In this document: piece by piece, positions 1 to 64,000 of the stretch
Layout of the letters: the number at the start of each line of letters is the position of its first letter
Position numbering within the stretch: position 1 is the stretch's first letter
NCBI RefSeq assembly: GCF_014873765.1
Contig: NZ_JADBGG010000009.1
Span: forward strand, 1-64,000
Length of the DNA stretch: 64,000 nucleotides
Source of the DNA: Desulfomicrobium macestii
Lineage (GTDB): Bacteria > Desulfobacterota > Desulfovibrionia > Desulfovibrionales > Desulfomicrobiaceae
Reading direction: 5' to 3'
Made by a program: the position numbers and the translations under genes
The notes under the pieces: generated by a model
Told to the model about the DNA's origin: nothing
Databases searched by the model: none
Seen by the model: only the letters and a program-made list of their open reading frames with translations

Positions 1-161
1 CCTTGGGCGGAAGCTTGCGTGCATCGGTGGTTTGCATGGATCCGAATGTACACAATTCTTCCACGAATGTTAACTATTTTATGCTCGGATTAATAGCTGC
101 AGTTCCTATTTTTCTCATTGGTAAAATTCAAAAACTCGTTCATTTCAAAATTATTTACCAT

Positions 162-1004
162 TTAGTAGATATTCACCTTCCTCGTCATCTTGGAATTGAC
201 CGTTTTCCATTCGCTATAGCGTGCCAGTTCGTCCACCAGAGGATGCGAGGGGAGGGCGCCCAGATGTTGCCAGGTAGTTGTCCGGAAACTGACGCCTTCC
301 GGCATTGTATCTTTGAAAGCGTTCGGAAGCAGGCTGATGCCGAGGACGACTTTGTGAGGCCTGTCCGGAAATATGACAGTTCCGTATTTGGTCAGGAATT
401 CACCCCGCAGTTGGATCTGATCCTTGTCTTTGGCCTTGCCCTGGGCTGCTCCGATGCCCGACAGCCATTTGGCTTCACAAAGGATCACCGTGTTCGAGGT
501 TGTAATGCCCATATCAATTTCAGGACCACCGGAGACCAGGGTGTCGGGGTGGGGGATGCGGCGCCAGAGGGAGATTTCCGCGTTGTCTGTCTTTGCACCC
601 GGCAGGTCGATCAGTCTGAACAGGTCCCTGAGCCAGGGTTCGAGGATGTCTTGCGGCGCCCGGGCTATGGTGCCGAAGACCGTCCAGGTGATGGCGTCTT
701 CGCTGTGCAGGGACTGCAGGTCGCAGTAGTAGCCAAGGCCCGAGGTTGCGATTTCGAGATCTTTACCTTCGAAGGCCCGTGATTGTCTGCTTTTGTAGAG
801 CTTCTGGACGATTTCTGGCGGTGGCCAGGCCGTGAAGCCGGTGCGGATCAGGTTGTCGTAGGGGTGCGAAACAGCCTTCACGCCGCCTTTGCTGCGGGCA
901 ACGGGGATGGCTCTGCTGTTCCAGTCAAGCATTTCATTACTGCAAATTTCGACTGTCCCACGAGTATCATCGATCATGATTTTTTCACCGGGCTTTTTTT
1001 TCAT
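162..1004 (-). CDS. PD-(D/E)XK nuclease-like protein, last gene of NAD operon
   Basis: A 280-residue protein I do not recognise as a named family. Seen in the sequence: a GGPEID stretch (acidic residue near 164) followed about 12 residues later by a hydrophobic strand and EAKW (E177, K179). This is the D...ExK layout of restriction-endonuclease-like folds. No signal peptide or membrane segment is evident. Its ATG overlaps the nadR stop by 4 bases, so it is translated with nadR as the last gene of the operon. The context with pnuC, nadR and an ADP-ribosylglycohydrolase is unusual for a nuclease; the substrate could be a nucleic acid or the fold could be used otherwise. The fold call is inference from one motif; the operon membership is secure. 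Confidence 0.6.
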
Positions 1005-2017
1005 CGTGTTGAAATGAGGTTGTCTGGCAGCGATGTATACTTGTCGAAGTTTTTGAGTACCCCGATCACGGTCTGCATGCGCTCTTCAAGTTCTCCTTGA
1101 AGGGTGATGAATGGTATGCGTCTGCGGATGAGGTCCGCGTGGATTTGCTTCTGAAAGATCGTCCTGTTTGCCAGGCCTGATCGGTCCCATGTGTCGTCAT
1201 AGGAGATGTCGTCATTGCACAGGAAAAAGAGGTCGTAGCGATTGATCGTGCTGTCCGCCAGGCATGTCAGGCGCGGGTCGGCTTTGCCGTGGTAGTACAT
1301 CGAGAAGCTCCAGGTTGTCGTTGCGTCGGTGTCGACAAAAAGGAACCGGTTTGCTTCAAGACTCTTCGCGTCCTCACGTTCGATATGGACTTGCGCGATT
1401 TCCAGGAGTTGATTCAGGGTCAGGCGGCGTTCCTGTTGGTGCTTTTCCCAGTACTCACGTCCGTACTCGGGCATCCAGACAGTGCCCATCTTGGTCGCCA
1501 GGGTCTCGGCGAGAGTTGTCTTGCCAGTGGAAGGGGCGCCAAGGAAAACGACCTTGGTGATGAGATCCCGGTAAACTTCCGCAGCAACGAACCGTCGGTT
1601 CTCGAAGGGTGCGTTTCGAATCTTGGTGGCCGAGATGGGGACGGCAACGCGATGCTCGTCAACACGGCAATCTCTGGCATTCAAGGCTTTGCTGACATGG
1701 TCTCCGTAAAATTCGCTGGAGAAGAAATGCGATATTCTCCGGCCTGCAAGGAAATTCAGGAGGAAGTCCTCATGGATTTTTCTGATTTCCGGTGTGTCTC
1801 CGACAATGGTCGGGCCGTCCCACGCCTCAAGGACCTCCACGGAAGGGTAGAGCTTCCTGATCCAGCCAGCGCGCACCTGCAGGGGAATCGTCGTGATCTC
1901 GGGGGAATCGTACACGATGACGATCAGGTGGTCGGTTTCCGCAAGGGCGCGCTCGATCAGGAATTGGTGCCCCTTGTGCAGCGGGGCGAACTTTCCGAGG
2001 GTCAGTCCGATCCTCAT
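1001..2017 (-). CDS. nadR: NadR-type NMN adenylyltransferase / ribosylnicotinamide kinase
   Basis: Bifunctional NAD salvage enzyme of 338 residues. The N-terminal adenylyltransferase domain has [10 protein letters not shown] (residues 8-17, the HxGH nucleotidyltransferase motif) and ISATKIR (128-134). The C-terminal kinase domain starts with the P-loop GAPSTGKTT (160-168) and carries an FVDTD strand. Known role of the family: phosphorylate nicotinamide riboside to NMN and adenylate NMN to NAD in the cytosol. The N-terminal HTH repressor domain of enterobacterial NadR is absent, so it should be purely enzymatic. The start overlaps the pnuC stop by 4 bases and the stop overlaps the next ATG by 4 bases, a tight operon in which PnuC imports the riboside and NadR traps it. 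Confidence 0.93.
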
Positions 2018-2589
2018 GCCGGGGACTCCGATCGCGAGGTAAAATCATTACGCCATGAAACAAGGCCTGCGGTCGCCATCAGAAGGAAGACCATGTAAAG
2101 ACCTGATGTGAGAAGAAGGGATTTATACGCATACACCCCAATGGCAACGATATCCACGACGATCCAGAAATACCAGGATTCGACCTTCTTTTTGATCATC
2201 AGCCATTGGGCAATAAGGCTTGCGACGGTCGTGAACGCATCCCAGAAGGGCACGGAAGCGTCCGTATATGTCGCCATTACCCAGCCCCAGACACCTGTTC
2301 CCGCAAACGCGGCAGCCACCCATAGGGCGAGATGTCGAGATTCCAGGCGGGACAGGAGCAGTTCGTCTCGGTTTTTGCCGCCGTGCAGCCAGTGATGCCA
2401 ACCATAAAGTTGCAGCCCGACATAAATCACTTGCAGGATTAGGTCAGAGTACAGCTTCACGTCATAGAAAATGTAAATATACAGCGTGACCTGGATGAGG
2501 CCGGTCGGCCAGCACCAAATATTCTGACGGATAGAGAACCAGACGCAAAGCAGTCCGAAGAGGACGGCAAGTGCTTCAATCCCAGTCAT
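2014..2589 (-). CDS. pnuC: Nicotinamide riboside transporter PnuC
   Basis: A 191-residue polytopic inner-membrane protein with about six to seven hydrophobic helices. It shows the PnuC signatures WCWPTGL near residue 25, LQxxxGWHHW near 60, and [17 protein letters not shown] in the second half followed by WxFWIVVDI. PnuC proteins carry nicotinamide riboside by facilitated diffusion, with the substrate trapped by the kinase activity of NadR, encoded immediately downstream with a 4-base overlap. It begins 59 bases after the phosphatase/ADP-ribosylglycohydrolase gene. The family assignment is clear; riboside rather than another vitamin precursor as substrate follows from the nadR neighbour. Confidence 0.93.
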
Positions 2590-2648
2590 ATATTGATCCT
2601 TGCACTACGCAATGCGCTCGTGTGAGGGGGGCGGCACTGTCCTGGCTG

Positions 2649-4118
2649 TCAGGTCTGTCCGGAATTTCTGAGAAGCTGTTGCGCCAGTTCCAATGCATCC
2701 ACAGGCCAGAAAACTTTGGGGCGAGGGTGCGCAACTCCGGCACGTTGTTCAGGTCTGCAAGCAATCACTTTTTCCCTCCATTGCGCGGGCACTGCTCCAA
2801 GGCCATGCACGGCCCCAAGAAGAGCTCCACAAATGGCGGCATTGGTGTCGGTGTCGCCACCGCGCATGACCGTATCGACTACGCCTTCTTCAAGGTTTGG
2901 GGCATGGAGAAGCTGCCAGACGGCGTTCTGGAAGGCTATGAGTACCCATCCTTGCTGGCGTCCGTAGCTTTTGGGTGGAGTCGTGGCTGCATCAGCGAGA
3001 GCCCCTTTCAAGGCGGAATGAACGTCCATTGTCTCCGCCCAGAGCAGCATCCCGGCATAGAGACTCCACGAAGAGCAACCGCTCCGAATGACTCGGGACA
3101 AGGCCATGGCGAAAAGGGCATTGGCTTCACAGCAGACCAAGTGCGGATGGGTTATGGACGCGTCCTTTTTTGCCCAGTCGCCAACGTCCCACAGGTTGTG
3201 ACGCGTTCCAAAAATGCCCAGCGGGCTGACGCGCATGAGTGCGCCGTTGGCTTGGCTCTCAAAATTGGGCTGATCCCTGAGGCCTGCCGCAATGGTTGCT
3301 CCGCAATCGAACGGGCGCGAGTCGTACCAGAATCGGTAGGCATTTCGAGCTTTGTATTTGTCGAACCTGCCATGTTCCACTAACGACCGGGCGAGCATGA
3401 GGGCCAATTCCGAATCGTCCGTGGGTTGACCAGCCAGGGTGTTCCACGTTCCCCCGTCGGCCAGTTCGCGTACCCCTGATGGATATAGGGCCCGTATCTC
3501 CTCCGCAGATTTGAATTCTACCAGACTCCCCAGGGAATCTCCTGCGAGCTGTCCCATCAGGCAGCCCTGGGCGCGGGAGAGAATGGTGTTGTGAAGAACA
3601 TCGGGCGCATCTTCATTCCAGGACAGGATATAGTTTCGCTGTTCCTCAGTTTCCGGGGATTGGCGGTGCCTTGATTTGGGGCACCATCGCCACAGGCTGG
3701 ACAGTTTCTCCAAGGCAGCGCTTCCGGCAAAGCCATGCCTGGCGAGCCAGCACCCGACAATCGTACCTGTTCTGCCAATGCCGCCCCAGCAGTGCAGATA
3801 GATCCCTTTGCCCTGGGCCAGTGAGTTGTCGATCAGGTCGAGAATCTCACGTGTAGTTTGCCGCGACCCTGGAATGCTCACATCCGGAATCGGAAACGTG
3901 CAGTATTTGGTCGTCCCATCGATCGAGTTGACGATGTCACGATAAGGCTTGAGGCCGTCCGCCGGGGTGGTCAGGTCAATGAATACCCCGACGCCAGACT
4001 TTAGCAGCGCCTTGATCCTTGAAATAGAGGATTCCTCGTCAAGAGTGCGCGGGTATTCCCCGGCAAGAAATTTGTTAGGGACGATCCAATAGGAGTTTTC
4101 GATTGGTGTTGTTGTCAT
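2649..4118 (-). CDS. Fused dual-specificity phosphatase and ADP-ribosylglycohydrolase
   Basis: A protein of about 489 residues in two parts. Residues 1-160 form a cysteine phosphatase domain with the P-loop HCWGGIGRTG (about 109-118, HCx5R). Residues about 180-489 form an ADP-ribosylglycohydrolase (DraG/ARH) domain starting GCLMGQLAGDSLG, with TDDSE near 232-240 and GGDTDTN close to the C-terminus as metal-binding segments. ARH enzymes remove ADP-ribose from proteins or small molecules; the phosphatase substrate is unknown. A longer reading frame begins with GTG at 4214, but homology begins at the ATG at 4118, which I chose although no strong ribosome binding site precedes it. It is the first gene of the operon with pnuC, nadR and a nuclease-like gene, suggesting ADP-ribose or NAD recycling. 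Confidence 0.85.
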   Translation of the reverse strand: MTTTPIENSYWIVPNKFLAGEYPRTLDEESSISRIKALLKSGVGVFIDLTTPADGLKPYRDIVNSIDGTTKYCTFPIPDVSIPGSRQTTREILDLIDNSLAQGKGIYLHCWGGIGRTGTIVGCWLARHGFAGSAALEKLSSLWRWCPKSRHRQSPETEEQRNYILSWNEDAPDVLHNTILSRAQGCLMGQLAGDSLGSLVEFKSAEEIRALYPSGVRELADGGTWNTLAGQPTDDSELALMLARSLVEHGRFDKYKARNAYRFWYDSRPFDCGATIAAGLRDQPNFESQANGALMRVSPLGIFGTRHNLWDVGDWAKKDASITHPHLVCCEANALFAMALSRVIRSGCSSWSLYAGMLLWAETMDVHSALKGALADAATTPPKSYGRQQGWVLIAFQNAVWQLLHAPNLEEGVVDTVMRGGDTDTNAAICGALLGAVHGLGAVPAQWREKVIACRPEQRAGVAHPRPKVFWPVDALELAQQLLRNSGQT

Positions 4119-4255
4119 GTTGAAAATCGTTGAGGTTTGGGATGGATTTATAACTCTGAACTCCGGCAACAAGCTAGGAACAACAGCTTGAACTTGGTGA
4201 ATGAAGCGCGGCACTCATTGATCGAGGCTCGAGTGGGGCATGCGCTCCACCGGGG

Positions 4256-4324
4256 CCTGGTTCAGAAACCAGGCACGGTACATCGTCTACCCCACAAGGT
4301 CTGTTCTTCGATGACCTTGTGGGG
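4256..4324. other. Two consecutive hairpins in the 5' leader of the NAD operon
   Basis: Between the HEPN gene and the phosphatase/ADP-ribosylglycohydrolase gene lie two strong inverted repeats. CCTGGTT (4256-4262) pairs with AACCAGG (4267-4273). CCCCACAAGGTC (4290-4301) pairs perfectly over 12 bases with GACCTTGTGGGG (4313-4324) around an 11-base loop. No T-run follows on either strand, so they are not ordinary intrinsic terminators. They could be a leader structure of the NAD operon, a processed 3' end of the HEPN transcript or a small RNA. I do not recognise a known riboswitch class. Confidence 0.55.
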
Positions 4325-4362
4325 GGAATGAATAGTTCTGTAATGTCAGACAGGTACCATTT

Positions 4363-5703
4363 CTAACGAATCCTTTGATTTGGAGTGCGACGTGTTGGTC
4401 TATTAAAATTAGAGAGAGATAAACGCAGCGGACGAACACTTTTCAACAACCGCACGCTTGAATACAATTGATTTTGATTGGCATGCAACCATTCGGCAAT
4501 ATCAAGAAGATTTTTGGCAGCAATAGTTGAGTCCGTACGAGAGGGAGCAATTGGTAACTGAAAAATCGCTCTACCTCGCTGCTCAAATTGCTGGCCTGGA
4601 AGATTCAGGATGCAAGCAGCTATGGAGGCAGAATTAGGGTCTCTACACTCCAACCGGGCACAATTTCTGCCGTGGCCGTCGCAACTATACGAAGTGTCGA
4701 TACCAAGGCAATTAAGCCATCTCACTAACCCTGCCATGTATGTATCCATGATCGGAAGTTCGTCTGGAGCACCGCCTTCAGCACCACCATGGCATGATTC
4801 AACCGCACTCAACCAATGGTCTTCCTCAACTTCATTGTTTGACGGCGTAAAAGTATCATCTACTAACTCTCCAAATCTTCCAAGTTCTACAATTTTCTTA
4901 AGAAAACGTATATTTTCTTTTTTTTCATTTTGAAATGAAATATGCAGTTTGCCTTTCGAATTTGCTAAAAAACCACTTCTGATCAGGATTCTGGACCATG
5001 GCAGTTTCTTTGGCAGCAAAGTCTGCGGTAATTCATACTTCCACACATCCCATAGAATTTTATAAGCAAGTTCAATGAATGTTCTATCAGAATCTCTGTT
5101 GTAATTTTTGCCGCCATGAAACAAATTACAGCGAACCTGGTAAATCATTGAGATCAAATGTGGCCAATCTGCTGGGATATTTTCATCAGATTGGATATGA
5201 TCTAATGCACAAGCTGGCGAAAATGCTGGAAAACGATTCTCTTGACCGTTTCTCGTAGAAACAATATACGGATCTCTCTCAGCAACTTTTTTTATAAATT
5301 TGTAGCGATCTTCAGTAAGGTTCCATGGCTCGATTCCGTTATTGTAGAGCCACAGGGATTGAAATATAGGAGCCATCTCAAGAAATGAATTAACGAGTTC
5401 ACAGAATTTTGCATCAACTTTATAGAGGCTGCCAAAGCGATCAGACAAATTTTTGTCTTTTGCCATGCAATGCACAAGGTAGGCATCTTCATGGTTTCGG
5501 CTTAAGTCTGGAACGCTTTTTGATGCCCATGCGTTAACCGTTACCCAAAGATATATCAATTTTTCAGATACGTTGTTCTCGTCTGTCTCCCTAAATCTGT
5601 GAATCCAGCCTTTAGCAAAATTCCACAGTTCTATGTTATCGTGCGGTCGGTTTAATGATTGAATTGCCCTTGCTCTCCAAGTCAATTGCCCACAATTTGC
5701 CAT
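4363..5703 (-). CDS. HEPN-motif protein of unknown function with cysteine-rich C-terminal domain
   Basis: A 446-residue protein, AT-rich compared with its neighbours and so probably acquired. Seen: an alpha-helical first half with VRCNLFHGGK at 190-199, the R-x4-H arrangement typical of HEPN domains (Apea/MAE_28990-like), many of which are metal-independent RNases or lack activity. A second, separate C-terminal block (about residues 310-446) contains GLVRWLNCLGIDTSYSCDGHGRN and later cysteines; I do not recognise this domain, and the C/D/H cluster might bind metal. It lies 244 bases upstream of the NAD operon on the same strand, separated by two hairpins. Whether it works with that operon is unknown. 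Confidence 0.6.
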   Translation of the reverse strand: MANCGQLTWRARAIQSLNRPHDNIELWNFAKGWIHRFRETDENNVSEKLIYLWVTVNAWASKSVPDLSRNHEDAYLVHCMAKDKNLSDRFGSLYKVDAKFCELVNSFLEMAPIFQSLWLYNNGIEPWNLTEDRYKFIKKVAERDPYIVSTRNGQENRFPAFSPACALDHIQSDENIPADWPHLISMIYQVRCNLFHGGKNYNRDSDRTFIELAYKILWDVWKYELPQTLLPKKLPWSRILIRSGFLANSKGKLHISFQNEKKENIRFLKKIVELGRFGELVDDTFTPSNNEVEEDHWLSAVESCHGGAEGGAPDELPIMDTYMAGLVRWLNCLGIDTSYSCDGHGRNCARLECRDPNSASIAACILNLPGQQFEQRGRAIFQLPIAPSRTDSTIAAKNLLDIAEWLHANQNQLYSSVRLLKSVRPLRLSLSNFNRPTRRTPNQRIR

Positions 5704-5799
5704 TTTAGGCCTCCTCCCACGATGCTGGTATTGTCGTGAAAATCCCTTAACATGAAATTGCCATGTTGATATGAGATTGCGATATTTATTGATGTCCTC

Positions 5800-7698
5800 T
5801 TATTGTCTCTCAACAGCAAGCTCTCCGTCCTCGCCTTCCCTGGGTAGAGACAGCAGAGCCGATGATTCCTCGATCGGCATTTCCTGAACGTTTCTGAGCT
5901 TGCGCCCGATGGCGCGGGTGCGGACCTTGGCCTTCTCAATGGTCTCCGAGGCCTGGTTAATGCGTTTCTGCACCGCGTCCAGGACCTCGCCGTACTTGGT
6001 CCATTCCGTCTTGACCGCGCCGAGCAGGGTCCAGACCTCGCTTGATCGTTTCTGGATGGCCAGGGTGCGAAAGCCCATCTGCAGACTGTTCAGGATTGAC
6101 CACAGGGTCGTCGGGCCGGCGATGACCACTCGGCAATCGCGCTGGATGCATTCAGCGAGACCCGGGCGGCGGATGACCTCGGCGAAGAGCCCTTCGATGG
6201 GCAGGAAAAGAATGCCGAAGTCTGTGCTGGCAGGTGGGTTGATGTACTTGTCGCGGATATCTCGGGCGCAGGCCTTGATGCGGGTTTCGAGCTGTCGACC
6301 GGCCATGTCGATGCCTTCTGCGTCGGCGCGCTCTTGGGCATCAAGGAGCCGCTGGTAGTCCTCCACCGGGAATTTGGCGTCGACAGGCAACAGGACGGGT
6401 GCATCGCCATTCTGTCCCGGCAATTTGACGGCGAACTCGACGCGCTCCGCACCTTCGCGGGTGGAGGCGTTGCGGACGTATTGCTCGGCGCTCAGAACCT
6501 GTTCGAGCAGCGCTCCGAGCTGGATCTCGCCCCAGGTGCCGCGGGTCTTGACGTTGGTCAGAACTTTCTTCAGGTCGCCCACGCCCGTGGCCAGGGTCTG
6601 CATTTCGCCGAGTCCTTTGTGGACCTGTTCGAGGCGTTCGCTGACCTGGCGGAAAGATTCGCCGAGGCGCTTTTCCAGGGTGCCCTGGAGCTTTTCATCC
6701 ACGGTCTGGCGCATGTTTTCAAGCTGCTTGGCGTTGTCGGTCTGAAGCATTTGCAGCTTTGTCTCAACAGTGGAGCGGACAGTCTCCAGTTTGGCAGCAT
6801 TGGTTTCCGAGAGCTGGTTCATGGCCGCCGCCATGGCGTCCAGTTGCGATTTTTGCGTCTTACCGAGTTCGCCCATGGTCCTGGCCGTAGTCTCGGAGAT
6901 GCCGGTCAGGGCCTTGACGATCTCTTCGCGCAGTTCCTTGGCATTCGCGGAGGCCTGGACGCGCATGGTATCGAGGCTTCCGGACGTGGATCTGGTCAGC
7001 TCGGTCAGTTGCGCCGAGAACGTGTCAAGCTGGACCTTCTCTGCTGCCGAGAGATCCTTGAGGGTGTTGCTCATGGACTCCGAGATTTTGGTCAACGTGG
7101 ACACCACTTCTTCTCTCAGGCTCTTGGCAAGAGCGGAGGATTCCTGGAAGGAGGCGTCGAGTTTGTTCGTGGTGACCTTGGCCGTGGCCGCGATCTGACT
7201 CGAAAATGAGTCCATGTGGTTCTTCTGCAGCGTCCCAAGGTCTTTGATGGTCACGCCGATGCTCTCTGAAATTTTCGTCAACGTGCCAACAACCTCCTCG
7301 CGCAGGGCCTTGGAGCTCTCGGCCGCCTGCTTTTCGAGGTGCGCAAGCTGCTCCTGGTTGGACCTCGTGAAGTCGGAGAATTGCGCAGCCAGCGCATCGA
7401 ACTGTCGCCCTTGAGCGCAATGTGCCTCGGAAATTCGCTGAAGTATCCCGCTCGAAAGCTCCCGGAAACTCTCCCCGACCTCTCGGCGTTGATCACCAAG
7501 CATTCGCCCTGATTCGGCACGGCTTTGGCCGATTTCTTCCTTTATGAGACGGGTTGCCATTTCCAGGGATTTTTCAAAGGAATCGAGTCGCGCACCCATG
7601 AGCAGGGCGCTCCGTGACATCTGGTACAGGATGGCCAAGATCAGGAGGATGGCCGCTGCTGGCAGAGCGATGGGGCCGTACAAGAGCAGTTCGTTCAT
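5800..7698 (-). CDS. rmuC: DNA recombination protein RmuC
   Basis: A protein of 632 residues. It starts with one membrane-spanning segment (about 8-26), followed by a very long coiled coil with repeated 'L-x-EEVV/IxTLTKISE' units to about residue 300. The RmuC domain follows, with the KTRGTWGEIQLGALLEQVL block and PVDAKFPVEDY, GILFLPIEGLFAEV and VVIAGPTTLWSILNSLQMGF. RmuC is a restriction-like-fold protein that limits inversions at short inverted repeats in E. coli. The ATG at 7698, preceded by GAGG at 5 bases, is preferred over a longer frame from 7794 because it puts the membrane anchor at the N-terminus. Confidence 0.92.
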   Translation of the reverse strand: MNELLLYGPIALPAAAILLILAILYQMSRSALLMGARLDSFEKSLEMATRLIKEEIGQSRAESGRMLGDQRREVGESFRELSSGILQRISEAHCAQGRQFDALAAQFSDFTRSNQEQLAHLEKQAAESSKALREEVVGTLTKISESIGVTIKDLGTLQKNHMDSFSSQIAATAKVTTNKLDASFQESSALAKSLREEVVSTLTKISESMSNTLKDLSAAEKVQLDTFSAQLTELTRSTSGSLDTMRVQASANAKELREEIVKALTGISETTARTMGELGKTQKSQLDAMAAAMNQLSETNAAKLETVRSTVETKLQMLQTDNAKQLENMRQTVDEKLQGTLEKRLGESFRQVSERLEQVHKGLGEMQTLATGVGDLKKVLTNVKTRGTWGEIQLGALLEQVLSAEQYVRNASTREGAERVEFAVKLPGQNGDAPVLLPVDAKFPVEDYQRLLDAQERADAEGIDMAGRQLETRIKACARDIRDKYINPPASTDFGILFLPIEGLFAEVIRRPGLAECIQRDCRVVIAGPTTLWSILNSLQMGFRTLAIQKRSSEVWTLLGAVKTEWTKYGEVLDAVQKRINQASETIEKAKVRTRAIGRKLRNVQEMPIEESSALLSLPREGEDGELAVERQ

Positions 7699-7958
7699 GG
7701 TTGCCTCGAGGTTCGATGAGCCGTTATGGGGGTGCCGATTCTGCCCTGTATGCAAATCAAAGCACGTGCTCTCAGCCTGGGTCGTGCATGACAAGCTCCG
7801 GGCCGGTTCAGGATAGGGTTGTTTTTAATGTTCGTGCACACAAAATTTTACAGGTTGTCCCGTGCTGTGGGGAACATCTTGGCATGAAATGGCTCATGGA
7901 GTTGAACTTATGCCTCCAGCCTTCATCTATAAGTGCATGTCAAGCCACGCCCCTGACT

Positions 7959-8552
7959 TCAGGCCAGCGCATAGGACACCTTGTTCTCATTGATGAGGAT
8001 CCAGCCCTTGCCTTGCATTTCGGCCAAAAGCGAGGCGAGCTCCTCATCGGCGAGCTGCTTCTGGAACAGGGAGCTGATGGTGCTGGAGAGCGTCTTGATG
8101 GTGCGGGGCTTTGCTGAGCCACGCTGCTTGAGGTTGGTAAAAATAACTTCAAGCTTCTCCGGGGCAGTCTTGGCGTTCGAGGCCTTCAGCAGGGGGATGT
8201 CAGCGATGGAGACTGACCTTGCGACCGATATTTTCTTGCTTCTGAGGTGCTGGATCAGAGGGTCGAAGCCCGTGTCCTTGGAGATGATGTGGAAGTAGGC
8301 CGTGGGATCCTGGGCGGCCAGTTGGCCGACATAGAAGGCGATATGGAAATCAAGGGCATTGGATCCGTTGCCGGAAATCTTCACGTACTCGGCCCGCGTG
8401 CCCATCTTCTGGACTGCGGCCGCGAGGACGAAGGGCAGCTTCGTCTGGCTCGCCCCTACAAACAGGAGAATCTTGAAATGCTCGGCGTCCAGCCCGGCCA
8501 GGGCTTCGACATGGACGTTTTCGTAGTCGATGAGAACGAAGTTGGTGCGCAA
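7959..8552 (-). CDS. NYN/PIN-like domain protein
   Basis: A 197-residue protein. The first 105 residues look like a NYN/PIN nuclease core: FVLIDYENV (D9, E11), NALDFHIAFYVG (D68) and IISKDTGFDPLI (D93, D97), acidic residues placed as in metal-dependent PIN-family RNases. The C-terminal part (about 130-197) resembles a small winged-helix or LOTUS-like domain, which is inference. The start is a TTG at 8552 with GAGGG about 7 bases upstream; no ATG fits the conserved first strand. It is a single gene, divergent from the metK promoter region. Confidence 0.75.
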   Translation of the reverse strand: MRTNFVLIDYENVHVEALAGLDAEHFKILLFVGASQTKLPFVLAAAVQKMGTRAEYVKISGNGSNALDFHIAFYVGQLAAQDPTAYFHIISKDTGFDPLIQHLRSKKISVARSVSIADIPLLKASNAKTAPEKLEVIFTNLKQRGSAKPRTIKTLSSTISSLFQKQLADEELASLLAEMQGKGWILINENKVSYALA

Positions 8553-8716
8553 ATTATTACCCTCTTCATGACGATGTCTTTGAGTGGAGGCGTTCGGGTA
8601 TGGCTGTAAACTGTCATGGCATAGCGTTTGGCCATCTCAAAGGATGCAGTGGGGATATAACGGGCGGAATATGTATGACACAAGTGTTTGTTCGGAATTG
8701 TTGAGCCCTTTTTTTA

Positions 8717-8745
8717 TTGACCACCGGCTCGGCTGGGCATAGATA
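8717..8745 (+). promoter_or_regulatory. Sigma70-type promoter of the metK leader
   Basis: TTGACC at 8717-8722 and TAGATA at 8740-8745 are separated by exactly 17 bases. Transcription would begin around 8752, which is the first base of the P1 stem of the first SAM-II aptamer. This fit between promoter and aptamer supports both calls. Confidence 0.6.
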
Positions 8746-8751
8746 CATTTC

Positions 8752-8803
8752 AGCGCCGATTTGATTTCAGCTTGCGGGCGCTTAACAAATGCAGCTAAAG
8801 CGT
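8752..8803 (+). promoter_or_regulatory. SAM-II riboswitch, copy 1 (metK leader)
   Basis: It shows the SAM-II layout: P1 arm AGCGCC (8752-8757), GATTTGA (8758-8764), CTTGCGG (8771-8777), P1 arm GGCGCT (8777-8782), then AAAT and GCAGCTAAAG (8787-8800), which supplies the pseudoknot strand. The same conserved words (GATTTRA, CTTGC, GCTAAAG) in the same order recur in copy 2. The aptamer class binds S-adenosylmethionine and lowers expression of methionine/SAM genes; here the downstream gene makes SAM itself, a direct feedback loop. An intrinsic terminator follows immediately. Recognition is by eye from the known consensus, not a covariance-model score. Confidence 0.85.
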
Positions 8804-8843
8804 GGGACAACCCGCTTTGGCGCAAGCTGAGCGGATTTTTTTT
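8797..8843 (+). terminator. SAM-II copy 1 expression platform: terminator and antiterminator
   Basis: The terminator stem CCGCT (8812-8816) / AGCGG (8830-8834) is followed by eight T (8836-8843). Two competing pairings link it to the aptamer. AAAGCG-T-GGG (8797-8806) pairs with CCCGCTTT (8811-8818), and TCAGCTTGCG (8767-8776, aptamer core) pairs perfectly over 10 bases with CGCAAGCTGA (8821-8830). Both are possible only when the aptamer is unfolded. Inference: with SAM the aptamer folds, the terminator forms and transcription stops; without SAM the alternative pairings suppress the terminator. Confidence 0.75.
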
Positions 8844-8858
8844 GCCCGGAATTCGGGC

Positions 8859-8911
8859 GTCGCCGATTTAATCGACAACTTGCGGGGCGACCAAGAAATA
8901 CTGCTAAAGCG
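8859..8911 (+). promoter_or_regulatory. SAM-II riboswitch, copy 2 (metK leader)
   Basis: A second aptamer begins 16 bases after the T-run of the first cassette: P1 GTCGCC (8859-8864) / GGCGAC (8886-8891), GATTTAA (8865-8871), CTTGCGG (8879-8885), AAAT (8896-8899) and GCTAAAG (8903-8909). The P1 stem differs from copy 1 in sequence but keeps its pairing, which argues for conserved structure rather than recent duplication. Confidence 0.83.
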
Positions 8912-8983
8912 TTGGCCCACGACTTTGCTCCACAGTGTGCCATGCGCCCACCTGTCCGGAGCAAAGGAGTTTTTTGGGCCATG
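8906..8983 (+). promoter_or_regulatory. SAM-II copy 2 expression platform over the metK start
   Basis: CTTTGCTCC (8923-8931) pairs perfectly with GGAGCAAAG (8958-8966), which includes part of the metK Shine-Dalgarno sequence AAAGGAG (8963-8969). TGGCCCA (8913-8919) pairs with TGGGCCA (8975-8981), which includes the A of the ATG. The alternative pairing AAAGCGT (8906-8912) with ACG-a-CTTT (8919-8926) would break this helix, mirroring the antiterminator of copy 1. Inference: SAM binding frees CTTTGCTCC to hide the start site, so this platform acts mainly on translation. Six T at 8970-8975 leave termination possible as well. Confidence 0.65.
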
Positions 8984-10147
8984 TCTAAAATCACACCCCC
9001 CACCGAGCATTTTCATCTCTTCACTTCGGAGTCCGTTTCCGAGGGCCATCCGGACAAACTCGCCGACCGGATCTCCGACCGCATCCTCGACGCCTTTCTT
9101 GAGCGCGACCCGCATTCCCGCGTCGCTTGCGAGACCATGCTGGCCGACCAGTGCGTCATTGTCGCGGGGGAGTTCAAGACCCGTCGGCTCGATGACTTCC
9201 ACGCCGTGCGCGACTCGGCCGAAATCCTGGTGCGTCAGGTGCTTCGGGACGCTGGCTACCGCAGCGCTGAAACAGGCATCGATCCCGATGCCTGCGAAAT
9301 CCAGGTGCGCTTCAACGGCCAGTCAAGGGAGATCAGCCAGGGCGTTGACCGTCCCGACGGCATCCTCGGCGCCGGGGACCAGGGGCTCATGTTCGGGTAC
9401 GCCTGCGACGAAACTCCGGAGCTCATGCCCGCGCCCATCGTGTACGCGCACCGGTTGGTGCGAAGGCAGGCCGAGGCGCGCAAAAGCGGGCTGCTGCCAT
9501 GGCTCGGGCCCGACGCCAAGTCCCAGGTCACCTTCCGGTACAGCGAAGGCAGTCCCGTCCAGATCGAGGCCGTGGTCCTTTCCACCCAGCACGACGCTGG
9601 CATCGGGGCGGAAATGCTGCGTGCTGAAGTAAGGACGCACATCATCGACCCCGTCATTCCGGAAGCGCTGCGTTCTCCTGCATTCCGCACCCTGATCAAT
9701 CCCACCGGCAGCTTCGTCACCGGCGGGCCGAAGGGCGATGCCGGCCTGACCGGCCGCAAGATCATCGTGGATACCTACGGCGGCGCCGCCCCGCATGGTG
9801 GCGGGGCCTTCTCCGGGAAGGACCCGTCCAAGGTGGACCGCTCGGCCGCATACATGGCCCGCTTCCTGGCCAAGCAGATCGTGGCGCGGGGATGGGCCCG
9901 GCGTGCCCTGGTTCAGTTGGCATATGTCATCGGCATGGCAGAGCCCGTCAGCTTCATGGTTGACACCTTCGGCACCGGGACGGAGCATTGCTCCGGCATC
10001 ACCTCACGCCTGCGCCGCGAATTCGACCTGCGGCCACAGGGGATCATCGACGCCCTGGATCTGCTCCGGCCCATCTATTATCCCACGGCGGCTTACGGAC
10101 ACTTTGGGAGAACCGATCTGAACCTCCCGTGGGAGGTGGTGCGATGA
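8981..10147 (+). CDS. metK: S-adenosylmethionine synthetase
   Basis: A 388-residue methionine adenosyltransferase that joins ATP and methionine to form SAM in the cytosol. Seen: [22 protein letters not shown] at the N-terminus, [23 protein letters not shown] in the middle, and [29 protein letters not shown] near the C-terminus, the three family hallmarks. The length is normal for the family. The ATG at 8981 with AAAGGAG 11 bases upstream is chosen over an in-frame upstream ATG at 8912 that lies within the riboswitch. Expression is very likely controlled by the two SAM-II riboswitches upstream. The stop overlaps the next ATG (ATGA). Confidence 0.97.
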
Positions 10148-10755
10148 AAGCGCGAGGCAAAGGAGTGAATCCCGAATTCAGACCCAAGGCGTACTTCGGT
10201 CCCCAGAAACTTGAAGAGCACCTGCTTTCGAACGTCCCTGGCGGAGTGGTCAGGAATCGGATGCGCGAGATGATCTCAGCCGGGCAGGAGAAGGAAGCCC
10301 GGGAGTTGATTGATGAGGTCGTGAATGACGGCGGAGAAATTGCCACCTATCTGGAATCCATCCACCCCATGTTCATGGGCGGCAACTACCTTCCCGAGCG
10401 CGAGCACGGGGAGGTCGAGATCGGCCGAATCACCATCGAGTCCACGACGTACGATGTCACCAGCGTGTATGCCGGGCGGTCGAACGGAAAAATCCGCATC
10501 AGGGTCGTTGACGAATACGATGGCGGCACCCTCGTCAGCCACCCCGAGATCGAAACGGAAAAGCCCCTCACAATGGGGGAATTCGCCGATTTCTTTCTGG
10601 GAGTGTGGCCGTTCATCGATGTCGTGATGATGAACGCTGAAGGGGATCTTGATGGAGGACTCGACTTTTTTTGGGCGGAGTCGAGCTTTTATCCGGACTT
10701 TGACATGTTTTTGCGACAACGGGTGATCGAGGCGTATGCGAAAGCGTACGACTAG
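10144..10755 (+). CDS. Conserved-looking hypothetical protein translationally coupled to metK
   Basis: A 203-residue acidic protein starting at the ATG that overlaps the metK stop by 4 bases. No membrane segment, signal peptide or recognised domain. It has an amphipathic N-terminal third, then a beta-rich stretch ([22 protein letters not shown]), then aromatic- and acid-rich segments towards the C-terminus. Being in the metK transcript, it would be under the same SAM control. I cannot assign a function. Confidence 0.75.
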
Positions 10756-10785
10756 GGCAGAGCAGATAGATGAAGACTCAGAAGC

Positions 10786-10811
10786 GGGGCCTCATTCATC
10801 GAGGCCCTATT
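10786..10811 (+). terminator. Possible weak terminator after the metK operon
   Basis: GGGCCTC (10787-10793) pairs with GAGGCCC (10801-10807) around a 7-base loop and is followed by only a short TATTT. It is placed 30 bases after the stop of the last gene. A weak candidate because the T-run is poor. Confidence 0.4.
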
Positions 10812-11638
10812 TCCAACGGTGCTTTTGGTCACAGAGGTCTCGCAAAAGGGCCGTTCTCATTCTCTATCTGCACAACTACGTGTGACTCCTCAAATTTGTA
10901 AGCTCAGCTTAATTACTGGCTTGTTTTGGAAGAAAATAGCGATTCTAAAGGCCGTAAGAATGGTCTTTTTGAAATAAAAATAAACTATTTCTGAATATTA
11001 GATGCTTCAGTGACCTAAGCAGGATCCACGCATAGTAAATTCCTGTATGACGAGCGAATGATTTTTATTTATTTCTGCCACATTCCGAGGGTTCGTCTTA
11101 CATCCTATTATTCTTGACAATTTTTATTTCATAAGGCGTAACTGAACTCAACAAAAATGAGGCCTTATGAACTTTGGGAGTTGGGCATCATCCCACCTGC
11201 ATGGGGCCATTAGGTGGTAAAAACGGCCAATCGGGTATTTTTGTTGCGCTACCAATCTCTGATTGTTCAGCTACTTCGGCCTGCATATACAGCAGTCCTT
11301 CGTCCTGATTCATGTTAATTGGTCGCACAAAAATGCATCAAAATGAGAAGTATATGGCACAGGTCTTCGATTCTGTAGGCAAAGGCGCATTTACCATGAC
11401 CACTCTCGGTACACTATGCTTGTTCGCATAGATTTTATGATACTGTCTTTATTCACCTGTTGTATGTAAAGATAATTTTCGATAGAGATGTTTGGTATAT
11501 GTGAGGTATGTAAATTAGCCCTAATTGTCTTATTGTGTATTGAAATTGATTTGCAAAAATTATTTAATTAGAGACGTGGTGAGAATTCAGTCTACTGCGT
11601 TGTTTGACTTTTTTGTTTTCGAGGGAAAAGGGGGTCTC
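10812..11638. other. AT-rich intergenic region before the GHKL/Z1 defence operon
   Basis: About 830 bases without a supportable gene. I see a perfect 10-base inverted repeat TTCATAAGGC (11128-11137) / GCCTTATGAA (11162-11171) with TTGACA at 11114-11119 just upstream, and a CCACCT/AGGTGG dyad near 11191-11216. A reading frame from 11525 leads into the GHKL gene but has no family similarity before 11639. The base composition changes sharply here from the GC-rich metK side, marking the left edge of acquired DNA. Confidence 0.5.
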
Positions 11639-13117
11639 ATGCGCTACATTTCCAACCCACCAGATGCCGCTTCGCTTATGATGTCAGCGCGAAGCTTCGG
11701 CAACTATGATCTGGCTGGAGCTCTCGCCGATTTGATTGACAACAGCATCAAGGCCAAGGCCAAGGTAATCCGGCTTCAGTGTCTGTTCAACGATGGAGAT
11801 CCGAAGATCAGAATTGCTGATAATGGCACAGGGATGTCTTTGGATGAGCTCTGCAAGGCCATGAGACCTGCAAGCCAAAATCCCTGTGAAGAGAGAGCTC
11901 CTGACGATATGGGAAGATTCGGCTGGGGCATGAAGTCCGCCTCGTTTTCCCAGTGCCGATTCCTAACTGTTCTTACAAGAAAGAAAGGCCAATATTCAGG
12001 TGCTTCTTGGGATTTGGATAGTCTTGACAACTGGAATATGGGGATCTTCGGGGATGTAGAGGTCAAGGCAGAGTGTTCCAAGGAACTGTTAGATTCAGAC
12101 GGTACCGAAATCATTTGGAGGAGGTGTGACCGTCTGTCGGAAGGGAAAACACTCAACAACGAACAATTCAATGAACTGATCATTCACGCCCGCAACAAGC
12201 TGGCTCTCATTTATCACAGATTCATCAACGGAGAAGTCAAATCAAAGAAACTTACTATTGAACTGAATGGTATTCCGGTGCCTGATTACGATCCGTTCCA
12301 CAGAAAGCATGAAGCAACCATGCAGCTCGAATGTGAGCCGCTGAAAATGGGTGGCAGGAAGAAGATAAGAGTCCAGCCGTATATCCTCCCCCACTACTCA
12401 AAGCTCAAGCCTGCCGACTTGGACAAGCTCTCAGGTGACGAAGGACTTCTCAAAAATCAAGGATTTTACGTCTATCGCAACAACCGCCTCATCATCTACG
12501 GAACTTGGTTCCGTCTGCTCAAGCACGGGGATCTGTCCCAGCTTGTGAGAATCAGTGTCGACATCCCAAACTCCCTCGATGAAATTTGGAAAATCACTGT
12601 CGACAAATCAGATGCACAGCTGCCATCTATTCTAAGGACGAGGCTGAGGCAGATCGTTGACGGATTAAAAAGACGCTCCGCCAAAGTCTTCAGGTCAAAG
12701 GGAGGGAAGGTCAGTGAACACGGGAAAGTCTCTGTCTGGACAAGATATGTGAAGAACGGGGAAATTCGCTATGAGATCAATCGATCACACCCGCTTCTGA
12801 CAGCACTTTTCACGGATGCTTCTCCCGATCTGGAAAGCAAACTTGATGGTGCCTTGCAAGTTATCGAGCGGGAGTTTCCAGTCAATATGTTCGGGGATGA
12901 TTTTTCCAAAGGGGTTGAAAGAATCAATCAGGCTGAAGCCAATCCGGAGCATTTCATGGATTTTCTTTCCGCTTCGCTCCCGGGGGTTCTTTCAGAATGC
13001 AACGGCAAGCTGAACCTCATGGCTGAGCGAATCAGAAATGTTGAGCCGTTCAGCAGTAACTGGACATTGGTTGAAGATTTTTTGACGAAGGAGGGCTGGA
13101 CCAATGTTAACTCATGA
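11639..13117 (+). CDS. GHKL (MutL/MORC-like) ATPase of a restriction-type defence system
   Basis: A 492-residue protein with a Hsp90/MutL-type ATP-binding fold at the N-terminus: N-box LAGALADLIDNSIKAKA (about 25-41), IRIADNGTGM (DxGxG) and GRFGWGMKSASF (G2 glycines). A ribosomal-S5-like second domain follows, ending in WKITVDKSDAQLP with the lysine expected to contact the phosphate. The C-terminal third is unassigned. The ATG at 11639 with an AAAGGGGG site fits better than an upstream frame. MutL-like ATPases linked to Z1 ATPases, nucleases and C5 methylases were described computationally (Iyer, Abhiman and Aravind) as restriction-type systems. It overlaps the next gene by 14 bases. Confidence 0.88.
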   Translation: MRYISNPPDAASLMMSARSFGNYDLAGALADLIDNSIKAKAKVIRLQCLFNDGDPKIRIADNGTGMSLDELCKAMRPASQNPCEERAPDDMGRFGWGMKSASFSQCRFLTVLTRKKGQYSGASWDLDSLDNWNMGIFGDVEVKAECSKELLDSDGTEIIWRRCDRLSEGKTLNNEQFNELIIHARNKLALIYHRFINGEVKSKKLTIELNGIPVPDYDPFHRKHEATMQLECEPLKMGGRKKIRVQPYILPHYSKLKPADLDKLSGDEGLLKNQGFYVYRNNRLIIYGTWFRLLKHGDLSQLVRISVDIPNSLDEIWKITVDKSDAQLPSILRTRLRQIVDGLKRRSAKVFRSKGGKVSEHGKVSVWTRYVKNGEIRYEINRSHPLLTALFTDASPDLESKLDGALQVIEREFPVNMFGDDFSKGVERINQAEANPEHFMDFLSASLPGVLSECNGKLNLMAERIRNVEPFSSNWTLVEDFLTKEGWTNVNS

Positions 13118-15803
13118 AAGCAAAATAGCTTTTTTCCGAATTGAAATTTCGAAGGAACCAAAGATAACTCGGGAATTCATCAGGGAAACAGTGCTCGGTG
13201 GCCCATGGACATTCCCGGAGGATGAGTTTGAAGCCATAATTCGATATCTTGAGCACACTTTCGACATCACCCAGACCGTCGGATCTTCACTAAAAAGTGC
13301 GATCAACAAGCCTTGGCTTACCGAGAGAAGAGCTGAAATTGATTTTTTCTACTGGAATCGCCTCCGCCGCTATTACACGGAAAAAGGCATTCTGCCTCCC
13401 AAGGTTGTGGGTACTCTTGATGCGGATACTGATCAGATCCTCGACTATTCTGGAAATCCGGCCACGGAAGGGCCATGGAAGCGTCGTGGCGCGGTCATGG
13501 GCCACGTCCAATCAGGAAAGACGACTAATTATTCAACATTGATCTGCAAGGCTGCCGATGCCGGATACAAGGTCATAATTCTGCTTGCAGGCATCACAAA
13601 CTCACTTCGTCAACAGACTCAGGAGAGACTGGACGAAACATTTATTGGCAAGAAGTCGGTTTTTCAGGCCGCAGCCCAAGAACCCCTCTCAATTATCAAT
13701 TTTGCAGAACAGAGGAGATTTCCTGCTTACGGAACATCACGTGACAGGGATTTTCTCAAAGATGCGGCATCTACCTACGGAGTCAGCCTTGCGGCTTTGA
13801 ACGAACCGATCATTTTCATAACGAAAAAAAACAAGACGACTCTTGAGAGACTGAGGGATTGGCTTAAGGAACAGAATGTTGTCGAAACTATTGATCAGCC
13901 CATTCTTTTGGTCGATGACGAGGCAGATAATGCCTCTATCAATACTGCAAATAATCCAAACCAAGTTACGGCCATAAACAGGGCAATTAGAGAGATTCTG
14001 GCTCTCTTTTCAAGATCAACCTATATCGGATATACAGCAACCCCTTTTGCCAACATATTTATCGATCCCGAATCCGAAAGTGAAATGCTACAGGATGATC
14101 TGTTTCCAAGAGACTTCATCAAGGCACTCGATCCTCCGAACAACTATGTTGGCGCAACTAGAATGTTTTCCGAATGGGGGGATCTCAGAGCGTCGATGGT
14201 TGTCCCTCTTGATCCCGAAAAGGATGATTTTGCGGCAGTCCTCCCGTTGAATCACAAAAAGAGTCAGGTTATTTCTTCCCTGCCGAAATCGCTTGAGCAG
14301 GCAGTCCGGACCTTTATCCTTTCTAGGGCGATCCGGGTGCTTAGAGGGGACAGCAGAAAGCATTGTTCGATGATGATCAATGTAAGTCGCTTCAATGATG
14401 TTCAAGAGACCATATTTGGACTTGTCTACAACTATCTGAGTGTGCTCAAGAATTCGATAACGATCAATTCAGGGCTTGGTGCTGGGGCATTCAAGGATGC
14501 CAACATGATTGCGCTAAGGCAGACTTTTGAATTGGAATACGGTGATATCGAATTTAGTTTCTCCAAAATTCAATCGGTTCTTAACAGCGCCGTTGGAAGC
14601 ATCTCCGTCAGGACAATCAACATGAGGGGAGGCGCCCTTGATTATTCACGTCATCAAGATACAGGGCTTCATGTCATAGCAATTGGTGGACTAGCCTTGT
14701 CCCGCGGGTTGACTCTGGAAGGGCTGACCGTTTCATACATTCTTAGAAATGCGTCAGCCTCTGATACTTTGATGCAGATGGCAAGATGGTTCGGATACAG
14801 GCCTGGGTATGCGGATATCTGCAAACTCTACATTCCTGAAAGCTCACTGGATCACTATGAATTGATCACAGAAGCCATTGAAGAGCTTCGCGCTGAAATT
14901 AAGCGGATGGAACTGGTAAACATGACGCCAAATGATTTTGGCCTGCGGGTGCGTAACGATCCTGCAGCAATAAGAATTACAGCTGCCAACAAGATGAGGA
15001 CTGCCACCAAGATGACTATAGCCCAAGATTATTCAGGGCGGCACGTCGAAGGCTATGTTCTCTACAACGATGATGAAGTCAACAGCAAAAACCGTTTCTT
15101 GACACAGAATTTTCTAAAAAAATGCGGTAAATATGATATTCGTGAAAGTAATTTTGTTCTTTGGAATGGTGTTGATGCCGAGACAGTCTTTCACTTCATT
15201 AGAGAGTTTTCCTTTCCTGAAGATCACGCTGACTTGGGCATTATAACGTCCAATAGATCTCTTTTCATGGACTACGTTTCTGACCGGCTCAAGGCAGACC
15301 TTAGTTCTTGGGACGTTGTCATCCCTATTTCAAAAACAAGCAAGTATAAGTCTTGCGATATTATTATCGGTGAGAAACTGCCGCTCAGAAGTCGTGAATC
15401 TGGAAAAGTACATAAAGGAAAATACAAAGTAACAGGAAAAAACAGAGTTGCTAATCCAGGTGACGAGAAGTTTGGTTTGAGCAGTGAAGAAATAGAGGCT
15501 GTGGAGTGCGAGATAAAAGAGGAAAAGACAGGGAGGGGATGCTGTTCATATAGCCGCCACAGAAAAAGACCACTCCTGTTGATACATGCATTCGAAGCTA
15601 AATTGAAGGAAGACCCCAAGGGGGAGGTTCTCATGCTGTCGAGCCCCGTAGTTACTCTGACCTTCTGCCTCCCGGCGACATCCGTAAAATCCGTTGAGCG
15701 GACCTACCAAGTCAACCTTGTGTATAAGCGTCAGATTCTCGAGTCCTCGGTGGAGCCGCCTGATGATGATGAGGCGATAATTGATGGGGTAGACTATGCC
15801 TGA
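13104..15803 (+). CDS. Z1-domain SF2-type ATPase of the defence system
   Basis: An 899-residue protein. Walker A GHVQSGKTTN lies near residue 133, an ILLVDDEADNAS Walker B near 270, and YIGYTATPFAN as an SF2 motif III. The Z1 region follows, with HVIAIGGLALSRGLTLEGLT and TLMQMARWFGYRPGYADICKLYI as motifs V/VI. The C-terminal 250 residues are unassigned. Z1 proteins are found next to GHKL ATPases and PD-(D/E)XK proteins in restriction-type loci and are presumed DNA translocases. The start at 13104 overlaps the ATPase gene; AAGGAGG lies 9 bases upstream. The stop overlaps the next gene by 8 bases. Confidence 0.9.
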   Translation: MLTHESKIAFFRIEISKEPKITREFIRETVLGGPWTFPEDEFEAIIRYLEHTFDITQTVGSSLKSAINKPWLTERRAEIDFFYWNRLRRYYTEKGILPPKVVGTLDADTDQILDYSGNPATEGPWKRRGAVMGHVQSGKTTNYSTLICKAADAGYKVIILLAGITNSLRQQTQERLDETFIGKKSVFQAAAQEPLSIINFAEQRRFPAYGTSRDRDFLKDAASTYGVSLAALNEPIIFITKKNKTTLERLRDWLKEQNVVETIDQPILLVDDEADNASINTANNPNQVTAINRAIREILALFSRSTYIGYTATPFANIFIDPESESEMLQDDLFPRDFIKALDPPNNYVGATRMFSEWGDLRASMVVPLDPEKDDFAAVLPLNHKKSQVISSLPKSLEQAVRTFILSRAIRVLRGDSRKHCSMMINVSRFNDVQETIFGLVYNYLSVLKNSITINSGLGAGAFKDANMIALRQTFELEYGDIEFSFSKIQSVLNSAVGSISVRTINMRGGALDYSRHQDTGLHVIAIGGLALSRGLTLEGLTVSYILRNASASDTLMQMARWFGYRPGYADICKLYIPESSLDHYELITEAIEELRAEIKRMELVNMTPNDFGLRVRNDPAAIRITAANKMRTATKMTIAQDYSGRHVEGYVLYNDDEVNSKNRFLTQNFLKKCGKYDIRESNFVLWNGVDAETVFHFIREFSFPEDHADLGIITSNRSLFMDYVSDRLKADLSSWDVVIPISKTSKYKSCDIIIGEKLPLRSRESGKVHKGKYKVTGKNRVANPGDEKFGLSSEEIEAVECEIKEEKTGRGCCSYSRHRKRPLLLIHAFEAKLKEDPKGEVLMLSSPVVTLTFCLPATSVKSVERTYQVNLVYKRQILESSVEPPDDDEAIIDGVDYA

Positions 15804-16791
15804 GAACTGGGACGATTTCAAAAGCAGCGTTCACCCGTCAGAGCTGAGAGTGCGGCGAGTCGATCCGCATCATCCGATGAATTTTTTCTATGGCAAGGAT
15901 TTTCATGGAAATTACGTCTTCCTCCTCAGGGGAAGAATTTACGGGGAGCCGCCAAAGACGCCTAAGCAGCTGGCCGGTATGGATATCGTTTTGGATTCGT
16001 GGGGAGAGGGAGAGTTTGAGCTCAGGTTCAGACTAATCGACTCGGCACAGGTGGATATCTTCAAGGCGCTTTGTGCCAATCTCATGTCTGCCACGGAAAG
16101 ACTCAAGAGAGACCAGCACAGGATTGGGCTTGAAACTACTATCCGTCGGCTGGCGAGATGGCAGGAGCTTCTCAGGTCCAGAATGGCGGAAACCCTTACT
16201 CAAAGCCAAATCATCGGACTGTGGGGAGAGCTCTTGTTTTTCAGGGACCTGTTTCTTGCACACCTTCCGCCACATGTGGCCTTGTCATCATGGCGAGGAC
16301 CGTTTGGCGATGAGCAGGATTTCATCCTTGGTTCCAAGTTGATCGAGATCAAGACGCAACTGAACAGTTCCGATCGTAAGATTCAGATTTCATCAGCGGA
16401 GCAGCTGGATACCGTTTCGGGGCAGATTATCCTCTGTCATCAGATTATTGGCCCAGCAGCAAATGAAGACTCGCGAGGCATGTCGCTGAATGAACTAGTT
16501 GAGAATGTCACGGCGAGAATGGGGAAGGATACGGCAGCGCTTGATGTTTATTGCTCAATCCTCATTGAGTTTGGGTACATGAAGAGAAACGAGTATGATG
16601 TTGATAAATGGGTCTTAAATGAACGGCGTTACTATCTGGTCGAAGAAGAGTTTCCGGCCATTAAGGCGTCTGAACTTCTCTCGGGGATTTCCGATGTCAA
16701 GTACTGCATAAAGACAGAGTCGATTAGCGGTTTTCTGGTGGCAGAAGATCAGTTCAGCGACTCTGTTTTCGGTCAGGATCTTTTCGGGTGA
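15796..16791 (+). CDS. PD-(D/E)XK motif protein (DUF4420-like) of the defence system
   Basis: A 331-residue protein. The central part reads LWGELLFFRDLFLAHLP...GDEQDFILGSKLIEIKTQ, with an aspartate then E-x-K about 12 residues later, the catalytic layout of restriction-endonuclease folds. Placement directly after a Z1 ATPase (8-base overlap) is the typical position of this family and makes it the candidate DNA-cutting subunit. Its C-terminus is followed by IS debris rather than directly by the AIPR gene. Confidence 0.85.
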   Translation: MPENWDDFKSSVHPSELRVRRVDPHHPMNFFYGKDFHGNYVFLLRGRIYGEPPKTPKQLAGMDIVLDSWGEGEFELRFRLIDSAQVDIFKALCANLMSATERLKRDQHRIGLETTIRRLARWQELLRSRMAETLTQSQIIGLWGELLFFRDLFLAHLPPHVALSSWRGPFGDEQDFILGSKLIEIKTQLNSSDRKIQISSAEQLDTVSGQIILCHQIIGPAANEDSRGMSLNELVENVTARMGKDTAALDVYCSILIEFGYMKRNEYDVDKWVLNERRYYLVEEEFPAIKASELLSGISDVKYCIKTESISGFLVAEDQFSDSVFGQDLFG

Positions 16792-16851
16792 GCAATCTTC
16801 ACTTTAGCGGAGGCACCAACTCTCCTACTGAGCACGAGAGATGTTTTTATT

Positions 16852-17111
16852 AGGACTTGTCGTAAATACGACCCTGATTTCAAGCGAGAAGCAGTCCGTC
16901 TGGTTGTTGAGGACTATATGGGTGTCCAGTGAGCTCAATCTACGCTAGGTATAACGCCTTGCGATTTGAAAGGCTAAGTGTAGACGCATGCTAACGATCA
17001 AGATGCGTCTTTTGCACGCATTCTGCGCCGGAATTACCAAAGGCTGAATTGAAGCGTTTGTGTAAAGAATACGCACATCTTCGGCGAGCGCGTGATATTT
17101 TATTGCTCTGA
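16852..17111 (+). pseudogene. IS3-family transposase OrfA remnant
   Basis: Two pieces of one decayed gene on the plus strand. 16852-16932 encodes RTCRKYDPDFKREAVRLVVED and runs into a TGA. 17040-17111 encodes KAELKRLCKEYAHLRRARDI ending in TGA. These match the start (KFxxEFKREAVRLV) and the end (ELxRLRKExxxLRxERDIL) of IS3/IS911 OrfA proteins; the DNA between no longer encodes a frame. No orfB or terminal repeats were found. It is an old insertion sitting between the PD-(D/E)XK and AIPR genes. Confidence 0.8.
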
Positions 17112-17390
17112 TGAAGAAACAGTTAGTTTCAATTTTTGCATATAGTTGCATGCTGAGAGTTCAACTATAAAATCATAAAATTTAGTATTTAGAGTAATAC
17201 ACAAATATAATTCGTTCTATAGATAGCAAATCTGAAAATTAAAGATCGATATAATAGTATAAATATTTTAATTATCTGGTCGAAAATTTGTTGTAGAGCG
17301 CATGAATAATATGAAATATGCTCGCAAATATATTCAGCTATGAAATATATCTGTCCACTATAGTGAAGACAGTTCAGGGGGTAGTCTGTC
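17112..17390. other. Very AT-rich spacer before the AIPR gene
   Basis: About 280 bases rich in A and T without a supportable gene. It probably holds a separate promoter for the AIPR gene, needed because the IS remnant separates it from the upstream operon. AGGGGGTAG (17376-17384) precedes the GTG start. Confidence 0.4.
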
Positions 17391-19460
17391 GTGCAGAACA
17401 TCGAAGAGGCTTATGCAGAATTGTGGGAAGATATTAAGCGAGAATCATTTGCATTCGGTCAGCCGCAGCAGGAAACTTTTTTCAACATATATGCAGCGAT
17501 TGCGGCAGAAAATGGAGATTGCCTAGATCTAACCTACACACCCGTCAAAAAGGAAGGGGTGCGAGGGTATCAGGTTGATGGATATGCCCTCGATACGGAG
17601 AGAGGAGAGCTTTATCTCGCAATCGTCGATCTGAGAGATGACGAGGACATAGAGCCACTGAATCAGAACCAAGTCGATTCTCTCTACACCAAGGTAGAAC
17701 GATTCTATAATAATGCTATCAAGTCAGAATACATAAACACAATTGAGGAAACAAGTCCGACATTCCAAGTTGCGTATTCAATTTATTCCGACAATGCGCT
17801 CTTCAAAAGAGTCCGCGTAATAATATTCACAAACGCAAAGCTTGCTTCAAGAAAGAAAGGTGTTGATTCAAAAGAAGTTTCCGGTAAAAAATTTATATAT
17901 AACATTCTTGATTTTTCGAGGTACATCGACATTGTCATGTCTATGGGTACTCCTGAGCCGATAGAAATCGACATTGAAGATGAATTTCAGACAACACTTC
18001 CTTGTCTTAAGGCGCATACAGGGGGCACGGAATATGCCTCTTATCTAGTAGTCATGCCTGGAAATCTTCTTTCCAGACTCTATGAGGTCTACGGTGCAAG
18101 GCTTCTAGAGCAGAACGTCAGAACGTTTCTACAGGCTAGGACGAAGATCAATCAGGGGATCATCACGACCATCGAAAAGTATCCCCAGATGTTCTTTGCG
18201 TATAACAATGGCCTTACTGCAACCGCATCTGGAGTTACGACACAAGAGCTGGACTTAGGCGGTACGGCTATAAAGACCATAAAAAACCTTCAGATTGTCA
18301 ACGGCGGGCAGACGACAGCTGCAATCCTGTATGCAAGAGACAGTAAAAAAGCAAATCTTGATAATGTATTTGTACAGATGAAGTTGAGTGTGATTTCGGA
18401 GGATCGCGTCGAGGAAACCATTCCAAAAATATCAAGGTATGCCAACTCTCAGAACAAGATCAGTGAAGCCGATTTCTTCTCAAATCACCCATTTCATATC
18501 GAAATGGAGAAGATTTCCAGACGACTTTCAGCTCCGCAAAAAGAAGGGGCATTTGCTGCATCAAAGTGGTTCTATGAAAGAGCCAGAGGGCAGTACAAGA
18601 ACAAGTTCGCTTACGGGAAGCCATCAGACAAGCGTAAGTTTGAAACAGAGTTCCCTTCAGATCAAGTTGTCACGAAGACAGATCTTACTAAATATGCACT
18701 CACATTCGATTGTCAGCCACACCTTGTCAGTCAAGGGGCACAGAAGTGCTTCATGCATTTTGCTTACATAATCGGAAAGGACTGGGAAGAAAACTCTAAC
18801 AGTTACAACGATGGGTATTTCAAAGATGTCATAGCTAAGGCCATTGTCTTTCGGTGGACAGATAAGATGGTTGCACAGTCACAATGGTATCAGGACGACC
18901 GCGGCTACAAGGCTCAGATTGTCACCTATACGATTGCGTGGCTGGTTAATTACCTCAAGGTAGGCTTCAATCATTATCTGGATCTTCCGCAGATCTGGAA
19001 TAAACAATCCCTTTGCGATGGCCTGAAAGCTGCGCTCGAGAAGGTGGCTCCACAGGTTTACTTAAAAATTAAAGACGCTCCTTCAAATGTAAAAAACCTG
19101 AGCGAATACTGCAAAAAGCAGGTTTGTTGGGCGGCGGTCTCCAGTCTAAAAGTCGATCTTCCGGGTGCACTGAAGACAGCGCTTATTTCAGCTGATCAGC
19201 TGAAACTGATCAAGAAAGACAGCATAGCGGTCAAAAAAATAACCAACGAAATTGAATTTGAGACCAGATTACTTGCGCTTATGCCTTTGATGGATGAAAT
19301 CATGCAGTTTGCTCGTTCTAGAAAACTCCTTTCGCCGAAGACTCTTGCCGCTCTCAGTAAAATCAATTCTGGAAACATCATGATAAGCGCCTCCGAGAAA
19401 AATGCTTTGGAGTTTCTTTTCAAACGCATGAATGAAATGGGATATGAATTTAATGTGTAG
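17391..19460 (+). CDS. AIPR (abortive infection phage resistance) family protein
   Basis: A 689-residue protein. The family core is visible from about residue 215: LLSRLYEVYGARLLEQNVRTFLQ, KINQGIITTIEKYPQMFFAYNNGLTATA, IKNLQIVNGGQTTAAI, and ISRYANSQNKISEADFFSNHPFH. AIPR proteins are named after a phage abortive-infection gene and often sit with Z1/GHKL systems; their biochemical activity is not established. The start is GTG with GGGGG 9 bases upstream. It faces the methyltransferase gene end to end with 73 bases between. I infer it belongs to the GHKL/Z1 system although the IS remnant now separates them. Confidence 0.87.
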   Translation: MQNIEEAYAELWEDIKRESFAFGQPQQETFFNIYAAIAAENGDCLDLTYTPVKKEGVRGYQVDGYALDTERGELYLAIVDLRDDEDIEPLNQNQVDSLYTKVERFYNNAIKSEYINTIEETSPTFQVAYSIYSDNALFKRVRVIIFTNAKLASRKKGVDSKEVSGKKFIYNILDFSRYIDIVMSMGTPEPIEIDIEDEFQTTLPCLKAHTGGTEYASYLVVMPGNLLSRLYEVYGARLLEQNVRTFLQARTKINQGIITTIEKYPQMFFAYNNGLTATASGVTTQELDLGGTAIKTIKNLQIVNGGQTTAAILYARDSKKANLDNVFVQMKLSVISEDRVEETIPKISRYANSQNKISEADFFSNHPFHIEMEKISRRLSAPQKEGAFAASKWFYERARGQYKNKFAYGKPSDKRKFETEFPSDQVVTKTDLTKYALTFDCQPHLVSQGAQKCFMHFAYIIGKDWEENSNSYNDGYFKDVIAKAIVFRWTDKMVAQSQWYQDDRGYKAQIVTYTIAWLVNYLKVGFNHYLDLPQIWNKQSLCDGLKAALEKVAPQVYLKIKDAPSNVKNLSEYCKKQVCWAAVSSLKVDLPGALKTALISADQLKLIKKDSIAVKKITNEIEFETRLLALMPLMDEIMQFARSRKLLSPKTLAALSKINSGNIMISASEKNALEFLFKRMNEMGYEFNV

Positions 19461-19533
19461 CTTTTTAGAATTATTAAAAATTCGTGATAATTTTGTAACC
19501 ACCTCATAAAACAGGGCCATTGAGATCTCGATT

Positions 19534-21081
19534 TCACCCTTCGAGGAGGTTGTGGACAATGGATGCAATTTGTTTAGCTAAATACGGGGGAACAGCATTG
19601 CCAACTTGAGTATACTGACTAGTTCTCGAACCACAAAAAAAATAATCGTCGGGAAATGTTTGTAGTCTTGCAGCTTCTCTTACAGTTAAGCTCCGACACT
19701 GAAGTGGATCTGGATGTATATAGTAATGCCCATCTTTTGATATGTGACTCGTAATAGTTGTAGATGGTAAGGACGCTAATTGGACTCGAAACCTGTCTGC
19801 AAACTTTCCAGAATTCCAGTTTTCGTGCTCAGGAGCCAGCCCAGGTAAAGAAAAATCACTTTCACCTTTTGGAGATCTGTTAAACACTTTGGCAAATACA
19901 GAAGCAAATGAATATCTTCTTAAATCAGAAATCATATGAGACTTACTTTCGTGATTAAAGCACGTATCCGGCCAAATACCACGCAGCCATTTTTGGAGAT
20001 CAGGCGAAATTTTTTTTGAGAAATTGAGCTTAGTTTTCTTTTGAGCACAGCGATTGTATTTTTTAGTGGCAACTAAAAAACCAGTTTCATTCAATTCTTC
20101 TGCAAAGATATGCATTCCAGCTTTCTGCGCATATTTGGATAAAGCCCATAGTTCACGAGCAACATATGAATGCCATTTTGCTTGATCGTCTCGTTCTCTG
20201 GTCAAGCCACTGCGCAATTTTGGAAGGTCTGACAACATGCTTGAAACAGATGGTGGTTGATGGAAATTTAATAGATTTGGCTTTTTACATATGTCATTAC
20301 GGACTCCAAGGAGAATTACTCTGTGTCTAGTCTGAGGAATTCCATAATCTTCTGATTTAACGATGTAATCAGATGTGTCAAAGTCGGAAATATCCATTCC
20401 TTGTTCATAGCATGTTGGTTTTACAATTGAATAAATTCTGTAACCAGTGCAATTATTTTGGCAATCTGGATCTCCACCATTGGCTAAATCGTTCAGTATT
20501 TTAAATGCTATATATTTTCCTTCAATTTTACACGAAAGCATGCCTCGCACATTTTCCATAATAAAGACAGCAGGCTTGTATTTATTTAATACTTTCAGAT
20601 ACTCTTGATACAAAAAATGTCTTTTGTCGCTTGAGGGGTTATACTTTGCGTTACCAAGATTGCGTACGCGCCCGACAACAGAGTATGCTTGACATGGTGG
20701 TCCGCCTATCAATACCCATTTGTCAGTATTAAAAAAGCGTGTATCAAGATTTTCATATAATTTAAAATCTCCATCTTTGCTTCCTAGTTCTAGGCATAGA
20801 GCTTCATCATTTGCCTTGATCCAAAGTGGATATGTCCTTGAATTGTAGGGATAAGCAACTTGTCCAAGGCAATACTGATACAATTCAGAAGTGTCTTCTT
20901 GGTTGCGTATTAAACTTCTATAAAAAGATCGAAGGCGTAAGGTTGCGTGTGCATGTGGATCCATCTCTGCCGAAAGGATGATTTCAAAAGGACAAGATTG
21001 CGAATCGTCAACATAGGCGGAAAAGCCTTCTCCTAAACCACCAGGTCCGGCAAAGATATCGACAATGGGTATTGTTTTCAT
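19534..21081 (-). CDS. C5 cytosine DNA methyltransferase
   Basis: A 515-residue Dcm-type methylase. Motif I is VDIFAGPGGLGEGFS (about 7-21), motif IV GGPPCQAYSVVGR (catalytic Cys near 130), motif VI MENVRGML, motif VIII QTRHRVILLGVR, and motifs IX/X RSLTVREAARLQTFPDDYFF ... GNAVPPYLAKQIA. The large region between VIII and IX holds the target-recognition part. It protects host DNA in the defence system; the target sequence cannot be read from the protein. The ATG at 21081 starts exactly before motif I; a longer frame from 21249 is not conserved. Divergent from vsr. AT-rich codon use, unlike the core genes. Confidence 0.93.
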   Translation of the reverse strand: MKTIPIVDIFAGPGGLGEGFSAYVDDSQSCPFEIILSAEMDPHAHATLRLRSFYRSLIRNQEDTSELYQYCLGQVAYPYNSRTYPLWIKANDEALCLELGSKDGDFKLYENLDTRFFNTDKWVLIGGPPCQAYSVVGRVRNLGNAKYNPSSDKRHFLYQEYLKVLNKYKPAVFIMENVRGMLSCKIEGKYIAFKILNDLANGGDPDCQNNCTGYRIYSIVKPTCYEQGMDISDFDTSDYIVKSEDYGIPQTRHRVILLGVRNDICKKPNLLNFHQPPSVSSMLSDLPKLRSGLTRERDDQAKWHSYVARELWALSKYAQKAGMHIFAEELNETGFLVATKKYNRCAQKKTKLNFSKKISPDLQKWLRGIWPDTCFNHESKSHMISDLRRYSFASVFAKVFNRSPKGESDFSLPGLAPEHENWNSGKFADRFRVQLASLPSTTITSHISKDGHYYIHPDPLQCRSLTVREAARLQTFPDDYFFCGSRTSQYTQVGNAVPPYLAKQIASIVHNLLEG

Positions 21082-21169
21082 TAATTTGGTTGGTTTGTAT
21101 TGTGACCTTTTATAACAAGGGGTCAATTGCCAAGATTGAAATGAAAAAGCAACAAGGAAAAGTGCTGAT

Positions 21170-21595
21170 ATGGCAGATGTAGTGGATTCAAAAAAAAGAA
21201 GTGAAATGATGTCTGCGATTAAACAAAAAAACACGAAACCTGAACTCACCGTTCGTAGATACTTTCACTCAAAGGGCCTAAGATACAGGCTTCATAAGAA
21301 AGACCTGCCTGGAAAGCCTGATTTAGTTTTCCCCCAAAAAAAGTTAGTTGTATTTATTCATGGATGTTTTTGGCATAGACATGAAGGATGTTCAAAGTCA
21401 TACATACCAGCTTCAAATTTTGATTTTTGGAATAAAAAATTCAATGACAATATAGCAAGAGATAAAAAATGTAATTCCCAATTGAAGCAGCTAGGCTGGG
21501 AAGTTATCGTAATATGGGAATGTCAAATAAACGAAAAAAATTTAGATTTTTATGTTGAAAAAATACAAAATACAAAAACAAATCATGTTAAATAA
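21170..21595 (+). CDS. vsr: Very short patch repair (Vsr) endonuclease
   Basis: A 141-residue Vsr-type T:G mismatch nicking enzyme. Seen: RSEMMSAIKQKNTKPELTVRR at the start, YRLHKKDLPGKPDLVFP (the catalytic Asp in KPDLVF), HGCFWHRHEGC (zinc/catalytic histidines) and FWNKKFNDNIARDKK. Vsr repairs T:G mismatches left by deamination of 5-methylcytosine, so it pairs functionally with the divergent C5 methyltransferase 88 bases away. In GHKL/Z1 loci a Vsr-like protein may also serve as effector nuclease; which applies here is unknown. Confidence 0.93.
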   Translation: MADVVDSKKRSEMMSAIKQKNTKPELTVRRYFHSKGLRYRLHKKDLPGKPDLVFPQKKLVVFIHGCFWHRHEGCSKSYIPASNFDFWNKKFNDNIARDKKCNSQLKQLGWEVIVIWECQINEKNLDFYVEKIQNTKTNHVK

Positions 21596-21636
21596 AATTA
21601 TGATCTAAAATGTAGGTTGTGAGAATCGGCTGCGAT

Positions 21637-22572
21637 TTACCCAAGTTTGTACCGATGCCAAGCCAGATTCTCCGTCGCAGGGTAATAGCATTCCCTCTCA
21701 GGCAGGATCATGGGCCGGTGCGCAAACTGCTGGATGTGTCCGGGAAGATTGCCGTCCCGTGCTATCGAGCGGGCGATGATGACTCTGTAGTCGTCATCGA
21801 AGCCGACCAAGCCGCTGTCGAAAGTCCAGTGGCAGAGCTTGCACAGAGCCAGGCCGTTGGTGGGGCTGTCATCAAAAGAGACGGCCCAGTCTTTGATGTG
21901 GGCGGCGTCCACCACGGTGCGACTGTCCGGGGAAATGATGCGGATGCCGCAAAGGGCGCAGCGGTGATCGTAAACCTTGACGATGACCCTACGGAACGCT
22001 TGGTCGCGGACGGGTTTTTCCACGGGTTTTTCGTAGGGTGCCGGAGTTTCCCGAAGGAGTGTGGCGGCATAGTCGAAGGCCGAGACCTGGGTATTGGCCA
22101 GGTCGAGCAGTGCCTTTTCCAGTGCGGGGACGAAGCAGCGGCGGATCATGTCCAGCCGGGCCGTTGCGCGGGTCAGCGGGTTCTGAAGTAGTTCGAAGGT
22201 TGCCTCGTCCAAGGACGCGAAGGCGTATCGCTCCCGCACGTTCTTCCAAGAGGACGGTTCGGTTGCGGGCAGCTCTTTGCCGGGAACCGGATGCAGTGTC
22301 CAAAACCCGTCTGTCTGCAGATAGAAGAAGGGCAGGTGGATGCTCGGTCGCAGGCGGTCGGGCAGGATGGCGTTCCAGTAGAGCATGAACGCGTCGGTCA
22401 GGTCTTCGTCAGGCGCGATCCGGTTTTCCGTGATCCTGCCGGCATCCATGAGGTCGAGCACGGACAGGAGCAGGAAGGGCTTGTAAGGAGCCCGGCCAAG
22501 GGTTTCTGCCGGCCAAGTTGCTCTGTTGGTGTCCTGTCGGATGGCTGGGAACGCGAAGGGTGGCATTGGCAT
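21637..22572 (-). CDS. HNH endonuclease domain protein (putative restriction enzyme)
   Basis: A 311-residue protein. The C-terminal 120 residues carry an HNH_2-type nuclease: YDHRCALCGIRII, DAAHIKDWAVSFDDSPTNGLALCKLCHWTFDSGLVGFDDDY (AAHI histidine, N and two CxxC pairs for zinc). The N-terminal 170 residues match the usual partner region of these 'putative restriction endonuclease' proteins (YKPFLLLSVLDLMDAGRI). It is GC-rich, unlike the neighbouring methylase and vsr, so it may be a separate acquisition. It converges on vsr with 41 bases between. No methyltransferase of its own is adjacent. Confidence 0.85.
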   Translation of the reverse strand: MPMPPFAFPAIRQDTNRATWPAETLGRAPYKPFLLLSVLDLMDAGRITENRIAPDEDLTDAFMLYWNAILPDRLRPSIHLPFFYLQTDGFWTLHPVPGKELPATEPSSWKNVRERYAFASLDEATFELLQNPLTRATARLDMIRRCFVPALEKALLDLANTQVSAFDYAATLLRETPAPYEKPVEKPVRDQAFRRVIVKVYDHRCALCGIRIISPDSRTVVDAAHIKDWAVSFDDSPTNGLALCKLCHWTFDSGLVGFDDDYRVIIARSIARDGNLPGHIQQFAHRPMILPERECYYPATENLAWHRYKLG

Positions 22573-22650
22573 GGGCTTTTTTATCGTCCATTTTAGGAAA
22601 TGTCAGTAGGGAAGCTTGGAATGTTGCGGCTATTGCATCCTATATTAATG
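22573..22650. other. Short spacer upstream of the HNH gene
   Basis: It holds the upstream region of the HNH gene on the minus strand. No clear promoter or hairpin was recognised. Together with the decayed copy at 22651-22825 it forms the gap up to the helicase gene. Confidence 0.3.
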
Positions 22651-22825
22651 AAGCCCTGCCAGCCCATGACGGTGACGAACCCCGGTCGACACGAGGTAGT
22701 GTCGTGGTAAATTTTTCGTCGCGCACGTAAGTCTACAAGGCAATAATCTTCCTTTTGGTATCAAAAAAAGCAGAATTACGTCTTGCCCGTGATCTTCCTA
22801 AAAGCGAAAGTGATCGCCTTTATTT
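22651..22825 (-). pseudogene. Decayed second copy of the 3' part of the NERD gene
   Basis: This stretch aligns by eye, in the same orientation, with about 24900-25090 inside the NERD gene: shared words include CCCTGCCAG, AGTGTCGTGGT, AATTTTTCGT and GATCTTCCT. Read on the minus strand it encodes AITFAF, then after a frameshift GQDVILLFFDT. The intact gene encodes AIKFVF ... GQNVILLFFDT. It contains a frameshift and lacks the rest of the gene. The copy lies downstream of the helicase gene, pointing to an ancestral duplication or to replacement of part of a NERD-helicase unit. Confidence 0.8.
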
Positions 22826-22883
22826 GACTATAGGAATAACTTGCCTGTCTCCACATGTATTTTTATTTAATGCTATTTACTTT

Positions 22884-24623
22884 TTATTTTTCAAAATCAA
22901 TTTCTTCAAAAAGTTCTGTAGGGACATTTTCAAAGAAACGACAGAAAGGATCATTGCCGACCAAAGTAAGAGATTTTTTTGCTCTAGTCATTGCTACATA
23001 AAGAAGCCGTCTCAATATCTGCTCATCTTCTTCGATTTCATTTTGAAGTGATTGATCCAAAAAACGTCCTGGAAAGTTTTTGTCGTCAAGTCCCATAATG
23101 ACAATATGGTCAAACTCTAGTCCTTTTAGTTGATGGTACGTTGTGACAACTATCCCATTGGTAAATTGACCCAGTTTCGATCCCTTTGCTGTACTCGGAG
23201 TGATTCCAGCTTTTTTTAGACCGTTTTGCGCCCCAAAAACCTGTTTTGAGAATGGCATGGCGATAGCTACTGTCGACGTTCGTAATCTACCAAACTTTTC
23301 AACAATATACCTGTGACCTCTTTCCCATGATTCTTTCGGGCTATCCCCTTTTATTAGCCCGACTTTAGGTCCTTCTTTATCAGGAAGAATTGGGGGGACA
23401 TAATCATCTGATTTGGCAACATCTGAGTTTTCTATCACATACATCGCAACTTCCATGATCTGTTTAGTTGTCCTATGAGATCCAGAAAGCTTACGGGAAC
23501 GGCTGGCGTGAATATCAATCCCAACAGACTTCCACGTAAAGTTACGTTTATATATCTTTTGAGCTAAATCTCCTGCTAGTGTAAGTGAAATCCGTGAAAA
23601 CGGAGCCAATGCTAGCAGCCAACTCTGGTGAAAATCTTGAACCTCATCAATAAGAATATGGTCATATCTCAAAGTATTTGGGAGTTCCCCGGTCTTATCT
23701 AATGCTCTCAAAATAAGCATTCCCGCATTGTCGTAATCTTCTACATTTTCATCACGGAGAGCTTTGTTATACTGTTTAAAAACGCTCCAGACCAGCTTTC
23801 TGTCTTCTTCAGACAGCTTAAATACTGTGCCTCTACCTATTCTCTCTGCAAGAAGATATTCTTGCATTTCAAGAAATCCTTGCCCAAATATCCAGCTTAT
23901 TTCGTCATCCCACCAGTTCAAGAGCGTTCGCTCATCATCAATCTTAAGTAATCGATGGGCTGTGTTATTTTTTGCTTCTTCTTTAAGAATTCTTTGGATA
24001 TTTTCTGAACGCCATTTTGGGTCAGCCCAACCTCGAAAGTTTTCACCAAGATCACTTGCGGTTTTTTTTGCCCATTCATGGAAGGTGCTGACTTTTACCT
24101 GCTTCGATATTTCGGAATTTCGGAAACACCGGTTTATGTAGGCGCATAAAGCAGTATTATATGTCAGAAATAGCAGGCTACCCTTACCCATTACTGATAG
24201 GATGCGCCCAGCTCGGGCAGCTAGAACTGTTGTTTTGCCGCACCCTGCTTGGCCGCGGATCAGAAGATTCCCAGTTGGATCAAATTCTATGATTCTGTTT
24301 TGCTCTTCTGTAAAAGTAATTTCCGGTATTGAAACTGGTGCTTGTTGACCAGCATCGTTACGGGATTTTATTGTCTTTCCTACACCAGGGAGGCTCCAGA
24401 AATGATTTAAATCTTTCTGTGCTTCACCACGAGCCTTCATCCTATACAGAATAGAGTTAATGTCGCTTTTTTCTATCTCAAGTCCGTAGTCATTGACTAG
24501 CATGCTCGCAATTTGTTGAGCTTTGATCGGTCCATGTATGCGCAAAATTTCTCGTAATGTTTGTTCTTCGCTAGGTGTATCTTTTTCAGTTTGTTTGCTT
24601 TTAAAAATGCTTAAAAAACTCAT
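22884..24623 (-). CDS. UvrD/Rep-like superfamily I helicase with N-terminal winged-helix-like region
   Basis: About 579 residues. Residues 15-80 resemble a winged-helix domain (EQTLREILRIHGPIKAQQIASMLV). The helicase core has Walker A GQAGCGKTT (about 125-133), ILIDEVQDF (motif II), VVTTYHQLKGLEFDHIVI (motif V) and LLYVAMTRAKKSLTLVG (motif VI). It is shorter than UvrD and lacks a nuclease domain. GGAG lies 5 bases before the ATG at 24623, which is chosen over an upstream frame. It is transcribed 86 bases after the NERD gene, so it probably forms a nuclease-helicase pair with it; AT-rich and likely acquired. Confidence 0.87.
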   Translation of the reverse strand: MSFLSIFKSKQTEKDTPSEEQTLREILRIHGPIKAQQIASMLVNDYGLEIEKSDINSILYRMKARGEAQKDLNHFWSLPGVGKTIKSRNDAGQQAPVSIPEITFTEEQNRIIEFDPTGNLLIRGQAGCGKTTVLAARAGRILSVMGKGSLLFLTYNTALCAYINRCFRNSEISKQVKVSTFHEWAKKTASDLGENFRGWADPKWRSENIQRILKEEAKNNTAHRLLKIDDERTLLNWWDDEISWIFGQGFLEMQEYLLAERIGRGTVFKLSEEDRKLVWSVFKQYNKALRDENVEDYDNAGMLILRALDKTGELPNTLRYDHILIDEVQDFHQSWLLALAPFSRISLTLAGDLAQKIYKRNFTWKSVGIDIHASRSRKLSGSHRTTKQIMEVAMYVIENSDVAKSDDYVPPILPDKEGPKVGLIKGDSPKESWERGHRYIVEKFGRLRTSTVAIAMPFSKQVFGAQNGLKKAGITPSTAKGSKLGQFTNGIVVTTYHQLKGLEFDHIVIMGLDDKNFPGRFLDQSLQNEIEEDEQILRRLLYVAMTRAKKSLTLVGNDPFCRFFENVPTELFEEIDFEK

Positions 24624-24709
24624 CATTACTCCAATATAAATACAAGTAGTAAAAATTCTCAAATTTCTAATGTTCTATCAGCCTCTCACCTGTTTGAAAT
24701 CTGATCGAT

Positions 24710-26275
24710 CTACATTTTCATGAATCCACCTGAGTTTTTAAAAGCGCTCTGAATCCAGGCTTTCGTTTCTGGAAGCGGGCTTTGGGCTCCTTTCTGAACG
24801 AACATGCTCGATGTCGCTCGAATGGGCGCAACGTTGCCAGCTTTCGTTATAGAACTCAAGGTAATAAGGGCTTTCTTCGCTTCTGATCCTGGGCCGAATA
24901 AGTCTTCGTAGCCCTGCCAGGCAGGTCCCGTGACGATGATGTAACCTAGGTCGGTACGCGGGAGTGTCGTGGTCAATTTTTCGTTCGCCCGAACGCAGGC
25001 CCGCAAGGCGAGAGTTTTTGCGTTGGTGTCGAAAAAAAGCAGGATGACATTCTGGCCACGATCTTCCTCAAAGACGAACTTGATCGCAGTTGTAGAATTG
25101 TCCGAAGAGACCGCGTGAGTCAGTGGAAATGACAAGGGGACGTTTGAATATGAACGAGATTTTTCGACTTTAGTGTTTTGGGCTGGGTTGAAAACGCTAG
25201 TCACGGTGGCCTGCATGGTCTTGTACGCGCCAGTCAGGAGGATTGCGGCCAAGGCGCATGCTGCTAATTTGAGCGTCAGCGCAGGCCACTGAATTTGTTT
25301 GGTTGGCGATTGCTTGTGCTGCGAATCCTGGCCGGAAAGAAGGGCTTGCAATGTCCTGGTTAAATCCTTGGGGGCTGCTGCCTGGGCGGACGTGCTGTCG
25401 TGAGGTGAATTCGTCTGGACGTGGGCGTAGATGACGCCGCATTTCGGGCATTCGCCCGCGCTAACGAGCAGATCATCGTTTTTTGTGCGTTCATGAAAGC
25501 ACTTCGGGCAGACAATGCCGCTAGTTTGGGATTGCTGGCCAATCGGGCTGGGTTGTGCCGCTTGGTAGGACACGGCTGCGGCCAGCAGGGGGATAATTTG
25601 ATCCCTCGCCTGGGCCGGAAAACTCCCGCGCTGCGAAAGAATATACGGTCGCAGGTAGTCGACATTGAGCACGGCCACGCCACGGACCGGCCCTCGAATT
25701 TCAACGAATCCCCGCGAGAAGCAAAGAATCGGCTTGATCGAAAATCCGCGCAGCCTCTCTGCGTTCAGGTGGTCCCGGAGCGAGTAGGTCTGGCTCCAGC
25801 ATTGATTCAAAAAATCCTTGAAGAATTTGCGCCCGTTTCTGAGCAGGACGTCATTTTGCTGAGTGATATTTCCTTTTTGGCTCTTGGTCTCCACCAAGAA
25901 GATGCCGTTGGGGCCGAGGACAACATGGTCGATGTTGAAACCGGGGAATTCGAGGTCATGGAAGACGTAGTAATCGTTTGGGAGTTCTTGCAAGGCTTCG
26001 GCGACGGCTTGTTCAGCTTTGGCTCCTGTGTCGGCGTCGGAAATCCGTTTTTTAAGCTTGAGCCCAGCTTGTTCAAGCGACTTGATGGAGACGAAATAGA
26101 AGACAGCGACCCCGACACCCCAGTTAAGGTGCCCATGTGTCAGCAGATAATAAGCGACAGGTATCAGCAGCAGTGACGAAAGCATGGGTAGGGCGATACG
26201 AGAAAGCATATCCTTGTATCGCGAATTTCCCATGGCAAAAGCACTTTTGCCAGCTGATCCAAAGACCTGAGCCAT
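24710..26275 (-). CDS. Membrane-anchored NERD-domain protein with zinc ribbon
   Basis: About 521 residues. Two hydrophobic segments near 27-60, then a NERD nuclease-related domain: GAKAEQAVAEALQELPNDYYVFHDLEFPGFNIDHVVLGPNGIFLVETKS (D and E-x-K like residues). A four-cysteine ribbon CPKCFHERTKN...GECPKCGVIYA lies near 270-300, another membrane helix near 345, and the C-terminal 150 residues are unassigned. NERD domains are PD-(D/E)XK-like and often accompany helicases. The start at 26275 follows GAGGAGG closely; ATG further upstream at 26299 is an alternative. The 3' part has a decayed duplicate at 22651-22825. Confidence 0.8.
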   Translation of the reverse strand: MAQVFGSAGKSAFAMGNSRYKDMLSRIALPMLSSLLLIPVAYYLLTHGHLNWGVGVAVFYFVSIKSLEQAGLKLKKRISDADTGAKAEQAVAEALQELPNDYYVFHDLEFPGFNIDHVVLGPNGIFLVETKSQKGNITQQNDVLLRNGRKFFKDFLNQCWSQTYSLRDHLNAERLRGFSIKPILCFSRGFVEIRGPVRGVAVLNVDYLRPYILSQRGSFPAQARDQIIPLLAAAVSYQAAQPSPIGQQSQTSGIVCPKCFHERTKNDDLLVSAGECPKCGVIYAHVQTNSPHDSTSAQAAAPKDLTRTLQALLSGQDSQHKQSPTKQIQWPALTLKLAACALAAILLTGAYKTMQATVTSVFNPAQNTKVEKSRSYSNVPLSFPLTHAVSSDNSTTAIKFVFEEDRGQNVILLFFDTNAKTLALRACVRANEKLTTTLPRTDLGYIIVTGPAWQGYEDLFGPGSEAKKALITLSSITKAGNVAPIRATSSMFVQKGAQSPLPETKAWIQSAFKNSGGFMKM

Positions 26276-26540
26276 TTCCTCCTCACCCTCCTGGAGCATT
26301 TGCACCTGAAATGTGCTGCACATTTTATTGCAGCCATTTTGATAAGCCTCAGCTGGACGAAAGTGTCAAGAATTTTAGGATGTAAGACATGCTGGTCGGT
26401 GTTGTTGGATTCTTGTCAAAAAATGGCGTTTGTCAGACGCCAGTCTAATCAGAGTGTCTCCAATACGCCTTTTTAAGGATTTTATGTCTTGAATATTGGG
26501 CATCGTCCCAGGCAGTTGGGATGATATCCGGTCCCGACAC

Positions 26541-26573
26541 CAAAATTGGCCGTCCAGCGAATACTGGACGGCC
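26541..26573 (-). terminator. Terminator after the VIT/VWA gene
   Basis: GGCCGTCCAG (26548-26557) pairs perfectly over 10 bases with CTGGACGGCC (26564-26573), loop of six. Read on the minus strand it is followed by AATTTTGG. It lies just past the stop of the VIT/VWA gene. The remaining 265 bases up to the NERD start show no gene. Confidence 0.65.
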
Positions 26574-26584
26574 TTGAGGGGTGC

Positions 26585-28762
26585 CTAGAAATTGTCGAGG
26601 ATATCCTCGACTGAGGTTTTCAGCCTCGGAGCAACCGCAAACGTACTCAAAGCCTGACGCAATAATCTCGTGTCATCCCGCTTGATAGACCCATCCCTCT
26701 TTGCAGCCAACAGCGCCAGCGTAAGTGAGATTGCAGTCTCTGTTGCTTGAGATGCTTTGGCATCCGTTTGGGCGGTCGCTATGCCAAGGAGTGTGTCTCG
26801 CAGCAAAGCGTTGAGGGCGTCGACAATCTCTTCCGGGATGCCCCACGCTTCAAGCATTGCGAAAGTGATGACCAAATCCGGCTGATGTCTGATGGCACTG
26901 ATGGCCTGTTCGAGGAGACGCGCGATCCATGTGTTTTCTGATGGCGCGCTGACCGGCAGAAGAGATGAATACTCTGCGCCGGAGTCGCGAATATATGACG
27001 GCGCGTACATGTTTGGCGTTACGGCCATGATGCTCTCATGCGTGACCATGCCTCCCCACCCACGCGGAATGTTATGCTCCACCGTACGCAATTGCGGCAG
27101 TCCCCCAGATTTCTCAGATTCGGCCCTTTCCAGCACGGCCAGGAAGTTGGTGAAGGGGCTCATCAGGTTGTACTCGACCGCCAGCGCCGTCGCCTCGTCT
27201 TCCGGCAGGGACTCCAGCTTCATGGCTGCCGCGAAGCGGGGCAGGGCGTTGGCGAGGGCCAGGGATTCCTTCACTTTGGTCTGCTGCGACATGGAGCCGT
27301 CCGCAGTGTCGAACCTGAAGGAGACGGTCTTGGGCGGGGTTGCGAACCAGGCGCAGCCGAGCACCATGTCGCCATCGAAGACGGCCGGCAGTTTCTCCGG
27401 GCAGACGGCCAGCGGCTTAGCCCCACCGAAATCAAAGGCCGGGTTTTGGGCGGGGATGAGGGTCATGCGCTTGAAGTGCTCGAAGACCTTCCTGCCCATG
27501 TCTTCCTGGACGCTGACGAAGATCGCGTCACCATCCGTTTTTGAAGAGAGGGCGGAGAGGACACCGCGTTCGACGGCGCTGCCCACCCCGATGCAGAACA
27601 CCCGGTGCCGTTTTTTGGCCAGCTTGCCGGCGACTGCGCCCATGTCCCAGACCTGTCCGTCGGTGATGAGCAGGATGTCTTCGGGCATGCCTGCCGGCGA
27701 GGCGGAGTTCAGGGCTTTTTCCAGGGCCTTCTCCATCTCGGTGCCGCCCATGTTGGCGTCCATGGATCTTGTCAGCGTGATGGCGGCTTCAAGGTGCGTG
27801 GCGTCGGCCGGTTCCTGCCTGTTGAAGAGCGCGGTGCAGAAAGACCCGAAGAGGATGATGTTGAAATGGTCTTCGGGGCGCAGGCGGTCCAGGGCCCGCA
27901 GCAGGGCCTGCCTGGCCTGGAGGATGGACTCGCCGCCCATGGAGCCGGAGCAGTCGACCACGATCTTGATGCTCCTGGCCGGAGCCGGGGCGCTGAATTT
28001 CGGGGTGAAGCCGGCGAGGACGACATGCCCGCCCTTGTCCGGTGCGCACACGGCAAAGGACCTCGGCATATCCTGCGCAGTGAAGGCCATGATGAAGTCG
28101 CGGTCCATGGCGGTCGTCTCCGCCGAGAGCGAGATTTCGACGCGGCCAACGTCCCTTTTCATGACGGTCTTGTGGGCCGGGGTGAGGATGTCCGCAGCGG
28201 CGAGGCACCCTTCGATGCCAATGTGCAGGCTGAACCTGTTGTCAGCCAGGAGACTGTGCCCCGGGATCTGGTGCGGCGCCAGGCCGCGCGCGACCGGATC
28301 GCCGTAGAGGGGAGCCAGGGTCGTTGGCAGCTCGTAGCGTACCTCGTCCGCCTTGGGGCTCAGAACTTCCAGGAATTCGACGCTGACCACGGCCCTTTCG
28401 CCGGGCATGATGTTGCCGACGTTCAGGCTGTACAGCCCGGAGTCGAGCCGCTCCAGCATGATCGGGGAGTCGCCGTCCGAGATGGCGTCTTCATAGCGCT
28501 CCTGGGCCTCCCGCTTTTCCACGGCGATGCCTTTGAGCTCCCTCTGCCCGATCACAATCCCCAGATCCGTGAGCACGCCGTCAATGGGCAGAGCAAAGGT
28601 GTACACGGCCTCGATGTTCACGTCTTCGCAGTTGACGAAATGATACTCCATGCGCGTGCGGGCCAGGTAGTCGCGAATGTCGACGCGCACGTTCGCGCTC
28701 TGCAGGAGGACATTGCGCGAGTCGATGGTTTTCAGGGAGGGGGCTGATATCTCGGAATACAT
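26585..28762 (-). CDS. VIT and von Willebrand factor A domain protein
   Basis: A 725-residue protein. A VIT domain occupies about 10-135 (VRVDIRDYLARTRMEYHFVN, EAVYTFALPIDGVLTDLGI, EKREAQERYEDAI). A VWA domain at about 262-430 has an intact MIDAS site, DCSGSMGG (270-277), and later DILLITDGQVWD. A helical C-terminal region follows (about 600-725). No signal peptide is seen, so it is probably cytosolic. Such proteins are predicted metal-dependent adhesion or scaffold proteins; their role in bacteria is poorly known. It starts 3 bases after the stop of a MerR-family regulator gene, so the two form an operon. Confidence 0.88.
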   Translation of the reverse strand: MYSEISAPSLKTIDSRNVLLQSANVRVDIRDYLARTRMEYHFVNCEDVNIEAVYTFALPIDGVLTDLGIVIGQRELKGIAVEKREAQERYEDAISDGDSPIMLERLDSGLYSLNVGNIMPGERAVVSVEFLEVLSPKADEVRYELPTTLAPLYGDPVARGLAPHQIPGHSLLADNRFSLHIGIEGCLAAADILTPAHKTVMKRDVGRVEISLSAETTAMDRDFIMAFTAQDMPRSFAVCAPDKGGHVVLAGFTPKFSAPAPARSIKIVVDCSGSMGGESILQARQALLRALDRLRPEDHFNIILFGSFCTALFNRQEPADATHLEAAITLTRSMDANMGGTEMEKALEKALNSASPAGMPEDILLITDGQVWDMGAVAGKLAKKRHRVFCIGVGSAVERGVLSALSSKTDGDAIFVSVQEDMGRKVFEHFKRMTLIPAQNPAFDFGGAKPLAVCPEKLPAVFDGDMVLGCAWFATPPKTVSFRFDTADGSMSQQTKVKESLALANALPRFAAAMKLESLPEDEATALAVEYNLMSPFTNFLAVLERAESEKSGGLPQLRTVEHNIPRGWGGMVTHESIMAVTPNMYAPSYIRDSGAEYSSLLPVSAPSENTWIARLLEQAISAIRHQPDLVITFAMLEAWGIPEEIVDALNALLRDTLLGIATAQTDAKASQATETAISLTLALLAAKRDGSIKRDDTRLLRQALSTFAVAPRLKTSVEDILDNF

Positions 28763-28765
28763 GTT

Positions 28766-29188
28766 TCACTCCTTGGGGTTCATGGCCGACACCAGGGCGG
28801 TGATCTGTCCTGCCAGGTGTCGAAGCTGGTTGTTGTCAAGTTTGAGTTCCGACGGGTCGAGGTGCAGCTCCAGGCCCGGCGCCAGCCAGATCCGTGAGCA
28901 GATCCGGATCTCGCCGGGTCGCTGGGCCCGGGGCAGGGCGGCGACATCGGGCCCGGCCAGTTCGCCGGTCATGATCCCGCGAATGGCCTCCAGAGATACC
29001 CCGGCCGCTTTCCATTTCTCGATCTCCAGCAGCTGGCGCACATGCTCCCGGGTGTAATGGGCAGCCTTGCGCTGCCCCACCGGGCGGTCCACCAGCCCTT
29101 TCTGGATGTAGAACCGGATGTTTCGGGGCGACACCGCGGTCAGCTCGCTGACTTCGTCGATGGTGAGTTTGTTTTCGTGTGAGCTCAT
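28766..29188 (-). CDS. MerR-family transcriptional regulator
   Basis: About 140 residues. The N-terminal MerR HTH is clear: LTIDEVSELTAVSPRNIRFYIQKGLVDRPVGQRKAAHYTREHVRQLLEIEKWKAAGVSLEAIRGIM. The C-terminal half lacks a metal-binding cysteine cluster, so the signal is not an obvious metal. I chose the ATG at 29188 because a dyad at 29201-29230 would otherwise overlap the alternative start at 29206. It is the first gene of the operon with the VIT/VWA gene and probably regulates both. Confidence 0.8.
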   Translation of the reverse strand: MSSHENKLTIDEVSELTAVSPRNIRFYIQKGLVDRPVGQRKAAHYTREHVRQLLEIEKWKAAGVSLEAIRGIMTGELAGPDVAALPRAQRPGEIRICSRIWLAPGLELHLDPSELKLDNNQLRHLAGQITALVSAMNPKE

Positions 29189-29200
29189 GGGGTCTTTATG

Positions 29201-29230
29201 CGACATTTTTAATGTCATTGTAAAGTGTCG
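29201..29230. promoter_or_regulatory. Candidate operator of the MerR-family regulator
   Basis: CGACATTTT (29201-29209) and AAAGTGTCG (29222-29230) form an inverted repeat matching at 8 of 9 positions across a 12-base centre. It sits immediately upstream of the MerR gene, as autoregulatory MerR operators do. No biochemical support; called from symmetry and position. Confidence 0.5.
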
Positions 29231-29560
29231 TAAAAAATATTGGCCGTGATTTTGCTCAATGAAAAAAGCGGGATGGAACTTCAGTGATAATTGAATGCCA
29301 GTGTCTTTGATGTAAAATTTGGAAACGGCAGGAAACGCCCCCAATGGCGGAGCGGAAGAGGCTGTGCTCAATTTACGGATTGTTGAGCACCGGTTTTATT
29401 TAGAGGAGGTTTTTTCGGAGGGGTTTGGAAATGCAGTTTTTTCAAAGATAGCCGAGCGCATTCGATTTGATCACCTCAAAAAAATGAAGTTGAGCAGAAA
29501 TGCGTCGGCTGTGCCGGCAGGTCTTCCACGCGTTTGATCATTCTCGGATCGTGCGTTCTG
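29231..29560. other. Intergenic region, no gene seen
   Basis: About 330 bases between the MerR regulator and the end of the repeat-protein operon. Short open frames here have no family similarity. No convincing terminator hairpin was seen for the operon ending at 29561. Confidence 0.3.
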
Positions 29561-30379
29561 TCAATCCTCCATGGCGTCACCCATGGCATCCAACTCCGCA
29601 ACCGCATCCTTGGTGGCGTGGTAGCCCTTCGCCATCAGATACTTGCGCAAGATCCGGCGTTCCTCTGGCGTCACCTTGAGATCCGGGTGAAGCCGTGTGC
29701 GATCGTCTTCGATGTCGCAAGGATACTTTCGCAGTATGCGGTTGATCGTAGCCACCTCCTCGGGATCAATCAAATTCTTTGGGGTGCTCGCCTTGGAAAA
29801 GTCATAGACCATCGTGCGCGTGGAATCTTTGGGCTTTTGCGCAGGGCCTGTGCCTGCTGGTAATGAATTCATCTTTTTTGCGTAAACCTTGCCCACGGTC
29901 AGCCCGTCCGCATCGGCCCAGTCCATGTGCGGGAAGTTGGGCGGGAGGTGTCCATGTTCGGCGGCGGTGTGGGCCACGGTGTAGCCATCGAAATCTGCCA
30001 GATCCCATCTGTTGAAATCAGGGGGGAGGGCGCCGTGCGAGGCTGCTTCGTGGGCCACGGTCCATCCCCTCAGGTCGCGGATCTCCCAGTGGATGAAGTC
30101 GGGTGGCAAGTGCCCGGTTCTGGTCGCCTCGTGGGCCACGCTCCAGCCGTCGACATCCGCCAGGTACCATCTGTCGAAATCAGGTGGAAGGGTGCCGTGT
30201 GAGGCTGCTTCGTGGGCCACGGTCCATCCGTCGGTGGCGCGGAAGACGTTGGGTGGCAGACAGACGGATCTGGCCGCCTCGTGGCCCACGCTCGAATCGT
30301 AGGGGTGCCTCAATCCCCATTGATCGAAGTCCGGTGCCAGAAGCCCTTTGCGGGCCAGATCGTGATAATCAACGGGCAT
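29561..30379 (-). CDS. Tandem ankyrin-like repeat protein
   Basis: A 272-residue protein. Residues 1-180 consist of about six units of roughly 25-33 residues with the pattern DGWTVAHEAASHGTLPPDFDRWYLAD, close to the ankyrin TxxHxAAxxGxLP core. The C-terminal 90 residues are charged and include TPEERRILRKYLMAKGY. The repeats are similar at DNA level too, suggesting recent repeat expansion. Such repeats bind proteins. It is the last gene of a six-gene operon, starting 13 bases after a phosphoesterase gene. Confidence 0.78.
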   Translation of the reverse strand: MPVDYHDLARKGLLAPDFDQWGLRHPYDSSVGHEAARSVCLPPNVFRATDGWTVAHEAASHGTLPPDFDRWYLADVDGWSVAHEATRTGHLPPDFIHWEIRDLRGWTVAHEAASHGALPPDFNRWDLADFDGYTVAHTAAEHGHLPPNFPHMDWADADGLTVGKVYAKKMNSLPAGTGPAQKPKDSTRTMVYDFSKASTPKNLIDPEEVATINRILRKYPCDIEDDRTRLHPDLKVTPEERRILRKYLMAKGYHATKDAVAELDAMGDAMED

Positions 30380-30392
30380 GGTAATTCTCCTT

Positions 30393-31256
30393 TTATCGTG
30401 CTTTCCTGCTTTTCAGGAAGGTATCAAGAATCAGGATGCCTTCTTCCTGCAAGGCGTTCAGGTCGGGGGCCGTAAATCGTGTGCACCCTTCCAGGCCGAC
30501 GAATTCGCCTTGGTACATCTTCCTTCTCGGGTCGTATCCCATCGCCGCCATGTTTCCGCCGGGATAGGCGGCAAGCCAGAAGAGCCCATCCTTTGGCTGG
30601 AGCCATTCAATCATCATGCCCGACATGCCGACCCCGGCAACCCGGACGCCTCCATCAATCATGGCGTCATAACGCTCGTGGTGATGGCCATGAATGTGAA
30701 TCCTGGCCTTGAGTGCGCGTGCCGCGTCACCCAGGATCCGGTAGCCGAGTTTGTGGGACTCCGGGGCCTCGTGGGTCACGAGTACATCGACGCGGGTTTT
30801 GCTGGCAAGGCGGGTCATAAAGTTCAGGTCTTCCGGAAAGATGGTCGTGTGATCCTGCGGGGCAAGCTTCTTGTCCTTGCGAATCAATGCCAAGCTTTGG
30901 CGAGTGTCCTGGGGGCGGACGTGGGGCAGGTCGCTCAACGTCGTCTGCCGGTCAACGCCCAGGATGTTGGACCGGAATGTGCCGCCGAGTCCGGCGATGC
31001 GCAGGCCCTCAATCTCCACCACGCGGCAATGCAGGTTTCTGTCGGCCATGGGGGCATGGTGAGCGAGGTATTCGGGATCGTCACTGTCATGGTTGCCGAA
31101 TATCCACCATGTCTTTGCCGCGATCTCCGTGCCGAGGATGGACGCCAGATCGTCGAGGGGTTCCTGGTCGCCCAAAAGGATGACTGCCCTGGCTGATGCC
31201 GCAGCTTCCAGAATGGGCTCAAAGTCGCCGTGACAATCTCCGACGAAGAGTATCAT
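30393..31256 (-). CDS. Calcineurin-like metallophosphoesterase (copy 1)
   Basis: A 287-residue cytosolic phosphoesterase: GDCHGDF (6-12), LLGDQE, FGNHDSD, VTHEAPESH and HGHHHERYD carry the metal-binding D, H and N residues of the family. About 60 extra residues at the C-terminus distinguish it from its downstream-copy paralog. Its ATG overlaps the stop of that paralog by 4 bases (ATGA). The substrate is unknown; relatives act on nucleotides, nucleic acids or phosphoproteins. Confidence 0.88.
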   Translation of the reverse strand: MILFVGDCHGDFEPILEAAASARAVILLGDQEPLDDLASILGTEIAAKTWWIFGNHDSDDPEYLAHHAPMADRNLHCRVVEIEGLRIAGLGGTFRSNILGVDRQTTLSDLPHVRPQDTRQSLALIRKDKKLAPQDHTTIFPEDLNFMTRLASKTRVDVLVTHEAPESHKLGYRILGDAARALKARIHIHGHHHERYDAMIDGGVRVAGVGMSGMMIEWLQPKDGLFWLAAYPGGNMAAMGYDPRRKMYQGEFVGLEGCTRFTAPDLNALQEEGILILDTFLKSRKAR

Positions 31257-31936
31257 ACCCGCTCTCTCAGACCTTGGCCCAGCCAGAAAAAACCTTCGGC
31301 GGTTCTCGCCATTCCGATGCCCTCGACGCGGATTCCGCCTGTGATAGTGGCGCTGTAGCGTTCGTGGTGGTGCCCATGAATGAGCATCTTGACGCCCATG
31401 GCGCGGGCAATGTCGCCGAGGAGTGGGAAACCGAGCGCGTGAGACTCGGGGGCCTCGTGCGTGACCAGCACGTCCACTTGCCCCTTGAGCTGCAGCAAGG
31501 CTGTCAGATCGTCAGGAAAGATGGAAGTGAAGTCCGCAGGGTATGACCTTCCGCCGCGCCGGAGCTTAATCCACGCCTCTCTGGCGTCTTGTGGGCAATT
31601 TAAATCTACTTCGTGCAGCCTCGTCGTTTGATCTATTTCGAATTTTTTTGCGCGAAACACGCCGCCAAGGCCTGCGATGCGCACGCCCTCGATTTCCACT
31701 ACGCGGCAGTGCAGGTTGCGGTCAGCCATTGGCGCGTGATTATCGAAATAACACTGGTAGTCACTGTCATGGTTGCCATAGATCCACCATGCCTTCGGGG
31801 CCAAGCCAAGCCCTAGTTCCACCGTCAGGTCGTTCAGTGGTTCCTGGTCGCCCAGCAAAATGACTGCTGAGGCCTCGCTGGCCTCCTCGATGATGGGCAC
31901 AAAATCCCCGTGACAGTCGCCCGCAAACAGAATCAT
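31253..31936 (-). CDS. Calcineurin-like metallophosphoesterase (copy 2)
   Basis: A 227-residue paralog of the neighbouring gene with the same motifs: GDCHGDF at the N-terminus, LLGDQE, YGNHDSD, VTHEAPESH, HGHHHERY. The two share long identical blocks (HAPMADRNLHCRVVEIEG), showing a tandem duplication. The ATG at 31936 overlaps the previous stop by 4 bases; a frame from 32017 is not conserved. All catalytic residues are kept in both copies, so both are likely active. Confidence 0.88.
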   Translation of the reverse strand: MILFAGDCHGDFVPIIEEASEASAVILLGDQEPLNDLTVELGLGLAPKAWWIYGNHDSDYQCYFDNHAPMADRNLHCRVVEIEGVRIAGLGGVFRAKKFEIDQTTRLHEVDLNCPQDAREAWIKLRRGGRSYPADFTSIFPDDLTALLQLKGQVDVLVTHEAPESHALGFPLLGDIARAMGVKMLIHGHHHERYSATITGGIRVEGIGMARTAEGFFWLGQGLRERV

Positions 31937-32202
31937 ACGCCCCCGCAGTTTTTCAGATTTGGTCCCCAGGTCTCCCGCCCGGGATCCTGCACCCACCTCC
32001 ACCATTCCCGGTAGCACAAGTCGTCAAAGGGGCTCTCAAGGTTCTTTTCATAGCCCGCGACTTTGCGCAGGTCCTCCATGATTTCAGCATCATCGAGGGC
32101 GGCCCTGCGCAGCTCGTTCCAATCTTCCTGTCGTCCCCGGGTGATGCAGGAATCAATGGCTGCCGGGGTCCACACTTCATGGTTCAAATGTCTGTGCTTC
32201 AT
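31933..32202 (-). CDS. Small protein of unknown function in the phosphoesterase operon
   Basis: An 89-residue charged protein (KHRHLNHEVWTPAAIDSCITRG...). GGGAG lies about 10 bases before the ATG at 32202. It starts inside the DUF6088-like gene (26-base overlap) and its stop overlaps the next ATG. No recognised domain, helical by composition. Its place next to an AbiEi-like gene would suit a small partner, but nothing in the sequence shows that. Confidence 0.65.
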   Translation of the reverse strand: MKHRHLNHEVWTPAAIDSCITRGRQEDWNELRRAALDDAEIMEDLRKVAGYEKNLESPFDDLCYREWWRWVQDPGRETWGPNLKNCGGV

Positions 32203-33028
32203 TTCTTCTTTTCTCCCACCGCCGTTTCCACGCCTTGTAAGTCCTTCCAGGGCCAAGTAATTTCCATTTTTTAAGATTTGGCAGGGAATCTTTGAGCCCT
32301 ACATGGTATTCGGTTTGTGGGTTCAACGTCGCTTTAAGTACGGATCGAAGTCGTTTGTATCGTGCATGCTCAAGCATTGCACCCAAGACAGCCCGCACGC
32401 GTGGCGGGTAGTGCAGGGCGTATTCAACCAGCTTTTCGACCCTGTGTTTTTCAAACCGTTTGATGATCCACAAGAGACGCCTCACAGCGTCGTCTGGCGA
32501 TGCGTCTTGGATATGTTTTATATCCTTTATTGAATCTAAAATCATGAGTAAGGCACAATCAGCACCATCAGGAATTTCTTTTAATGTCGAGCGCACATAT
32601 CTGATACGAAGACGGCCCAACCTTCTTCTGTAATGTTTGGTCGGATGCGCAATGGTAACAATCATCGGAATTTGTGTTGAAATTCCAAGCGCATTGTGTG
32701 CGTCGAGACCTGTGACATATACATTGCCTAAAGAATTTATTCTCTCTGCGTCAAAGATCGGGACTGCACCATATTTGTTCCAATCAGGCCGGTAGAAATT
32801 TGCAGTGTATGCTCTTTTGAGCTCTTCGCGCTTGACGAGCTGCGATAAAGCCTGGGTAAGGGCTTTACGCCTGGTCAGTGCCAACTCCCCGAAGGCTTCG
32901 TAGCCAAAGATCTCCCCAGTGGAGAACTGCTTTATTCGCTGCCGCACGACTTCGATGACGCTTTCTTTTTTCACAACAAAACCTCGCAGCCTGCCTTTCA
33001 CCGTGAGAGGGTAGTCCGCAAGAGACAT
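32177..33028 (-). CDS. DUF6088 / AbiEi-like antitoxin-type protein
   Basis: A 283-residue protein. The N-terminus (about 15-90) resembles a winged-helix of AbiEi-type antitoxins: VRQRIKQFSTGEIFGYEAFGELALTRRKALTQALSQLVKREELKRAYTANFYRP. A central beta-rich part follows (NVYVTGLDAHNALGISTQIPMIVTI). The C-terminus is strongly basic. AbiE systems pair such a protein with a nucleotidyltransferase toxin; no such toxin is present here. It begins 17 bases after the upstream phosphoesterase gene in the same operon. The family call is moderate. Confidence 0.65.
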   Translation of the reverse strand: MSLADYPLTVKGRLRGFVVKKESVIEVVRQRIKQFSTGEIFGYEAFGELALTRRKALTQALSQLVKREELKRAYTANFYRPDWNKYGAVPIFDAERINSLGNVYVTGLDAHNALGISTQIPMIVTIAHPTKHYRRRLGRLRIRYVRSTLKEIPDGADCALLMILDSIKDIKHIQDASPDDAVRRLLWIIKRFEKHRVEKLVEYALHYPPRVRAVLGAMLEHARYKRLRSVLKATLNPQTEYHVGLKDSLPNLKKWKLLGPGRTYKAWKRRWEKRRNEAQTFEP

Positions 33029-33045
33029 ATTCTGTCCCTACAGGA

Positions 33046-33768
33046 CTACCCTTCAAGTTCCACCCACCACTTGTCCCCGAAGCCTTCGGCGCTTAGGGCC
33101 TGCCATTCGCAGCCCTGGTCTTCCCCGTGTGCGCTGAGGTGGAAATGCCCGAAGAACCACCTCCGGGGCTGGAACGCTTGCAGAACAGAATCCAGGAGGG
33201 CCACCGTGGGGTCCTCCAGTCGTGCCTGATCAAACTTGTTCTTCGGGAGCTGCCGTAAGAATCGCGCAGGTCCAGTGTGCGAGATCACGATATCAACGCG
33301 CCCCCCATGGGCCGCAACTTGCGACCGGGCACGATCAAGATCCTCGACAGTGGGCACCTCTTTCGCCCACCAGTCGTCGCCTTCGGTTCGACCTTCCCTG
33401 TCGGTGGACATGCCTCCCCCGAAGAAGAGGACGTACCTGCCGTCTGGTAAAGTCAAGACTGAACCCCTTGGCATGTAGAAACAGCCGGGAACCGGAATTT
33501 CCAGGGGCTGCCCTGGGGTTGCCTTCATGCGCTCTTGCAGGTCGTCGTGATTTTCGTGATTGCCGTCGCACCAATACAGCGTCGCCCCGCCCAGCTTGAC
33601 GGAGTATTGATCGAACCGACGATTTCTGCTGATCTTGTCCGTGCCGTGGCGGTGCGGCCACCATCCAAAGTCGCCACATTGCAGTATGATGTCGGGCCGT
33701 TTCTTGTTGCAGAACCTGTTGAGCGCCCCAAAGTCAGCGTGGATGTCTCCGATGACGATTGTTTTCAT
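33046..33768 (-). CDS. Calcineurin-like metallophosphoesterase (copy 3)
   Basis: A 240-residue phosphoesterase, first gene of the operon: VIGDIHADF, LQCGDFGWWP, DGNHENHDD, ISHTGPARF and FFGHFHLSAHG carry the metal ligands. It belongs to a different subgroup from copies 1 and 2. The ATG at 33768 is chosen because the conserved first strand starts right there. Divergent from the small HTH gene, sharing an about 150-base promoter region with it. Confidence 0.88.
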   Translation of the reverse strand: MKTIVIGDIHADFGALNRFCNKKRPDIILQCGDFGWWPHRHGTDKISRNRRFDQYSVKLGGATLYWCDGNHENHDDLQERMKATPGQPLEIPVPGCFYMPRGSVLTLPDGRYVLFFGGGMSTDREGRTEGDDWWAKEVPTVEDLDRARSQVAAHGGRVDIVISHTGPARFLRQLPKNKFDQARLEDPTVALLDSVLQAFQPRRWFFGHFHLSAHGEDQGCEWQALSAEGFGDKWWVELEG

Positions 33769-33921
33769 AGCTGTACGTAAAAATAGTTTTTTTTGGTGAG
33801 TTATCGCCAATGTCAGCACGAACTGGGTGCTGATCCTGTTGTCATTAGTAATATATTACGTTGGGCTTGTCAATAGATTTCCGCTAGTCTCACCCAAAAT
33901 AATCAGGACGGTGGTGGGGTC

Positions 33922-34149
33922 ATGTCAATTTACGATATTCGTTCGGAGACAACAGGAATTACAAGTAATGTGAAGCGAATCATGGAAGAGAAAAAAATAT
34001 CCATAGTAGCGCTTTCAAATGAAACAAAGTTGTCCACCAAAATTATTGAGCGAGCCAGAACAAATCAAATCAAATTATGTAAGCTTGAAACTCTTGCAAT
34101 AATTGCCAAGGGATTGAATGTAAAAATAGTTGAATTGTTCGATGAATAA
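33922..34149 (+). CDS. Small XRE-like helix-turn-helix protein
   Basis: A 75-residue protein with a Cro/C1-type fold: NVKRIMEEKKISIVALSNETKLSTKIIERARTNQIKLCKLETLAIIAKGLNVKIVELF. It is divergently placed from the phosphoesterase operon and could repress it. AT-rich and phage- or island-like. Its start follows a GGTGGGG sequence. Confidence 0.75.
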   Translation: MSIYDIRSETTGITSNVKRIMEEKKISIVALSNETKLSTKIIERARTNQIKLCKLETLAIIAKGLNVKIVELFDE

Positions 34150-34278
34150 TTCACAAATATAATGATTTAAATTTATATTTTAATATAAACATTAGTGTAA
34201 AATTTAAATAAAAAATTTGTGTATAGTAAATAGTATTTAATAATAGTTTTTTATATAAACTGTGAAGGATTTTTGAAC

Positions 34279-34305
34279 AAAAAAAGCCCCGGGCAAGCCC
34301 GGGGC
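34279..34305 (-). terminator. Terminator after the integrase gene
   Basis: GCCCCGGG (34286-34293) pairs with CCCGGGGC (34298-34305) around CAAG. On the minus strand it runs into a T-run (plus-strand A's 34279-34285). It lies about 60 bases past the integrase stop. Confidence 0.8.
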
Positions 34306-34366
34306 AGGGGGAGAGACTATCGCGTCTATCCACGTTGTCAAATATTAGCAGTCATCGCAGGAGATG

Positions 34367-35557
34367 TCACTCGTTGACCGTGAAAGGCAACACCTTGCGG
34401 CCCTGACCTGCCTTCAATTCGTCCAGATAATCTGCCCATAGTTGCATCATCTTCCTTCTTTCATCGAGAAACTTGGTTCGATTGTAGGCGCGTCCAAGGG
34501 TGTCGGGCACTGCATGCGCAAGTTGGTGCTCAATGATGACTGGATCGATGCGCAGGCGTTCATGCAGAAGCGTTCGGGCTATGGCGCGAAACCCATGGGC
34601 CGTGATCTCGCTTTTCGTGTCGTAACCGAGGCGTCGAAGGGCGGCATTGATAGCCGCCTCACTCATGGCCTTCGACTTGTCTTTGCCACCATTCGGGAAA
34701 ACGTACTGGCCGACCTTGGGCAACTCTCCCAGCAATTCAGATGCCTGGATGGCCAGGGGGACGATGTGCGGATTCCGTGTCTTCATTTTTTCTGCCGGAA
34801 TGCACCATTCCCGGCCGGACAAGTCCAGTTCCGACCATTCCATCTTTCGAAGTTCCCCAGGACGTACAAAAAGCATGGGGGCAAGCCGCAGAGCGACGCG
34901 CACATGGGGTGTTCCGGTAAAAGCCTCGATTGCACGCAGCAGTGCTCCGACTTCCGTCGGGTCGGTGAGGGCGGGGTAGTGTTGAACCCGAGCGGGAGGG
35001 ATCGCTCCAACCAGATCCCCTGCCGGATTGCGAGTTGCGCGACCGGTCGCGATTGCATAACGGAATACCTGTCCGATTATTCCGCGTGTTCTGTGTGCGA
35101 GGTCTACCGCTCCCCGGGCTTCGATGCGCCGCAAGAGCGCAAGGATCTCGGGGGGCTCAAGGGTGTCCATTGTGCGACTGCCGATGAAGGGAAACACGTT
35201 TTTCTCCAACCCGAGCATAATCTTGACAGCATGTGACTCCGCCCAGCCTGGGGCTTTTTTGGAATACCACTCCCGGGCGATCTTTTCGAGGCTTTCGTCT
35301 TTTCGTTGTGCCTTGGGCGGCAGTTCGCCACGGCCCAGAGCGATCTTGAACTCGTCTTTCTTGAGTCTGGCTTCATTAAGGGTGACAATGGGGTATTTGC
35401 CAAAACTCGCCAATTTTTCTTTTCCGTTCTCTCGATACTTCAATCTCCACAACTTTGATCCGGAAGGTGAGACGAAGAGGAAGAGACCGTCCGCGTCGTA
35501 AAGTTTGTACGCCTTGTCGGATGGCTTTGCTGCTCGAATCTGTGCGTCTGTAAGCAT
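34367..35557 (-). CDS. int: Tyrosine recombinase (P4-type integrase)
   Basis: A 396-residue integrase. The N-terminal DUF4102-like domain is MLTDAQIRAAKPSDKAYKLYDADGLFLFV...GKEKLASFGKYPIVTLNEAR. The catalytic domain has R in MLFVRPGELRKMEW, HGFRA (HxxR), HQLAH and the tyrosine in GRAYNRTKF. It catalyses site-specific insertion of a genomic island. The ATG at 35557 matches the family start. It lies about 190 bases from the 3' end of tRNA-Met, the usual arrangement for an island that uses a tRNA as attachment site, and would mark the right end of an island extending to the left. Confidence 0.93.
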   Translation of the reverse strand: MLTDAQIRAAKPSDKAYKLYDADGLFLFVSPSGSKLWRLKYRENGKEKLASFGKYPIVTLNEARLKKDEFKIALGRGELPPKAQRKDESLEKIAREWYSKKAPGWAESHAVKIMLGLEKNVFPFIGSRTMDTLEPPEILALLRRIEARGAVDLAHRTRGIIGQVFRYAIATGRATRNPAGDLVGAIPPARVQHYPALTDPTEVGALLRAIEAFTGTPHVRVALRLAPMLFVRPGELRKMEWSELDLSGREWCIPAEKMKTRNPHIVPLAIQASELLGELPKVGQYVFPNGGKDKSKAMSEAAINAALRRLGYDTKSEITAHGFRAIARTLLHERLRIDPVIIEHQLAHAVPDTLGRAYNRTKFLDERRKMMQLWADYLDELKAGQGRKVLPFTVNE

Positions 35558-35559
35558 TG

Positions 35560-35621
35560 GATACCCCCATTTTTGACTCAAGATACCCCATATGGGGTGA
35601 GATACCCCAAATTGATACCCC
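35560..35621. repeat. Four direct GATACCCC repeats upstream of the integrase gene
   Basis: GATACCCC occurs at 35560, 35582, 35601 and 35614, all in one direction, between the integrase start and the tRNA end. Candidate arm-type binding sites for the integrase or its excisionase, or an operator for the integrase gene. Called from repetition and position only. Confidence 0.6.
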
Positions 35622-35706
35622 AAAAATGAGTTTACACACTTAGCAGCAAAATGAAAGATGCTGAAGGATAATGAATATAAGGACCCGGAATAGTTTGCGA
35701 TTGGCG

Positions 35707-35736
35707 AAAAAAAGCCCGCATTGCGCGGGCTATTTT
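35707..35736. terminator. Bidirectional terminator between tRNA-Met and integrase
   Basis: AGCCCGC (35713-35719) pairs with GCGGGCT (35725-35731), with seven A on the left and TATTTTT on the right. On the minus strand it terminates the tRNA-Met transcript with a T-run. Confidence 0.8.
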
Positions 35737-35744
35737 TGTGTGAA

Positions 35745-35820
35745 TGGTGGGCCAACCAGGGGTCGAACCTGGGACCATCCGGTTATGAGCCGGGGGCTCT
35801 ACCAACTGAGCTATTGGCCC
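35745..35820 (-). tRNA. tRNA-Met (anticodon CAT), likely island attachment site
   Basis: On the minus strand: acceptor GGGCCAA (35820-35814) with TTGGCCC, A, CCA at the 3' end. The D-arm is AGCTCAGTTGGTAGAGC, the anticodon loop CTCATAA (anticodon CAT) and the T-arm GGTTCGACC. The CCA is encoded. An elongator Met is most likely; an Ile2-type CAT tRNA cannot be fully excluded by eye. The adjacent integrase suggests its 3' end is the attachment core. I found no second copy of the 3' end elsewhere in the window that would mark the far end of the island. Confidence 0.9.
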
Positions 35821-35848
35821 TCTCGTGAGGAGCAACGGTTGTTAAGTC

Positions 35849-36766
35849 CTACTTCGCTTCTTTGTCAAGAAGTGTGCGGCGTCTCTCCTTGACGTGACTG
35901 ATGGCCGCGCGTCCGGCCAGGGCGCCTTCGCCCACGGCCACGCTGATCTGCAGGAAGCGGCCCACGCAGTCTCCGGCCGCGAAGATGCCGGGGACGTTGG
36001 TTCGCTGATCCCGGTCCGTTTCGATGAACTGACCGTTGCGTACGAGGCCCAGGCTGTAGGCGAAGTCGCTGGAGGAGGCCTGTCCCATGGCCACGAAGAG
36101 GCCCTGGGCGTCGATCTGCTCGCCGGATTCAAGGTGAACCTTTTCAAGTCCGTTATCCCCGGCCAGGGTGGCGATCTTGCCTTCAAACACGGGAATATTG
36201 CTTTCTTCCAGGCGGTAGAGGAACTCCTCGCTGATGGACAGCTCCTTGCCTTGTGAGCAGACTTTCACGTCCGGGGTGTATTGCAGGAGTTCCAGGGCCT
36301 GGTTGGCGGCGAAGTTTCCCTCTCCGACAACCATGACCGGCTTGCCGCGCATGAAGAAGCCGTCACAGCTCACGCAGTAGGACACGCCCTTGCCTTCATA
36401 GTCGGCCAGGTTGGAGATGCCGGGCCTGATGCGGGACACGCCGGTGGCCAGGATGATGGACGCGGCTTTGATTTGCTTGTCCTCGGTCTTGGCCACGAAA
36501 GCGCCCGCGTCATCCTGATGGATGCCGAGCACGCGGTCGCAGCGGATGTCGGCCCCGAATTTTGCGGCCTGGGCCTTGCCCCGTTCGATCAATTCCTTTC
36601 CGGTTATGGTTTCGGTGAAGCCGAAGTAATTGTCTATTTCATAATCGCCGGCCACCTTGGGGGCGCAACCCAGAATCAGGGTGCGCATGCCTGCCCGTGC
36701 CGTGTAGATGGCGGACGAGAGACCGGCGGGACCTTGGCCTATGATGAGGATGTCGACGCTTTCCAT
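35849..36766 (-). CDS. Thioredoxin reductase-like FAD-dependent oxidoreductase
   Basis: A 305-residue flavoprotein. FAD site GQGPAGLSS (10-18), redox disulfide CVSCD (Cys131, Cys134), pyridine-nucleotide site VVGEGNFA (147-153), and a C-terminal GIFAAGDCVG FAD motif. The length and motif order match thioredoxin reductases. The usual HRRxxxR segment for NADPH is not visible in the second domain (VKVCSQGKELSI instead), so the electron donor may be NADH or another carrier. AAGGAG precedes the ATG. It sits beside tRNA-Met and is probably core. Confidence 0.85.
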   Translation of the reverse strand: MESVDILIIGQGPAGLSSAIYTARAGMRTLILGCAPKVAGDYEIDNYFGFTETITGKELIERGKAQAAKFGADIRCDRVLGIHQDDAGAFVAKTEDKQIKAASIILATGVSRIRPGISNLADYEGKGVSYCVSCDGFFMRGKPVMVVGEGNFAANQALELLQYTPDVKVCSQGKELSISEEFLYRLEESNIPVFEGKIATLAGDNGLEKVHLESGEQIDAQGLFVAMGQASSSDFAYSLGLVRNGQFIETDRDQRTNVPGIFAAGDCVGRFLQISVAVGEGALAGRAAISHVKERRRTLLDKEAK

Positions 36767-36830
36767 GATGATTCTCCTTTGCTTGTGGCAGGTCAGATAA
36801 GGACGGATGGAGCGTGAGGCAATGCGTTTT

Positions 36831-37174
36831 TCAAATTTTGCAGTGGCACTCGGTCAGGCAGTGGTGCATGGCCTGGCCGAGCGCGATCATGTTCACCGGC
36901 TTGGGAAGGATCCGGCAGACGGCATGGTGCGAGCAGGCGATGCTGCCCAAGGGCGAGGCCGTGACCAGCATGATGCGGATGGCCGGGTTGAGCTGCCGTA
37001 CGGTCGCGCAGAGGTCGTCGAGGCTGTTTGGGGGGCCGTCGTCGGTCAGGATGAGGTCAAAACCCAGGGGCTCCTCCTGCACGATGCCGCAGCCCTGCGC
37101 CAGAGTTTCGGCCTGGCGGACCTGATAGCCGAGTCTGGTCAGGCAGGAGCTGATGGAGGCGCGTACCTCGGGGG
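36831..37174 (-). pseudogene. Frameshifted C-terminal receiver domain of the hybrid kinase
   Basis: This frame encodes PEVRASISSCLTRLGYQVRQ...FDLILTDDGPPN...ILPKPV, a response-regulator receiver domain. Its beginning, AERILVIESH, is in the frame of the upstream kinase. The two frames meet at a run of five C on the minus strand (37170-37174); with four C the product reads ILVIESHPEVRAS without a break. The domain is therefore cut off from the kinase by a one-base insertion, unless slippage restores it. Confidence 0.8.
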
Positions 37175-38466
37175 TGTGATTCGATGACCAGGATGCGCTC
37201 GGCATTGCCCCGGATGTCCGGGATGGTCAGGCATTCGACGCAGTCCGGAATCCGCCCCCGGTTGGCGGGCAGGCAGACCCGCGCAGTGGTGCCGCCTGAC
37301 TGGTTCCGGGAGAAGAGCAGTTTGCCGCGCAGCGTCTTCACGATCTTCTGGGTGACAAAGAGTCCAAGCCCGGTCCCTTCGTCCCTGGGCTTGGTGGTGA
37401 AGAAAGGCTCGCACAGTTTGGGCAGATCCTCTTCCGGTACGCCGGGCCCGTTGTCGCTCACGCTGATGACCACGAGCATGCTCTCGGGATCGGTGATCAT
37501 GATGTCCGTCTGCGGCTCGTCGTACCCGACGGCCGAGATTTCGATGCACGGCTCTTCCGTGTCCGCGAGGGCATGGATTGCGTTGTTGGTCAGATTCATG
37601 AGAATCTGCTGCATATGGACAGGGTCGCCGAAAAGCGTGCCCAGATGATGGTCCACCCGGGTCTTGACCTCGATGCGCGAATTCGTGGTGCCCCGGATGA
37701 TGTCCAGCGTTTCAAGAATGGTGTCGCGCACCGAAAAATGGGTGAATTCCTCGTGCATCTTGCCGGTGAAATGCAGCACGCTGCGGATGAGCGAGGTGCC
37801 GCGCTGGCAGACGCGCAGGATGCGCTCCAGGTCTTCCGGGTCCGGGGTCTCGCACGCCCCGACGGAGCCGCGGATGAGTTCCGTGGAGAATACTATGGAG
37901 GAGAGGATGTTGTTGAAGTCGTGGGCCATGCCTCCGGCCAGGGTGCCGATGATGCCCAGCTTCTGCTGCTTTATGAACTGCTGCTCAAGTTCGCGGTTGG
38001 CCTTTTGCAGCTCCAGGGTGCGCTGCTGGACCTGGCGTTCGAGGTTGAGTCTGTAATCCTCGTTTTCGCGGATCAGGGCCGCCCGTTCCAGGGCCTTGTC
38101 CACGGCATGCAGCAGGACCGTGGGCGAGACGATGGGTTTGACCAGATAGTCCCAGGCCCCAAGGCGCAGGGCCTCCACCGCTTCGTCCAGGCCGCCCTCG
38201 CCGGAAACCACCAGCACCGGGGTGCGCGGAGTTTCGCCGGACAGCCTGGCCAAAAGCTCCAGGCCGTTCATGACCGGCATCTTCAGATCGACGATGAGCA
38301 GGTCTGGTCCGTGGGCCTGGAACATGTCCAGGCCTTCCTGACCGTTGCCTGCCTCCAGGATCTTGAAGCTCCGGGAGCGCAGGCTCGCTCCGGTGGTGGC
38401 GCGGATGAACGGATCGTCGTCCACCACCAGAACGGTTTTGGCTCGTTTGGGCTGGGCCGCCGACAT
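37057..38466 (-). CDS. Hybrid sensor histidine kinase with N-terminal receiver domain
   Basis: 469 residues as read. Receiver domain at 10-120 (VLVVDDDPFIR, LLIVDLKMP). A coiled-coil linker, a HisKA box GTLAGGMAHDFNNILSS, and a HATPase with N-box LTNNAIHAL, VSDNGPGVP and GTGLGLFV. The last about 45 residues are out of frame because of a one-base C insertion at 37170-37174 that separates a second receiver domain (see 36831-37174). No membrane segment, so it is a cytosolic kinase. It starts one base after the stop of the adenosine-specific kinase gene, so the two are co-transcribed. Confidence 0.9.
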   Translation of the reverse strand: MSAAQPKRAKTVLVVDDDPFIRATTGASLRSRSFKILEAGNGQEGLDMFQAHGPDLLIVDLKMPVMNGLELLARLSGETPRTPVLVVSGEGGLDEAVEALRLGAWDYLVKPIVSPTVLLHAVDKALERAALIRENEDYRLNLERQVQQRTLELQKANRELEQQFIKQQKLGIIGTLAGGMAHDFNNILSSIVFSTELIRGSVGACETPDPEDLERILRVCQRGTSLIRSVLHFTGKMHEEFTHFSVRDTILETLDIIRGTTNSRIEVKTRVDHHLGTLFGDPVHMQQILMNLTNNAIHALADTEEPCIEISAVGYDEPQTDIMITDPESMLVVISVSDNGPGVPEEDLPKLCEPFFTTKPRDEGTGLGLFVTQKIVKTLRGKLLFSRNQSGGTTARVCLPANRGRIPDCVECLTIPDIRGNAERILVIESHPRGTRLHQLLPDQTRLSGPPGRNSGAGLRHRAGGAPGF

Positions 38467-38467
38467 G

Positions 38468-38950
38468 TCAGAACTTGTAGCCGATCATGCGCAGGAATTT
38501 CGTGCGCTTCTCCTTGTCTTCCTGGGTCTCGACTCCCTTGGAAGCAAATCCGTCTACCACGCCGAGGATGCCCCGGCCCTGGTCCGTCTGGGCCACGATG
38601 ACCTGGACCGGGTTGGCCGTGGCGCAAAAGAGGCGCACCACTTCGGGGACGTTCTGTATGGTGTTGACCACGTTGACCGGGAACATGTCGCGCATGAACA
38701 GGATGAAGCTGTGCCCTGCGGAGAGCGCCTTGGCGTTTTCCGTGGCCAGTTCGATCAGTTCGGGGTCCGTGCCCGTGGTCCGGATCAGGCAGACATCCGA
38801 GGCTTCGCAGAAGGCCAGTCCAAACTTTGCCCCGGGCACGGTGTTGACCATGGCTTCATGCACGTCTTCCACGGTCTTGATGAAGTGGGACATCCCCAGG
38901 ATCAGATTGAGGGCGTGCGGATTCTTGATGGGTACGAGCGAGAGCTCCAT
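38468..38950 (-). CDS. Adenosine-specific kinase family protein
   Basis: A 160-residue protein matching the small adenosine-specific kinase family over its whole length: NPHALNLILGMSHFIKTVEDVHEAM, GLAFCEASDVCLIRTTGTD, ALSAGHSFILFMRDMFPVNVVN, VQVIVAQTDQGRGILGVVDG. The family was characterised in archaea; the role in sulfate reducers is unclear. AGGAG stands 6 bases before the ATG at 38950; an ATG at 38956 would be too close to it. In an operon with the hybrid kinase. Confidence 0.82.
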   Translation of the reverse strand: MELSLVPIKNPHALNLILGMSHFIKTVEDVHEAMVNTVPGAKFGLAFCEASDVCLIRTTGTDPELIELATENAKALSAGHSFILFMRDMFPVNVVNTIQNVPEVVRLFCATANPVQVIVAQTDQGRGILGVVDGFASKGVETQEDKEKRTKFLRMIGYKF

Positions 38951-39132
38951 CTTCATCTCCTGACAAGCCGCTCAAAAACGGCAATCTGCTGCGTCAGCGA
39001 AAAAAAACCAGACCTCGCATCAGCTTAATACACTGCGCGCCCTGGATTTTTTCGCTTCCTTGCATCTTACCATTTTTGAACGGCCTGTGAATTTTGTATT
39101 ATTGAGCAGTCAGCCAAAAGCGTTCGGGAAAG

Positions 39133-39603
39133 TTACTTCTGGACCCTGGACGAGCCGTCGTTGGCGCGCAGCACGCGCACCCTTTCACCGGCATAGAATT
39201 CCATGTCGGCTTCCTGAACCACGCTCAGGATCTCGCCGGTATCCAGTTCCACCGTGATTTCAAGCGCGTTTTTCCTGGTCACACCCTCTTCGGCCAGGGC
39301 GCCTGCGGCCGCGCCGCCCAGGGCACCGACTACCGCGCCGAGCACCTGGCCCCGGCCGCCGCCGACCATGCTGCCGAGCACTCCGCCGGTGACGCCGCCG
39401 CCCACCGCGCCGATTCCGCTCTTGGTGCCTTCAAGCTGCACTGCGCGTACAGATTGCACGGTTCCGTAATTGACCCGCATTTCCTGCATGGCTTGGTCAC
39501 GGGAATACACCTGTGCCGAACGGCTGGAGGCGCAGGACGTGAGCAGGCCGGTGCTTGCGATCAGGAAGAGGCAAAGAATGAGCAATTTTTTACTATGGCG
39601 CAT
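39133..39603 (-). CDS. Glycine-zipper outer-membrane lipoprotein
   Basis: A 156-residue lipoprotein: a basic N-terminus, a hydrophobic stretch and the lipobox LLTSC near residue 25. A glycine-zipper region follows (GIGAVGGGVTGGVLGSMVGGGRGQVLGAVVGALGGAAAGALAEE), then a small beta domain (ITVELDTGEILSVVQEADMEF). It resembles the SlyB/Pcp family of envelope-stability lipoproteins. AGGAG precedes the ATG at 39603; the longer frame from 39669 lacks the signal-peptide logic. Confidence 0.85.
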   Translation of the reverse strand: MRHSKKLLILCLFLIASTGLLTSCASSRSAQVYSRDQAMQEMRVNYGTVQSVRAVQLEGTKSGIGAVGGGVTGGVLGSMVGGGRGQVLGAVVGALGGAAAGALAEEGVTRKNALEITVELDTGEILSVVQEADMEFYAGERVRVLRANDGSSRVQK

Positions 39604-39732
39604 ACGAAGCTCCTGGGTTGCAATTTGAGGCGCGGGTGTTTTTTGTTCCACGCATGGGAAAAGAGTCATGAAATCAATCTATAGTGGTTTGGCGATGGTG
39701 GTCAAGGATTCGCCGGGCCGCTTGCAGACGGT

Positions 39733-40671
39733 TCATGGAGTGGGCATTGCCTGTGTCGCGCTTTGCGCGGCGCGATCATGGGGCTTGAGCGCTTCAAGAA
39801 GGACCGCCTCGGGGTCGGCAATGTTTTTGGCACGCAGCACCTTCAGGAATTTTTCATAGAGAGTGTCCAGGTCCACGTACTGCGCCACGGATTTGTACTC
39901 AGGCATGGTCAGCACGGAAGAATAGACCGGCAGATTGTCCGCGTCGTGGCCGTTCAGCACCACGAGAGAAAATTTGCGTCCCTCGATTTCGAAATCCAGC
40001 TTGAATTCCTTGATGTCGGTGTTGGTGATGGTGTTCAGGTTCGAGATGGACTTGGCGCGGGCAAAGATGCCGGAGATGATGCGCAGGCTGTCCTTTTTCA
40101 TCTGGGCCAGGGCTTCGCGTTCGGAAAGCTCGATGAGCAGGATGGACTTGTTCAGCTCGTAATAGATGTCCTCGAAGATGTTGTTCTTCTTGAGTTCGTC
40201 ATAGAGGGTTTCGAAGTCGGCGTGGTTGATCCTGCGGAAATGGGACATGTCCGGCCGCTCGTTTTCCACGGCTTCGAAATCGTCGCACACATAGGGCACG
40301 ATGGACGTGGTCTCGTAGAGATAGAACTCAAGCCCGATGGCCCCTTCCTCTTCAAGGATGGCAGACACCGACAGGTCGGCCAGGAGCGTCCCTCCGTCGA
40401 TTTCAAGGCCGTAATCGGCGTAGGTCTGACGCAACCGGGGGTCGGACGCGTCGATGACGTAGTTGTATATGGGGTAGGCCAGGCCGTCCTGGTCGTGGAT
40501 GGCCAGTTCCTTCCAGGAAGCGAAACGGGTCGCGACCATGTGCTGAAAGATCTTCTTTATGAATTTCTTCAGGCACATCGTGAAGAGTTTGAGTTCCTTG
40601 CCACGGCTGGTCGGTTCTTCTGATTCCCTGGTGGTAGGCAGCTCTTCGAAATCTTCTTCATCTCTCTTCAT
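39733..40671 (-). CDS. Hypothetical protein co-transcribed with L-serine dehydratase
   Basis: A 312-residue acidic, soluble protein with no recognised domain. The N-terminus is charged and low-complexity; a basic amphipathic stretch (LKKFIKKIFQHMVATRFASW) follows, and the rest looks alpha/beta. Its ATG overlaps the stop of the upstream dehydratase gene by 4 bases, so the two are translated together. I cannot assign a function. Confidence 0.7.
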   Translation of the reverse strand: MKRDEEDFEELPTTRESEEPTSRGKELKLFTMCLKKFIKKIFQHMVATRFASWKELAIHDQDGLAYPIYNYVIDASDPRLRQTYADYGLEIDGGTLLADLSVSAILEEEGAIGLEFYLYETTSIVPYVCDDFEAVENERPDMSHFRRINHADFETLYDELKKNNIFEDIYYELNKSILLIELSEREALAQMKKDSLRIISGIFARAKSISNLNTITNTDIKEFKLDFEIEGRKFSLVVLNGHDADNLPVYSSVLTMPEYKSVAQYVDLDTLYEKFLKVLRAKNIADPEAVLLEALKPHDRAAQSATQAMPTP

Positions 40672-41888
40672 GCGGATCCTCGTTTTTCCTTGCGTTCGCC
40701 ATATGCTTTGGCCAGGCCCCCGTGGGATGTTTCCCGGTAGAGGCTTGGCAGGTCGTGTCCTGTTTCTTTCATGACTCGCACCACTTCGTCAAAGGGGATG
40801 CAGTGCGAGCCGTCCGATAAAAGCGCCATGTGCGCGATGCTGATCGCCTTGGAGGCGGCCATGGCGTTGCGTTCTATGCAGGGTATCTGGACCAGTCCCC
40901 CGACGGGGTCGCAGGTCAGGCCCAGGTGATGCTCAAGTCCCATCTCGGCGGCATATTCGATCTGGCGGATGGTGCCGCCCATGAGTTGGGCCGCGGCCGC
41001 GGCGGCCATGGCGCAGGCCGAACCGACTTCGCCCTGACAGCCGACCTCGGCTCCTGAGATGGACGCGTTGTTCTTGATGATCAGTCCGATCAGTCCGGCC
41101 GTGGCCAGTGCCTGCAGGATGGATCTGGGTCTGGCCTTCATGTTTTCCTTCAGGTAGCGCAGCACGGAGGGCAAGACGCCGCTCGCGCCGCAGGTCGGCG
41201 CGGTGACGACGGTCCCTCCGGAGGCGTTTTCTTCGGACACCGCAAGGGCATACGCGGCCAGAAGTCCGGTCCGGCGCATCTCGGCTCCACCAAGCAGGGT
41301 CTTCTGGTGGTACGAGCTGGCCTTGCGGGCCAGTCCCAGGCCGCCGGGCAGCACGCCCTCGGTGGTCAGGCCCCGTTCCACGCAGCTTTTCATGGCGGCC
41401 CGGATCTCTTCAAGGAAGTTCCAGATGTCCTCGCCTTCGTGACGGGCCACGAATTCCCAGTAGGTGATGCCTTCCTCGCCGCAAAGCTCCATGATTTCCG
41501 TGAGACTCTGCAACGGATAGATCTGGGGCGTGGCGAAGGTCGAGCCCCTGTCGCGCAGGGCGCCGCCGCCGATGCTGAAAACAGTCCAGCTGTCCAGGAC
41601 CCGGCCGTTTTCGTCCAGGGCCGTGAAGTCCATGGCGTTGGGATGTTCGGGCTGCTGCCGGTCCTGTGCCCAGAGAATTTCGACGGGGAAGGGAGCCAGG
41701 GCTTCCCGGATGGCCTTGTCGGTGAGATGCCCCTTGCCGGTGGCGGCAAGGCTCTCGTACAAGACTACCTGAAAGGAGGCCGCCCCCTTGACGCGGGCCC
41801 GAAATTGCTCGGCGGCGAGCTTGGGGCCCATGGTGTGGCTGCTGGAAGGACCTGCGCCAATTCGATATATTTCCCGGATGGATTCCAT
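40668..41888 (-). CDS. L-serine dehydratase (iron-sulfur, single chain)
   Basis: A 406-residue enzyme converting L-serine to pyruvate and ammonia with a [4Fe-4S] cluster. N-terminal half: SIREIYRIGAGPSSSHTMGP (family signature), with HPNAMDF and SIGGGALRD. C-terminal half: VVTAPTCGASGVLPSVLRY, SISGAEVGCQGEVGSACAMAA, LGLTCDPVGGLVQIPCIERNA, with the cluster cysteines. Both domains are on one chain as in SdaA/SdaB. The ATG at 41888 with GAGG 5 bases upstream is preferred over a GTG at 41894. Confidence 0.95.
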   Translation of the reverse strand: MESIREIYRIGAGPSSSHTMGPKLAAEQFRARVKGAASFQVVLYESLAATGKGHLTDKAIREALAPFPVEILWAQDRQQPEHPNAMDFTALDENGRVLDSWTVFSIGGGALRDRGSTFATPQIYPLQSLTEIMELCGEEGITYWEFVARHEGEDIWNFLEEIRAAMKSCVERGLTTEGVLPGGLGLARKASSYHQKTLLGGAEMRRTGLLAAYALAVSEENASGGTVVTAPTCGASGVLPSVLRYLKENMKARPRSILQALATAGLIGLIIKNNASISGAEVGCQGEVGSACAMAAAAAAQLMGGTIRQIEYAAEMGLEHHLGLTCDPVGGLVQIPCIERNAMAASKAISIAHMALLSDGSHCIPFDEVVRVMKETGHDLPSLYRETSHGGLAKAYGERKEKRGSA

Positions 41889-42010
41889 CCGCACCTCGCC
41901 ATGTGGAAATTTGGTATTGACTGTCCGAAAAAGCTTGGGCCATGGAGTCCGTCACGGACGCTGGTCCTTGGACTAGCTGTACCGCACACATCCGTCAACA
42001 AGGAGCCCCC

Positions 42011-42265
42011 ATGAATAAGCCGGAACTCGAGTTTCCCCTGCACTGGGAGTACAAAATCATAGCCGTGCGCAGCGACGAGGCCTTCGCCGCCATCCTCGAT
42101 GTCATGAAAAATCATGGCTTCACCGAAACTCCCCGCGCCAGCAACGTCTCCCGCAACGGTTCCTACGTGACCTATACCGTACGCATGCACATCGAAAGCC
42201 GTGAAATCCTCGACAGCCTCGGCGCCGCCCTGGCGGGCTGCGAGGGCGTAAAGTATCTGCTTTGA
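42011..42265 (+). CDS. YbeD/DUF493 family protein
   Basis: An 84-residue ferredoxin-like small protein: FPLHWEYKIIAVRSDEAF, ASNVSRNGSYVTYTVRMHIESREILDSLGAALAGCEGVKYLL. It matches the DUF493/YbeD family, of unknown role, in length and pattern. AGGAG precedes the ATG at 42011. Divergent from the serine dehydratase gene. Confidence 0.85.
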   Translation: MNKPELEFPLHWEYKIIAVRSDEAFAAILDVMKNHGFTETPRASNVSRNGSYVTYTVRMHIESREILDSLGAALAGCEGVKYLL

Positions 42266-42270
42266 TTGTT

Positions 42271-42448
42271 GGTGAATTGTGGATGGTGAATTGTGAATGG
42301 ACAAAGGCGGGTGGCGGCCGCTCAGGGTGGTCTTCGGGTCCGAACAGTCCAGAGTATTGTGAAATTGCCTTTAATTTCGAAATGTTGTGTTAGAAATCTC
42401 TTTCTTTCTTCTCCAATTACCAATCACAATTCACCATTCACTAATTTT
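42271..42448. repeat. Imperfect inverted repeat flanking about 110 bases
   Basis: GGATGGTGAATTGTGAATGG near 42281-42300 recurs inverted near 42423-42443 with about two mismatches. The left side also holds a direct doublet of GGTGAATTGTG (42271, 42285). It could be a small non-autonomous element or a transcription-terminating structure between DUF493 and tRNA-Lys. No gene lies within. Confidence 0.5.
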
Positions 42449-42557
42449 CCCCTTGACGGGTAACCTGGAAAACCGTAGAAGCCTTTTCGTTGTCGGCGCA
42501 AAGCAGGTTTTAGGGCTAATGCTTTGACATGATTTGCATATTCCGATTCAACAAGCT

Positions 42558-42633
42558 GGGCCAATAGCTCAATTGGTAGAGCATCTGACTCTTAATCAGC
42601 AGGTTCAAGGTTCGATTCCTTGTTGGCCCACCA
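42558..42633 (+). tRNA. tRNA-Lys (anticodon CTT)
   Basis: Acceptor GGGCCAA (42558-42564) pairing with TTGGCCC, A discriminator and encoded CCA (42631-42633). D-arm AGCTCAATTGGTAGAGC, anticodon loop CTCTTAA (CTT), T-arm GGTTCGATTCC. Fully formed cloverleaf by eye. Its acceptor is identical to that of the tRNA-Met gene at 35745-35820. Confidence 0.95.
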
Positions 42634-42644
42634 GCTGCAGCAAC

Positions 42645-42684
42645 AAACCCGTCAAGGACACAGCGTCTTTGACGGGTTTTCTTG
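42645..42684 (+). terminator. Terminator after tRNA-Lys
   Basis: AACCCGTCAA with GAC pairs with GTC and TTGACGGGTT around ACAGC, followed by TTTTCTTGTTTCTTTT. A strong intrinsic terminator immediately downstream of the tRNA. Confidence 0.85.
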
Positions 42685-42944
42685 TTTCTTTTGTCTTTAG
42701 ACGAATCCGCTCTGTCCTGACGTCAGCAGTCGACAGGGATACCTAGTTGTCCTTATTGAAGAATCGCTTGCGCTTCGCATAACGCTTGCTTTATCTCCAT
42801 GAGATATCCTGAATGCAGGCCTTTTCGGGCAAATTCCTGTCTGCATCAAGGCTTGGCCAGTCAGGATGATATGAGCGAATCACTTTTATCATCTCAGATT
42901 GCCACATGGATCAGGACATGGTTCCGGGAATAAATCGGAGAGTC

Positions 42945-43952
42945 ATGAACGACAAAGTTGCATACTGCCCGCCTTTTTCCATAACTCCGCAGATTCTGAA
43001 CCTGGTCGCCGGGATCAGCGAGGCTGTCGGCCGGTTGACCGCGCTCTCGGAAAAGGCCGGCTCCTCGCGGCTGCGGCGCATCAACCGTGTCCGCACCATT
43101 CGTGGTTCACTCGCCATAGAGGGGAATACCCTAAGTGAAGCGCAGATCACAGCGATTTTGGAGGGCAAGCGGGTCATTGCCCCGCCCCGGGAGGTGCAGG
43201 AGGTTAAAAACGCGTTGGCCGCTTACGATCTCTTCGGAACCTGGCGGCCGGAAAGCGAGCCGGACCTGCTCGAAGCGCATCGTGTCCTGATGTCCGGCCT
43301 GATCGACGACGCGGGCAGATACAGGAGCGGCGGAGTGGGGGTGATGACGGGCCAGCGGGTGGTCCACATGGCGCCCCCGGCGAGTCGTGTGCCGCAGCTG
43401 ATGGGCGACCTGTTTCAGTGGCTGGCGGCAACGGACGCCCACCCGCTCATCGTCGGTTCGGTCTTTCATTACGAGTTCGAGTTCATCCATCCCTTTGCCG
43501 ACGGCAACGGCCGCATGGGACGCCTGTGGCAGAACCTGATTCTGGCGAACTGGCATCCGCTGTTCACGGACATACCGGTGGAAAGCCTCGTTTTCGACCA
43601 TCAGCGCGACTATTATCAGGCCTTGCAGGAGAGCACCGCGCAGGCTGACTCCGCTCCGTTCATCACCTTCATGCTGCAGATGATTCTGGAGACGATTTCT
43701 TCCGTCACCCCCCAGGTCACCCCCCAAGTCGGCGAACTGCTTGCGGCGCTCCGCACGGAAATGAGCCGCGAAGCCCTGCAGTCCGCCCTGGGGCTCAAGG
43801 ATCGCAAATCGTTCCGCGAGCGGTATCTGGGGCCTGCGTTGGCCGCTGGCCTGATTGAAATGACTCTCCCATCCAAGCCCAACAGCCGCTTGCAGAAGTA
43901 CCGTCTGAGGGAAAAGGGGCGACAGTTTTTGGCGGATCAAGCCAATAAATAA
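42945..43952 (+). CDS. Fic-family AMPylation-type protein
   Basis: A 335-residue protein. The Fic core has HPFADGNGRMGRLW (HxFx(D/E)GNGRxxR) near residue 185. Upstream lies an inhibitory-helix motif, RGSLAIEGNTLS (S/TxxxE(G/N)) near 55, so it is a class II Fic with its own N-terminal autoinhibition. The C-terminus holds a winged-helix-like region (about 255-335). Fic enzymes usually transfer AMP to target proteins. GGAG before the ATG at 42945 favours this start over an ATG at 42906. Stand-alone gene after tRNA-Lys. Confidence 0.9.
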   Translation: MNDKVAYCPPFSITPQILNLVAGISEAVGRLTALSEKAGSSRLRRINRVRTIRGSLAIEGNTLSEAQITAILEGKRVIAPPREVQEVKNALAAYDLFGTWRPESEPDLLEAHRVLMSGLIDDAGRYRSGGVGVMTGQRVVHMAPPASRVPQLMGDLFQWLAATDAHPLIVGSVFHYEFEFIHPFADGNGRMGRLWQNLILANWHPLFTDIPVESLVFDHQRDYYQALQESTAQADSAPFITFMLQMILETISSVTPQVTPQVGELLAALRTEMSREALQSALGLKDRKSFRERYLGPALAAGLIEMTLPSKPNSRLQKYRLREKGRQFLADQANK

Positions 43953-44006
43953 CCTCTGAAGATCATCCCCGAATATCTCGGCAGCCCCGCATCAACTTAA
44001 AAAACA

Positions 44007-45179
44007 TCACTCCTGCTTCGTCCGTTCCAGCCTCGGCAGCAATACCAGGACAAGGGCGCTCGTGGCCATGCCGACCAGGGCCAGGGTAAGGATCTTGTTG
44101 TCCCAGGGCAGGGCGATGAACCACATGGCCGTGGCGCCGCCAACGAAATACGTGAACATGATGAGGGAGGCCGCCGAGCCTGCGTCCTGTTTGACCTGCT
44201 CGAGCAGGAAGTTGCTGCTCGGCGGGCGCGACATGCCAAGGCTCAGGGTCAGGAAGGCCATGGGCAGGGCCATGCCCCAGGGGCCGAGGCCGGAGCACAG
44301 GGCCAGGGCCGCCGAGCTGATCAGGATTCCGGCATAGCCGAGCAGGATGATGCGAAATCCGGGCATGCGTTTCAGCAGCCTGCCGCAGATCCAGAAACCG
44401 AGCATGAGCGCGGCCGAGTTGAAGGCGAAGAAATAGCTGTATTCCTGCTCGCTCAGACCGAAATAGGTCACGAAGATGAAGGAAGATCCGCCAATGAAAC
44501 AGAAAAGCGGTGTCATGCCCAAGGCGATGAGGGTGCATTGCGTCATGAAGCGCAGGTTACACATGAGCCGCAGGTAGCCGCCCATGACCTGGGCCAGGGT
44601 GCGGGTCGTGGCCGGGGCCGGCTCCTTGAGTCTCCAGACACCGCAGATGGCCACGACGCCAAGGACCATCTGGGCGAGGAAGATGACCGACCAGTCGGCG
44701 AAGGTGAGCATGATGCCGCCGAGCACGGGCGCGAGCATGGGGGCCAGGGAAACTATGACGGCCATGTGTGCCAGGGCCCGCTCGCGTTCCGCGCCCACGA
44801 AATAGTCCTTGGTCATGGCCAGGGACAGGGTTGCCGCCGAGGCCGCGCCCATGCCCTGCAGGATGCGCCCCACGATCAGGGCCGTGGGGCTCTGGGCCTG
44901 GGCGCAGACCAGACAGGAAAGGACATAGAGGGATATGCCGCCCAGGAGCACCGGCTTTCGCCCATAGCGGTCCGAGAGGGGGCCGTAGAAGAGCAGCGCC
45001 AGGCTGAAGCTGATGAAAAAGCCGACCAGGGTCAGGTTGATGACCGCTTCCGTGGTCTGCCAGGTCTCGACCATAGTGGGCAGGGCTGGCAGATACATGT
45101 CCGTGGACAGCGGCGGAAATGCCGCGAGCAGGGCCAGAATGAGCAGGGCGCGTATTTTGAGTGGGGCTGGTATTGTCAT
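44007..45179 (-). CDS. Bcr/CflA-family drug exporter (MFS)
   Basis: A 390-residue inner-membrane transporter with 12 predicted helices. MFS motif A appears as GPLSDRYGRKPVLLGG (loop 2-3), preceded by FPPLSTDMYLPALPTM, the Bcr/CflA hallmark in helix 1. The family exports drugs or metabolites by proton antiport. The ATG at 45179 begins the first helix; the longer frame from 45464 would add 95 non-membrane residues and is not supported. Confidence 0.9.
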   Translation of the reverse strand: MTIPAPLKIRALLILALLAAFPPLSTDMYLPALPTMVETWQTTEAVINLTLVGFFISFSLALLFYGPLSDRYGRKPVLLGGISLYVLSCLVCAQAQSPTALIVGRILQGMGAASAATLSLAMTKDYFVGAERERALAHMAVIVSLAPMLAPVLGGIMLTFADWSVIFLAQMVLGVVAICGVWRLKEPAPATTRTLAQVMGGYLRLMCNLRFMTQCTLIALGMTPLFCFIGGSSFIFVTYFGLSEQEYSYFFAFNSAALMLGFWICGRLLKRMPGFRIILLGYAGILISSAALALCSGLGPWGMALPMAFLTLSLGMSRPPSSNFLLEQVKQDAGSAASLIMFTYFVGGATAMWFIALPWDNKILTLALVGMATSALVLVLLPRLERTKQE

Positions 45180-45351
45180 GGTATTTTTTGATGGTTTGAG
45201 GGCTTCGCCTACTCTGCGCGTGTGGGGCAGGCAAGCAAAAAACTCTGGGGCATTTTTTCTGATCTCATGCGAGCTGGGAACGACGAGCCTATCGGTGGAA
45301 CAATCTCTGCATCTTGGTAATCGTGCAGGAAGATTTTTCCGGAGGTATAAC

Positions 45352-45819
45352 ATGAGTATCGCACCCCTGGCCGCCCTCGGCATCGCCAAGACGGCCTTTT
45401 CGATCATAGGCTCCCTGGCCGACGCAATGAAGCGTCCCAGTTCCGAATCCACCGGGTCCGCCATGACCGCGGCTCCGGCGCAGGAGTCCCTGTGGCATCA
45501 GATCGGCAAGGAAGTGGACCCAGGTTCCATGACCAGGGACGAGCTGGCCAAGGTCTCGTCCATGCTCTACGACAACGGCCTGATCAGCCTGCGCGACCAT
45601 GCGACCATGAGTTTTGATCCCAGCTTCGCGGGTTCCTCGAACCTGCTTACGGCGGCCGACGGATCGGGGCGCGTGGACTGGATGGCCGAGTTTCAGGCCC
45701 GCCTGGCCAAGCACAAGGCCGATGGCGACAGCTCCTCCGTGGCTCAGGACGAGCGCGTGCTGGACATCCTTTCGCGCCTGCAGGCCGGATCAAAGGGCGT
45801 GACCTCGATCAGGGTCTGA
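45352..45819 (+). CDS. Hypothetical protein with hydrophobic N-terminus
   Basis: A 155-residue protein preceded by a strong GGAGG 6 bases before the ATG. A short hydrophobic helix at residues 4-22 (PLAALGIAKTAFSIIGSL), then a soluble region with a helix-rich core (MTRDELAKVSSMLYDNGLISLRDHATM) and a serine/alanine tail. It is not recognised as a named family. It may be a flagellar or secreted-type small protein, but the sequence does not show that. Confidence 0.7.
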   Translation: MSIAPLAALGIAKTAFSIIGSLADAMKRPSSESTGSAMTAAPAQESLWHQIGKEVDPGSMTRDELAKVSSMLYDNGLISLRDHATMSFDPSFAGSSNLLTAADGSGRVDWMAEFQARLAKHKADGDSSSVAQDERVLDILSRLQAGSKGVTSIRV

Positions 45820-46079
45820 CCCGGCAAGGTTTTCCGGTTTTCCGATTGTCCGCGTCTGTCGGCCATGGGTTTAATTTGTGTTCTTGCTGAATGTGCGGCC
45901 GTGGGCTGCAATGATTTGAAGAGTCAGGGCAATGATGGGCATCAGACGTGGAAAAGGCAATGGCCGGATGGCCCGGCGCCGCGTTCACTGCGTTGGCCGG
46001 GCATGGGCCGAAGATTTGTTGATCCGATGCCTGCTTTTCGGAAGTGTTGAGCTGCCCCGGATATCTCCGAGGCGCGTAT

Positions 46080-46406
46080 CTATCTCCAGTCCTTTCGCGG
46101 CGCAGTGGTCACAAGCTGCACGCCCGCCTGAAAAAAGCCGGACCATCCCCCTTCCTCTTTTTTGCACCAGCGGATGAAACCTGTCAGAAAGGTGCTGCTC
46201 TCGTAGTCCACGGTTCCCCGCAATTCATCGGCGAGATAGATGTTCACAGGCACATCATCGACGGGCAGCGAGCAATCCATTTCAAGCAGCAGGCCATCCG
46301 GGCTTTGATTGATGATCCTGGCCGGGCAGGGGGTGTCCAGGGATGGGGAAACGACGGCGCAGCGCTGGAGGCTTGCGGTTCTGTTGTATTTTCTGTTTTC
46401 AGACAT
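46080..46406 (-). CDS. PilZ-like domain protein
   Basis: A 108-residue protein consistent with a single PilZ domain: NRTASLQRCAVV, then ARIINQSPDGLLLEMD (the D/NxSxxG part of the c-di-GMP site), a central beta region and WSGFFQAGVQLV at the end. The RxxxR motif is not perfect, so c-di-GMP binding is uncertain. Stand-alone gene; c-di-GMP could come from the SiaD-like cyclase elsewhere in the window. Confidence 0.65.
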   Translation of the reverse strand: MSENRKYNRTASLQRCAVVSPSLDTPCPARIINQSPDGLLLEMDCSLPVDDVPVNIYLADELRGTVDYESSTFLTGFIRWCKKEEGGWSGFFQAGVQLVTTAPRKDWR

Positions 46407-46633
46407 GTTGAGCTCCGCGTGTGGATAATTGGCGTAAGGTTGCTTGCACGGCGCTGTCTGGCAACGCGTGATGGCAACTTCCTGAAAAGGCGTTGTTTTT
46501 TTTCAGACACATATGCGTTTTTTATCACAATGCCAACATGTTGTCAGACATTGGCCGCGCAGCTTCCGGAACAGCGCCAGGGCAAGAGAGCGGCGCGTTG
46601 GCGCTGATTTGTGCCGGGCATTTGATAAAAATA
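46407..46633. other. Intergenic region, no gene seen
   Basis: It holds only the upstream region of the PilZ-like gene. No recognisable gene, repeat or regulatory hairpin until the terminator at 46634. Confidence 0.3.
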
Positions 46634-46673
46634 AAGGGCGACCGTGCATCGTGAAAGACGCGCGGTCGCCCTT
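46634..46673 (-). terminator. Terminator after the acidic hypothetical gene
   Basis: AAGGGCGACCG (46634-46644) pairs over 11 bases with CGGTCGCCCTT (46663-46673). On the minus strand it is followed by TATTTTTATC. It terminates transcription of the gene ending at 46699. Confidence 0.8.
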
Positions 46674-46698
46674 GCATGAGGCGTGAGCCAGACCTCGT

Positions 46699-47607
46699 CT
46701 AGACCTCCGCGTTCAGCTCATCAAGAGGAGCCTCGGATTGAGCTGCGGTGCTTTCTGCGACAGTGTTCATGTTCCTGTATATCTCCAGAAATTTGGCGTA
46801 GGCCGCGCCGTTGCCCCGGGGTTCGCTCAGCGGCGGCAACTCGGCGGCGGCTGTCACATCGCCGTGCAGCGAGGTCAGGCTTTGCGTGAACCAGGCCTCA
46901 AGTTCCTGCATGCCGGCCTTGAAGGCGGTAAGGCCGGGGGCCTCGGTTTCGGCAATTTCCTCCCCCGTTTCCTCCGTCGGCGCTTCCTCCATCTCCGCTG
47001 CTACCTGTCCCGGCAGCTGTTCCTCGGAAGCGAGCGCGCCTTCATCATCAAGCAGTTCGGCCAGCTCCGGATCGGTGGCGTCCTGTTCCTGCGGCACGGC
47101 AGCCGCAGCCAGTCCGGCGAAGGCTCCTTGCAGCGATTCAAGCAGCTCGGAAAACCTGGAGTTTATGTCCGAAAGGGTGGTGGACAGCGGCGTCTGTTCG
47201 GCCTTCGCCTCTTCGAGCAATTGCTTGATATCGTCCGAGAAGTCTCCTGCCAGCTCCTCTGCCTGCCCGGACAGGCCGTGCTCTTCTCCGAGGGCGCCGA
47301 GTTTCGCGGTCAGCTCGTCAAAAAGCCCCGTGCTTGCGCCTTCGAAGTCGTTGGCTGCATTTTGCGCGGCCACCTGCTGGAGCTCGTCGTGGAAATTGAT
47401 GCGCAGTCGCACGTCAGCCACTCCCTGGAAGTGTCCGGCCTGCAACAGGCGAATGACCCCTTTGCTCCCTTGTTCGTCGCCGCTGGCGGGCGGCGGGGTG
47501 ATCTCCGTTTCGGCTGCTTTGACCGGCTTTTCCGTGGCGTTATCCTTGAGTTCGACATGGTTGACCTTCATCCATGCCTGCTGATTTCCAGCGCCTTGCA
47601 CGTTCAT
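46699..47607 (-). CDS. Acidic hypothetical protein
   Basis: A 302-residue, very acidic, alanine/glutamate-rich protein without membrane segments. It reads as helical and partly disordered (EEAPTEETGEEIAETEAP), with VADVRLRINFHDELQQVAAQ near 65-85. No family recognised. It is flanked by its own terminator and a long promoter region, so it is a single-gene unit. Confidence 0.65.
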   Translation of the reverse strand: MNVQGAGNQQAWMKVNHVELKDNATEKPVKAAETEITPPPASGDEQGSKGVIRLLQAGHFQGVADVRLRINFHDELQQVAAQNAANDFEGASTGLFDELTAKLGALGEEHGLSGQAEELAGDFSDDIKQLLEEAKAEQTPLSTTLSDINSRFSELLESLQGAFAGLAAAAVPQEQDATDPELAELLDDEGALASEEQLPGQVAAEMEEAPTEETGEEIAETEAPGLTAFKAGMQELEAWFTQSLTSLHGDVTAAAELPPLSEPRGNGAAYAKFLEIYRNMNTVAESTAAQSEAPLDELNAEV

Positions 47608-48043
47608 GATCTTCGCTCCTTGGAAAATTACCCATTTTTCTTCTTATCGGCCGTGAGGCGAGAATTCTTTACCCATCAGACTTCTGCGGTTGCAAAGGTC
47701 ATGCTCGGGAAGTTTTTTCTCCATGCGGCACGAGTCCGGTCCTTTTAAATTTTTTGAAATCGAGAGGTTGCGGCATCGAAATATTTTTATGCATTATCCG
47801 CGTTTACAATATCTCCTTCATCGGGTACGGCCCCTCTGCATCTTTTGCCCAATAGATAGCTTCAGACTTTGAGAATTGTTTCCACGGAAGCACGACGTTC
47901 GGAAAATTCGGCTATCGGATTTTATCCATGAAGCGTTTGCAGTGTCTTAAAAAGACGTTGCATGAACTGACAGGCAATATTTTTTCGATAATATATTATA
48001 TTGTAGGAAACATTGATTCTGAAACGATAAGGAGAATCGGACA
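47608..48043. other. Divergent promoter region between acidic protein and permease
   Basis: 435 bases without a gene. It becomes AT-rich towards the permease, with a TATTATATTG stretch near 47990 that could serve as a -10 region and AAGGAG (48030-48035) 8 bases before the permease ATG. I see no riboswitch or clear operator. Confidence 0.4.
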
Positions 48044-49393
48044 ATGGGATCTGAGTTGAACAAGAAGTTCGGCCTTTTTACCGCGATTGCGATGGTCGTA
48101 GGCATTGTCATCGGCAGCGGCGTTTTTTTCAAGGCGGAAAAAATTCTCACCGCCACCGGCGGCAATCTGCCCCTGGGGATTCTTGCCTGGATCATCGGCG
48201 GATTCATCATGATTTCTTGCGCCTACACATTCTCTCTCATGGCCACCAAGTATGAGCGTGTGAACGGCATCGTCGACTACGCCGAAGCCGCCATGGGCAA
48301 GAAATACGGCTATTACGTCGGCTGGTTCATGGCCCTCATCTACTATCCGACCCTGACCGCTGTCCTGGCCTGGGTCTCGGCCCGCTACACGGCCGTCCTT
48401 TTTGGATGGGACATCACCGGAGGCGAGTGCATGACCATCTCCGGCTTCTTTTTGGTGGCAAGCTACGCCCTGAACGCCCTGTCGCCCGTCCTGGCCGGAA
48501 AATTCCAGGTCACCACGACCGTGATCAAGCTCATCCCGCTTTTGCTCATGGCGGTGGTCGGCACCGTCTTCGGTCTGGACAACGGCATGATAATGCAGAA
48601 TTTCACCACTTCCGTGGTTGAAGTCGATCCGGTCATCGCGGTGTTCACTGCCGTCGTGGCCACGTCTTTTGCCTACGAAGGCTGGATCATCGCCACCAGC
48701 ATCAACGCGGAACTCAGGGATTCCAAAAGGAATCTCCCCCTGGCCCTGATGGTGGGCACCTTCACGGTCATGGTCGTGTACATACTGTACTACGTCGGCC
48801 TGGCGGGCGCGGTCACCAACCAGACCCTCATGGAAGGCGGTCAGGAAGGCGCGAAGCTGGCCTTTGAAACCGTCTTTTCAAGCCTTGGCGGAACGCTCAT
48901 CTTCGTCTTTGTCATCATTTCCTGCCTTGGCACCTTGAATGGCCTGATGCTCGGATGTACCCGCGGTATCTACTCCATCTCCGCCAGAAACCAGGGCCCG
49001 CGCCCGTTCATGTACAGGCAGATCGACAACGCCACGAACATGCCCACCAACTCCGCCGTGCTGGGGGTGCTGCTGTCCGCATTCTGGCTGGTGTATTTCT
49101 ACGGTGCTAACCTCACCAAACCGTGGTTCGGATTTTTCTGCTTTGATCCCTCGGAACTTCCGATCGTCACGATCTATGCCCTTTATATCCCGATTTTCCT
49201 GGTGTTCATGAAAAAGGAAGCCGATCTTTCGGTGTTCAAGCGCTACATCATGCCCTCTCTGGCCGTATTCGGCAGCCTGTTCATGATGTTCGCCGCCTGC
49301 TTCTCGCATGGCATGGCCGTTGTGGCGTACCTTGTCATCTTCGGCGTGATCATGCTGGGCGGTGCTTTCTTTTCGCGGGAGCGCGAGTTTTAG
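48044..49393 (+). CDS. APC-superfamily amino acid permease
   Basis: A 449-residue inner-membrane transporter with about 12 helices. FGLFTAIAMVVGIVIGSGVFFKAEKIL at the start is the APC helix 1 signature (GxGIFG-like). TSFAYEGWIIATSINAELRDSKRNLPLAL is the characteristic region around helices 6-7. Substrate not readable; likely an amino acid, imported or exchanged. A strong terminator hairpin follows within 40 bases. Confidence 0.87.
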   Translation: MGSELNKKFGLFTAIAMVVGIVIGSGVFFKAEKILTATGGNLPLGILAWIIGGFIMISCAYTFSLMATKYERVNGIVDYAEAAMGKKYGYYVGWFMALIYYPTLTAVLAWVSARYTAVLFGWDITGGECMTISGFFLVASYALNALSPVLAGKFQVTTTVIKLIPLLLMAVVGTVFGLDNGMIMQNFTTSVVEVDPVIAVFTAVVATSFAYEGWIIATSINAELRDSKRNLPLALMVGTFTVMVVYILYYVGLAGAVTNQTLMEGGQEGAKLAFETVFSSLGGTLIFVFVIISCLGTLNGLMLGCTRGIYSISARNQGPRPFMYRQIDNATNMPTNSAVLGVLLSAFWLVYFYGANLTKPWFGFFCFDPSELPIVTIYALYIPIFLVFMKKEADLSVFKRYIMPSLAVFGSLFMMFAACFSHGMAVVAYLVIFGVIMLGGAFFSREREF

Positions 49394-49423
49394 ACGCCTT
49401 GTCCGGGATTTTCCTGCCCTGTC

Positions 49424-49475
49424 AATAAACGAAGCCGGGCGGCAGCGATCAAGCTGCCGCCCGGCTCCGTTTATT
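49424..49475. terminator. Bidirectional terminator between permease and thiY
   Basis: AGCCGGGCGGCAGC (49433-49446) pairs perfectly with GCTGCCGCCCGGCT (49453-49466), extended outward by AATAAACG / CGTTTATT. It serves both converging genes. Confidence 0.85.
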
Positions 49476-49498
49476 CGGGATAGGGCTTGTCGGTTCGC

Positions 49499-50434
49499 TT
49501 AGCGCAATTCCACCGCCCATGTGTCAAGCTCGGGCACATTGGTCACGATCTCTTCGCGCATCAGAAACTCCGCGAAACGTGTGTAGCGCTTGTTGTCGAG
49601 AGCCCCGGGGCGCAGGGCGAAGCGGGGCAGGGTGTCCCGCCAGGCGCGGCGGTTCAGTTCGTCGTCCAGGCTGGAACGCTCGCCGGAGACGAAGAGCTTC
49701 CAGCTCTCCTCGGGGTGATTGATCAGGTACTGCACCCCTTCCTCCAAGGCATCGACAAAGGCGCGCAGCTTGGGGTCCGCCACCTTCGCGGCGGCCGCCA
49801 CGAGGATCAGTTCATCATAGGCCGGAACCCCGTATTCCTCCACGAAAAAGGCCCGTCCAGGGCGTCCTTCGATATCCATCTGGTTCAGCTCGAAGTTGCG
49901 GAACGCGCCGATGACTGCGTCGGTCTGACCCGTGAACAGCGACGGGGACAGGGAGAAATTGACGTTGACCAGCTTGACGTCGGCCATGGTCAGACCTTCC
50001 TTTTCGAGCATCACTTTCAAAAGCGCGGTCTCGAACCCGCCCACGGAATAGCCGACGGTCTTGCCCTTCAGGTCGGCGATGGACTTGATGGGGCCGTCCT
50101 CAAGCACGACCAGGGAATTGAGCGGCGTGGCCACCAGAGTGGCGATGCGCGTCAGAGGCAGGCCTTCCGCCACCTGCATCTGGTGCTGATGCTGGTAGGA
50201 TACGGCAATGTCGGCCTTCCCGGCGGCCACGAGCTTGGGCGGGTCGTTGGGGTTGGAAGGGGCGATGATTTCCACTTCAAGGCCGTGTTCCTTGAAGAAG
50301 CCTTTCTCCAGGGCCACGTAAAGGGGCGCGTGGTCGGGGTTGACGAACCAGTCCAGCAGCACGGTCAGCTTTTCGGCCTGGGCCTGGGTGGCGCAGAGGA
50401 GGAGGGTTGCGAGGATAAAGGCGATTTTTTTCAT
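49499..50434 (-). CDS. thiY: Thiamine-precursor ABC transporter substrate-binding protein
   Basis: A 311-residue periplasmic binding protein with a signal peptide (MKKIAFILATLLLCATQAQA, cut before EKL). It shows the NMT1/THI5-like pattern LLDWFVNPDHAPLYVALEKGFFKEHGLEVEII and YQHQHQMQVAEGLPL. Relatives bind formylaminopyrimidine or HMP, the thiamine pyrimidine precursors. The ATG at 50434 starts the signal peptide; the longer frame is not supported. It belongs to the thi operon but is separated from its permease gene by 685 bases of repeats. Confidence 0.87.
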   Translation of the reverse strand: MKKIAFILATLLLCATQAQAEKLTVLLDWFVNPDHAPLYVALEKGFFKEHGLEVEIIAPSNPNDPPKLVAAGKADIAVSYQHQHQMQVAEGLPLTRIATLVATPLNSLVVLEDGPIKSIADLKGKTVGYSVGGFETALLKVMLEKEGLTMADVKLVNVNFSLSPSLFTGQTDAVIGAFRNFELNQMDIEGRPGRAFFVEEYGVPAYDELILVAAAAKVADPKLRAFVDALEEGVQYLINHPEESWKLFVSGERSSLDDELNRRAWRDTLPRFALRPGALDNKRYTRFAEFLMREEIVTNVPELDTWAVELR

Positions 50435-50533
50435 GTGGGTATCCTTATGGTTTGGAGAATGTGAAAAGGTTTGCGGTAATGCGGATTTGAGTCGGATTGT
50501 CATGGTCGGGGAGGGTTGGTGGCAGTGCGGACG

Positions 50534-50706
50534 CGAGTCGGATCGCTCCGGGCGGGGGCCGCCAAAACTCCTTCGCTGGCCTCGTAATGTTTTCCCGCCG
50601 CTCCTGCCGGACATCGGACAGCGCTTTGGGCGGTCGCGACGGGAAAACAAACGATGCCCGGCTCAGTCAGACAGTTGCCGGCCCCCGCCCGGAGCGACCC
50701 GACTCG
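50534..50706. repeat. Long-stem palindromic repeat element, copy A (in thi operon)
   Basis: Arms at 50534-50560 and 50680-50706 are inverted repeats of 27 bases with one mismatch. Inside, GTTTTCCCG (50589-50597) pairs with CGGGAAAAC (50640-50648). The interior words ACTCCTTCGC and GGCTCAGTCAGACAGT also occur in the elements at 63483 and 63812, identifying one repeat family. Confidence 0.75.
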
Positions 50707-51159
50707 CTGGGCAGCGGTGGGAGTAAAACAAGATGGAATTTTTGTTTTTATGCTACGGCACCAAGGTTTCGCGCCCTTATCAGGGTCATTCCCGCGCAGG
50801 CGGGAATCCATCTTCGCCAAGGCCAGAAAGGCATGAATCCCCATCTGCGCGGGGATGTCCCATGCGTGAGTATTTGTCTTCATTGCATCCCAAGTTTCGG
50901 CTGCCAGAAAACCAGCCTGACTCCCCGTCCGGAGCGACCCGACTCGTTGGGCAGCGGTGGGAGCAAAACAAGGTGGAATTTTTGTTTTCATGCTACGGCA
51001 CCAAGGTTTTGCGCCCTTATCAGGGTCATTCCCGCGCAGGCGGGAATCCATCTTCACCAGGGCCAGGAAGGCACAAATCCCCGCCTGCGCGGGGATGTCC
51101 CATGCGTGAGAATGTGTGTTCATTGCATCCCATGTTTTGGCTGCCAGTAAATCAGCCTG
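50680..51159. repeat. Two 240-base direct repeats inside the thi operon
   Basis: Units of about 240 bases run 50680-50919 and 50920-51159 with high identity. Each holds GGAGCGACCCGACTCG, TGCTACGGCACCAAGG and the widely distributed palindrome TTCCCGCGCAGGCGGGAA, and ends with GGCTGCCAG. The last unit runs into the 3' end of thiX. No coding potential. Probably intergenic repetitive sequence that expanded between thiX and thiY. Confidence 0.8.
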
Positions 51160-51869
51160 TTCAGCAGTCGGTCGATTATGAAATAGAGCGTCAAGGACGT
51201 GCCCGCCAGAACGGTCAGGGCCGCGAACATGACGTCGATCTGCATGCGGGCGTTGGCGTGGAGCATGTAGAAGCCAAGGCCCGCGCTGGACCCGACCCAT
51301 TCCCCGACCACGGCTCCGATGGGCGCCACGGCCGTGGCCACGCGCAGCCCGGCCGCGAAGGCGGGCAGGGCCGAGGGGATGATGATGGTGCGCAGCACGG
51401 CCAGGGGCCTTGCGCCCATGATGCGGGCCATCTCCAGCAGGTCGGGTTCGGTGCGCTGCATGCCCGAGTAAAAGGACGACGCCACCGGGAAGAAGATGAT
51501 CAGCACCGCCATGGCTACCTTGGAGGCCATGCCGTAGCCGAGCCACAGCACCAGGATGGGAGCCAGGGCGAAGACCGGGATGGCCTGGCTGATCACCAGG
51601 ACGGGCAGCATCCAGCGCTTCAGCAGCGGCGAGAGGATCATGACCAGGGCCGCGCTGCTTCCAAGGACCGTGCCCAGGGCCAGACCAAGCAGGATCTCGG
51701 TCAGGGTCGTGCCCAGATGCGAGAGGAGCAGCGGAAACTTTTCGATCAGGGCCGTGGCGACAGGCAGGGGGCCGGGCAGGATGTACGTCGGAGCACCGGT
51801 CAGGATGACCAGAACCTGCCACATGATCACAATGCCGACGGCAAGAATGAAGGGACGCAAGAAGTTCAT
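51120..51869 (-). CDS. thiX: Thiamine-precursor ABC transporter permease
   Basis: A 249-residue membrane protein with about six helices and the binding-protein-dependent permease loop EMARIMGARPLAVLRTIIIPSALPAFAAGLR (EAA-type motif). It follows thiZ with a 4-base overlap of start and stop. Its last codons lie within the second 240-base repeat unit. Together with ThiY and ThiZ it should import a thiamine pyrimidine precursor. Confidence 0.87.
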   Translation of the reverse strand: MNFLRPFILAVGIVIMWQVLVILTGAPTYILPGPLPVATALIEKFPLLLSHLGTTLTEILLGLALGTVLGSSAALVMILSPLLKRWMLPVLVISQAIPVFALAPILVLWLGYGMASKVAMAVLIIFFPVASSFYSGMQRTEPDLLEMARIMGARPLAVLRTIIIPSALPAFAAGLRVATAVAPIGAVVGEWVGSSAGLGFYMLHANARMQIDVMFAALTVLAGTSLTLYFIIDRLLNRLIYWQPKHGMQ

Positions 51870-52627
51870 GCCGCCTCCCCGTTCATCAGCCTTCTCAGCA
51901 GCCCCGCGTACAGGCCGGTCACTTCGGAACTTCCGGCCTCGCGCGGGGGCGGGCCGGCGGGCTCCATGGTTTCGAGTACCCGCACCGGCGTGCCCCCGAG
52001 CACGATGATGTCGTGGCCCAGGCGCAGGGCCTCCATGGGATCGTGGGTGACCAGCACCACGGTCGCGCCCACGGTCAGACGCGCGGAAAGGTTCTGCAGC
52101 CGCACGCGGGTCAGGGCGTCCAGGGCGGAGAAGGGCTCGTCCATGAGGATGACGGGGCGCTCTTCCATGAGGGTGCGCAGGAGCGCTCCGCGCTGACGCA
52201 TGCCTCCGGACAGGGCCTCGGGCAGCTTGTCCTCGTATCCGGCCAGGCCCGCCTCGTGGATCAGTTCCAGGGCCCTGGCCCGCTTTTCGGGCGAGAGTTC
52301 GCCCCGGAGCCTGGCTCCGAGCAGGACGCTGTCCCGCAGGGTCAGCCAGGGCAGGAGCAGGTCGTTCTGGCTCATCCAGGCCACCTGTGTCGAGCCTGTC
52401 CCGCCGGAGCCAAAACGGACCTGCCCGGAGAAGTCGAGGTTTGGAGCACCGGCCATGAGCTTCAGGAGGGTCGATTTGCCGCATCCGCTCGGCCCCAGGA
52501 TGCAGGTCGTCCGTCCGCCCCCGAGGGTCAGGCTCAGGTCCGCGAACAGCGGTCGGCCCTCGAAATCGAGGGAGATGCCTTCAAGGGCGATGCCTGGTGC
52601 GGCCTGCGCGGTGGCGGGAGCGTACAC
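51866..52627 (-). CDS. thiZ: Thiamine-precursor ABC transporter ATP-binding protein
   Basis: A 253-residue ABC ATPase: Walker A GPSGCGKST (about 45-53), Q-loop QNDLLLPWLT, signature LSGGMRQR, Walker B VILMDEPFSALD, and the H-loop VTHDPMEA. Gene order thiZ-thiX-(repeats)-thiY gives a complete importer. It starts 2 bases after the thiD stop. Confidence 0.87.
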   Translation of the reverse strand: MYAPATAQAAPGIALEGISLDFEGRPLFADLSLTLGGGRTTCILGPSGCGKSTLLKLMAGAPNLDFSGQVRFGSGGTGSTQVAWMSQNDLLLPWLTLRDSVLLGARLRGELSPEKRARALELIHEAGLAGYEDKLPEALSGGMRQRGALLRTLMEERPVILMDEPFSALDALTRVRLQNLSARLTVGATVVLVTHDPMEALRLGHDIIVLGGTPVRVLETMEPAGPPPREAGSSEVTGLYAGLLRRLMNGEAA

Positions 52628-52629
52628 GG

Positions 52630-53445
52630 CTATTCGAAGAACCGGTGGAAGTGATGCACCGGCCCGTGTCCCTGGCCGATGACGTAGGCGGCTCCGGCCC
52701 GGATGGCTTCGCTGATGTATTCCTTGGCGTTGCGCACGGCCGTTTCCATGTCTTCGCCCCTGGCCAGGTTCGAGGCGATGGCCGAGGACAGGGTACAGCC
52801 CGTGCCGTGGTTGTTGCGGGTCTGGATGCGCACGCCCGGCAGGGTCACGACGCGCTTTTCATGGCCGATGTACAGGATGTCGTCGCTGTCGCCCGACTCC
52901 AGATGCCCACCCTTGACCAGCACGCTCCCCCGGCCCATGGCCGCGAGGTCCGTCAGCGCTTCCATGGCCGCCGCCTGCGTGGCTATGTCCCGGCCGAGCA
53001 GCACCGAGGCTTCGGGCAGGTTGGGTGTGATGAGCGTGGCCATGGGGATGAGCTCCGATTTCAGGGCGTCGATGGCTTCGTCCTGCAAAAGCTTGTCCCC
53101 GCTCTGGGCGACCATGACCGGGTCGAGCACGATGATCCCCACCCCGTGTCTGGCCAGCCCCCTGGCCACGGTGCGGATCAGTTCCGGGGAGAAGAGCATG
53201 CCGATCTTGACCGCGTCGGCCCCGATGTCGCCAAGCACCGCGTCCATCTGCGCGGCCACGAATTCGACGGGCACGGCGTGGATGCCGGTCACGCCCAGGG
53301 TGTTCTGGGCGGTCAGGGCGGTGATGACGCTGGCCCCGTAGCAGCCGTGGGCCGCGATGGTCTTGAGGTCGGCCTGGATTCCGGCCCCGCCGCCGCTGTC
53401 GGACCCGGCGATGGTCAGTACGCGGTGATATTTGCGCTGGTTCAT
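52630..53445 (-). CDS. thiD: Hydroxymethylpyrimidine/phosphomethylpyrimidine kinase
   Basis: A 271-residue ribokinase-fold enzyme that phosphorylates HMP and HMP-P for thiamine synthesis. Seen: VLTIAGSDSGGGAGIQADLKTIAAHG at the start, VLDPVMVAQSG, TLITPNLPEA, and the anion-hole NNHGTGCTLSSAIA with catalytic Asp/Cys near 214. Its ATG overlaps the thiE stop by 4 bases. Confidence 0.95.
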   Translation of the reverse strand: MNQRKYHRVLTIAGSDSGGGAGIQADLKTIAAHGCYGASVITALTAQNTLGVTGIHAVPVEFVAAQMDAVLGDIGADAVKIGMLFSPELIRTVARGLARHGVGIIVLDPVMVAQSGDKLLQDEAIDALKSELIPMATLITPNLPEASVLLGRDIATQAAAMEALTDLAAMGRGSVLVKGGHLESGDSDDILYIGHEKRVVTLPGVRIQTRNNHGTGCTLSSAIASNLARGEDMETAVRNAKEYISEAIRAGAAYVIGQGHGPVHHFHRFFE

Positions 53446-54077
53446 GAAAGCTCCTTGGCTGCACGGATGATGGTTCTGAGGCGGGAGGCAGCCTCTCTTG
53501 GATCTGGGGCCGAGACGATGGCCGAGACCACGGCGACGCCGTCACACCCTGCCCGGATGACCTCGGCCGCGTTGCCCGGGCCGATGCCGCCGATGCCGAC
53601 CAGGGGCAGGGACACGGCCGCGCGGATGGCGGCCACGCCGTCAAGGCCCAGCGCCGGGGCCGTGTCGGTCTTGGTCGGGGTGGAGAAGACGGGGCTCACG
53701 CCCACGTAGTCCGCACCCTCGGCTTCGGCGCGCAGGGCGTCCTCCACGCACTCGGCCGAGATGCCGATGAGCATGCCCGGACCCGTCAGGCGCCGGGCGT
53801 CGGCGATGAGCATGTCGGTCTGGCCCAGGTGCACGCCGTCGGCTCCCACGGCCAGGGCCACGTCGATGCGGTCGTTGATGATGAGCGGGATGCCGGTTCC
53901 GGCCAGCAATTCACGCACGGCCCGCGCTTCGGCCACGAATTCGCGGGTCGCGCAGCGCTTTTCCCGCAGCTGCACGCAGGTCACTCCCCCTGTCACGGCG
54001 GCGCGGACGATGTCCGCGGTGGCGCGGCCAAGGGACAGCCCCCTGTCCGTGACCAGGTACAGGGACAGATCAGGCAT
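53442..54077 (-). CDS. thiE: Thiamine phosphate synthase
   Basis: A 211-residue TIM-barrel enzyme that couples HMP-PP and HET-P. Seen: LYLVTDRGLSLGR, VTCVQLREK, LIINDRIDVALAVGADGVHLGQTDM, GADYVGVSPVFSTPTKTD and LVGIGGIGPGNAAEVIRAGCDGVAVVSAI, all family hallmarks. Overlaps thiM by 8 bases. Confidence 0.95.
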   Translation of the reverse strand: MPDLSLYLVTDRGLSLGRATADIVRAAVTGGVTCVQLREKRCATREFVAEARAVRELLAGTGIPLIINDRIDVALAVGADGVHLGQTDMLIADARRLTGPGMLIGISAECVEDALRAEAEGADYVGVSPVFSTPTKTDTAPALGLDGVAAIRAAVSLPLVGIGGIGPGNAAEVIRAGCDGVAVVSAIVSAPDPREAASRLRTIIRAAKELS

Positions 54078-54885
54078 GGTGTTCCTCGTGGATGCGGCAT
54101 TCCTTGGCCAGGTCCTCGGGCGTCAGATTGAAGAGAGCGTCCAGGAGATGGATCTGAAAGGAGCCGGGGCCGGAGGCCTGCGCGCCCGCCCTCTCTCCGG
54201 CCAGTCCCAGGAAGGCCAGGGCAGAGGCGGCGGCGGAGACGGGGTCGGGGTCCACCGCGTGGAAGGCGCCGACCAGGGCAGTGGCCGAGCAGCCCGTGCC
54301 CGTGACGCAGGGCATGAGCGAGTGCCCGCCCTCGATGACCAGCGTGCGCCGTCCGTCGGTGACCAGATCGGTGGGGCCGGTGATGGCCAGGGTGGTGCCC
54401 AGTTCGCGGGCCAGGGTCCCGGCAGCCTTGGCCGCGTCCTCGATGGAGTCCGTGGAGTCCACGCCCTTGGTGGTTGCGTTCTGTCCGGCCAGGGACAGAA
54501 TCTCGGAGGCGTTGCCGCGCACCACGCTGACCTTTGTCCAGGCCAGGATGGATTTCGCGGCCTCGGTGCGCAGGGTCGTCGCTCCAGACCCCACCGGGTC
54601 GAGGATGATGGGCTTGCCGAGCGCCGTGGCCCTGCGTCCAGCCTTGAGCATGGCCGCCACCCAGACATCGGTCAGCGAGCCTATGTTCAGTACCAGCGCC
54701 CCGGCGTAGGCGACCATCTCTTCGACTTCGTTTTCGGCGTGGGCCATGACCGGAGACGCGCCGCAGGCCAGAAGGGCGTTGGCGGTGTAGTTCATGACCA
54801 CGAAATTGGTGATGTTGTGAACAAGCGGTTTGTTTTGTCTAAGGGCGCGCAGGTTGTCTGCGGCCTTGCGGGCTGGATCGGACAC
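54070..54885 (-). CDS. thiM: Hydroxyethylthiazole kinase
   Basis: A 271-residue kinase that salvages the thiazole part of thiamine. Seen: PLVHNITNFVVMNYTANALLACGASPVMAHA at the start, LDPVGSGAT, SLAGQNATTKGVDS and the nucleotide site LMPCVTGTGCSATALVGAF. The start is GTG with GAGG 6 bases upstream. First gene of the operon, about 80 bases after the TPP riboswitch, so translation is likely blocked when TPP binds. Confidence 0.95.
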   Translation of the reverse strand: MSDPARKAADNLRALRQNKPLVHNITNFVVMNYTANALLACGASPVMAHAENEVEEMVAYAGALVLNIGSLTDVWVAAMLKAGRRATALGKPIILDPVGSGATTLRTEAAKSILAWTKVSVVRGNASEILSLAGQNATTKGVDSTDSIEDAAKAAGTLARELGTTLAITGPTDLVTDGRRTLVIEGGHSLMPCVTGTGCSATALVGAFHAVDPDPVSAAASALAFLGLAGERAGAQASGPGSFQIHLLDALFNLTPEDLAKECRIHEEHHA

Positions 54886-54967
54886 GGTGCACCTCGCACT
54901 GCTGTTGATATTTGGGGCAGCAGGGGCGAGGAATGGGGGGATTGGCCGGTCATGGCCTCAAGTCTTG

Positions 54968-55038
54968 CAATTCCCTTCGCTGGCATGATCCAGATCAGGT
55001 TCAACGGGTATCATCTCAGGCTCCTCGCCACCCCTGCA
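54968..55038 (-). promoter_or_regulatory. TPP (THI-box) riboswitch
   Basis: Read on the minus strand: AGGGGTGGCGAGG, then CCTGAGATGATACCC, TTGAACCTGATCCAGATCA and TGCCAGCGAAGGGAA. These match the conserved core of the TPP riboswitch (CUGAGA, ACCCG, UGAACCUGAUCNNGNUNAUACCNGCGNAGGGAA) except for the TGCCAGC variant. It should down-regulate the thiM-thiE-thiD-thiZ-thiX-thiY operon when thiamine diphosphate is plentiful. Confidence 0.95.
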
Positions 55039-55050
55039 AAAACTGATTTC

Positions 55051-55079
55051 TGGCTAGGACAAGCGCGTTTGGCTGTCAA
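55051..55079 (-). promoter_or_regulatory. Promoter of the thiamine operon
   Basis: On the minus strand TTGACA (55079-55074) and TAGCCA (55056-55051) are 17 bases apart, placing the transcription start just before the TPP riboswitch. The -10 box is weak. Confidence 0.5.
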
Positions 55080-55081
55080 GC

Positions 55082-55876
55082 TCACTCCCCGGCGACGCAG
55101 TTCCGCCCGGCGTCCTTGGCCTTGTAAAGGGCCTGGTCCGCGCGCAGCAGGGTCGTGTCCACGGGTTCGCCGGGCCGGTGAATCGTGAAGCCGATGCTGA
55201 CCGTCGGGGCGGGAATTTCGTCGCGGATTCTTTGTGCTCCGGTCACGGCCTGGCGCAGTCGTTCCGCCACGACCGGGGCGCTGACTGCGTCGCAGGCCGG
55301 GAAGAGGAACAGAAATTCCTCTCCGCCCCAGCGCGCGCACATGTCGTATTCACGCAGGGAAAGTTCCAGGGCCCGGGCCACGGCCTGCAGCAGCTGATCC
55401 CCGGCGGCGTGTCCGAAGTTGTCGTTTACCTCCTTGAAATGGTCGAGGTCGGCGATCATGACGGCGAATCCGCCTTCTGGTTTTCGCGTTGCCCGGGAAG
55501 CGGCCTCGTCCAGGCGCACGGTCATGTAGCGGCGGTTGGGCAGGCCTGTCAGGGAGTCATAGTTGGAGGCGTGCTCCAGACGCTCCTTGAGCTGATGCAG
55601 CATGGTCTGGTACTGGTCGCTGATGCGCACGATTTTTTCCAGCTGCCGGACTTTCTTTTCGTAACTGGCCAGATAGCCCTGGCTGCGCTCGCGTTCGGCG
55701 GCCTGAAAACGGTCCGCGATGTGGGTCAGCCGGTCCAGCAGGCGCTGCTGGTCGAGGTAACGCTCAAAGAGCACGCCAAGCGCTTCCTTCCACCCTTCCG
55801 GAGGCGTTTCGGCGCCGAGAATGGCCTCGATGCGCCGCTCAAGGCTGTCTTCAGGCGGACACTGCGGCATGATCAT
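55082..55876 (-). CDS. siaD: SiaD-type diguanylate cyclase
   Basis: A 264-residue cytosolic protein. An N-terminal helical/coiled-coil region at 1-105 is followed by a GGDEF domain: YDSLTGLPNRRYM, MIADLDHFKEVNDNFGHAAGD, and the active site RWGGEEF with an upstream RxxD inhibitory site (REYD, five residues before). It makes c-di-GMP. The ATG overlaps the siaC stop by 4 bases. In Pseudomonas aeruginosa SiaD is activated by binding dephosphorylated SiaC; the same gene order here supports the same logic. Confidence 0.88.
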   Translation of the reverse strand: MIMPQCPPEDSLERRIEAILGAETPPEGWKEALGVLFERYLDQQRLLDRLTHIADRFQAAERERSQGYLASYEKKVRQLEKIVRISDQYQTMLHQLKERLEHASNYDSLTGLPNRRYMTVRLDEAASRATRKPEGGFAVMIADLDHFKEVNDNFGHAAGDQLLQAVARALELSLREYDMCARWGGEEFLFLFPACDAVSAPVVAERLRQAVTGAQRIRDEIPAPTVSIGFTIHRPGEPVDTTLLRADQALYKAKDAGRNCVAGE

Positions 55877-56250
55877 GACCTCGGGGCGATGGTGAAGGGA
55901 AAGGTGCAGTCTTCCTTGAATTCCTCGGCCAGTTCGCCGACGCGTTCGTTGTCCGGATCATAGTTCCATGCGACGCTGACCGGTCGTCCGCTCTGGTGGG
56001 ATTCCTCCAGGCGGTCGAAGATGTCCATCATGGCCCGGATGCTGCTGGTGTTGAGATAGATCAGCTCCAGGTCGAAGGCGAGGGGGCGGTCGTCATTCTT
56101 CAGAAAATCGTCGATCCAGTCGATGATGGGCTGAAAGAATTCAAAGGGATTCTCGGGGTATGAATCTCCGGCCATGAAGACACGTCCCTGCTCGTTGTCG
56201 GCGCGGACCATCGGAGTGCTGGGTGTTTGGGCGATATCTAGATTGTTCAT
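55873..56250 (-). CDS. siaC: SiaC-type regulatory phosphoprotein (DUF1987)
   Basis: A 125-residue protein matching the SiaC family: FMAGDSYPENPFEFFQPIIDWIDDFL, DLELIYLNTSSIRAMMDIFDRLEE. The threonine of LNTSS is residue 68, the same number as the phosphorylated Thr68 of the P. aeruginosa protein. SiaB phosphorylates it, SiaA removes the phosphate, and the dephospho form stimulates SiaD. It lies 27 bases after siaB and overlaps siaD. Confidence 0.9.
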   Translation of the reverse strand: MNNLDIAQTPSTPMVRADNEQGRVFMAGDSYPENPFEFFQPIIDWIDDFLKNDDRPLAFDLELIYLNTSSIRAMMDIFDRLEESHQSGRPVSVAWNYDPDNERVGELAEEFKEDCTFPFTIAPRS

Positions 56251-56277
56251 GTTCTTCTCGTACTTTTTTGAGTCTTT

Positions 56278-56814
56278 CTACAGTACGACGCGCAGGCTCA
56301 GGAAGCTTCGCGTCTCGTCGATGTCGCGCACCGTGACAGCCAGGGGGCGTGAGGCCTTGCGGGCCATGTCGATGATCCCCAGACCCGCGCTGCCGTTCAA
56401 TCCCTCGCGCGGCTGGCGCAGCTGGGTCTTGAAGAGGGCCTTGAGCGCGGCACGGTCCAGGACCGCCAGGCCGTCCACGCGTTCCTTCAGGGTGATTCCG
56501 TCCTCGCGGGTGACGACATTGCCCGCGCTGATCACATAGTGTTCATCCTCGCGGGACACGACGATGGCCGCGCTGGCCGCGCCTGTCAGCTTCGGGTGCT
56601 GGTCCGCGTAGCGACGGATGTTCTGTGTCATTTCAATATAAACGGAAAAAATGTCGGCAACGGCGCTGGGCGCTTCCTGCTGGTGGTTGAGGTAGTCGCG
56701 CAGGGCGCGGCCGATCTCCTCGATCAGGGCGGCGTTGATGGGGCCGTTGAAGCAGACCATGATCTGTTGACGGTCAAAGATTTCGCGCAGGTCGTAAAGG
56801 TCGGGTGTGCTCAT
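56278..56814 (-). CDS. siaB: SiaB-type protein kinase
   Basis: A 178-residue protein of the SiaB family: IMVCFNGPINAALIEEIGRALRDYL, VYIEMTQNIRRYADQ (helix N-box like), and GSAGLGIIDMARKASRPLAVTV. A HATPase-like kinase for SiaC. Its ATG overlaps the siaA stop by 4 bases. Confidence 0.87.
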   Translation of the reverse strand: MSTPDLYDLREIFDRQQIMVCFNGPINAALIEEIGRALRDYLNHQQEAPSAVADIFSVYIEMTQNIRRYADQHPKLTGAASAAIVVSREDEHYVISAGNVVTREDGITLKERVDGLAVLDRAALKALFKTQLRQPREGLNGSAGLGIIDMARKASRPLAVTVRDIDETRSFLSLRVVL

Positions 56815-58871
56815 GAAGCGATCTCCTTGGAGGAATCAGCCGGCGTTTGGTCGAAACGAAAGGCCAGCACGGTGATGTCGTCGCGTTGCGGGTAGTCTCC
56901 ACGGTATTCTTGCAGGGCGGTGGTCAGGGCCTTTTCCTGGGCTGCAAGCGCAAGGCCCGAGTGGGCCTCAAGCCAGTTCACGAAGCCGCTTCGCCCGAAA
57001 GGCAAGCCTCTTTGTCCCCCGGATTGGTCCAGAATTCCGTCCGTGACAAGATAAAAAACAGTGTCCGGTTCAAGGTCCAGTGTCCGGCAGGTGAAGTTTC
57101 TGGATCGGCGGTCGTTGATTCCGCCCCGGTCCCCCCGGTAATGCTCGACCTGTGCTCCCCTGGCCGTGAAGAGGTCGATGTGGGCTCCGGCGAAATGAAC
57201 CTTGCGGGTTTCCCATTCAACGAAGCACAGTCCGATGTCCATGGACGTGGCCAGGCGCTCCAGGCGTTTGGTGTCCGGCATCATGGCGCGCACGGCCTTG
57301 TCCGCGCTCTCAAGCAGCGCGGCCGGGTTGTCCCAGCTCTGTTCCATGGTGGCACGTTCCAGGGCCGCGTGAGCGATCATGGTCATGAAGGCTCCCGGCA
57401 CTCCGTGACCGGCACAGTCGATGACTCCGAACAGGCAGCCCTCGGCCCGCTCCCGGTACAGATAGAAATCGCCGCCGACCACGTCGCGCGGATGCCAGAC
57501 CACGAAATACTGTCCGAGCAAGTGCTCGCAAAGCTGCCGGTCCGGAAGAATGACCCGCTGAATGAGGCTCGCGTAGCGGATGCTCTCCGTCAGCTGGCGA
57601 TGCGTGTCCGTCAGCCGTGCATGGGTCGCCTCCAGCTGGGCCGTGCGTTCGGCCACCCGCTGTTCCAGTTCCATGGTGTGCGTCTGAACCTGGGAGGCCA
57701 TGCTGTCGAAGGCGCGCGACAGGGCGCCGAGTTCGTCGTTCCGGTTCGATTGCAGCCGGGTGTCGTAACGCCCTTCGGCGATCCTGCGGGCCGAGTCGGT
57801 CAGGACCAGCAGCGGGTGCAGAACGAGACGGTCAAAGCCCAACGTCAGGGTCAGGATGACCAGCAGCAGAATCACCGCGCCTCCGGCCAGGGCCAGGTGA
57901 ATGATGTTCGAGGACAGAATGCCCTCGGCCGCCGGATTGACGCTGCTGACCACGGTCCAGCCGAGTTCCGGAAGATGCGCCAGGGCCATCATGCGCGTGC
58001 CCTGTTTGGTTTCGACCTGCAGCGGAAACACTTGTGTGTCCCTGCGGCCGGTCTCGGCCAGGGCGCGGGCGAAGGTCTCCTGATCGCTGTGTTCGCTCAG
58101 TTCGGCGAAAACGGTCCGGGAGGTGTCCTGCTTGCCCATGGCTCCATACTCGATCCTGTCCGGATCCGGATGGGCCACGATGCGGCCCTGCCCGTCGATG
58201 ATGAAGCTCATGGCCCCGGCCGAGCGCGGGGCGAGCATGGTCTTCAGGAACCTGTCCAGCTGCATGCCGGTTCCGACCAGCCCGAGTGGCATTCCCGCCG
58301 CGTTGCGCACCTGTACGTTGATCCACAGGTTGGTCACCTTCAGGGTGGCGTCGGGGTTGACGTTCAGGGTGTAGGGAACCGGCACGTCCATGGTCGAGAA
58401 GTACCATGCGTCGGCCGCCTTGGCCGTATCCAGCGTGTAACGGTATCTGGCGCTTGGGCTTTTGGGATCGGCGTAATAGTAGGCCAGGGTGCGGTGGTGT
58501 ATGACAAAATAGGTCTGGTCGGCGAAGGCCTGGCGAAATCCTGCCGCCTCGGCCAGAAAGCGGGATCGGGCAGGCGCTTCCTGTTCCTGCAGCAGCCAGT
58601 CCTTCAGGGCGCTGAGGTCGGCGAAGCGCTGGGCGATGGCCAGCTCGCGGCCGACCAGGGCCTGGATTTTCTCACGGGTGAGCTGCGCTTCGGCAACGGC
58701 CAGTCTGCGGCTCAGGTCCGTGGTCAGATCGCTCAGAATCCGCTGACCCACCGCGACGGAGAGCAGCAGCACGGCCGCCGATATGAACAGCAGCAGGGTC
58801 CCGACCTTGCGGCGCAGCCCGGAGGCGCGCTGATCGGAGGGGAGTGGGGTGATGGGGGGTGGGGTGTTCAT
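56811..58871 (-). CDS. siaA: SiaA-type membrane PP2C phosphatase
   Basis: 686 residues. N-terminal membrane helix (about 22-42), a periplasmic Cache-like sensor region (about 43-340), a second helix, a HAMP domain (about 370-420), a coiled coil and a SpoIIE/PP2C phosphatase domain (DVVGGDFYLYRE, GVIDCAGHGVPGAFMTMIAH, FYLVTDGILDQ). The Cache region should sense a periplasmic signal and control dephosphorylation of SiaC. I chose the ATG at 58871; the longer frame begins with TTG at 58949. Confidence 0.9.
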   Translation of the reverse strand: MNTPPPITPLPSDQRASGLRRKVGTLLLFISAAVLLLSVAVGQRILSDLTTDLSRRLAVAEAQLTREKIQALVGRELAIAQRFADLSALKDWLLQEQEAPARSRFLAEAAGFRQAFADQTYFVIHHRTLAYYYADPKSPSARYRYTLDTAKAADAWYFSTMDVPVPYTLNVNPDATLKVTNLWINVQVRNAAGMPLGLVGTGMQLDRFLKTMLAPRSAGAMSFIIDGQGRIVAHPDPDRIEYGAMGKQDTSRTVFAELSEHSDQETFARALAETGRRDTQVFPLQVETKQGTRMMALAHLPELGWTVVSSVNPAAEGILSSNIIHLALAGGAVILLLVILTLTLGFDRLVLHPLLVLTDSARRIAEGRYDTRLQSNRNDELGALSRAFDSMASQVQTHTMELEQRVAERTAQLEATHARLTDTHRQLTESIRYASLIQRVILPDRQLCEHLLGQYFVVWHPRDVVGGDFYLYRERAEGCLFGVIDCAGHGVPGAFMTMIAHAALERATMEQSWDNPAALLESADKAVRAMMPDTKRLERLATSMDIGLCFVEWETRKVHFAGAHIDLFTARGAQVEHYRGDRGGINDRRSRNFTCRTLDLEPDTVFYLVTDGILDQSGGQRGLPFGRSGFVNWLEAHSGLALAAQEKALTTALQEYRGDYPQRDDITVLAFRFDQTPADSSKEIAS

Positions 58872-59131
58872 GACGCCTGCCTGCGGGGTTTGCCGAGCAA
58901 TTTGGACTGATGGAGTTTTTGCTAAATTTTCAGCACATTGCAATGACAATGAGCTGGTGTCAACGCAGGAAGCCCCGGGGCGCGGGATACGTGTTTTTGT
59001 TCGAACCCGGGTCTTGTGCTTGTTGGTGCTTGTACCGTATTTTCATGTATGACAACCGGATGGAGTTTTGTCCGGCCTTGTGCCATGTGTGTCGGGACGC
59101 TGGGGACCTGTAGGCAGTGCGGAGGATAATC

Positions 59132-60361
59132 ATGATGATCAGTGTGCGCAAAAATGGATTGTTTTCCTTCATGTTTTCAGAGGTCTGTTTTATTGATGCA
59201 TGCCCCGGAGCCAAGGCATTCATGATCGGCGCCATGAGCGTGGCGGTTTTGCTGTTGTGGATGTCCGCCGTCTGCCACGCACAGCCCGTCGAACCGATCA
59301 GGATCGGAAGCATTTTTGCCAAGACCGGCCCGGGCGCGGAGGAAAATTCTCCCAACTACCGCATGGTCACGCTCGCGGCAGGTCAGATCAATGCTGCGGG
59401 AGGTCTTCTGGGGCGCCCTGTCGAGGTGATCGAATTCGATACCGGGAGTACGGCCCTTGGAGCGCGACAGGCCGCCGAGGCCGCCGTCAAGGCCAAGGTT
59501 TCGGCCGTCATCGGCCCTTCCTGGAGTTCGCAGGCCATGGCCATGGGGCCCGTGCTTCAGCAGGCGGGCATTCCCATGCTCGGCGCAACCACGACCGCTT
59601 CGGAGGTCACCGAAATCGGGGATTACATTTTCCGGGTCTGCTATACCGACGCGTTGCAGGCCAAGGCGCTGGCCGCCTTTGCTTATGACGACCTGAAAGC
59701 TCGAAGTGCCATCGTCGTGACCATCGCCGGAGACGTCTACAGCGAAGGGCTGAGCTCGGGTTTCATCGAGCGTTTCACCGCGCGCGGAGGCAAGGTCGAA
59801 TCGCAGTTGCGCTATCTTCAGAACGCCATGAACTTTGATGAGCAGGTCCGCGTCATCGGCGAGAAATCTCCGGATCTGATCCTGGTGGCCGGTTTCACCC
59901 GTGATTCGGGTTTGTTCCTCAAGCAGGCTCGCAGTGCGGGTCTGGACATGCCTGTTCTGGGCGGCGATGGATGGACTGCTCTGGAGCACTATCCGTATCT
60001 CGACCCGGCGAAGGGCGAAAATTATTATGTGTCCCACTGGCACCCCGATTCGGGGTCGGAAGGCGGCCAAAAATTTCTGGCTCTGCTCTATCAGGAGTTC
60101 GGGCCGAATGCCCTGCAGATGATCGACGCCGGCAACGCCAACGCCTATGACGCCATGGGTCTGGTGGCCGACGCGATCCTGCGTGCCGAAGGCGATTCTC
60201 CGGCCGCCATCCGGGACGCCCTGGCCGCCACCGAAAAATATCCGGGCGTGACGGGGCTCATCACCTTCAAGAACTCGCGCGATCCCCAGAAATCCCTGGT
60301 CGTTCTGCGCATCACCCCCGACAAGGTCGAATTCGTCAAGAGCGTGGATGCCGATCGATGA
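59132..60361 (+). CDS. Periplasmic substrate-binding protein (Leu/Ile/Val type)
   Basis: A 409-residue periplasmic binding protein of the branched-chain amino acid/amide class: IRIGSIFAKTGPGAEENSPNYRMVTLAAGQINAAGGLLGRPVEVIEFD at the start of the mature part and YDAMGLVADAIL near the end. Export signal: a long N-terminus with a hydrophobic segment AFMIGAMSVAVLLLWMSAVCHAQ; GGAGG 6 bases before the ATG at 59132 supports the long form, although an ATG at 59222 would give a standard signal peptide. No permease or ATPase genes are adjacent. Overlaps the following kinase gene by 4 bases, so it probably feeds a signal to it. Confidence 0.85.
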   Translation: MMISVRKNGLFSFMFSEVCFIDACPGAKAFMIGAMSVAVLLLWMSAVCHAQPVEPIRIGSIFAKTGPGAEENSPNYRMVTLAAGQINAAGGLLGRPVEVIEFDTGSTALGARQAAEAAVKAKVSAVIGPSWSSQAMAMGPVLQQAGIPMLGATTTASEVTEIGDYIFRVCYTDALQAKALAAFAYDDLKARSAIVVTIAGDVYSEGLSSGFIERFTARGGKVESQLRYLQNAMNFDEQVRVIGEKSPDLILVAGFTRDSGLFLKQARSAGLDMPVLGGDGWTALEHYPYLDPAKGENYYVSHWHPDSGSEGGQKFLALLYQEFGPNALQMIDAGNANAYDAMGLVADAILRAEGDSPAAIRDALAATEKYPGVTGLITFKNSRDPQKSLVVLRITPDKVEFVKSVDADR

Positions 60362-62673
60362 ACAAAAGCATTTCCCAGCGCATGAACCAGGACATCCTGA
60401 TCACCTTCGCCGTGATCGCGGTTCTTTTTGTCGCCCTGGGCAGTTTCATGCTGGTTCGATGGAAGGACGACAACATCCACATCGTCTGCCGCATTCTCGA
60501 CACCCTGGTCGCCAGGGAACAGGACAATCTGGCCAACGAGCTCTTCGAGCGGCGCATCCGGGCTCTGGACATGCGTCTGGCCGAGATCAGCATGGTCGAG
60601 GAGGTGTTGCGGGTCGAACTGTACCATGCACGGGGGCTTCCCCTGGCCGCCGCCTCGCGGGGTGCGGCGACGCAGGTTTCGAAGCCGATCGACATCGAGG
60701 GCTGGGACCATGCCCAGGGCTATGCCTTCGACCATGACTTCTCGGCTCTGCGTTTCATTCGGCCGATCATCGCGGCGGGAGAAACCATCGGGTGGCTGCG
60801 CCTCGACTACGATCTGTCTCTTTTGCGCAAACAGACGCTCAGTTTTCTCGCCTATATGTTCAGTATCCTGGTCATGACCCTGCTTTGTACGCAGCTGCTG
60901 CTGCGTCGCCGTTTGCGCAAGTCGGTGGTTAATCCGCTGCAAAGGCTCGGAGCGTCCATGCGGGAAATGAACACCGAGACTCGTACCTTCAACGGACCTG
61001 CGCTCAAGGCCGACGAGGAAATCGCGACCCTGGGCCAGTCATTCCAGGAGCTGCTGGAACGTCTGAACAGCTCCTACCGCGACCTCGATGAGGCGCATCA
61101 GGCCCTGGCCCGCAGCGAGCGCCGGCTTTCACGCGCCATTCTGGCAAGTTCCGACGGCATCTGGGAATGGTCCTTCGACACCGGGCAGGCCTATTTCAGC
61201 CCGCGCTGGTACGAGATGCTCGGCTACGAGGATCAGGAACTACCCATGACCTTTCAGACCTGGAAGGATCTTTGTCATCCCGAGGATTTTCAGCAGGCTT
61301 ACGAGCGGATTCAGGTCGTCGTGAACTCCAACGGAGGCAAATCGTACAACTCCGAGTTCCGCATGCGCACAAGGGACGGGGAGTGGAGATGGATTCTGGG
61401 CCGCGGCGATGTCATCGAGCGCGACGCCGACGGCAGGCCCCTGCTTGTGAGCGGGACGCACACCGATGTCACCGAGCGGCGTCTGGCCGAGGAGCGGCTC
61501 CGTCAGTCCGAAGAAAAGTTCTCCCAGCTTTTCCGCCTCTCGCCCGATGCCATCGTGCTGCTCAACGTCGAGAGCGGACGCCTCGTCGACGTCAATGACT
61601 CCTTCACGAGCATCTCCGGCTTCAGCCGTGAAGAGGCCCTGGGCAAGACGCTTCTGGAACTGGGCATTTACCGAAATCCGGGTGAGCGCGATGAAATTTA
61701 CAGGCGTCTTGCCCGTGACGGCTTTCTGCGCGACTTTGAATTCGAAGCCCTGCACAAGGACGGTTCCACCGTGGTCAGCGCCATGACCTGCCAGACCCTG
61801 GAGCTCGACGGAGTGCCCCACCTGCTGGCCGTGCTGCGCGACATGACGCAGATGAAGAAGCTGCGGGAAGTCATGATCCAGAGTGAAAAGATGCGTTCGG
61901 TGGGGGGCATGGCCGCGGGCATCGCCCACGAGATCAACAATCCTCTGGGCATCATCCTTCAGGCCTCGCACAACCTGGTGCGCCGCACGCGGCCAGATTT
62001 TTCCAAGAACACCCAGGTTGCCGAGACCATCGGGCTGGATATGGAGCTCATGGCCCGGTACATGCGCGCCCGCAAGCTCGACCTTTTCATCACGGACATT
62101 CAGGAAGCGGCCACGCGGGCGGCGGGGATCATCCGGCGCATGCTCGATTTTAGCAGACTGGCTGAATCGGGGCGCTCCCAGTGCGATCTGCAGACCCTCA
62201 TCGAACACTCCCTGACTCTGGCCAGGAATGATTACGACCTGAAGAAGTTCTACGATTTCAAGAAAATGGATTTGCGCATCTCCGTCGAGGAGGGGCTGGG
62301 CAAGCTGGCCTGCACCGAAACGGAGATCGAGCAGGTGTTTCTGAACATCCTGCGCAACGCGGCCCAGGCCATGGCCGAGGCCACCCCTACCGTCGAGAAT
62401 CCGCGCCTGGAGATTCGGGCACGCAGAATCGGCAATCGGGTCAGGATCGAGATCGAAGACAACGGTCCCGGCATGAGTGCGGAAATCAGCCGTCGCATCT
62501 TCGAGCCTTTCTTCACCACCAAGCCGCCTGGCCAGGGTACGGGCCTTGGGCTTTCGGTGTCCTATTTCATCGTCACCAAGGGGCACGGCGGGACCATGGA
62601 GGTCGAATCCGAGCCTGGCCTGGGGACGCGTTTCATCATTGAACTTCCGTTCAAAAAGCAAGAGCAGGAATGA
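60358..62673 (+). CDS. Membrane sensor histidine kinase with two PAS domains
   Basis: 771 residues: helix 1 (about 13-35), a periplasmic domain to about 155, helix 2 (about 160-182), HAMP (about 182-240), PAS with PAC (about 255-380), second PAS (about 385-500), HisKA with GGMAAGIAHEINNPLGIILQA, and HATPase (VFLNILRNAAQAM, IEDNGPGM, GQGTGLGLSVSYF). ATGA overlap with the binding-protein gene suggests the binding protein delivers a ligand to the periplasmic domain. No response regulator gene lies next to it; the partner must be elsewhere. Confidence 0.92.
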   Translation: MNKSISQRMNQDILITFAVIAVLFVALGSFMLVRWKDDNIHIVCRILDTLVAREQDNLANELFERRIRALDMRLAEISMVEEVLRVELYHARGLPLAAASRGAATQVSKPIDIEGWDHAQGYAFDHDFSALRFIRPIIAAGETIGWLRLDYDLSLLRKQTLSFLAYMFSILVMTLLCTQLLLRRRLRKSVVNPLQRLGASMREMNTETRTFNGPALKADEEIATLGQSFQELLERLNSSYRDLDEAHQALARSERRLSRAILASSDGIWEWSFDTGQAYFSPRWYEMLGYEDQELPMTFQTWKDLCHPEDFQQAYERIQVVVNSNGGKSYNSEFRMRTRDGEWRWILGRGDVIERDADGRPLLVSGTHTDVTERRLAEERLRQSEEKFSQLFRLSPDAIVLLNVESGRLVDVNDSFTSISGFSREEALGKTLLELGIYRNPGERDEIYRRLARDGFLRDFEFEALHKDGSTVVSAMTCQTLELDGVPHLLAVLRDMTQMKKLREVMIQSEKMRSVGGMAAGIAHEINNPLGIILQASHNLVRRTRPDFSKNTQVAETIGLDMELMARYMRARKLDLFITDIQEAATRAAGIIRRMLDFSRLAESGRSQCDLQTLIEHSLTLARNDYDLKKFYDFKKMDLRISVEEGLGKLACTETEIEQVFLNILRNAAQAMAEATPTVENPRLEIRARRIGNRVRIEIEDNGPGMSAEISRRIFEPFFTTKPPGQGTGLGLSVSYFIVTKGHGGTMEVESEPGLGTRFIIELPFKKQEQE

Positions 62674-62728
62674 TGCGTTCATTTTTGGAATGCGCACGGG
62701 GCATGATTGGCCCGGGGCGGGACGGGGC

Positions 62729-63391
62729 ATGATTCTCTCCGAAAAAATGGCCCTCGCCAAGGCTCGCATGATCGAGGTGCTGGAACGCTTCGGTCCCGGC
62801 ACGGCCGTGGGCTGGACCGGAGGCAAGGATTCAACCGTGGTGCTGGCCCTGTGGCGGGAGGTGCTGCGCGAACATGCCGCTGCAGCGCCGGTGCGGGCTC
62901 TGAATCTGGATACGGGCTGCAAGTTTCCGGAAGTGTTGGCTTTTCGTGATCGGTTGGCGGGCGAATGGGGCATCGAGCTGCATATCGTGCGGCCCGATGT
63001 CGATCTGGTCCGCTATCCGCTTGCGGTGGATCCGGTGCAATGCTGCGGCGACCTGAAGATCCGTCCCCTGAACGACGCCGTCACGCGGCTCGGGATTCCG
63101 GCCCTGCTGACGGGTGTGCGCGCCGATGAGAACCCGGACCGGGCCGACCGGCCATGGCTGGAGGATCACGGCGATCACGTCCGGGCCCTGCCCATCCTGG
63201 AATGGACGGAGCTTGATGTCTGGACCTTCATGGTGCGCGAGTCCGTCCCGTGGTGCAGCCTCTACGACCAGGGCTACCGCTCCCTGGGCTGCATGCCCTG
63301 CACCGTCCGGTCGGGCCGGGGGGAGCGCTCGGGGCGGGATTCGGCCAAGGAGGAGAGAATGGGGCAGCTCAGGAGTCTGGGGTATTTTTAG
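62729..63391 (+). CDS. PAPS reductase / sulfurtransferase-family (CysH-like) protein
   Basis: A 220-residue PP-loop protein: GWTGGKDSTVVLALW (SGGKDS-type ATP pyrophosphatase motif) near 24, and LGCMPCTVRSG near the C-terminus. PAPS/APS reductases and related sulfur-transfer enzymes share this fold. The extra cysteine pairs of assimilatory APS reductase and the catalytic C-terminal ECGLH are absent, so it is probably not a true reductase. A role in sulfur or phosphoadenosine chemistry is inference. Start chosen at the ATG 62729; ATG 62690 is possible. Confidence 0.75.
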   Translation: MILSEKMALAKARMIEVLERFGPGTAVGWTGGKDSTVVLALWREVLREHAAAAPVRALNLDTGCKFPEVLAFRDRLAGEWGIELHIVRPDVDLVRYPLAVDPVQCCGDLKIRPLNDAVTRLGIPALLTGVRADENPDRADRPWLEDHGDHVRALPILEWTELDVWTFMVRESVPWCSLYDQGYRSLGCMPCTVRSGRGERSGRDSAKEERMGQLRSLGYF

Positions 63392-63719
63392 GGTGTGACC
63401 TTCCAAGCCATCTCGATGTCATCCCCGCGCAGGCGGGAATCCATGGCTTTTTCATGAGGGACGGGGTGCGGCAGGACGGCCGCGTCCCGGTTCGCCCCGG
63501 GCGGGGACCGTCGAAACTCCTTCGCGGGCCTCGTACGGCTCAAGCGTTGCGTGGTGATGCGGAAGTCCGCGATAACGCACTGGGCAACGCCTGAGCCAAC
63601 GATGCCTGGCTCAGTCAGACAGTCGACGACCCCGCCCGGGACGAACCGGGACGCTCGGTCTTGTGCGCTGGGCAGGTGAGCGGAAAAGAAACACTCTGAA
63701 GGAGACTGTTGATACTTTA
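63391..63719. repeat. Structured intergenic repeat, tandem unit 1
   Basis: A unit of about 329 bases starting GGGTGTGACC. It includes a CGCGCAGGCGGGAATCCATGG segment near 63430 and a long-stem palindromic element with arms 63483-63506 / 63630-63653 (24 bases, one mismatch). The interior shares ACTCCTTCGC and GGCTCAGTCAGACAGT with the copy in the thi operon. No gene. Confidence 0.75.
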
Positions 63720-64000
63720 GGGTGTGACCCTTCGAGCCATCTCGATGTCATTCTCGCGCAGGCAGGAATCCATGGCTTTTTCATGAAGGGCGGGGTGCGG
63801 CAGGGCGGCCGCGTCCCGGTTCGCCCCGGGCGGGGACCGTCGAAACTCCTTCGCGGGCCTCGTACGGCTCAAGCGTTGCGTGGTGATGCGGAAGTCCGCG
63901 ATAACGCACTGGGCAACGCCTGAGCCAACGATGCCTGGCTCAGTCAGACAGTCGACGACCCCGCCCGGGACGAACCGGGACGCTCGGTCTTGTGCGCTGG
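63720..64000. repeat. Structured intergenic repeat, tandem unit 2 (runs off the window)
   Basis: A second copy of the preceding unit, near-identical, with arms at 63812-63835 and 63959-63982. It is cut by the window edge. Tandem array of at least two units; more may follow. Confidence 0.75.

Follow-up and report, generated by a model that had tools for sequence, protein, structure and literature searches.

The window analysed here, a stretch of 64,000 nucleotides from Desulfomicrobium macestii, contains a methionine adenosyltransferase gene, metK (TIGR01034, 506 bits). The genome has two metK genes, and we refer to this one as metK2. It is preceded by a leader with two aptamers of the SAM-II kind (copy 1 and copy 2), an intrinsic terminator and a hairpin over the Shine-Dalgarno sequence (Table 1). 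Each copy has a P1 stem and a P2 pseudoknot with a CUUGC:GCUAAAG core. The copies are spaced about 57 nt apart, as read from the sequence, with no intervening open reading frame (ORF), and copy 1 precedes the terminator. The original prediction, made from the letters alone, had placed two SAM-II-type aptamers in this metK leader. That claim is borne out: motifs and P1 stems were located, and the copies score 79.0 bits (copy 1, model R3) and 74.8 bits (copy 2, model R2) with the covariance models described below. Copy 1 belongs to a subtype that we call type A, and copy 2 to a subtype that we call type B.

Table 1. Features of the metK2 leader and adjoining genes, in window positions.
Feature	Position	Strand	Evidence or detail
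Promoter-like site	8717-8745	+	-35 TTGACC 8717-8722; weak -10 TAGATA 8740-8745 or CATAGA 8738-8743
Copy 1, type-A SAM-II aptamer	8747-8808	+	RF00521 34.1 bits; R3 79.0 bits, E 5.8e-20
Copy 1, P1	8752-8757/8777-8782	+	
Copy 1, strands		+	GATTTGA 8758-8764; GCTTGC (P2) 8770-8775; GCTAAAG 8794-8800
Copy 1, P2 pseudoknot		+	GCTTGC 8770-8775 with GCTAAAGC 8794-8801
Antiterminator helix	8766-8831	+	TTCAGCTTGCG 8766-8776 with CGCAAGCTGAG 8821-8831
Intrinsic terminator	8812-8843	+	stem 8812-8834, U-tract 8836-8843; -12.1 kcal/mol, then 8 T
Copy 2, type-B SAM-II-like aptamer	8854-8917	+	R2 74.8 bits, E 1.2e-17; RF00521 13.1 bits; pair counts, 34 relatives
Copy 2, P1	8859-8864/8886-8891	+	
Copy 2, strands		+	GATTTAA 8865-8871; CTTGC (P2) 8879-8883 pairs with GCTAAAG 8903-8909
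Copy 2, P2a		+	CGAC 8873-8876 with GUUG 8911-8914
Ribosome-binding-site hairpin	8914-8980	+	CTTTGCTCC 8923-8931 with GGAGCAAAG 8958-8966
Outer stem of that hairpin		+	GGCCCA 8914-8919 with TGGGCC 8975-8980
Shine-Dalgarno AAAGGAG	8963-8969	+	
metK2, accessory methionine adenosyltransferase	8981-10147	+	TIGR01034 506 bits, E 4.4e-152; 6-row clade
Overlapping downstream ORF, no family match	10144-10755	+	possibly co-transcribed with metK2

An Rfam scan at gathering level returned no match at either aptamer of the window leader. With the Rfam models run on 8500-9200, copy 1 falls just under the SAM-II cut-off of RF00521 (34.1 vs 36 bits, E 6.8e-6) and copy 2 far under it (13.1 bits, E 3.4); the proposed check against the Rfam SAM-II model thus ends in a near miss for copy 1 and a failure for copy 2. 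A SAM-V identity was rejected, as RF01826 gave no match in this region at E up to 10, and so was the SAM-II long-loop class (RF01726), which reached only 14.3 bits (E 9) on copy 1. Among seven related loci, RF00521 passes copy 1 of G388 (L229, 42.0 bits) and of G353 (L230, 41.6 bits) at gathering level, with no gathering match for copy 1 of G342 and G355. Run on 14 loci at E up to 1, the same model reported nine type-A elements at 28.9-37.3 bits, left copy 1 of L028 unmatched, and gave no match to the type-B elements present in eight of these loci. In another set, three of 20 loci were matched at gathering level, one of them at 43.9 bits. A separate family, RF02424 (Burkholderia 'sRNA' Bp2_Cand287), gave sub-cut-off matches to the minus strand of copy 1 (8753-8823) and to type-A copies in L141 and L172. 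It has been placed among metX/metZ genes (PMC3521395), and possibly represents a SAM-II leader whose strand was misassigned in the model.

An Rfam gathering scan of 19 relatives gave only six SAH riboswitches and one tRNA, and we therefore built covariance models of our own, starting from the similar element carried by metK leaders of relatives in Burkholderiales. Model R1 has an 11-row seed (the two window copies, one Gallionella copy and eight others), R2 consists of 34 type-B rows and R3 of 17 type-A rows. Neither R2 nor R3 contains a window sequence; their independence from the window is incomplete, as R1, whose seed included the window copies, served to recruit the rows of both models and to align those of R2. 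Read with this in mind, R2 scores copy 2 at 74.8 bits (E 1.2e-17 over the 64-kb window) and copy 1 at 40.7 bits, with 13.2 bits at the best place outside the leader, so that copy 2 is the top-scoring place of the 64-kb window for this model; R3 gives copy 1 79.0 bits (E 5.8e-20) and copy 2 51.5 bits. Since copy 1 scores higher with R3 and copy 2 higher with R2, the two copies represent two subtypes. A recent local duplication, which would simply double the dose of one sensor, would account for their common leader, shared overall fold and similar length. We rejected it on the ground that each copy fits its own subtype model better, and the A-then-B order in 17 of the 18 pairs found by pattern search, described below, also speaks against such an origin, which we consider very improbable.

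In type A, GATTTGA is followed by CAGCTTGC, P1 and GCTAAAGCG. Type B has mostly GAKTTAA, then GACAACTTGC or GAACTACTTGC, P1, an often longer linker and GCTAAAGCGTC; it differs from type A in the GAKTTAA strand, in the A or T preceding CTTGC, and in an additional helix, P2a. Its structure is conserved. In the 34 type-B sequences 96.6% of cells are paired, compared with 34.5-45.2% in slid controls, and two-sided changes occur in 36 cells, compared with a shuffled mean of 10.2; none of 500 shuffles reached this count, and none matched the covariation score or the paired percentage. Two of the five measures are weak, the number of pairs with two-sided change being matched by 25 of 500 shuffles and the pair types by 234 of 500. 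P1 is 97.5% paired with three pairs showing two-sided change, in an alignment that was fitted to P1 and is biased toward it, with no bias toward P2a. For P2a the paired share is 91.1%, and two of its pairs show two-sided change; the outer pair is open in 8 of 33 sequences, the next in 3 of 34 and the third in 1 of 34. All five P2 pairs of type B are invariant, as are five of the six in type A, for which 17 sequences (97.1% paired) give a like picture with less variation. The proposal that P1 keeps its pairing through sequence change therefore stands, on the strength of the type-B P1 figures.

Elements of the relatives are found by metK, metX, metZ and metH. Downstream of type A lie genes for O-succinylhomoserine sulfhydrylase, metX and metH (seven products confirmed by profile, the others assigned by eye), and a terminator follows type A in four of the five single leaders examined; in the exception, L130, the ribosome site comes directly next. 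For type B, metK is directly downstream in 20 of 29 Burkholderiales loci (L138-L166), a set taken for its best R1 scores and thereby biased to type B. At E up to 0.001, R1 matches 213 of 300 genomes sampled in the Achromobacter order; R2 matches 94 of 274 genomes in the class of G040, which contains Burkholderiales, many of them with scores in the usual type-A range of 30-45 bits. In L139 (1501-1715, minus strand) a SAM-I/IV aptamer (44.5 bits) lies directly upstream of the type-B element, in place of type A.

These data bear on whether copy 2 works at all. If copy 1 alone were functional, copy 2 would be a relic in the leader, decayed or changed in its ligand, as might be read from its 13.1 bits with RF00521, from the failure of that model to report a type-B element in the eight loci holding one (E up to 1), from its place before the ribosome site with no terminator of its own, and from the weak second copy of the Gallionella leader L028. 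A relic would hardly explain why type B is kept before core metK in many Burkholderiales (the 20 of 29 loci above, ranked by R1), why its P1 and P2a covary around an invariant P2 core, or why copy 2 is the best R2 place of the window, and we regard this explanation as quite unlikely.

The ligand of type B is a separate question. Type B might sense another SAM-related compound, such as SAH or methylthioadenosine, and the pair would then be a two-input gate and not a double SAM gate. The SAM contacts in SAM-II, which we take to be the GAUUU strand, CUUGC and GCUAAA, are all present in window copy 2, and metK is a frequent target; both observations argue for SAM, as does the fact that SAM is the ligand of SAM-II and of its close relative SAM-V alike (PMC6061858). 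SAM-II discriminates more than 1,000-fold against SAH (PMC1273637). On the other side stand the consistent differences of type B from type A described above (strand sequence, the base ahead of CTTGC, the added P2a) and the company of a SAM-I/IV aptamer in L139. We consider a different ligand for type B unlikely.

One order of the subtypes predominates. A pattern search of the collected loci gave 18 distinct pairs within 350 nt, of which 17 are A then B and none has B first; most loci had been collected for their type-B score, which leaves A-A pairs under-sampled in this count. The lone exception, Gallionella L028, is A then A by the one-letter rule; its second copy, spotted by eye, is a weak one that reaches 14.6 bits with R3 and has no R2 match at E up to 1. 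At least five consecutive T stand behind the first copy in 17 of the 18 pairs. Four further pairs missed by the pattern (L168, L240, L244 and L247) are all A then B by model score, R3 being the better fit to the first copy and R2 to the second. Tandem A-then-B leaders also lie upstream of a MATE efflux gene in L167-L171, L146, L160-L162 and L166 (profile-tested in L167, the rest by eye), with a small ORF between leader and gene in L167 and L168. Genome G998 has seven R2 matches, four of them in two close pairs; its locus L244 is an A-then-B pair.

In Desulfovibrionales, R2 matches 5 of 150 genomes, the host included, and all five have A, terminator and B in this order, with terminators of -8.7 to -13.9 kcal/mol followed by T-runs. 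Over the host phylum the model matches 3 of 297 genomes (G000, which is the window's genome, G781 and G866); the G781 leader is tandem, and the G866 locus shows only type B. The 145 Desulfovibrionales and 294 phylum genomes with no R2 match serve as a false-positive background, albeit scored under stricter filters. The host is unusual for SAM-II, as had been claimed; its dissimilatory sulfite reductase alpha chain is near-identical to PDB 2xsj, from Desulfomicrobium norvegicum, which suggests a sulfate reducer, and a search of its assembly for 16S gave no match. The tandem leader, which was to be sought in relatives, recurs in every R2-positive Desulfovibrionales genome. The patchy R2 distribution in the host's phylum points to horizontal transfer.

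Upstream of copy 1, a consensus promoter scan did not find the promoter-like site of Table 1. This site scores 8 of 12, and a TTGAC-type -35 box stands just upstream of copy 1 in nine of ten tandem leaders, a count that takes the best-scoring place in each leader with no shuffle control. A simple terminator scan missed 8812-8843, where folding gave the stem and U-tract. Within the terminator, 8821-8831 is complementary over 11 bases to 8766-8776 of copy 1, and nine of these 11 antiterminator pairs appear in the minimum-energy fold of 8752-8850. In G388 and G353 a compensatory change from A-U to G-C converts CAGCTT/AAGCTG to CGGCTT/AAGCCG (the strands compared across leaders are CTCAGCTT/AAGCTGAG against CTCGGCTT/AAGCCGAG). 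This one compensatory lineage change is the support for the antiterminator, whose length is matched by 13 of 500 shuffles for the window and by 13 to 166 of 500 across the five Desulfovibrionales leaders; in several other tandem leaders, for example those of G037 and G289, no antiterminator helix stands out.

The window leader folds moderately below shuffles (z -1.59 and -1.44), and the fold with z -1.44, computed without pseudoknots, contains the Shine-Dalgarno hairpin. By eye, a GCTCC/GGAGC hairpin lies beside the Shine-Dalgarno sequence in four of the five leaders (window, G342, G355 and G388), and none was seen in the G353 leader, which precedes another gene. Copy 2 has no terminator of its own and sits before the ribosome site.

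The MetK encoded in the window falls in a clade of six (window, G342, G355, G037, G022 and G031) that stands apart from 108 other MetK rows with support of 100, in a tree made by a quick method with long branches flagged for five rows, including L029 and L227. All six genomes have both metK2 and a core metK. Of the six metK2 genes, five are preceded by the tandem leader. It adjoins metK2 in the window, G342, G355 and G022 (L028, whose second copy is weak), whereas in G037 a small ORF and an HD-domain gene separate the two; upstream of the G031 gene (L029), inspection of the sequence and a search with R2 and R3 found no tandem leader. G388 and G353 (assemblies 96-97% complete) have the tandem leader and only core metK, and there the leader precedes other genes. 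In the host family, 20 of the 21 other genomes have a single metK, of the core kind and 52-56% identical to the window MetK, and RF00521 at E up to 0.01 has no match in these 21. Core metK of the window's genome lies, by eye, behind an ahcY-like gene, and an R1 search of this genome (4.5 Mb, 99 contigs) matched the two window copies only, with none at core metK. Judged by sequence, the window metK is an accessory second copy from a distinct, patchily spread clade and not the housekeeping metK. The idea that SAM represses its own synthesis through this leader would therefore hold for the spare enzyme only, and not for core metK, which has no R1 match. In the same tree, L035, L086 and L091, whose record titles give Mycobacteriaceae, Leptolyngbya and Rhodospirillales, have a MetK that groups with beta/gamma-proteobacteria; these records are likely mis-binned or mislabelled. 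The L091 genome belongs to the same class as the Burkholderiales sample, with G089 occurring in both sets.

The surroundings of metK2 were compared in eight stretches with positions 1-30000 of the window. L225-L228 share metK with it (antisense-frame matches aside) and L229-L232 share nothing; L227 additionally has kin of the window's DSP-phosphatase/ADP-ribosylglycohydrolase gene. A shared gene neighbourhood was rejected, as beyond metK there is one common gene, in L227 only. Near metK2 the window has NadR-like and PnuC genes and a fused DSP-phosphatase/ADP-ribosylglycohydrolase (1004-4118), and in L227 two distinct genes encode the DSP-phosphatase and the ADP-ribosylglycohydrolase, accompanied by an HD gene and a sirtuin (5109-10024). 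A phage-type integrase lies about 4 kb from metK2 in G342 (L226, 8072-9277). The ORF that overlaps the end of metK2 has no Pfam or PADLOC match. Farther along the window, at 11639-19460, kin of MzaB, MzaC, MzaD and MzaE stand in a row and are followed by a C5 methyltransferase, Vsr and an HNH gene; by its gene content this region is a predicted MZA-type anti-phage system. A TPP riboswitch (56.3 bits, cut-off 54.3) is found at 54953-55044 on the minus strand.

We hypothesize, with a probability of roughly 78%, that the leader is a two-stage OFF switch built from two different SAM-II subtypes. Four parts of this reading are inferred: that SAM is the ligand, which way each switch acts, how copy 2 is coupled to the Shine-Dalgarno hairpin, and that metK2 serves as a reserve. 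At the first stage, in the absence of SAM, the aptamer strand UUCAGCUUGCG would pair with CGCAAGCUGAG, which holds the 3' arm of the terminator, and RNA polymerase would continue. Upon SAM binding, P1 and the P2 pseudoknot would take up CUUGC and GCUAAAG and block the antiterminator, and the terminator at 8812-8843 would end transcription; because SAM-bound P2 uses the same CUUGC as the antiterminator, SAM binding should free the terminator. At the second stage, in transcripts that escape termination, SAM would fix P1, P2 and P2a of copy 2, and the downstream leader would shift into the hairpin over the Shine-Dalgarno sequence, leaving metK2 untranslated. Falling SAM would open both stages, and metK2 would act as a SAM-shortage reserve beside core metK. 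For two serial gates to steepen the response, as the original prediction has it, both would have to work within a similar range of SAM.

Tandem SAM-II leaders are an established kind, of which the window leader is a further case. The original prediction held them to be rarely reported, which does not agree with the 44 examples published in 2022, some with a terminator first and ribosome-site control second (PMC9481103). The window leader resembles these mixed platforms in having the first aptamer before a terminator and the second near the ribosome site; it differs in its Desulfovibrionales host and in its second metK, neither of which is named in the available text of that report. The SAM-II/SAM-V tandem of SAR11 combines a transcription gate with a subsequent translation gate (PMC9481103, same text), the order proposed here, whereas the second aptamer here is SAM-II-like, with no SAM-V match in 8500-9200 at E up to 10. 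With SAM-II itself (SAM_alpha, RF00521) the window copies share the H-type pseudoknot, P1, GATTTRA, CTTGC and GCTAAA; copy 2 differs in the A before CTTGC, the separate P2a helix and its score far below the cut-off. A beta-proteobacterial metXZ element (PMC4239095) has a pseudoknot and a terminator before metX or metZ, like type A here, and in the available text its authors call it new and draw no link to SAM-II. From its position and layout, this element is probably type A.

The 2014 survey in which the metXZ element appeared found SAM_alpha only in Rhizobiales and Rhodobacterales, and, as far as its available text goes, no regulator for metK in beta-proteobacteria (PMC4239095). Among the papers listed by a literature search of open papers, main texts only, there was no recognised SAM-II variant before Burkholderiales metK, and a role for type B as a widespread regulator of metK in this order may be new. 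Going further, we speculate that type B represents a SAM-II subclass not yet described, which governs the housekeeping metK in much of Burkholderiales and serves as the fixed downstream partner in a heterotypic A-then-B double gate, and that together with metK2 this gate forms a horizontally moving SAM-shortage cassette; this is a tentative reading, to which we give less than even odds. If it is true, such a cassette might restore SAM drained by phage enzymes or by heavy DNA methylation.

The leader offers a natural RNA whose two aptamers, related yet of different subtypes and probably sharing one ligand, would control first transcription and then translation, and in which pseudo-cooperativity would be measurable through single-copy mutants. 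The type-B element, missed by the Rfam SAM-II model, would fill a published gap in the regulation of metK in beta-proteobacteria, and in Desulfomicrobium a putative SAM-sensing leader is tied to a second, patchily spread metK.

Follow-up and report, generated by a model that had tools for sequence, protein, structure and literature searches.

A candidate phosphodiesterase conflict module beside the integrases of mobile, defense-laden islands in Desulfomicrobium

Six consecutive genes on one strand, three of them encoding metallophosphoesterases, lie beside an integrase gene in the genome of a member of Desulfomicrobium, a genus of sulfate-reducing bacteria, and raise the question of whether they form a single system and what such a system would do for the element that carries it. 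The window analyzed here, a stretch of 64,000 nucleotides, represents contig C9 of this 4.5 Mb genome. A preliminary description had suggested a toxin–antitoxin-like or anti-phage island system, and a partial literature search yielded no description of this gene combination. All six genes were recovered on the minus strand with the families first assigned to them, namely, three calcineurin-like metallophosphoesterases (MPE3, MPE2, and MPE1), a DUF6088/AbiEi protein (ABI), a small protein without a Pfam family (SML), and a protein with weak ankyrin matches (ANK-CTD), and both the divergent helix-turn-helix (HTH) gene and the neighboring integrase gene are present (Table 1). The claim that the genes overlap or are separated by at most 17 bases probably does not hold for MPE3 and ABI: the longest ABI open reading frame starts at position 33028, whereas homologous AbiEi proteins (265–266 aa) begin at a position equivalent to the GTG codon at 32974, which is thus the probable start, and the gap would probably be about 71 bp rather than 17.

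Table 1. Features of the operon and its surroundings in the window.
Feature	Description	Coordinates	Strand	Evidence or remark
Cargo	Variable cargo: MERR, VIT-VWA, NERD, UvrD/GajB-like, HNH, Vsr, Dcm, Mza	11525..29200	.	PADLOC, Pfam
ANK-CTD	Ankyrin repeats (variable) and conserved C-terminal domain (29561-29818)	29561..30379	-	Weak Ank matches
MPE1	Calcineurin-like metallophosphoesterase (1-225) and HicB N-terminal domain (~235-287)	30393..31256	-	Metallophos 4e-9
MPE2	Calcineurin-like metallophosphoesterase, MPE1 paralogue without the tail	31253..31936	-	Metallophos 1.6e-8
SML	89-aa putative partner of AbiEii-type nucleotidyltransferases	31933..32202	-	Overlaps the ABI end and the MPE2 start (ATGA)
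ABI	AbiEi/DUF6088 protein	32177..32974	-	DUF6088 6.4e-8 (over cut-off); PADLOC AbiEi 1.2e-29, residues 23-222
MPE3	Calcineurin-like metallophosphoesterase, phage-type (phrog_1649) subgroup	33046..33768	-	Metallophos 3.3e-16; phrog_1649 1.4e-33
Operator	Candidate private operator, palindrome ACGTAATATATTAC	33848..33861	-	After a TTGACA -35-like box, HTH-MPE3 intergenic region
HTH	75-aa Cro/C1-type (HTH_26) repressor	33922..34149	+	Pfam HTH_26 2.5e-7; divergent from the operon, convergent with the integrase
Integrase	Tyrosine integrase, type A, 3' of tRNA-Met	34367..35557	-	Phage_integrase, Phage_int_M, Arm-DNA-bind; same site in G013
tRNA-Met		35745..35820	-

A search for co-conserved clusters near tyrosine integrases, as had been proposed, found the set in five other Desulfomicrobium genomes, so it is not the case that the families occur together in no other genome. 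Eight copies of the module, including the window operon, were identified in 6 of the 16 genomes of the genus. The window genome alone holds three of these: the window operon, a copy on contig C27 (locus L009), and a third split over the ends of contigs C41 and C28 (loci L012 and L010); genomes G009, G007 (corresponding to record DPKT01000326, Desulfomicrobium sp. UBA11180), G001 (corresponding to JAHIQM01), G013, and G015 carry one copy each. Gene order and orientation are fixed across the 8 copies, as is the translational coupling through ATGA overlaps, and all copies contain the same five-gene core, consisting of the HTH repressor gene and MPE3-MPE2-MPE1-CTD, with MPE3 frameshifted in G001 and MPE1 frameshifted near its end in the C28 part of the third copy. 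ABI and SML accompany the core in 6 of the 8. The median dN/dS ranges from 0.06 for HTH to 0.25 for the C-terminal domain (CTD) of ANK-CTD, with 0.10–0.13 for the three enzymes and dS often close to or above 1; by this measure, every module gene is under purifying selection. Given 8 copies in 6 genomes and these ratios for every gene, the arrangement is not due to chance. As judged by comparative analysis, the window operon is a copy of a module specific to Desulfomicrobium, in which the core is joined by an AbiE-like insert undergoing decay and by an ankyrin extension that is optional.

ABI and SML are missing from the C41/C28 copy and from G013, both of which keep the core; in C41 and G013, MPE2 is preceded by a remnant of SML comprising only its last ~23 codons, a scar indicating that the two genes were deleted, and in G001 an IS element interrupts SML. 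Because the insert has been lost twice while HTH, MPE3, MPE2, MPE1, and the CTD were retained, the six genes do not constitute the one indivisible system that had been supposed. In C27, G009, and G001, a gene for a 96-aa nucleotidyltransferase (NTase) lies between SML and MPE2 (L009:2918-3208; Pfam NTP_transf_2, 1.4e-11; GSX10DXD motif). The window operon contains no NTase gene, SML and MPE2 following directly after ABI, and loss of this gene from the insert explains the correct early observation that the AbiEi-like gene lacks its usual toxin. SML homologues precede and overlap genes matched or annotated as AbiEii-type NTases in locus L201 of another member of the Desulfovibrionales, in Pseudomonas putida pKF715A, and in an Acidiphilium plasmid; SML itself is, by this gene neighborhood, a conserved small partner of AbiEii-type NTases, and AbiEi-SML-NTase is therefore read as an AbiE-like module. 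In type IV toxin–antitoxin systems of the AbiE kind, the antitoxin neutralizes toxicity without direct contact. The likeness to AbiE (PMC3985639) extends to an AbiEi/DUF6088 gene heading the insert, an NTase gene in sibling copies, and the pairing of SML with AbiEii-family genes elsewhere, whereas the sibling NTase is a 96-aa minimal enzyme rather than AbiEii (DUF1814) and the insert is surrounded by three phosphoesterases. The sibling NTase also resembles the HEPN/MNT system HepT-MntA (PMC7641770) in its NTP_transf_2 domain and in having the GSX10DXD motif described for MNT proteins; here, however, the partner is SML instead of a HEPN protein, no HEPN family match was found in the window operon with Pfam, and the NTase is missing from the window. 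We interpret AbiEi-SML-NTase as a decaying toxin–antitoxin-type insert whose genes come and go together and which is dispensable to the module. The toxin–antitoxin-like part of the original suggestion is supported by this insert, with AbiEi and SML in the window and an NTase in sibling copies.

The conserved part of ANK-CTD is the 86-aa CTD, which among 247 genomes of the class occurs only in Desulfomicrobium. The ankyrin repeats, whose fold is recovered in the predicted model of the protein, are a variable N-terminal addition found in 3 of the 8 copies (window, C27, and G007), the other 5 having the CTD alone. The ankyrin part was rejected as an essential sensor in view of these 5 copies, which likewise speak against the suggestion that the repeat protein recognizes a target.

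The HTH gene lies beside all 8 copies (80–99% identity) and is present in 6 of the 16 genomes of the genus, with an additional, weaker homologue away from the module in G001. The intergenic region between HTH and MPE3 measures ~155 bp in most copies, and within it the TTGACA box and the palindrome ACGTAATATATTAC are found in all 8 (one change each in G001 and G009) amid diverging flanks. Each copy has one such operator, and in the 16 genomes the exact 14-mer occurs at module promoters only; this confinement makes it most likely that the HTH protein regulates its own module and nothing else. Control of the whole island by HTH was also considered and is not supported, the exact operator being found at the module promoter only.

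All three phosphoesterases exceed the curated Metallophos cut-off of 21.5 bits (60.7, 37.6, and 35.7 bits), and, as the preliminary description had it, two are tandem paralogues (MPE1 and MPE2, 57% identity) and the third belongs to another subgroup, the phrog_1649 type. The alignment shows a complete D-x-H / GD / GNH[ED] / H / GHxH ligand set in each; the dimetal ligands of MPE1 and MPE2 (D6, H8, D29, N54, H55, H159, H188, and H190) are invariant, as is the equivalent set of MPE3, and those of MPE2 are also invariant across 42 relatives. Profile comparison (hhalign 98.6%, E 1e-15, 47% identity) aligns the last 60 residues of MPE1 with the N-terminal domain of HicB proteins encoded at genomic hicAB loci of the genus, where HicB was confirmed by Pfam. 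MPE1 thus joins a phosphoesterase to a HicB-N domain, in effect half an antitoxin. As opposed to HicAB, the module has no HicA (none was found among the open reading frames and Pfam matches of the window operon), and its HicB-N domain is joined to a phosphoesterase instead of the HicB C-terminal DNA-binding part. In the AlphaFold2 model of MPE1 (pLDDT 83.8), the enzyme domain is well predicted and the tail forms three strands followed by a helix at lower, modest confidence.

The solved structures nearest to the MPE1 enzyme domain are aq_1956 and TT1561 (Z ~17) and Dbr1 (Z ~16), followed by GpdQ, Mre11, and Rv0805 (Z ~14–15). A single-sequence search with MPE2 recovered no close solved relatives, distant ones being detected only by profile, and the sequence profile search matched Rv0805 (1e-5) and Dbr1 (1e-3). 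The module enzymes share the fold and the complete dimetal ligand set of the calcineurin-like phosphodiesterases Rv0805, Dbr1, Mre11/SbcD, and YfcE but differ from them in sequence (15–24% identity), in the HicB fusion, and in operon context. Since the nearest folds and profile matches are enzymes of the Dbr1, Mre11, and Rv0805 type, they suggest a phosphodiester substrate, and a nucleotide or RNA is plausible in light of these folds and the HicB domain. The match to Rv0805, a cyclic-nucleotide phosphodiesterase, together with the presence of CBASS on one island, could also mean that the enzymes degrade a nucleotide signal and thereby regulate neighboring CBASS-like or other cyclic-nucleotide systems; however, CBASS accompanies just 1 of the 8 copies and none of the other cargoes is known to rely on a cyclic nucleotide, making this explanation highly improbable.

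In every copy except that of C27, the integrase gene converges with HTH, from which MPE3 diverges. We distinguished four recombinase contexts (A, A', B, and the C27 set), with two tRNA-Met and two tmRNA sites. The type A integrases of the window and G013 are 98% identical and associated with tRNA-Met; those of type A' (G009 and G001, 99%) lie beside tmRNA and are 51% identical to type A; type B, found in C41, G007, and G015, is 24% identical to type A, with the integrase stop codon 26–31 bp from that of HTH; and C27 carries a different, multi-recombinase set. By these comparisons, at least three of the contexts are unrelated. The module is usually followed by variable defense cargo, in keeping with the link to defense islands proposed at the outset: Mza in the window (PADLOC MzaB/C/D/E, 6e-72, 3e-128, 5e-19, and 5e-76), where VIT/VWA, MerR, and NERD were recognized by Pfam, Zorya type I in C28 and G009, BREX and CBASS in G015, and type III restriction–modification in G001 and G009. 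These loci resemble known defense islands with tRNA-linked integrases in having an integrase beside tRNA-Met or tmRNA and variable defense cargo, and differ in the invariant phosphoesterase module that separates recombinase and cargo, whatever the recombinase. No flanking att direct repeats were detected for islands at either tRNA-Met or tmRNA in the examined stretches of the window, G009, G015, and G001. At the tRNA-Met site of G006, an MPE3 fragment is joined to a NERD fragment, which we regard as the relic of a decayed island, and G008 has MERR, VIT, and NERD near the tRNA-Met site with no detectable module.

Relatives of the enzymes also occur outside the module. MPE3 and MPE2 are neighbors in two other genera of the Desulfovibrionales (G115 and G058), in G115 as integrase-MPE3-MPE3-small ORF-MPE2 with a decayed second locus, and this adjacency on mobile DNA in other genera indicates that the enzyme pair is older than the genus. 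In G117, MPE3 directly follows the Wadjet gene jetD, and a TraD/mad8-like ATPase gene adjoins MPE2-like genes in six genomes of the order. On C50, a plasmid-like contig of the window genome, each of two Rep3 plasmid initiator genes is directly followed by an MPE2-like gene, and on other elements MPE2-like genes lie near ParA.

The plasmid linkages, together with the constant position beside the recombinase, which holds for at least three integrase types, the toxin–antitoxin-type insert, and the HicB-N fusion of MPE1, would fit an alternative in which HTH, the phosphoesterases, and the AbiE-like insert stabilize or control the island through addiction, excision, or copy control and have no part in defense, the phosphoesterases reversing or processing NTase products or acting at replication or excision intermediates. 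Yet some copies have persisted after losing the insert, which means that the core does not serve as antitoxin to the sibling NTase; moreover, the module has no HicA partner and G008 keeps similar cargo without it. We regard pure maintenance as possible, if rather unlikely, and defense or exclusion as somewhat likelier.

More distant MPE1/2-like genes (~40% identity, 78 loci) are widespread in proteobacteria, mostly as solitary chromosomal genes, and therefore the MPE1/2 family is not specific to defense; the 78 loci revealed neither a conserved partner nor a module gene beside them. Such solitary relatives, the host-like GC content of MPE1, MPE2, and ANK-CTD (~59–60%), and the gain or loss of AbiEi-SML-NTase as a block would be expected of unrelated cargo, with a housekeeping or metabolic phosphoesterase operon and a decaying AbiE-type toxin–antitoxin locus brought together by chance on a successful island lineage and having no joint function. 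This composite is improbable considering that all 8 copies retain the gene order, the ATGA coupling, and the private operator, that MPE3-MPE2 pairing recurs in other genera, and that all core genes are under purifying selection. A phage origin of the module was rejected: MPE1/2 relatives are absent from viral contigs and limited to one distant relative in phage records, no phage DNA match was found, and the MPE3-like genes that occur in phages have no conserved partner. PADLOC (2023) assigned no named system to the operon enzymes, matching only AbiEi and, weakly, PDC-S10.

The reading we favor, at somewhat short of an even chance, is an autoregulated phosphodiesterase conflict module located at the integrase end of mobile, defense-laden islands and joined by a dispensable toxin–antitoxin insert. 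It draws on the 8 copies, their recombinase contexts and defense cargo, the dN/dS values, the metal ligands, the operator, and the HicB-N fusion, and further on the MPE3-MPE2 pairs elsewhere, the JetD, Rep3, and TraD neighbors, the loss of AbiEi-SML, and the nearest folds; the solitary MPE1/2 relatives, the weak PDC-S10 matches, the G008 cargo without a module, and the missing att repeats count against it. The Rep3 linkage of MPE2-like genes fits maintenance equally well, and the proximity of the core to defense genes may simply reflect that islands carry both. Under the conflict-module reading, the HTH protein would repress the operon at the palindrome until repression is lifted by infection, by the arrival of a rival element, or by excision of the island; the three dimetal phosphoesterases would then cleave a phosphodiester within a nucleotide signal or a nucleic acid, MPE1 being held to RNA or to a partner protein by its HicB domain, and the outcome would be harm to the invader or its exclusion. 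It is conceivable, if doubtful, that MPE3-MPE2-MPE1(HicB)-CTD with its own repressor is a system of immunity or exclusion that is based on phosphodiesterases and has not been described before, selected as the standing module of these islands irrespective of integrase and cargo.

Testable leads include the fusion of a phosphoesterase to HicB and the partnership of SML with AbiE-type NTases, and the small repressor with its single private candidate operator provides a simple handle on the module. Defense islands are usually viewed as sets of interchangeable systems; a module that remains constant while the integrases and cargoes around it differ is a candidate for serving the needs of the island itself, such as exclusion of rivals, control, or stability.

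Cargo of the window beyond the module includes a Mza-type defence system (MzaB, C, D and E, detected with PADLOC), accompanied by Dcm and Vsr genes, all to one side of the tRNA-Met integrase. A NERD protein and a MerR/VIT-VWA pair adjoin the module again in several Desulfomicrobium genomes and also occur without it in G008 and G013 of that genus. At the tRNA-Met site of another, G006, an MPE3 fragment fused onto a NERD gene fragment is the remnant of a decayed island.

Feature coordinates in the window and in extracted loci (L)
Feature	Locus	Position
Mza system	Window	11525-19460
Dcm, Vsr	Window	19534-21595
NERD, MerR/VIT-VWA	Window	24710-28762
SML-like gene	L201	4594-4878
SML-like gene	L299	2501-2728
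SML-like gene	L301	2438-2728
MPE3-NERD fragment joint	L092	2022-2426
MPE3-like gene	L260	7377-8075
MPE3-like gene	L257	7092-7778
Rep3 and MPE2-like gene pairs	L011	4406-6150; 11879-13900

SML-like proteins (about 75-97 aa), whose genes overlap AbiEii-type nucleotidyltransferase genes in unrelated bacteria, are a conserved, uncharacterised partner of these enzymes. Elsewhere, an MPE3-like gene directly overlaps a JetD (Wadjet) gene at its end, both behind an SMC-like protein of 1528 aa (L260), and another adjoins apparent Tn7-type transposition genes, judged by eye (L257).

On a plasmid-like contig of the window's genome (C50, locus L011) with two Rep3 initiator genes, one MPE2-like phosphoesterase is translationally coupled to the first, and another follows the second after ~160 bp. 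MPE2-like genes also adjoin a TraD/VirD4-like (mad8-like) ATPase (L040, L041, L043, L045, L269 and L271), and three of these loci, L041, L043 and L269, additionally carry ClpP-like genes and type I methylase/specificity genes; this ATPase-linked setting is a second conserved neighbourhood of the MPE2-like family.
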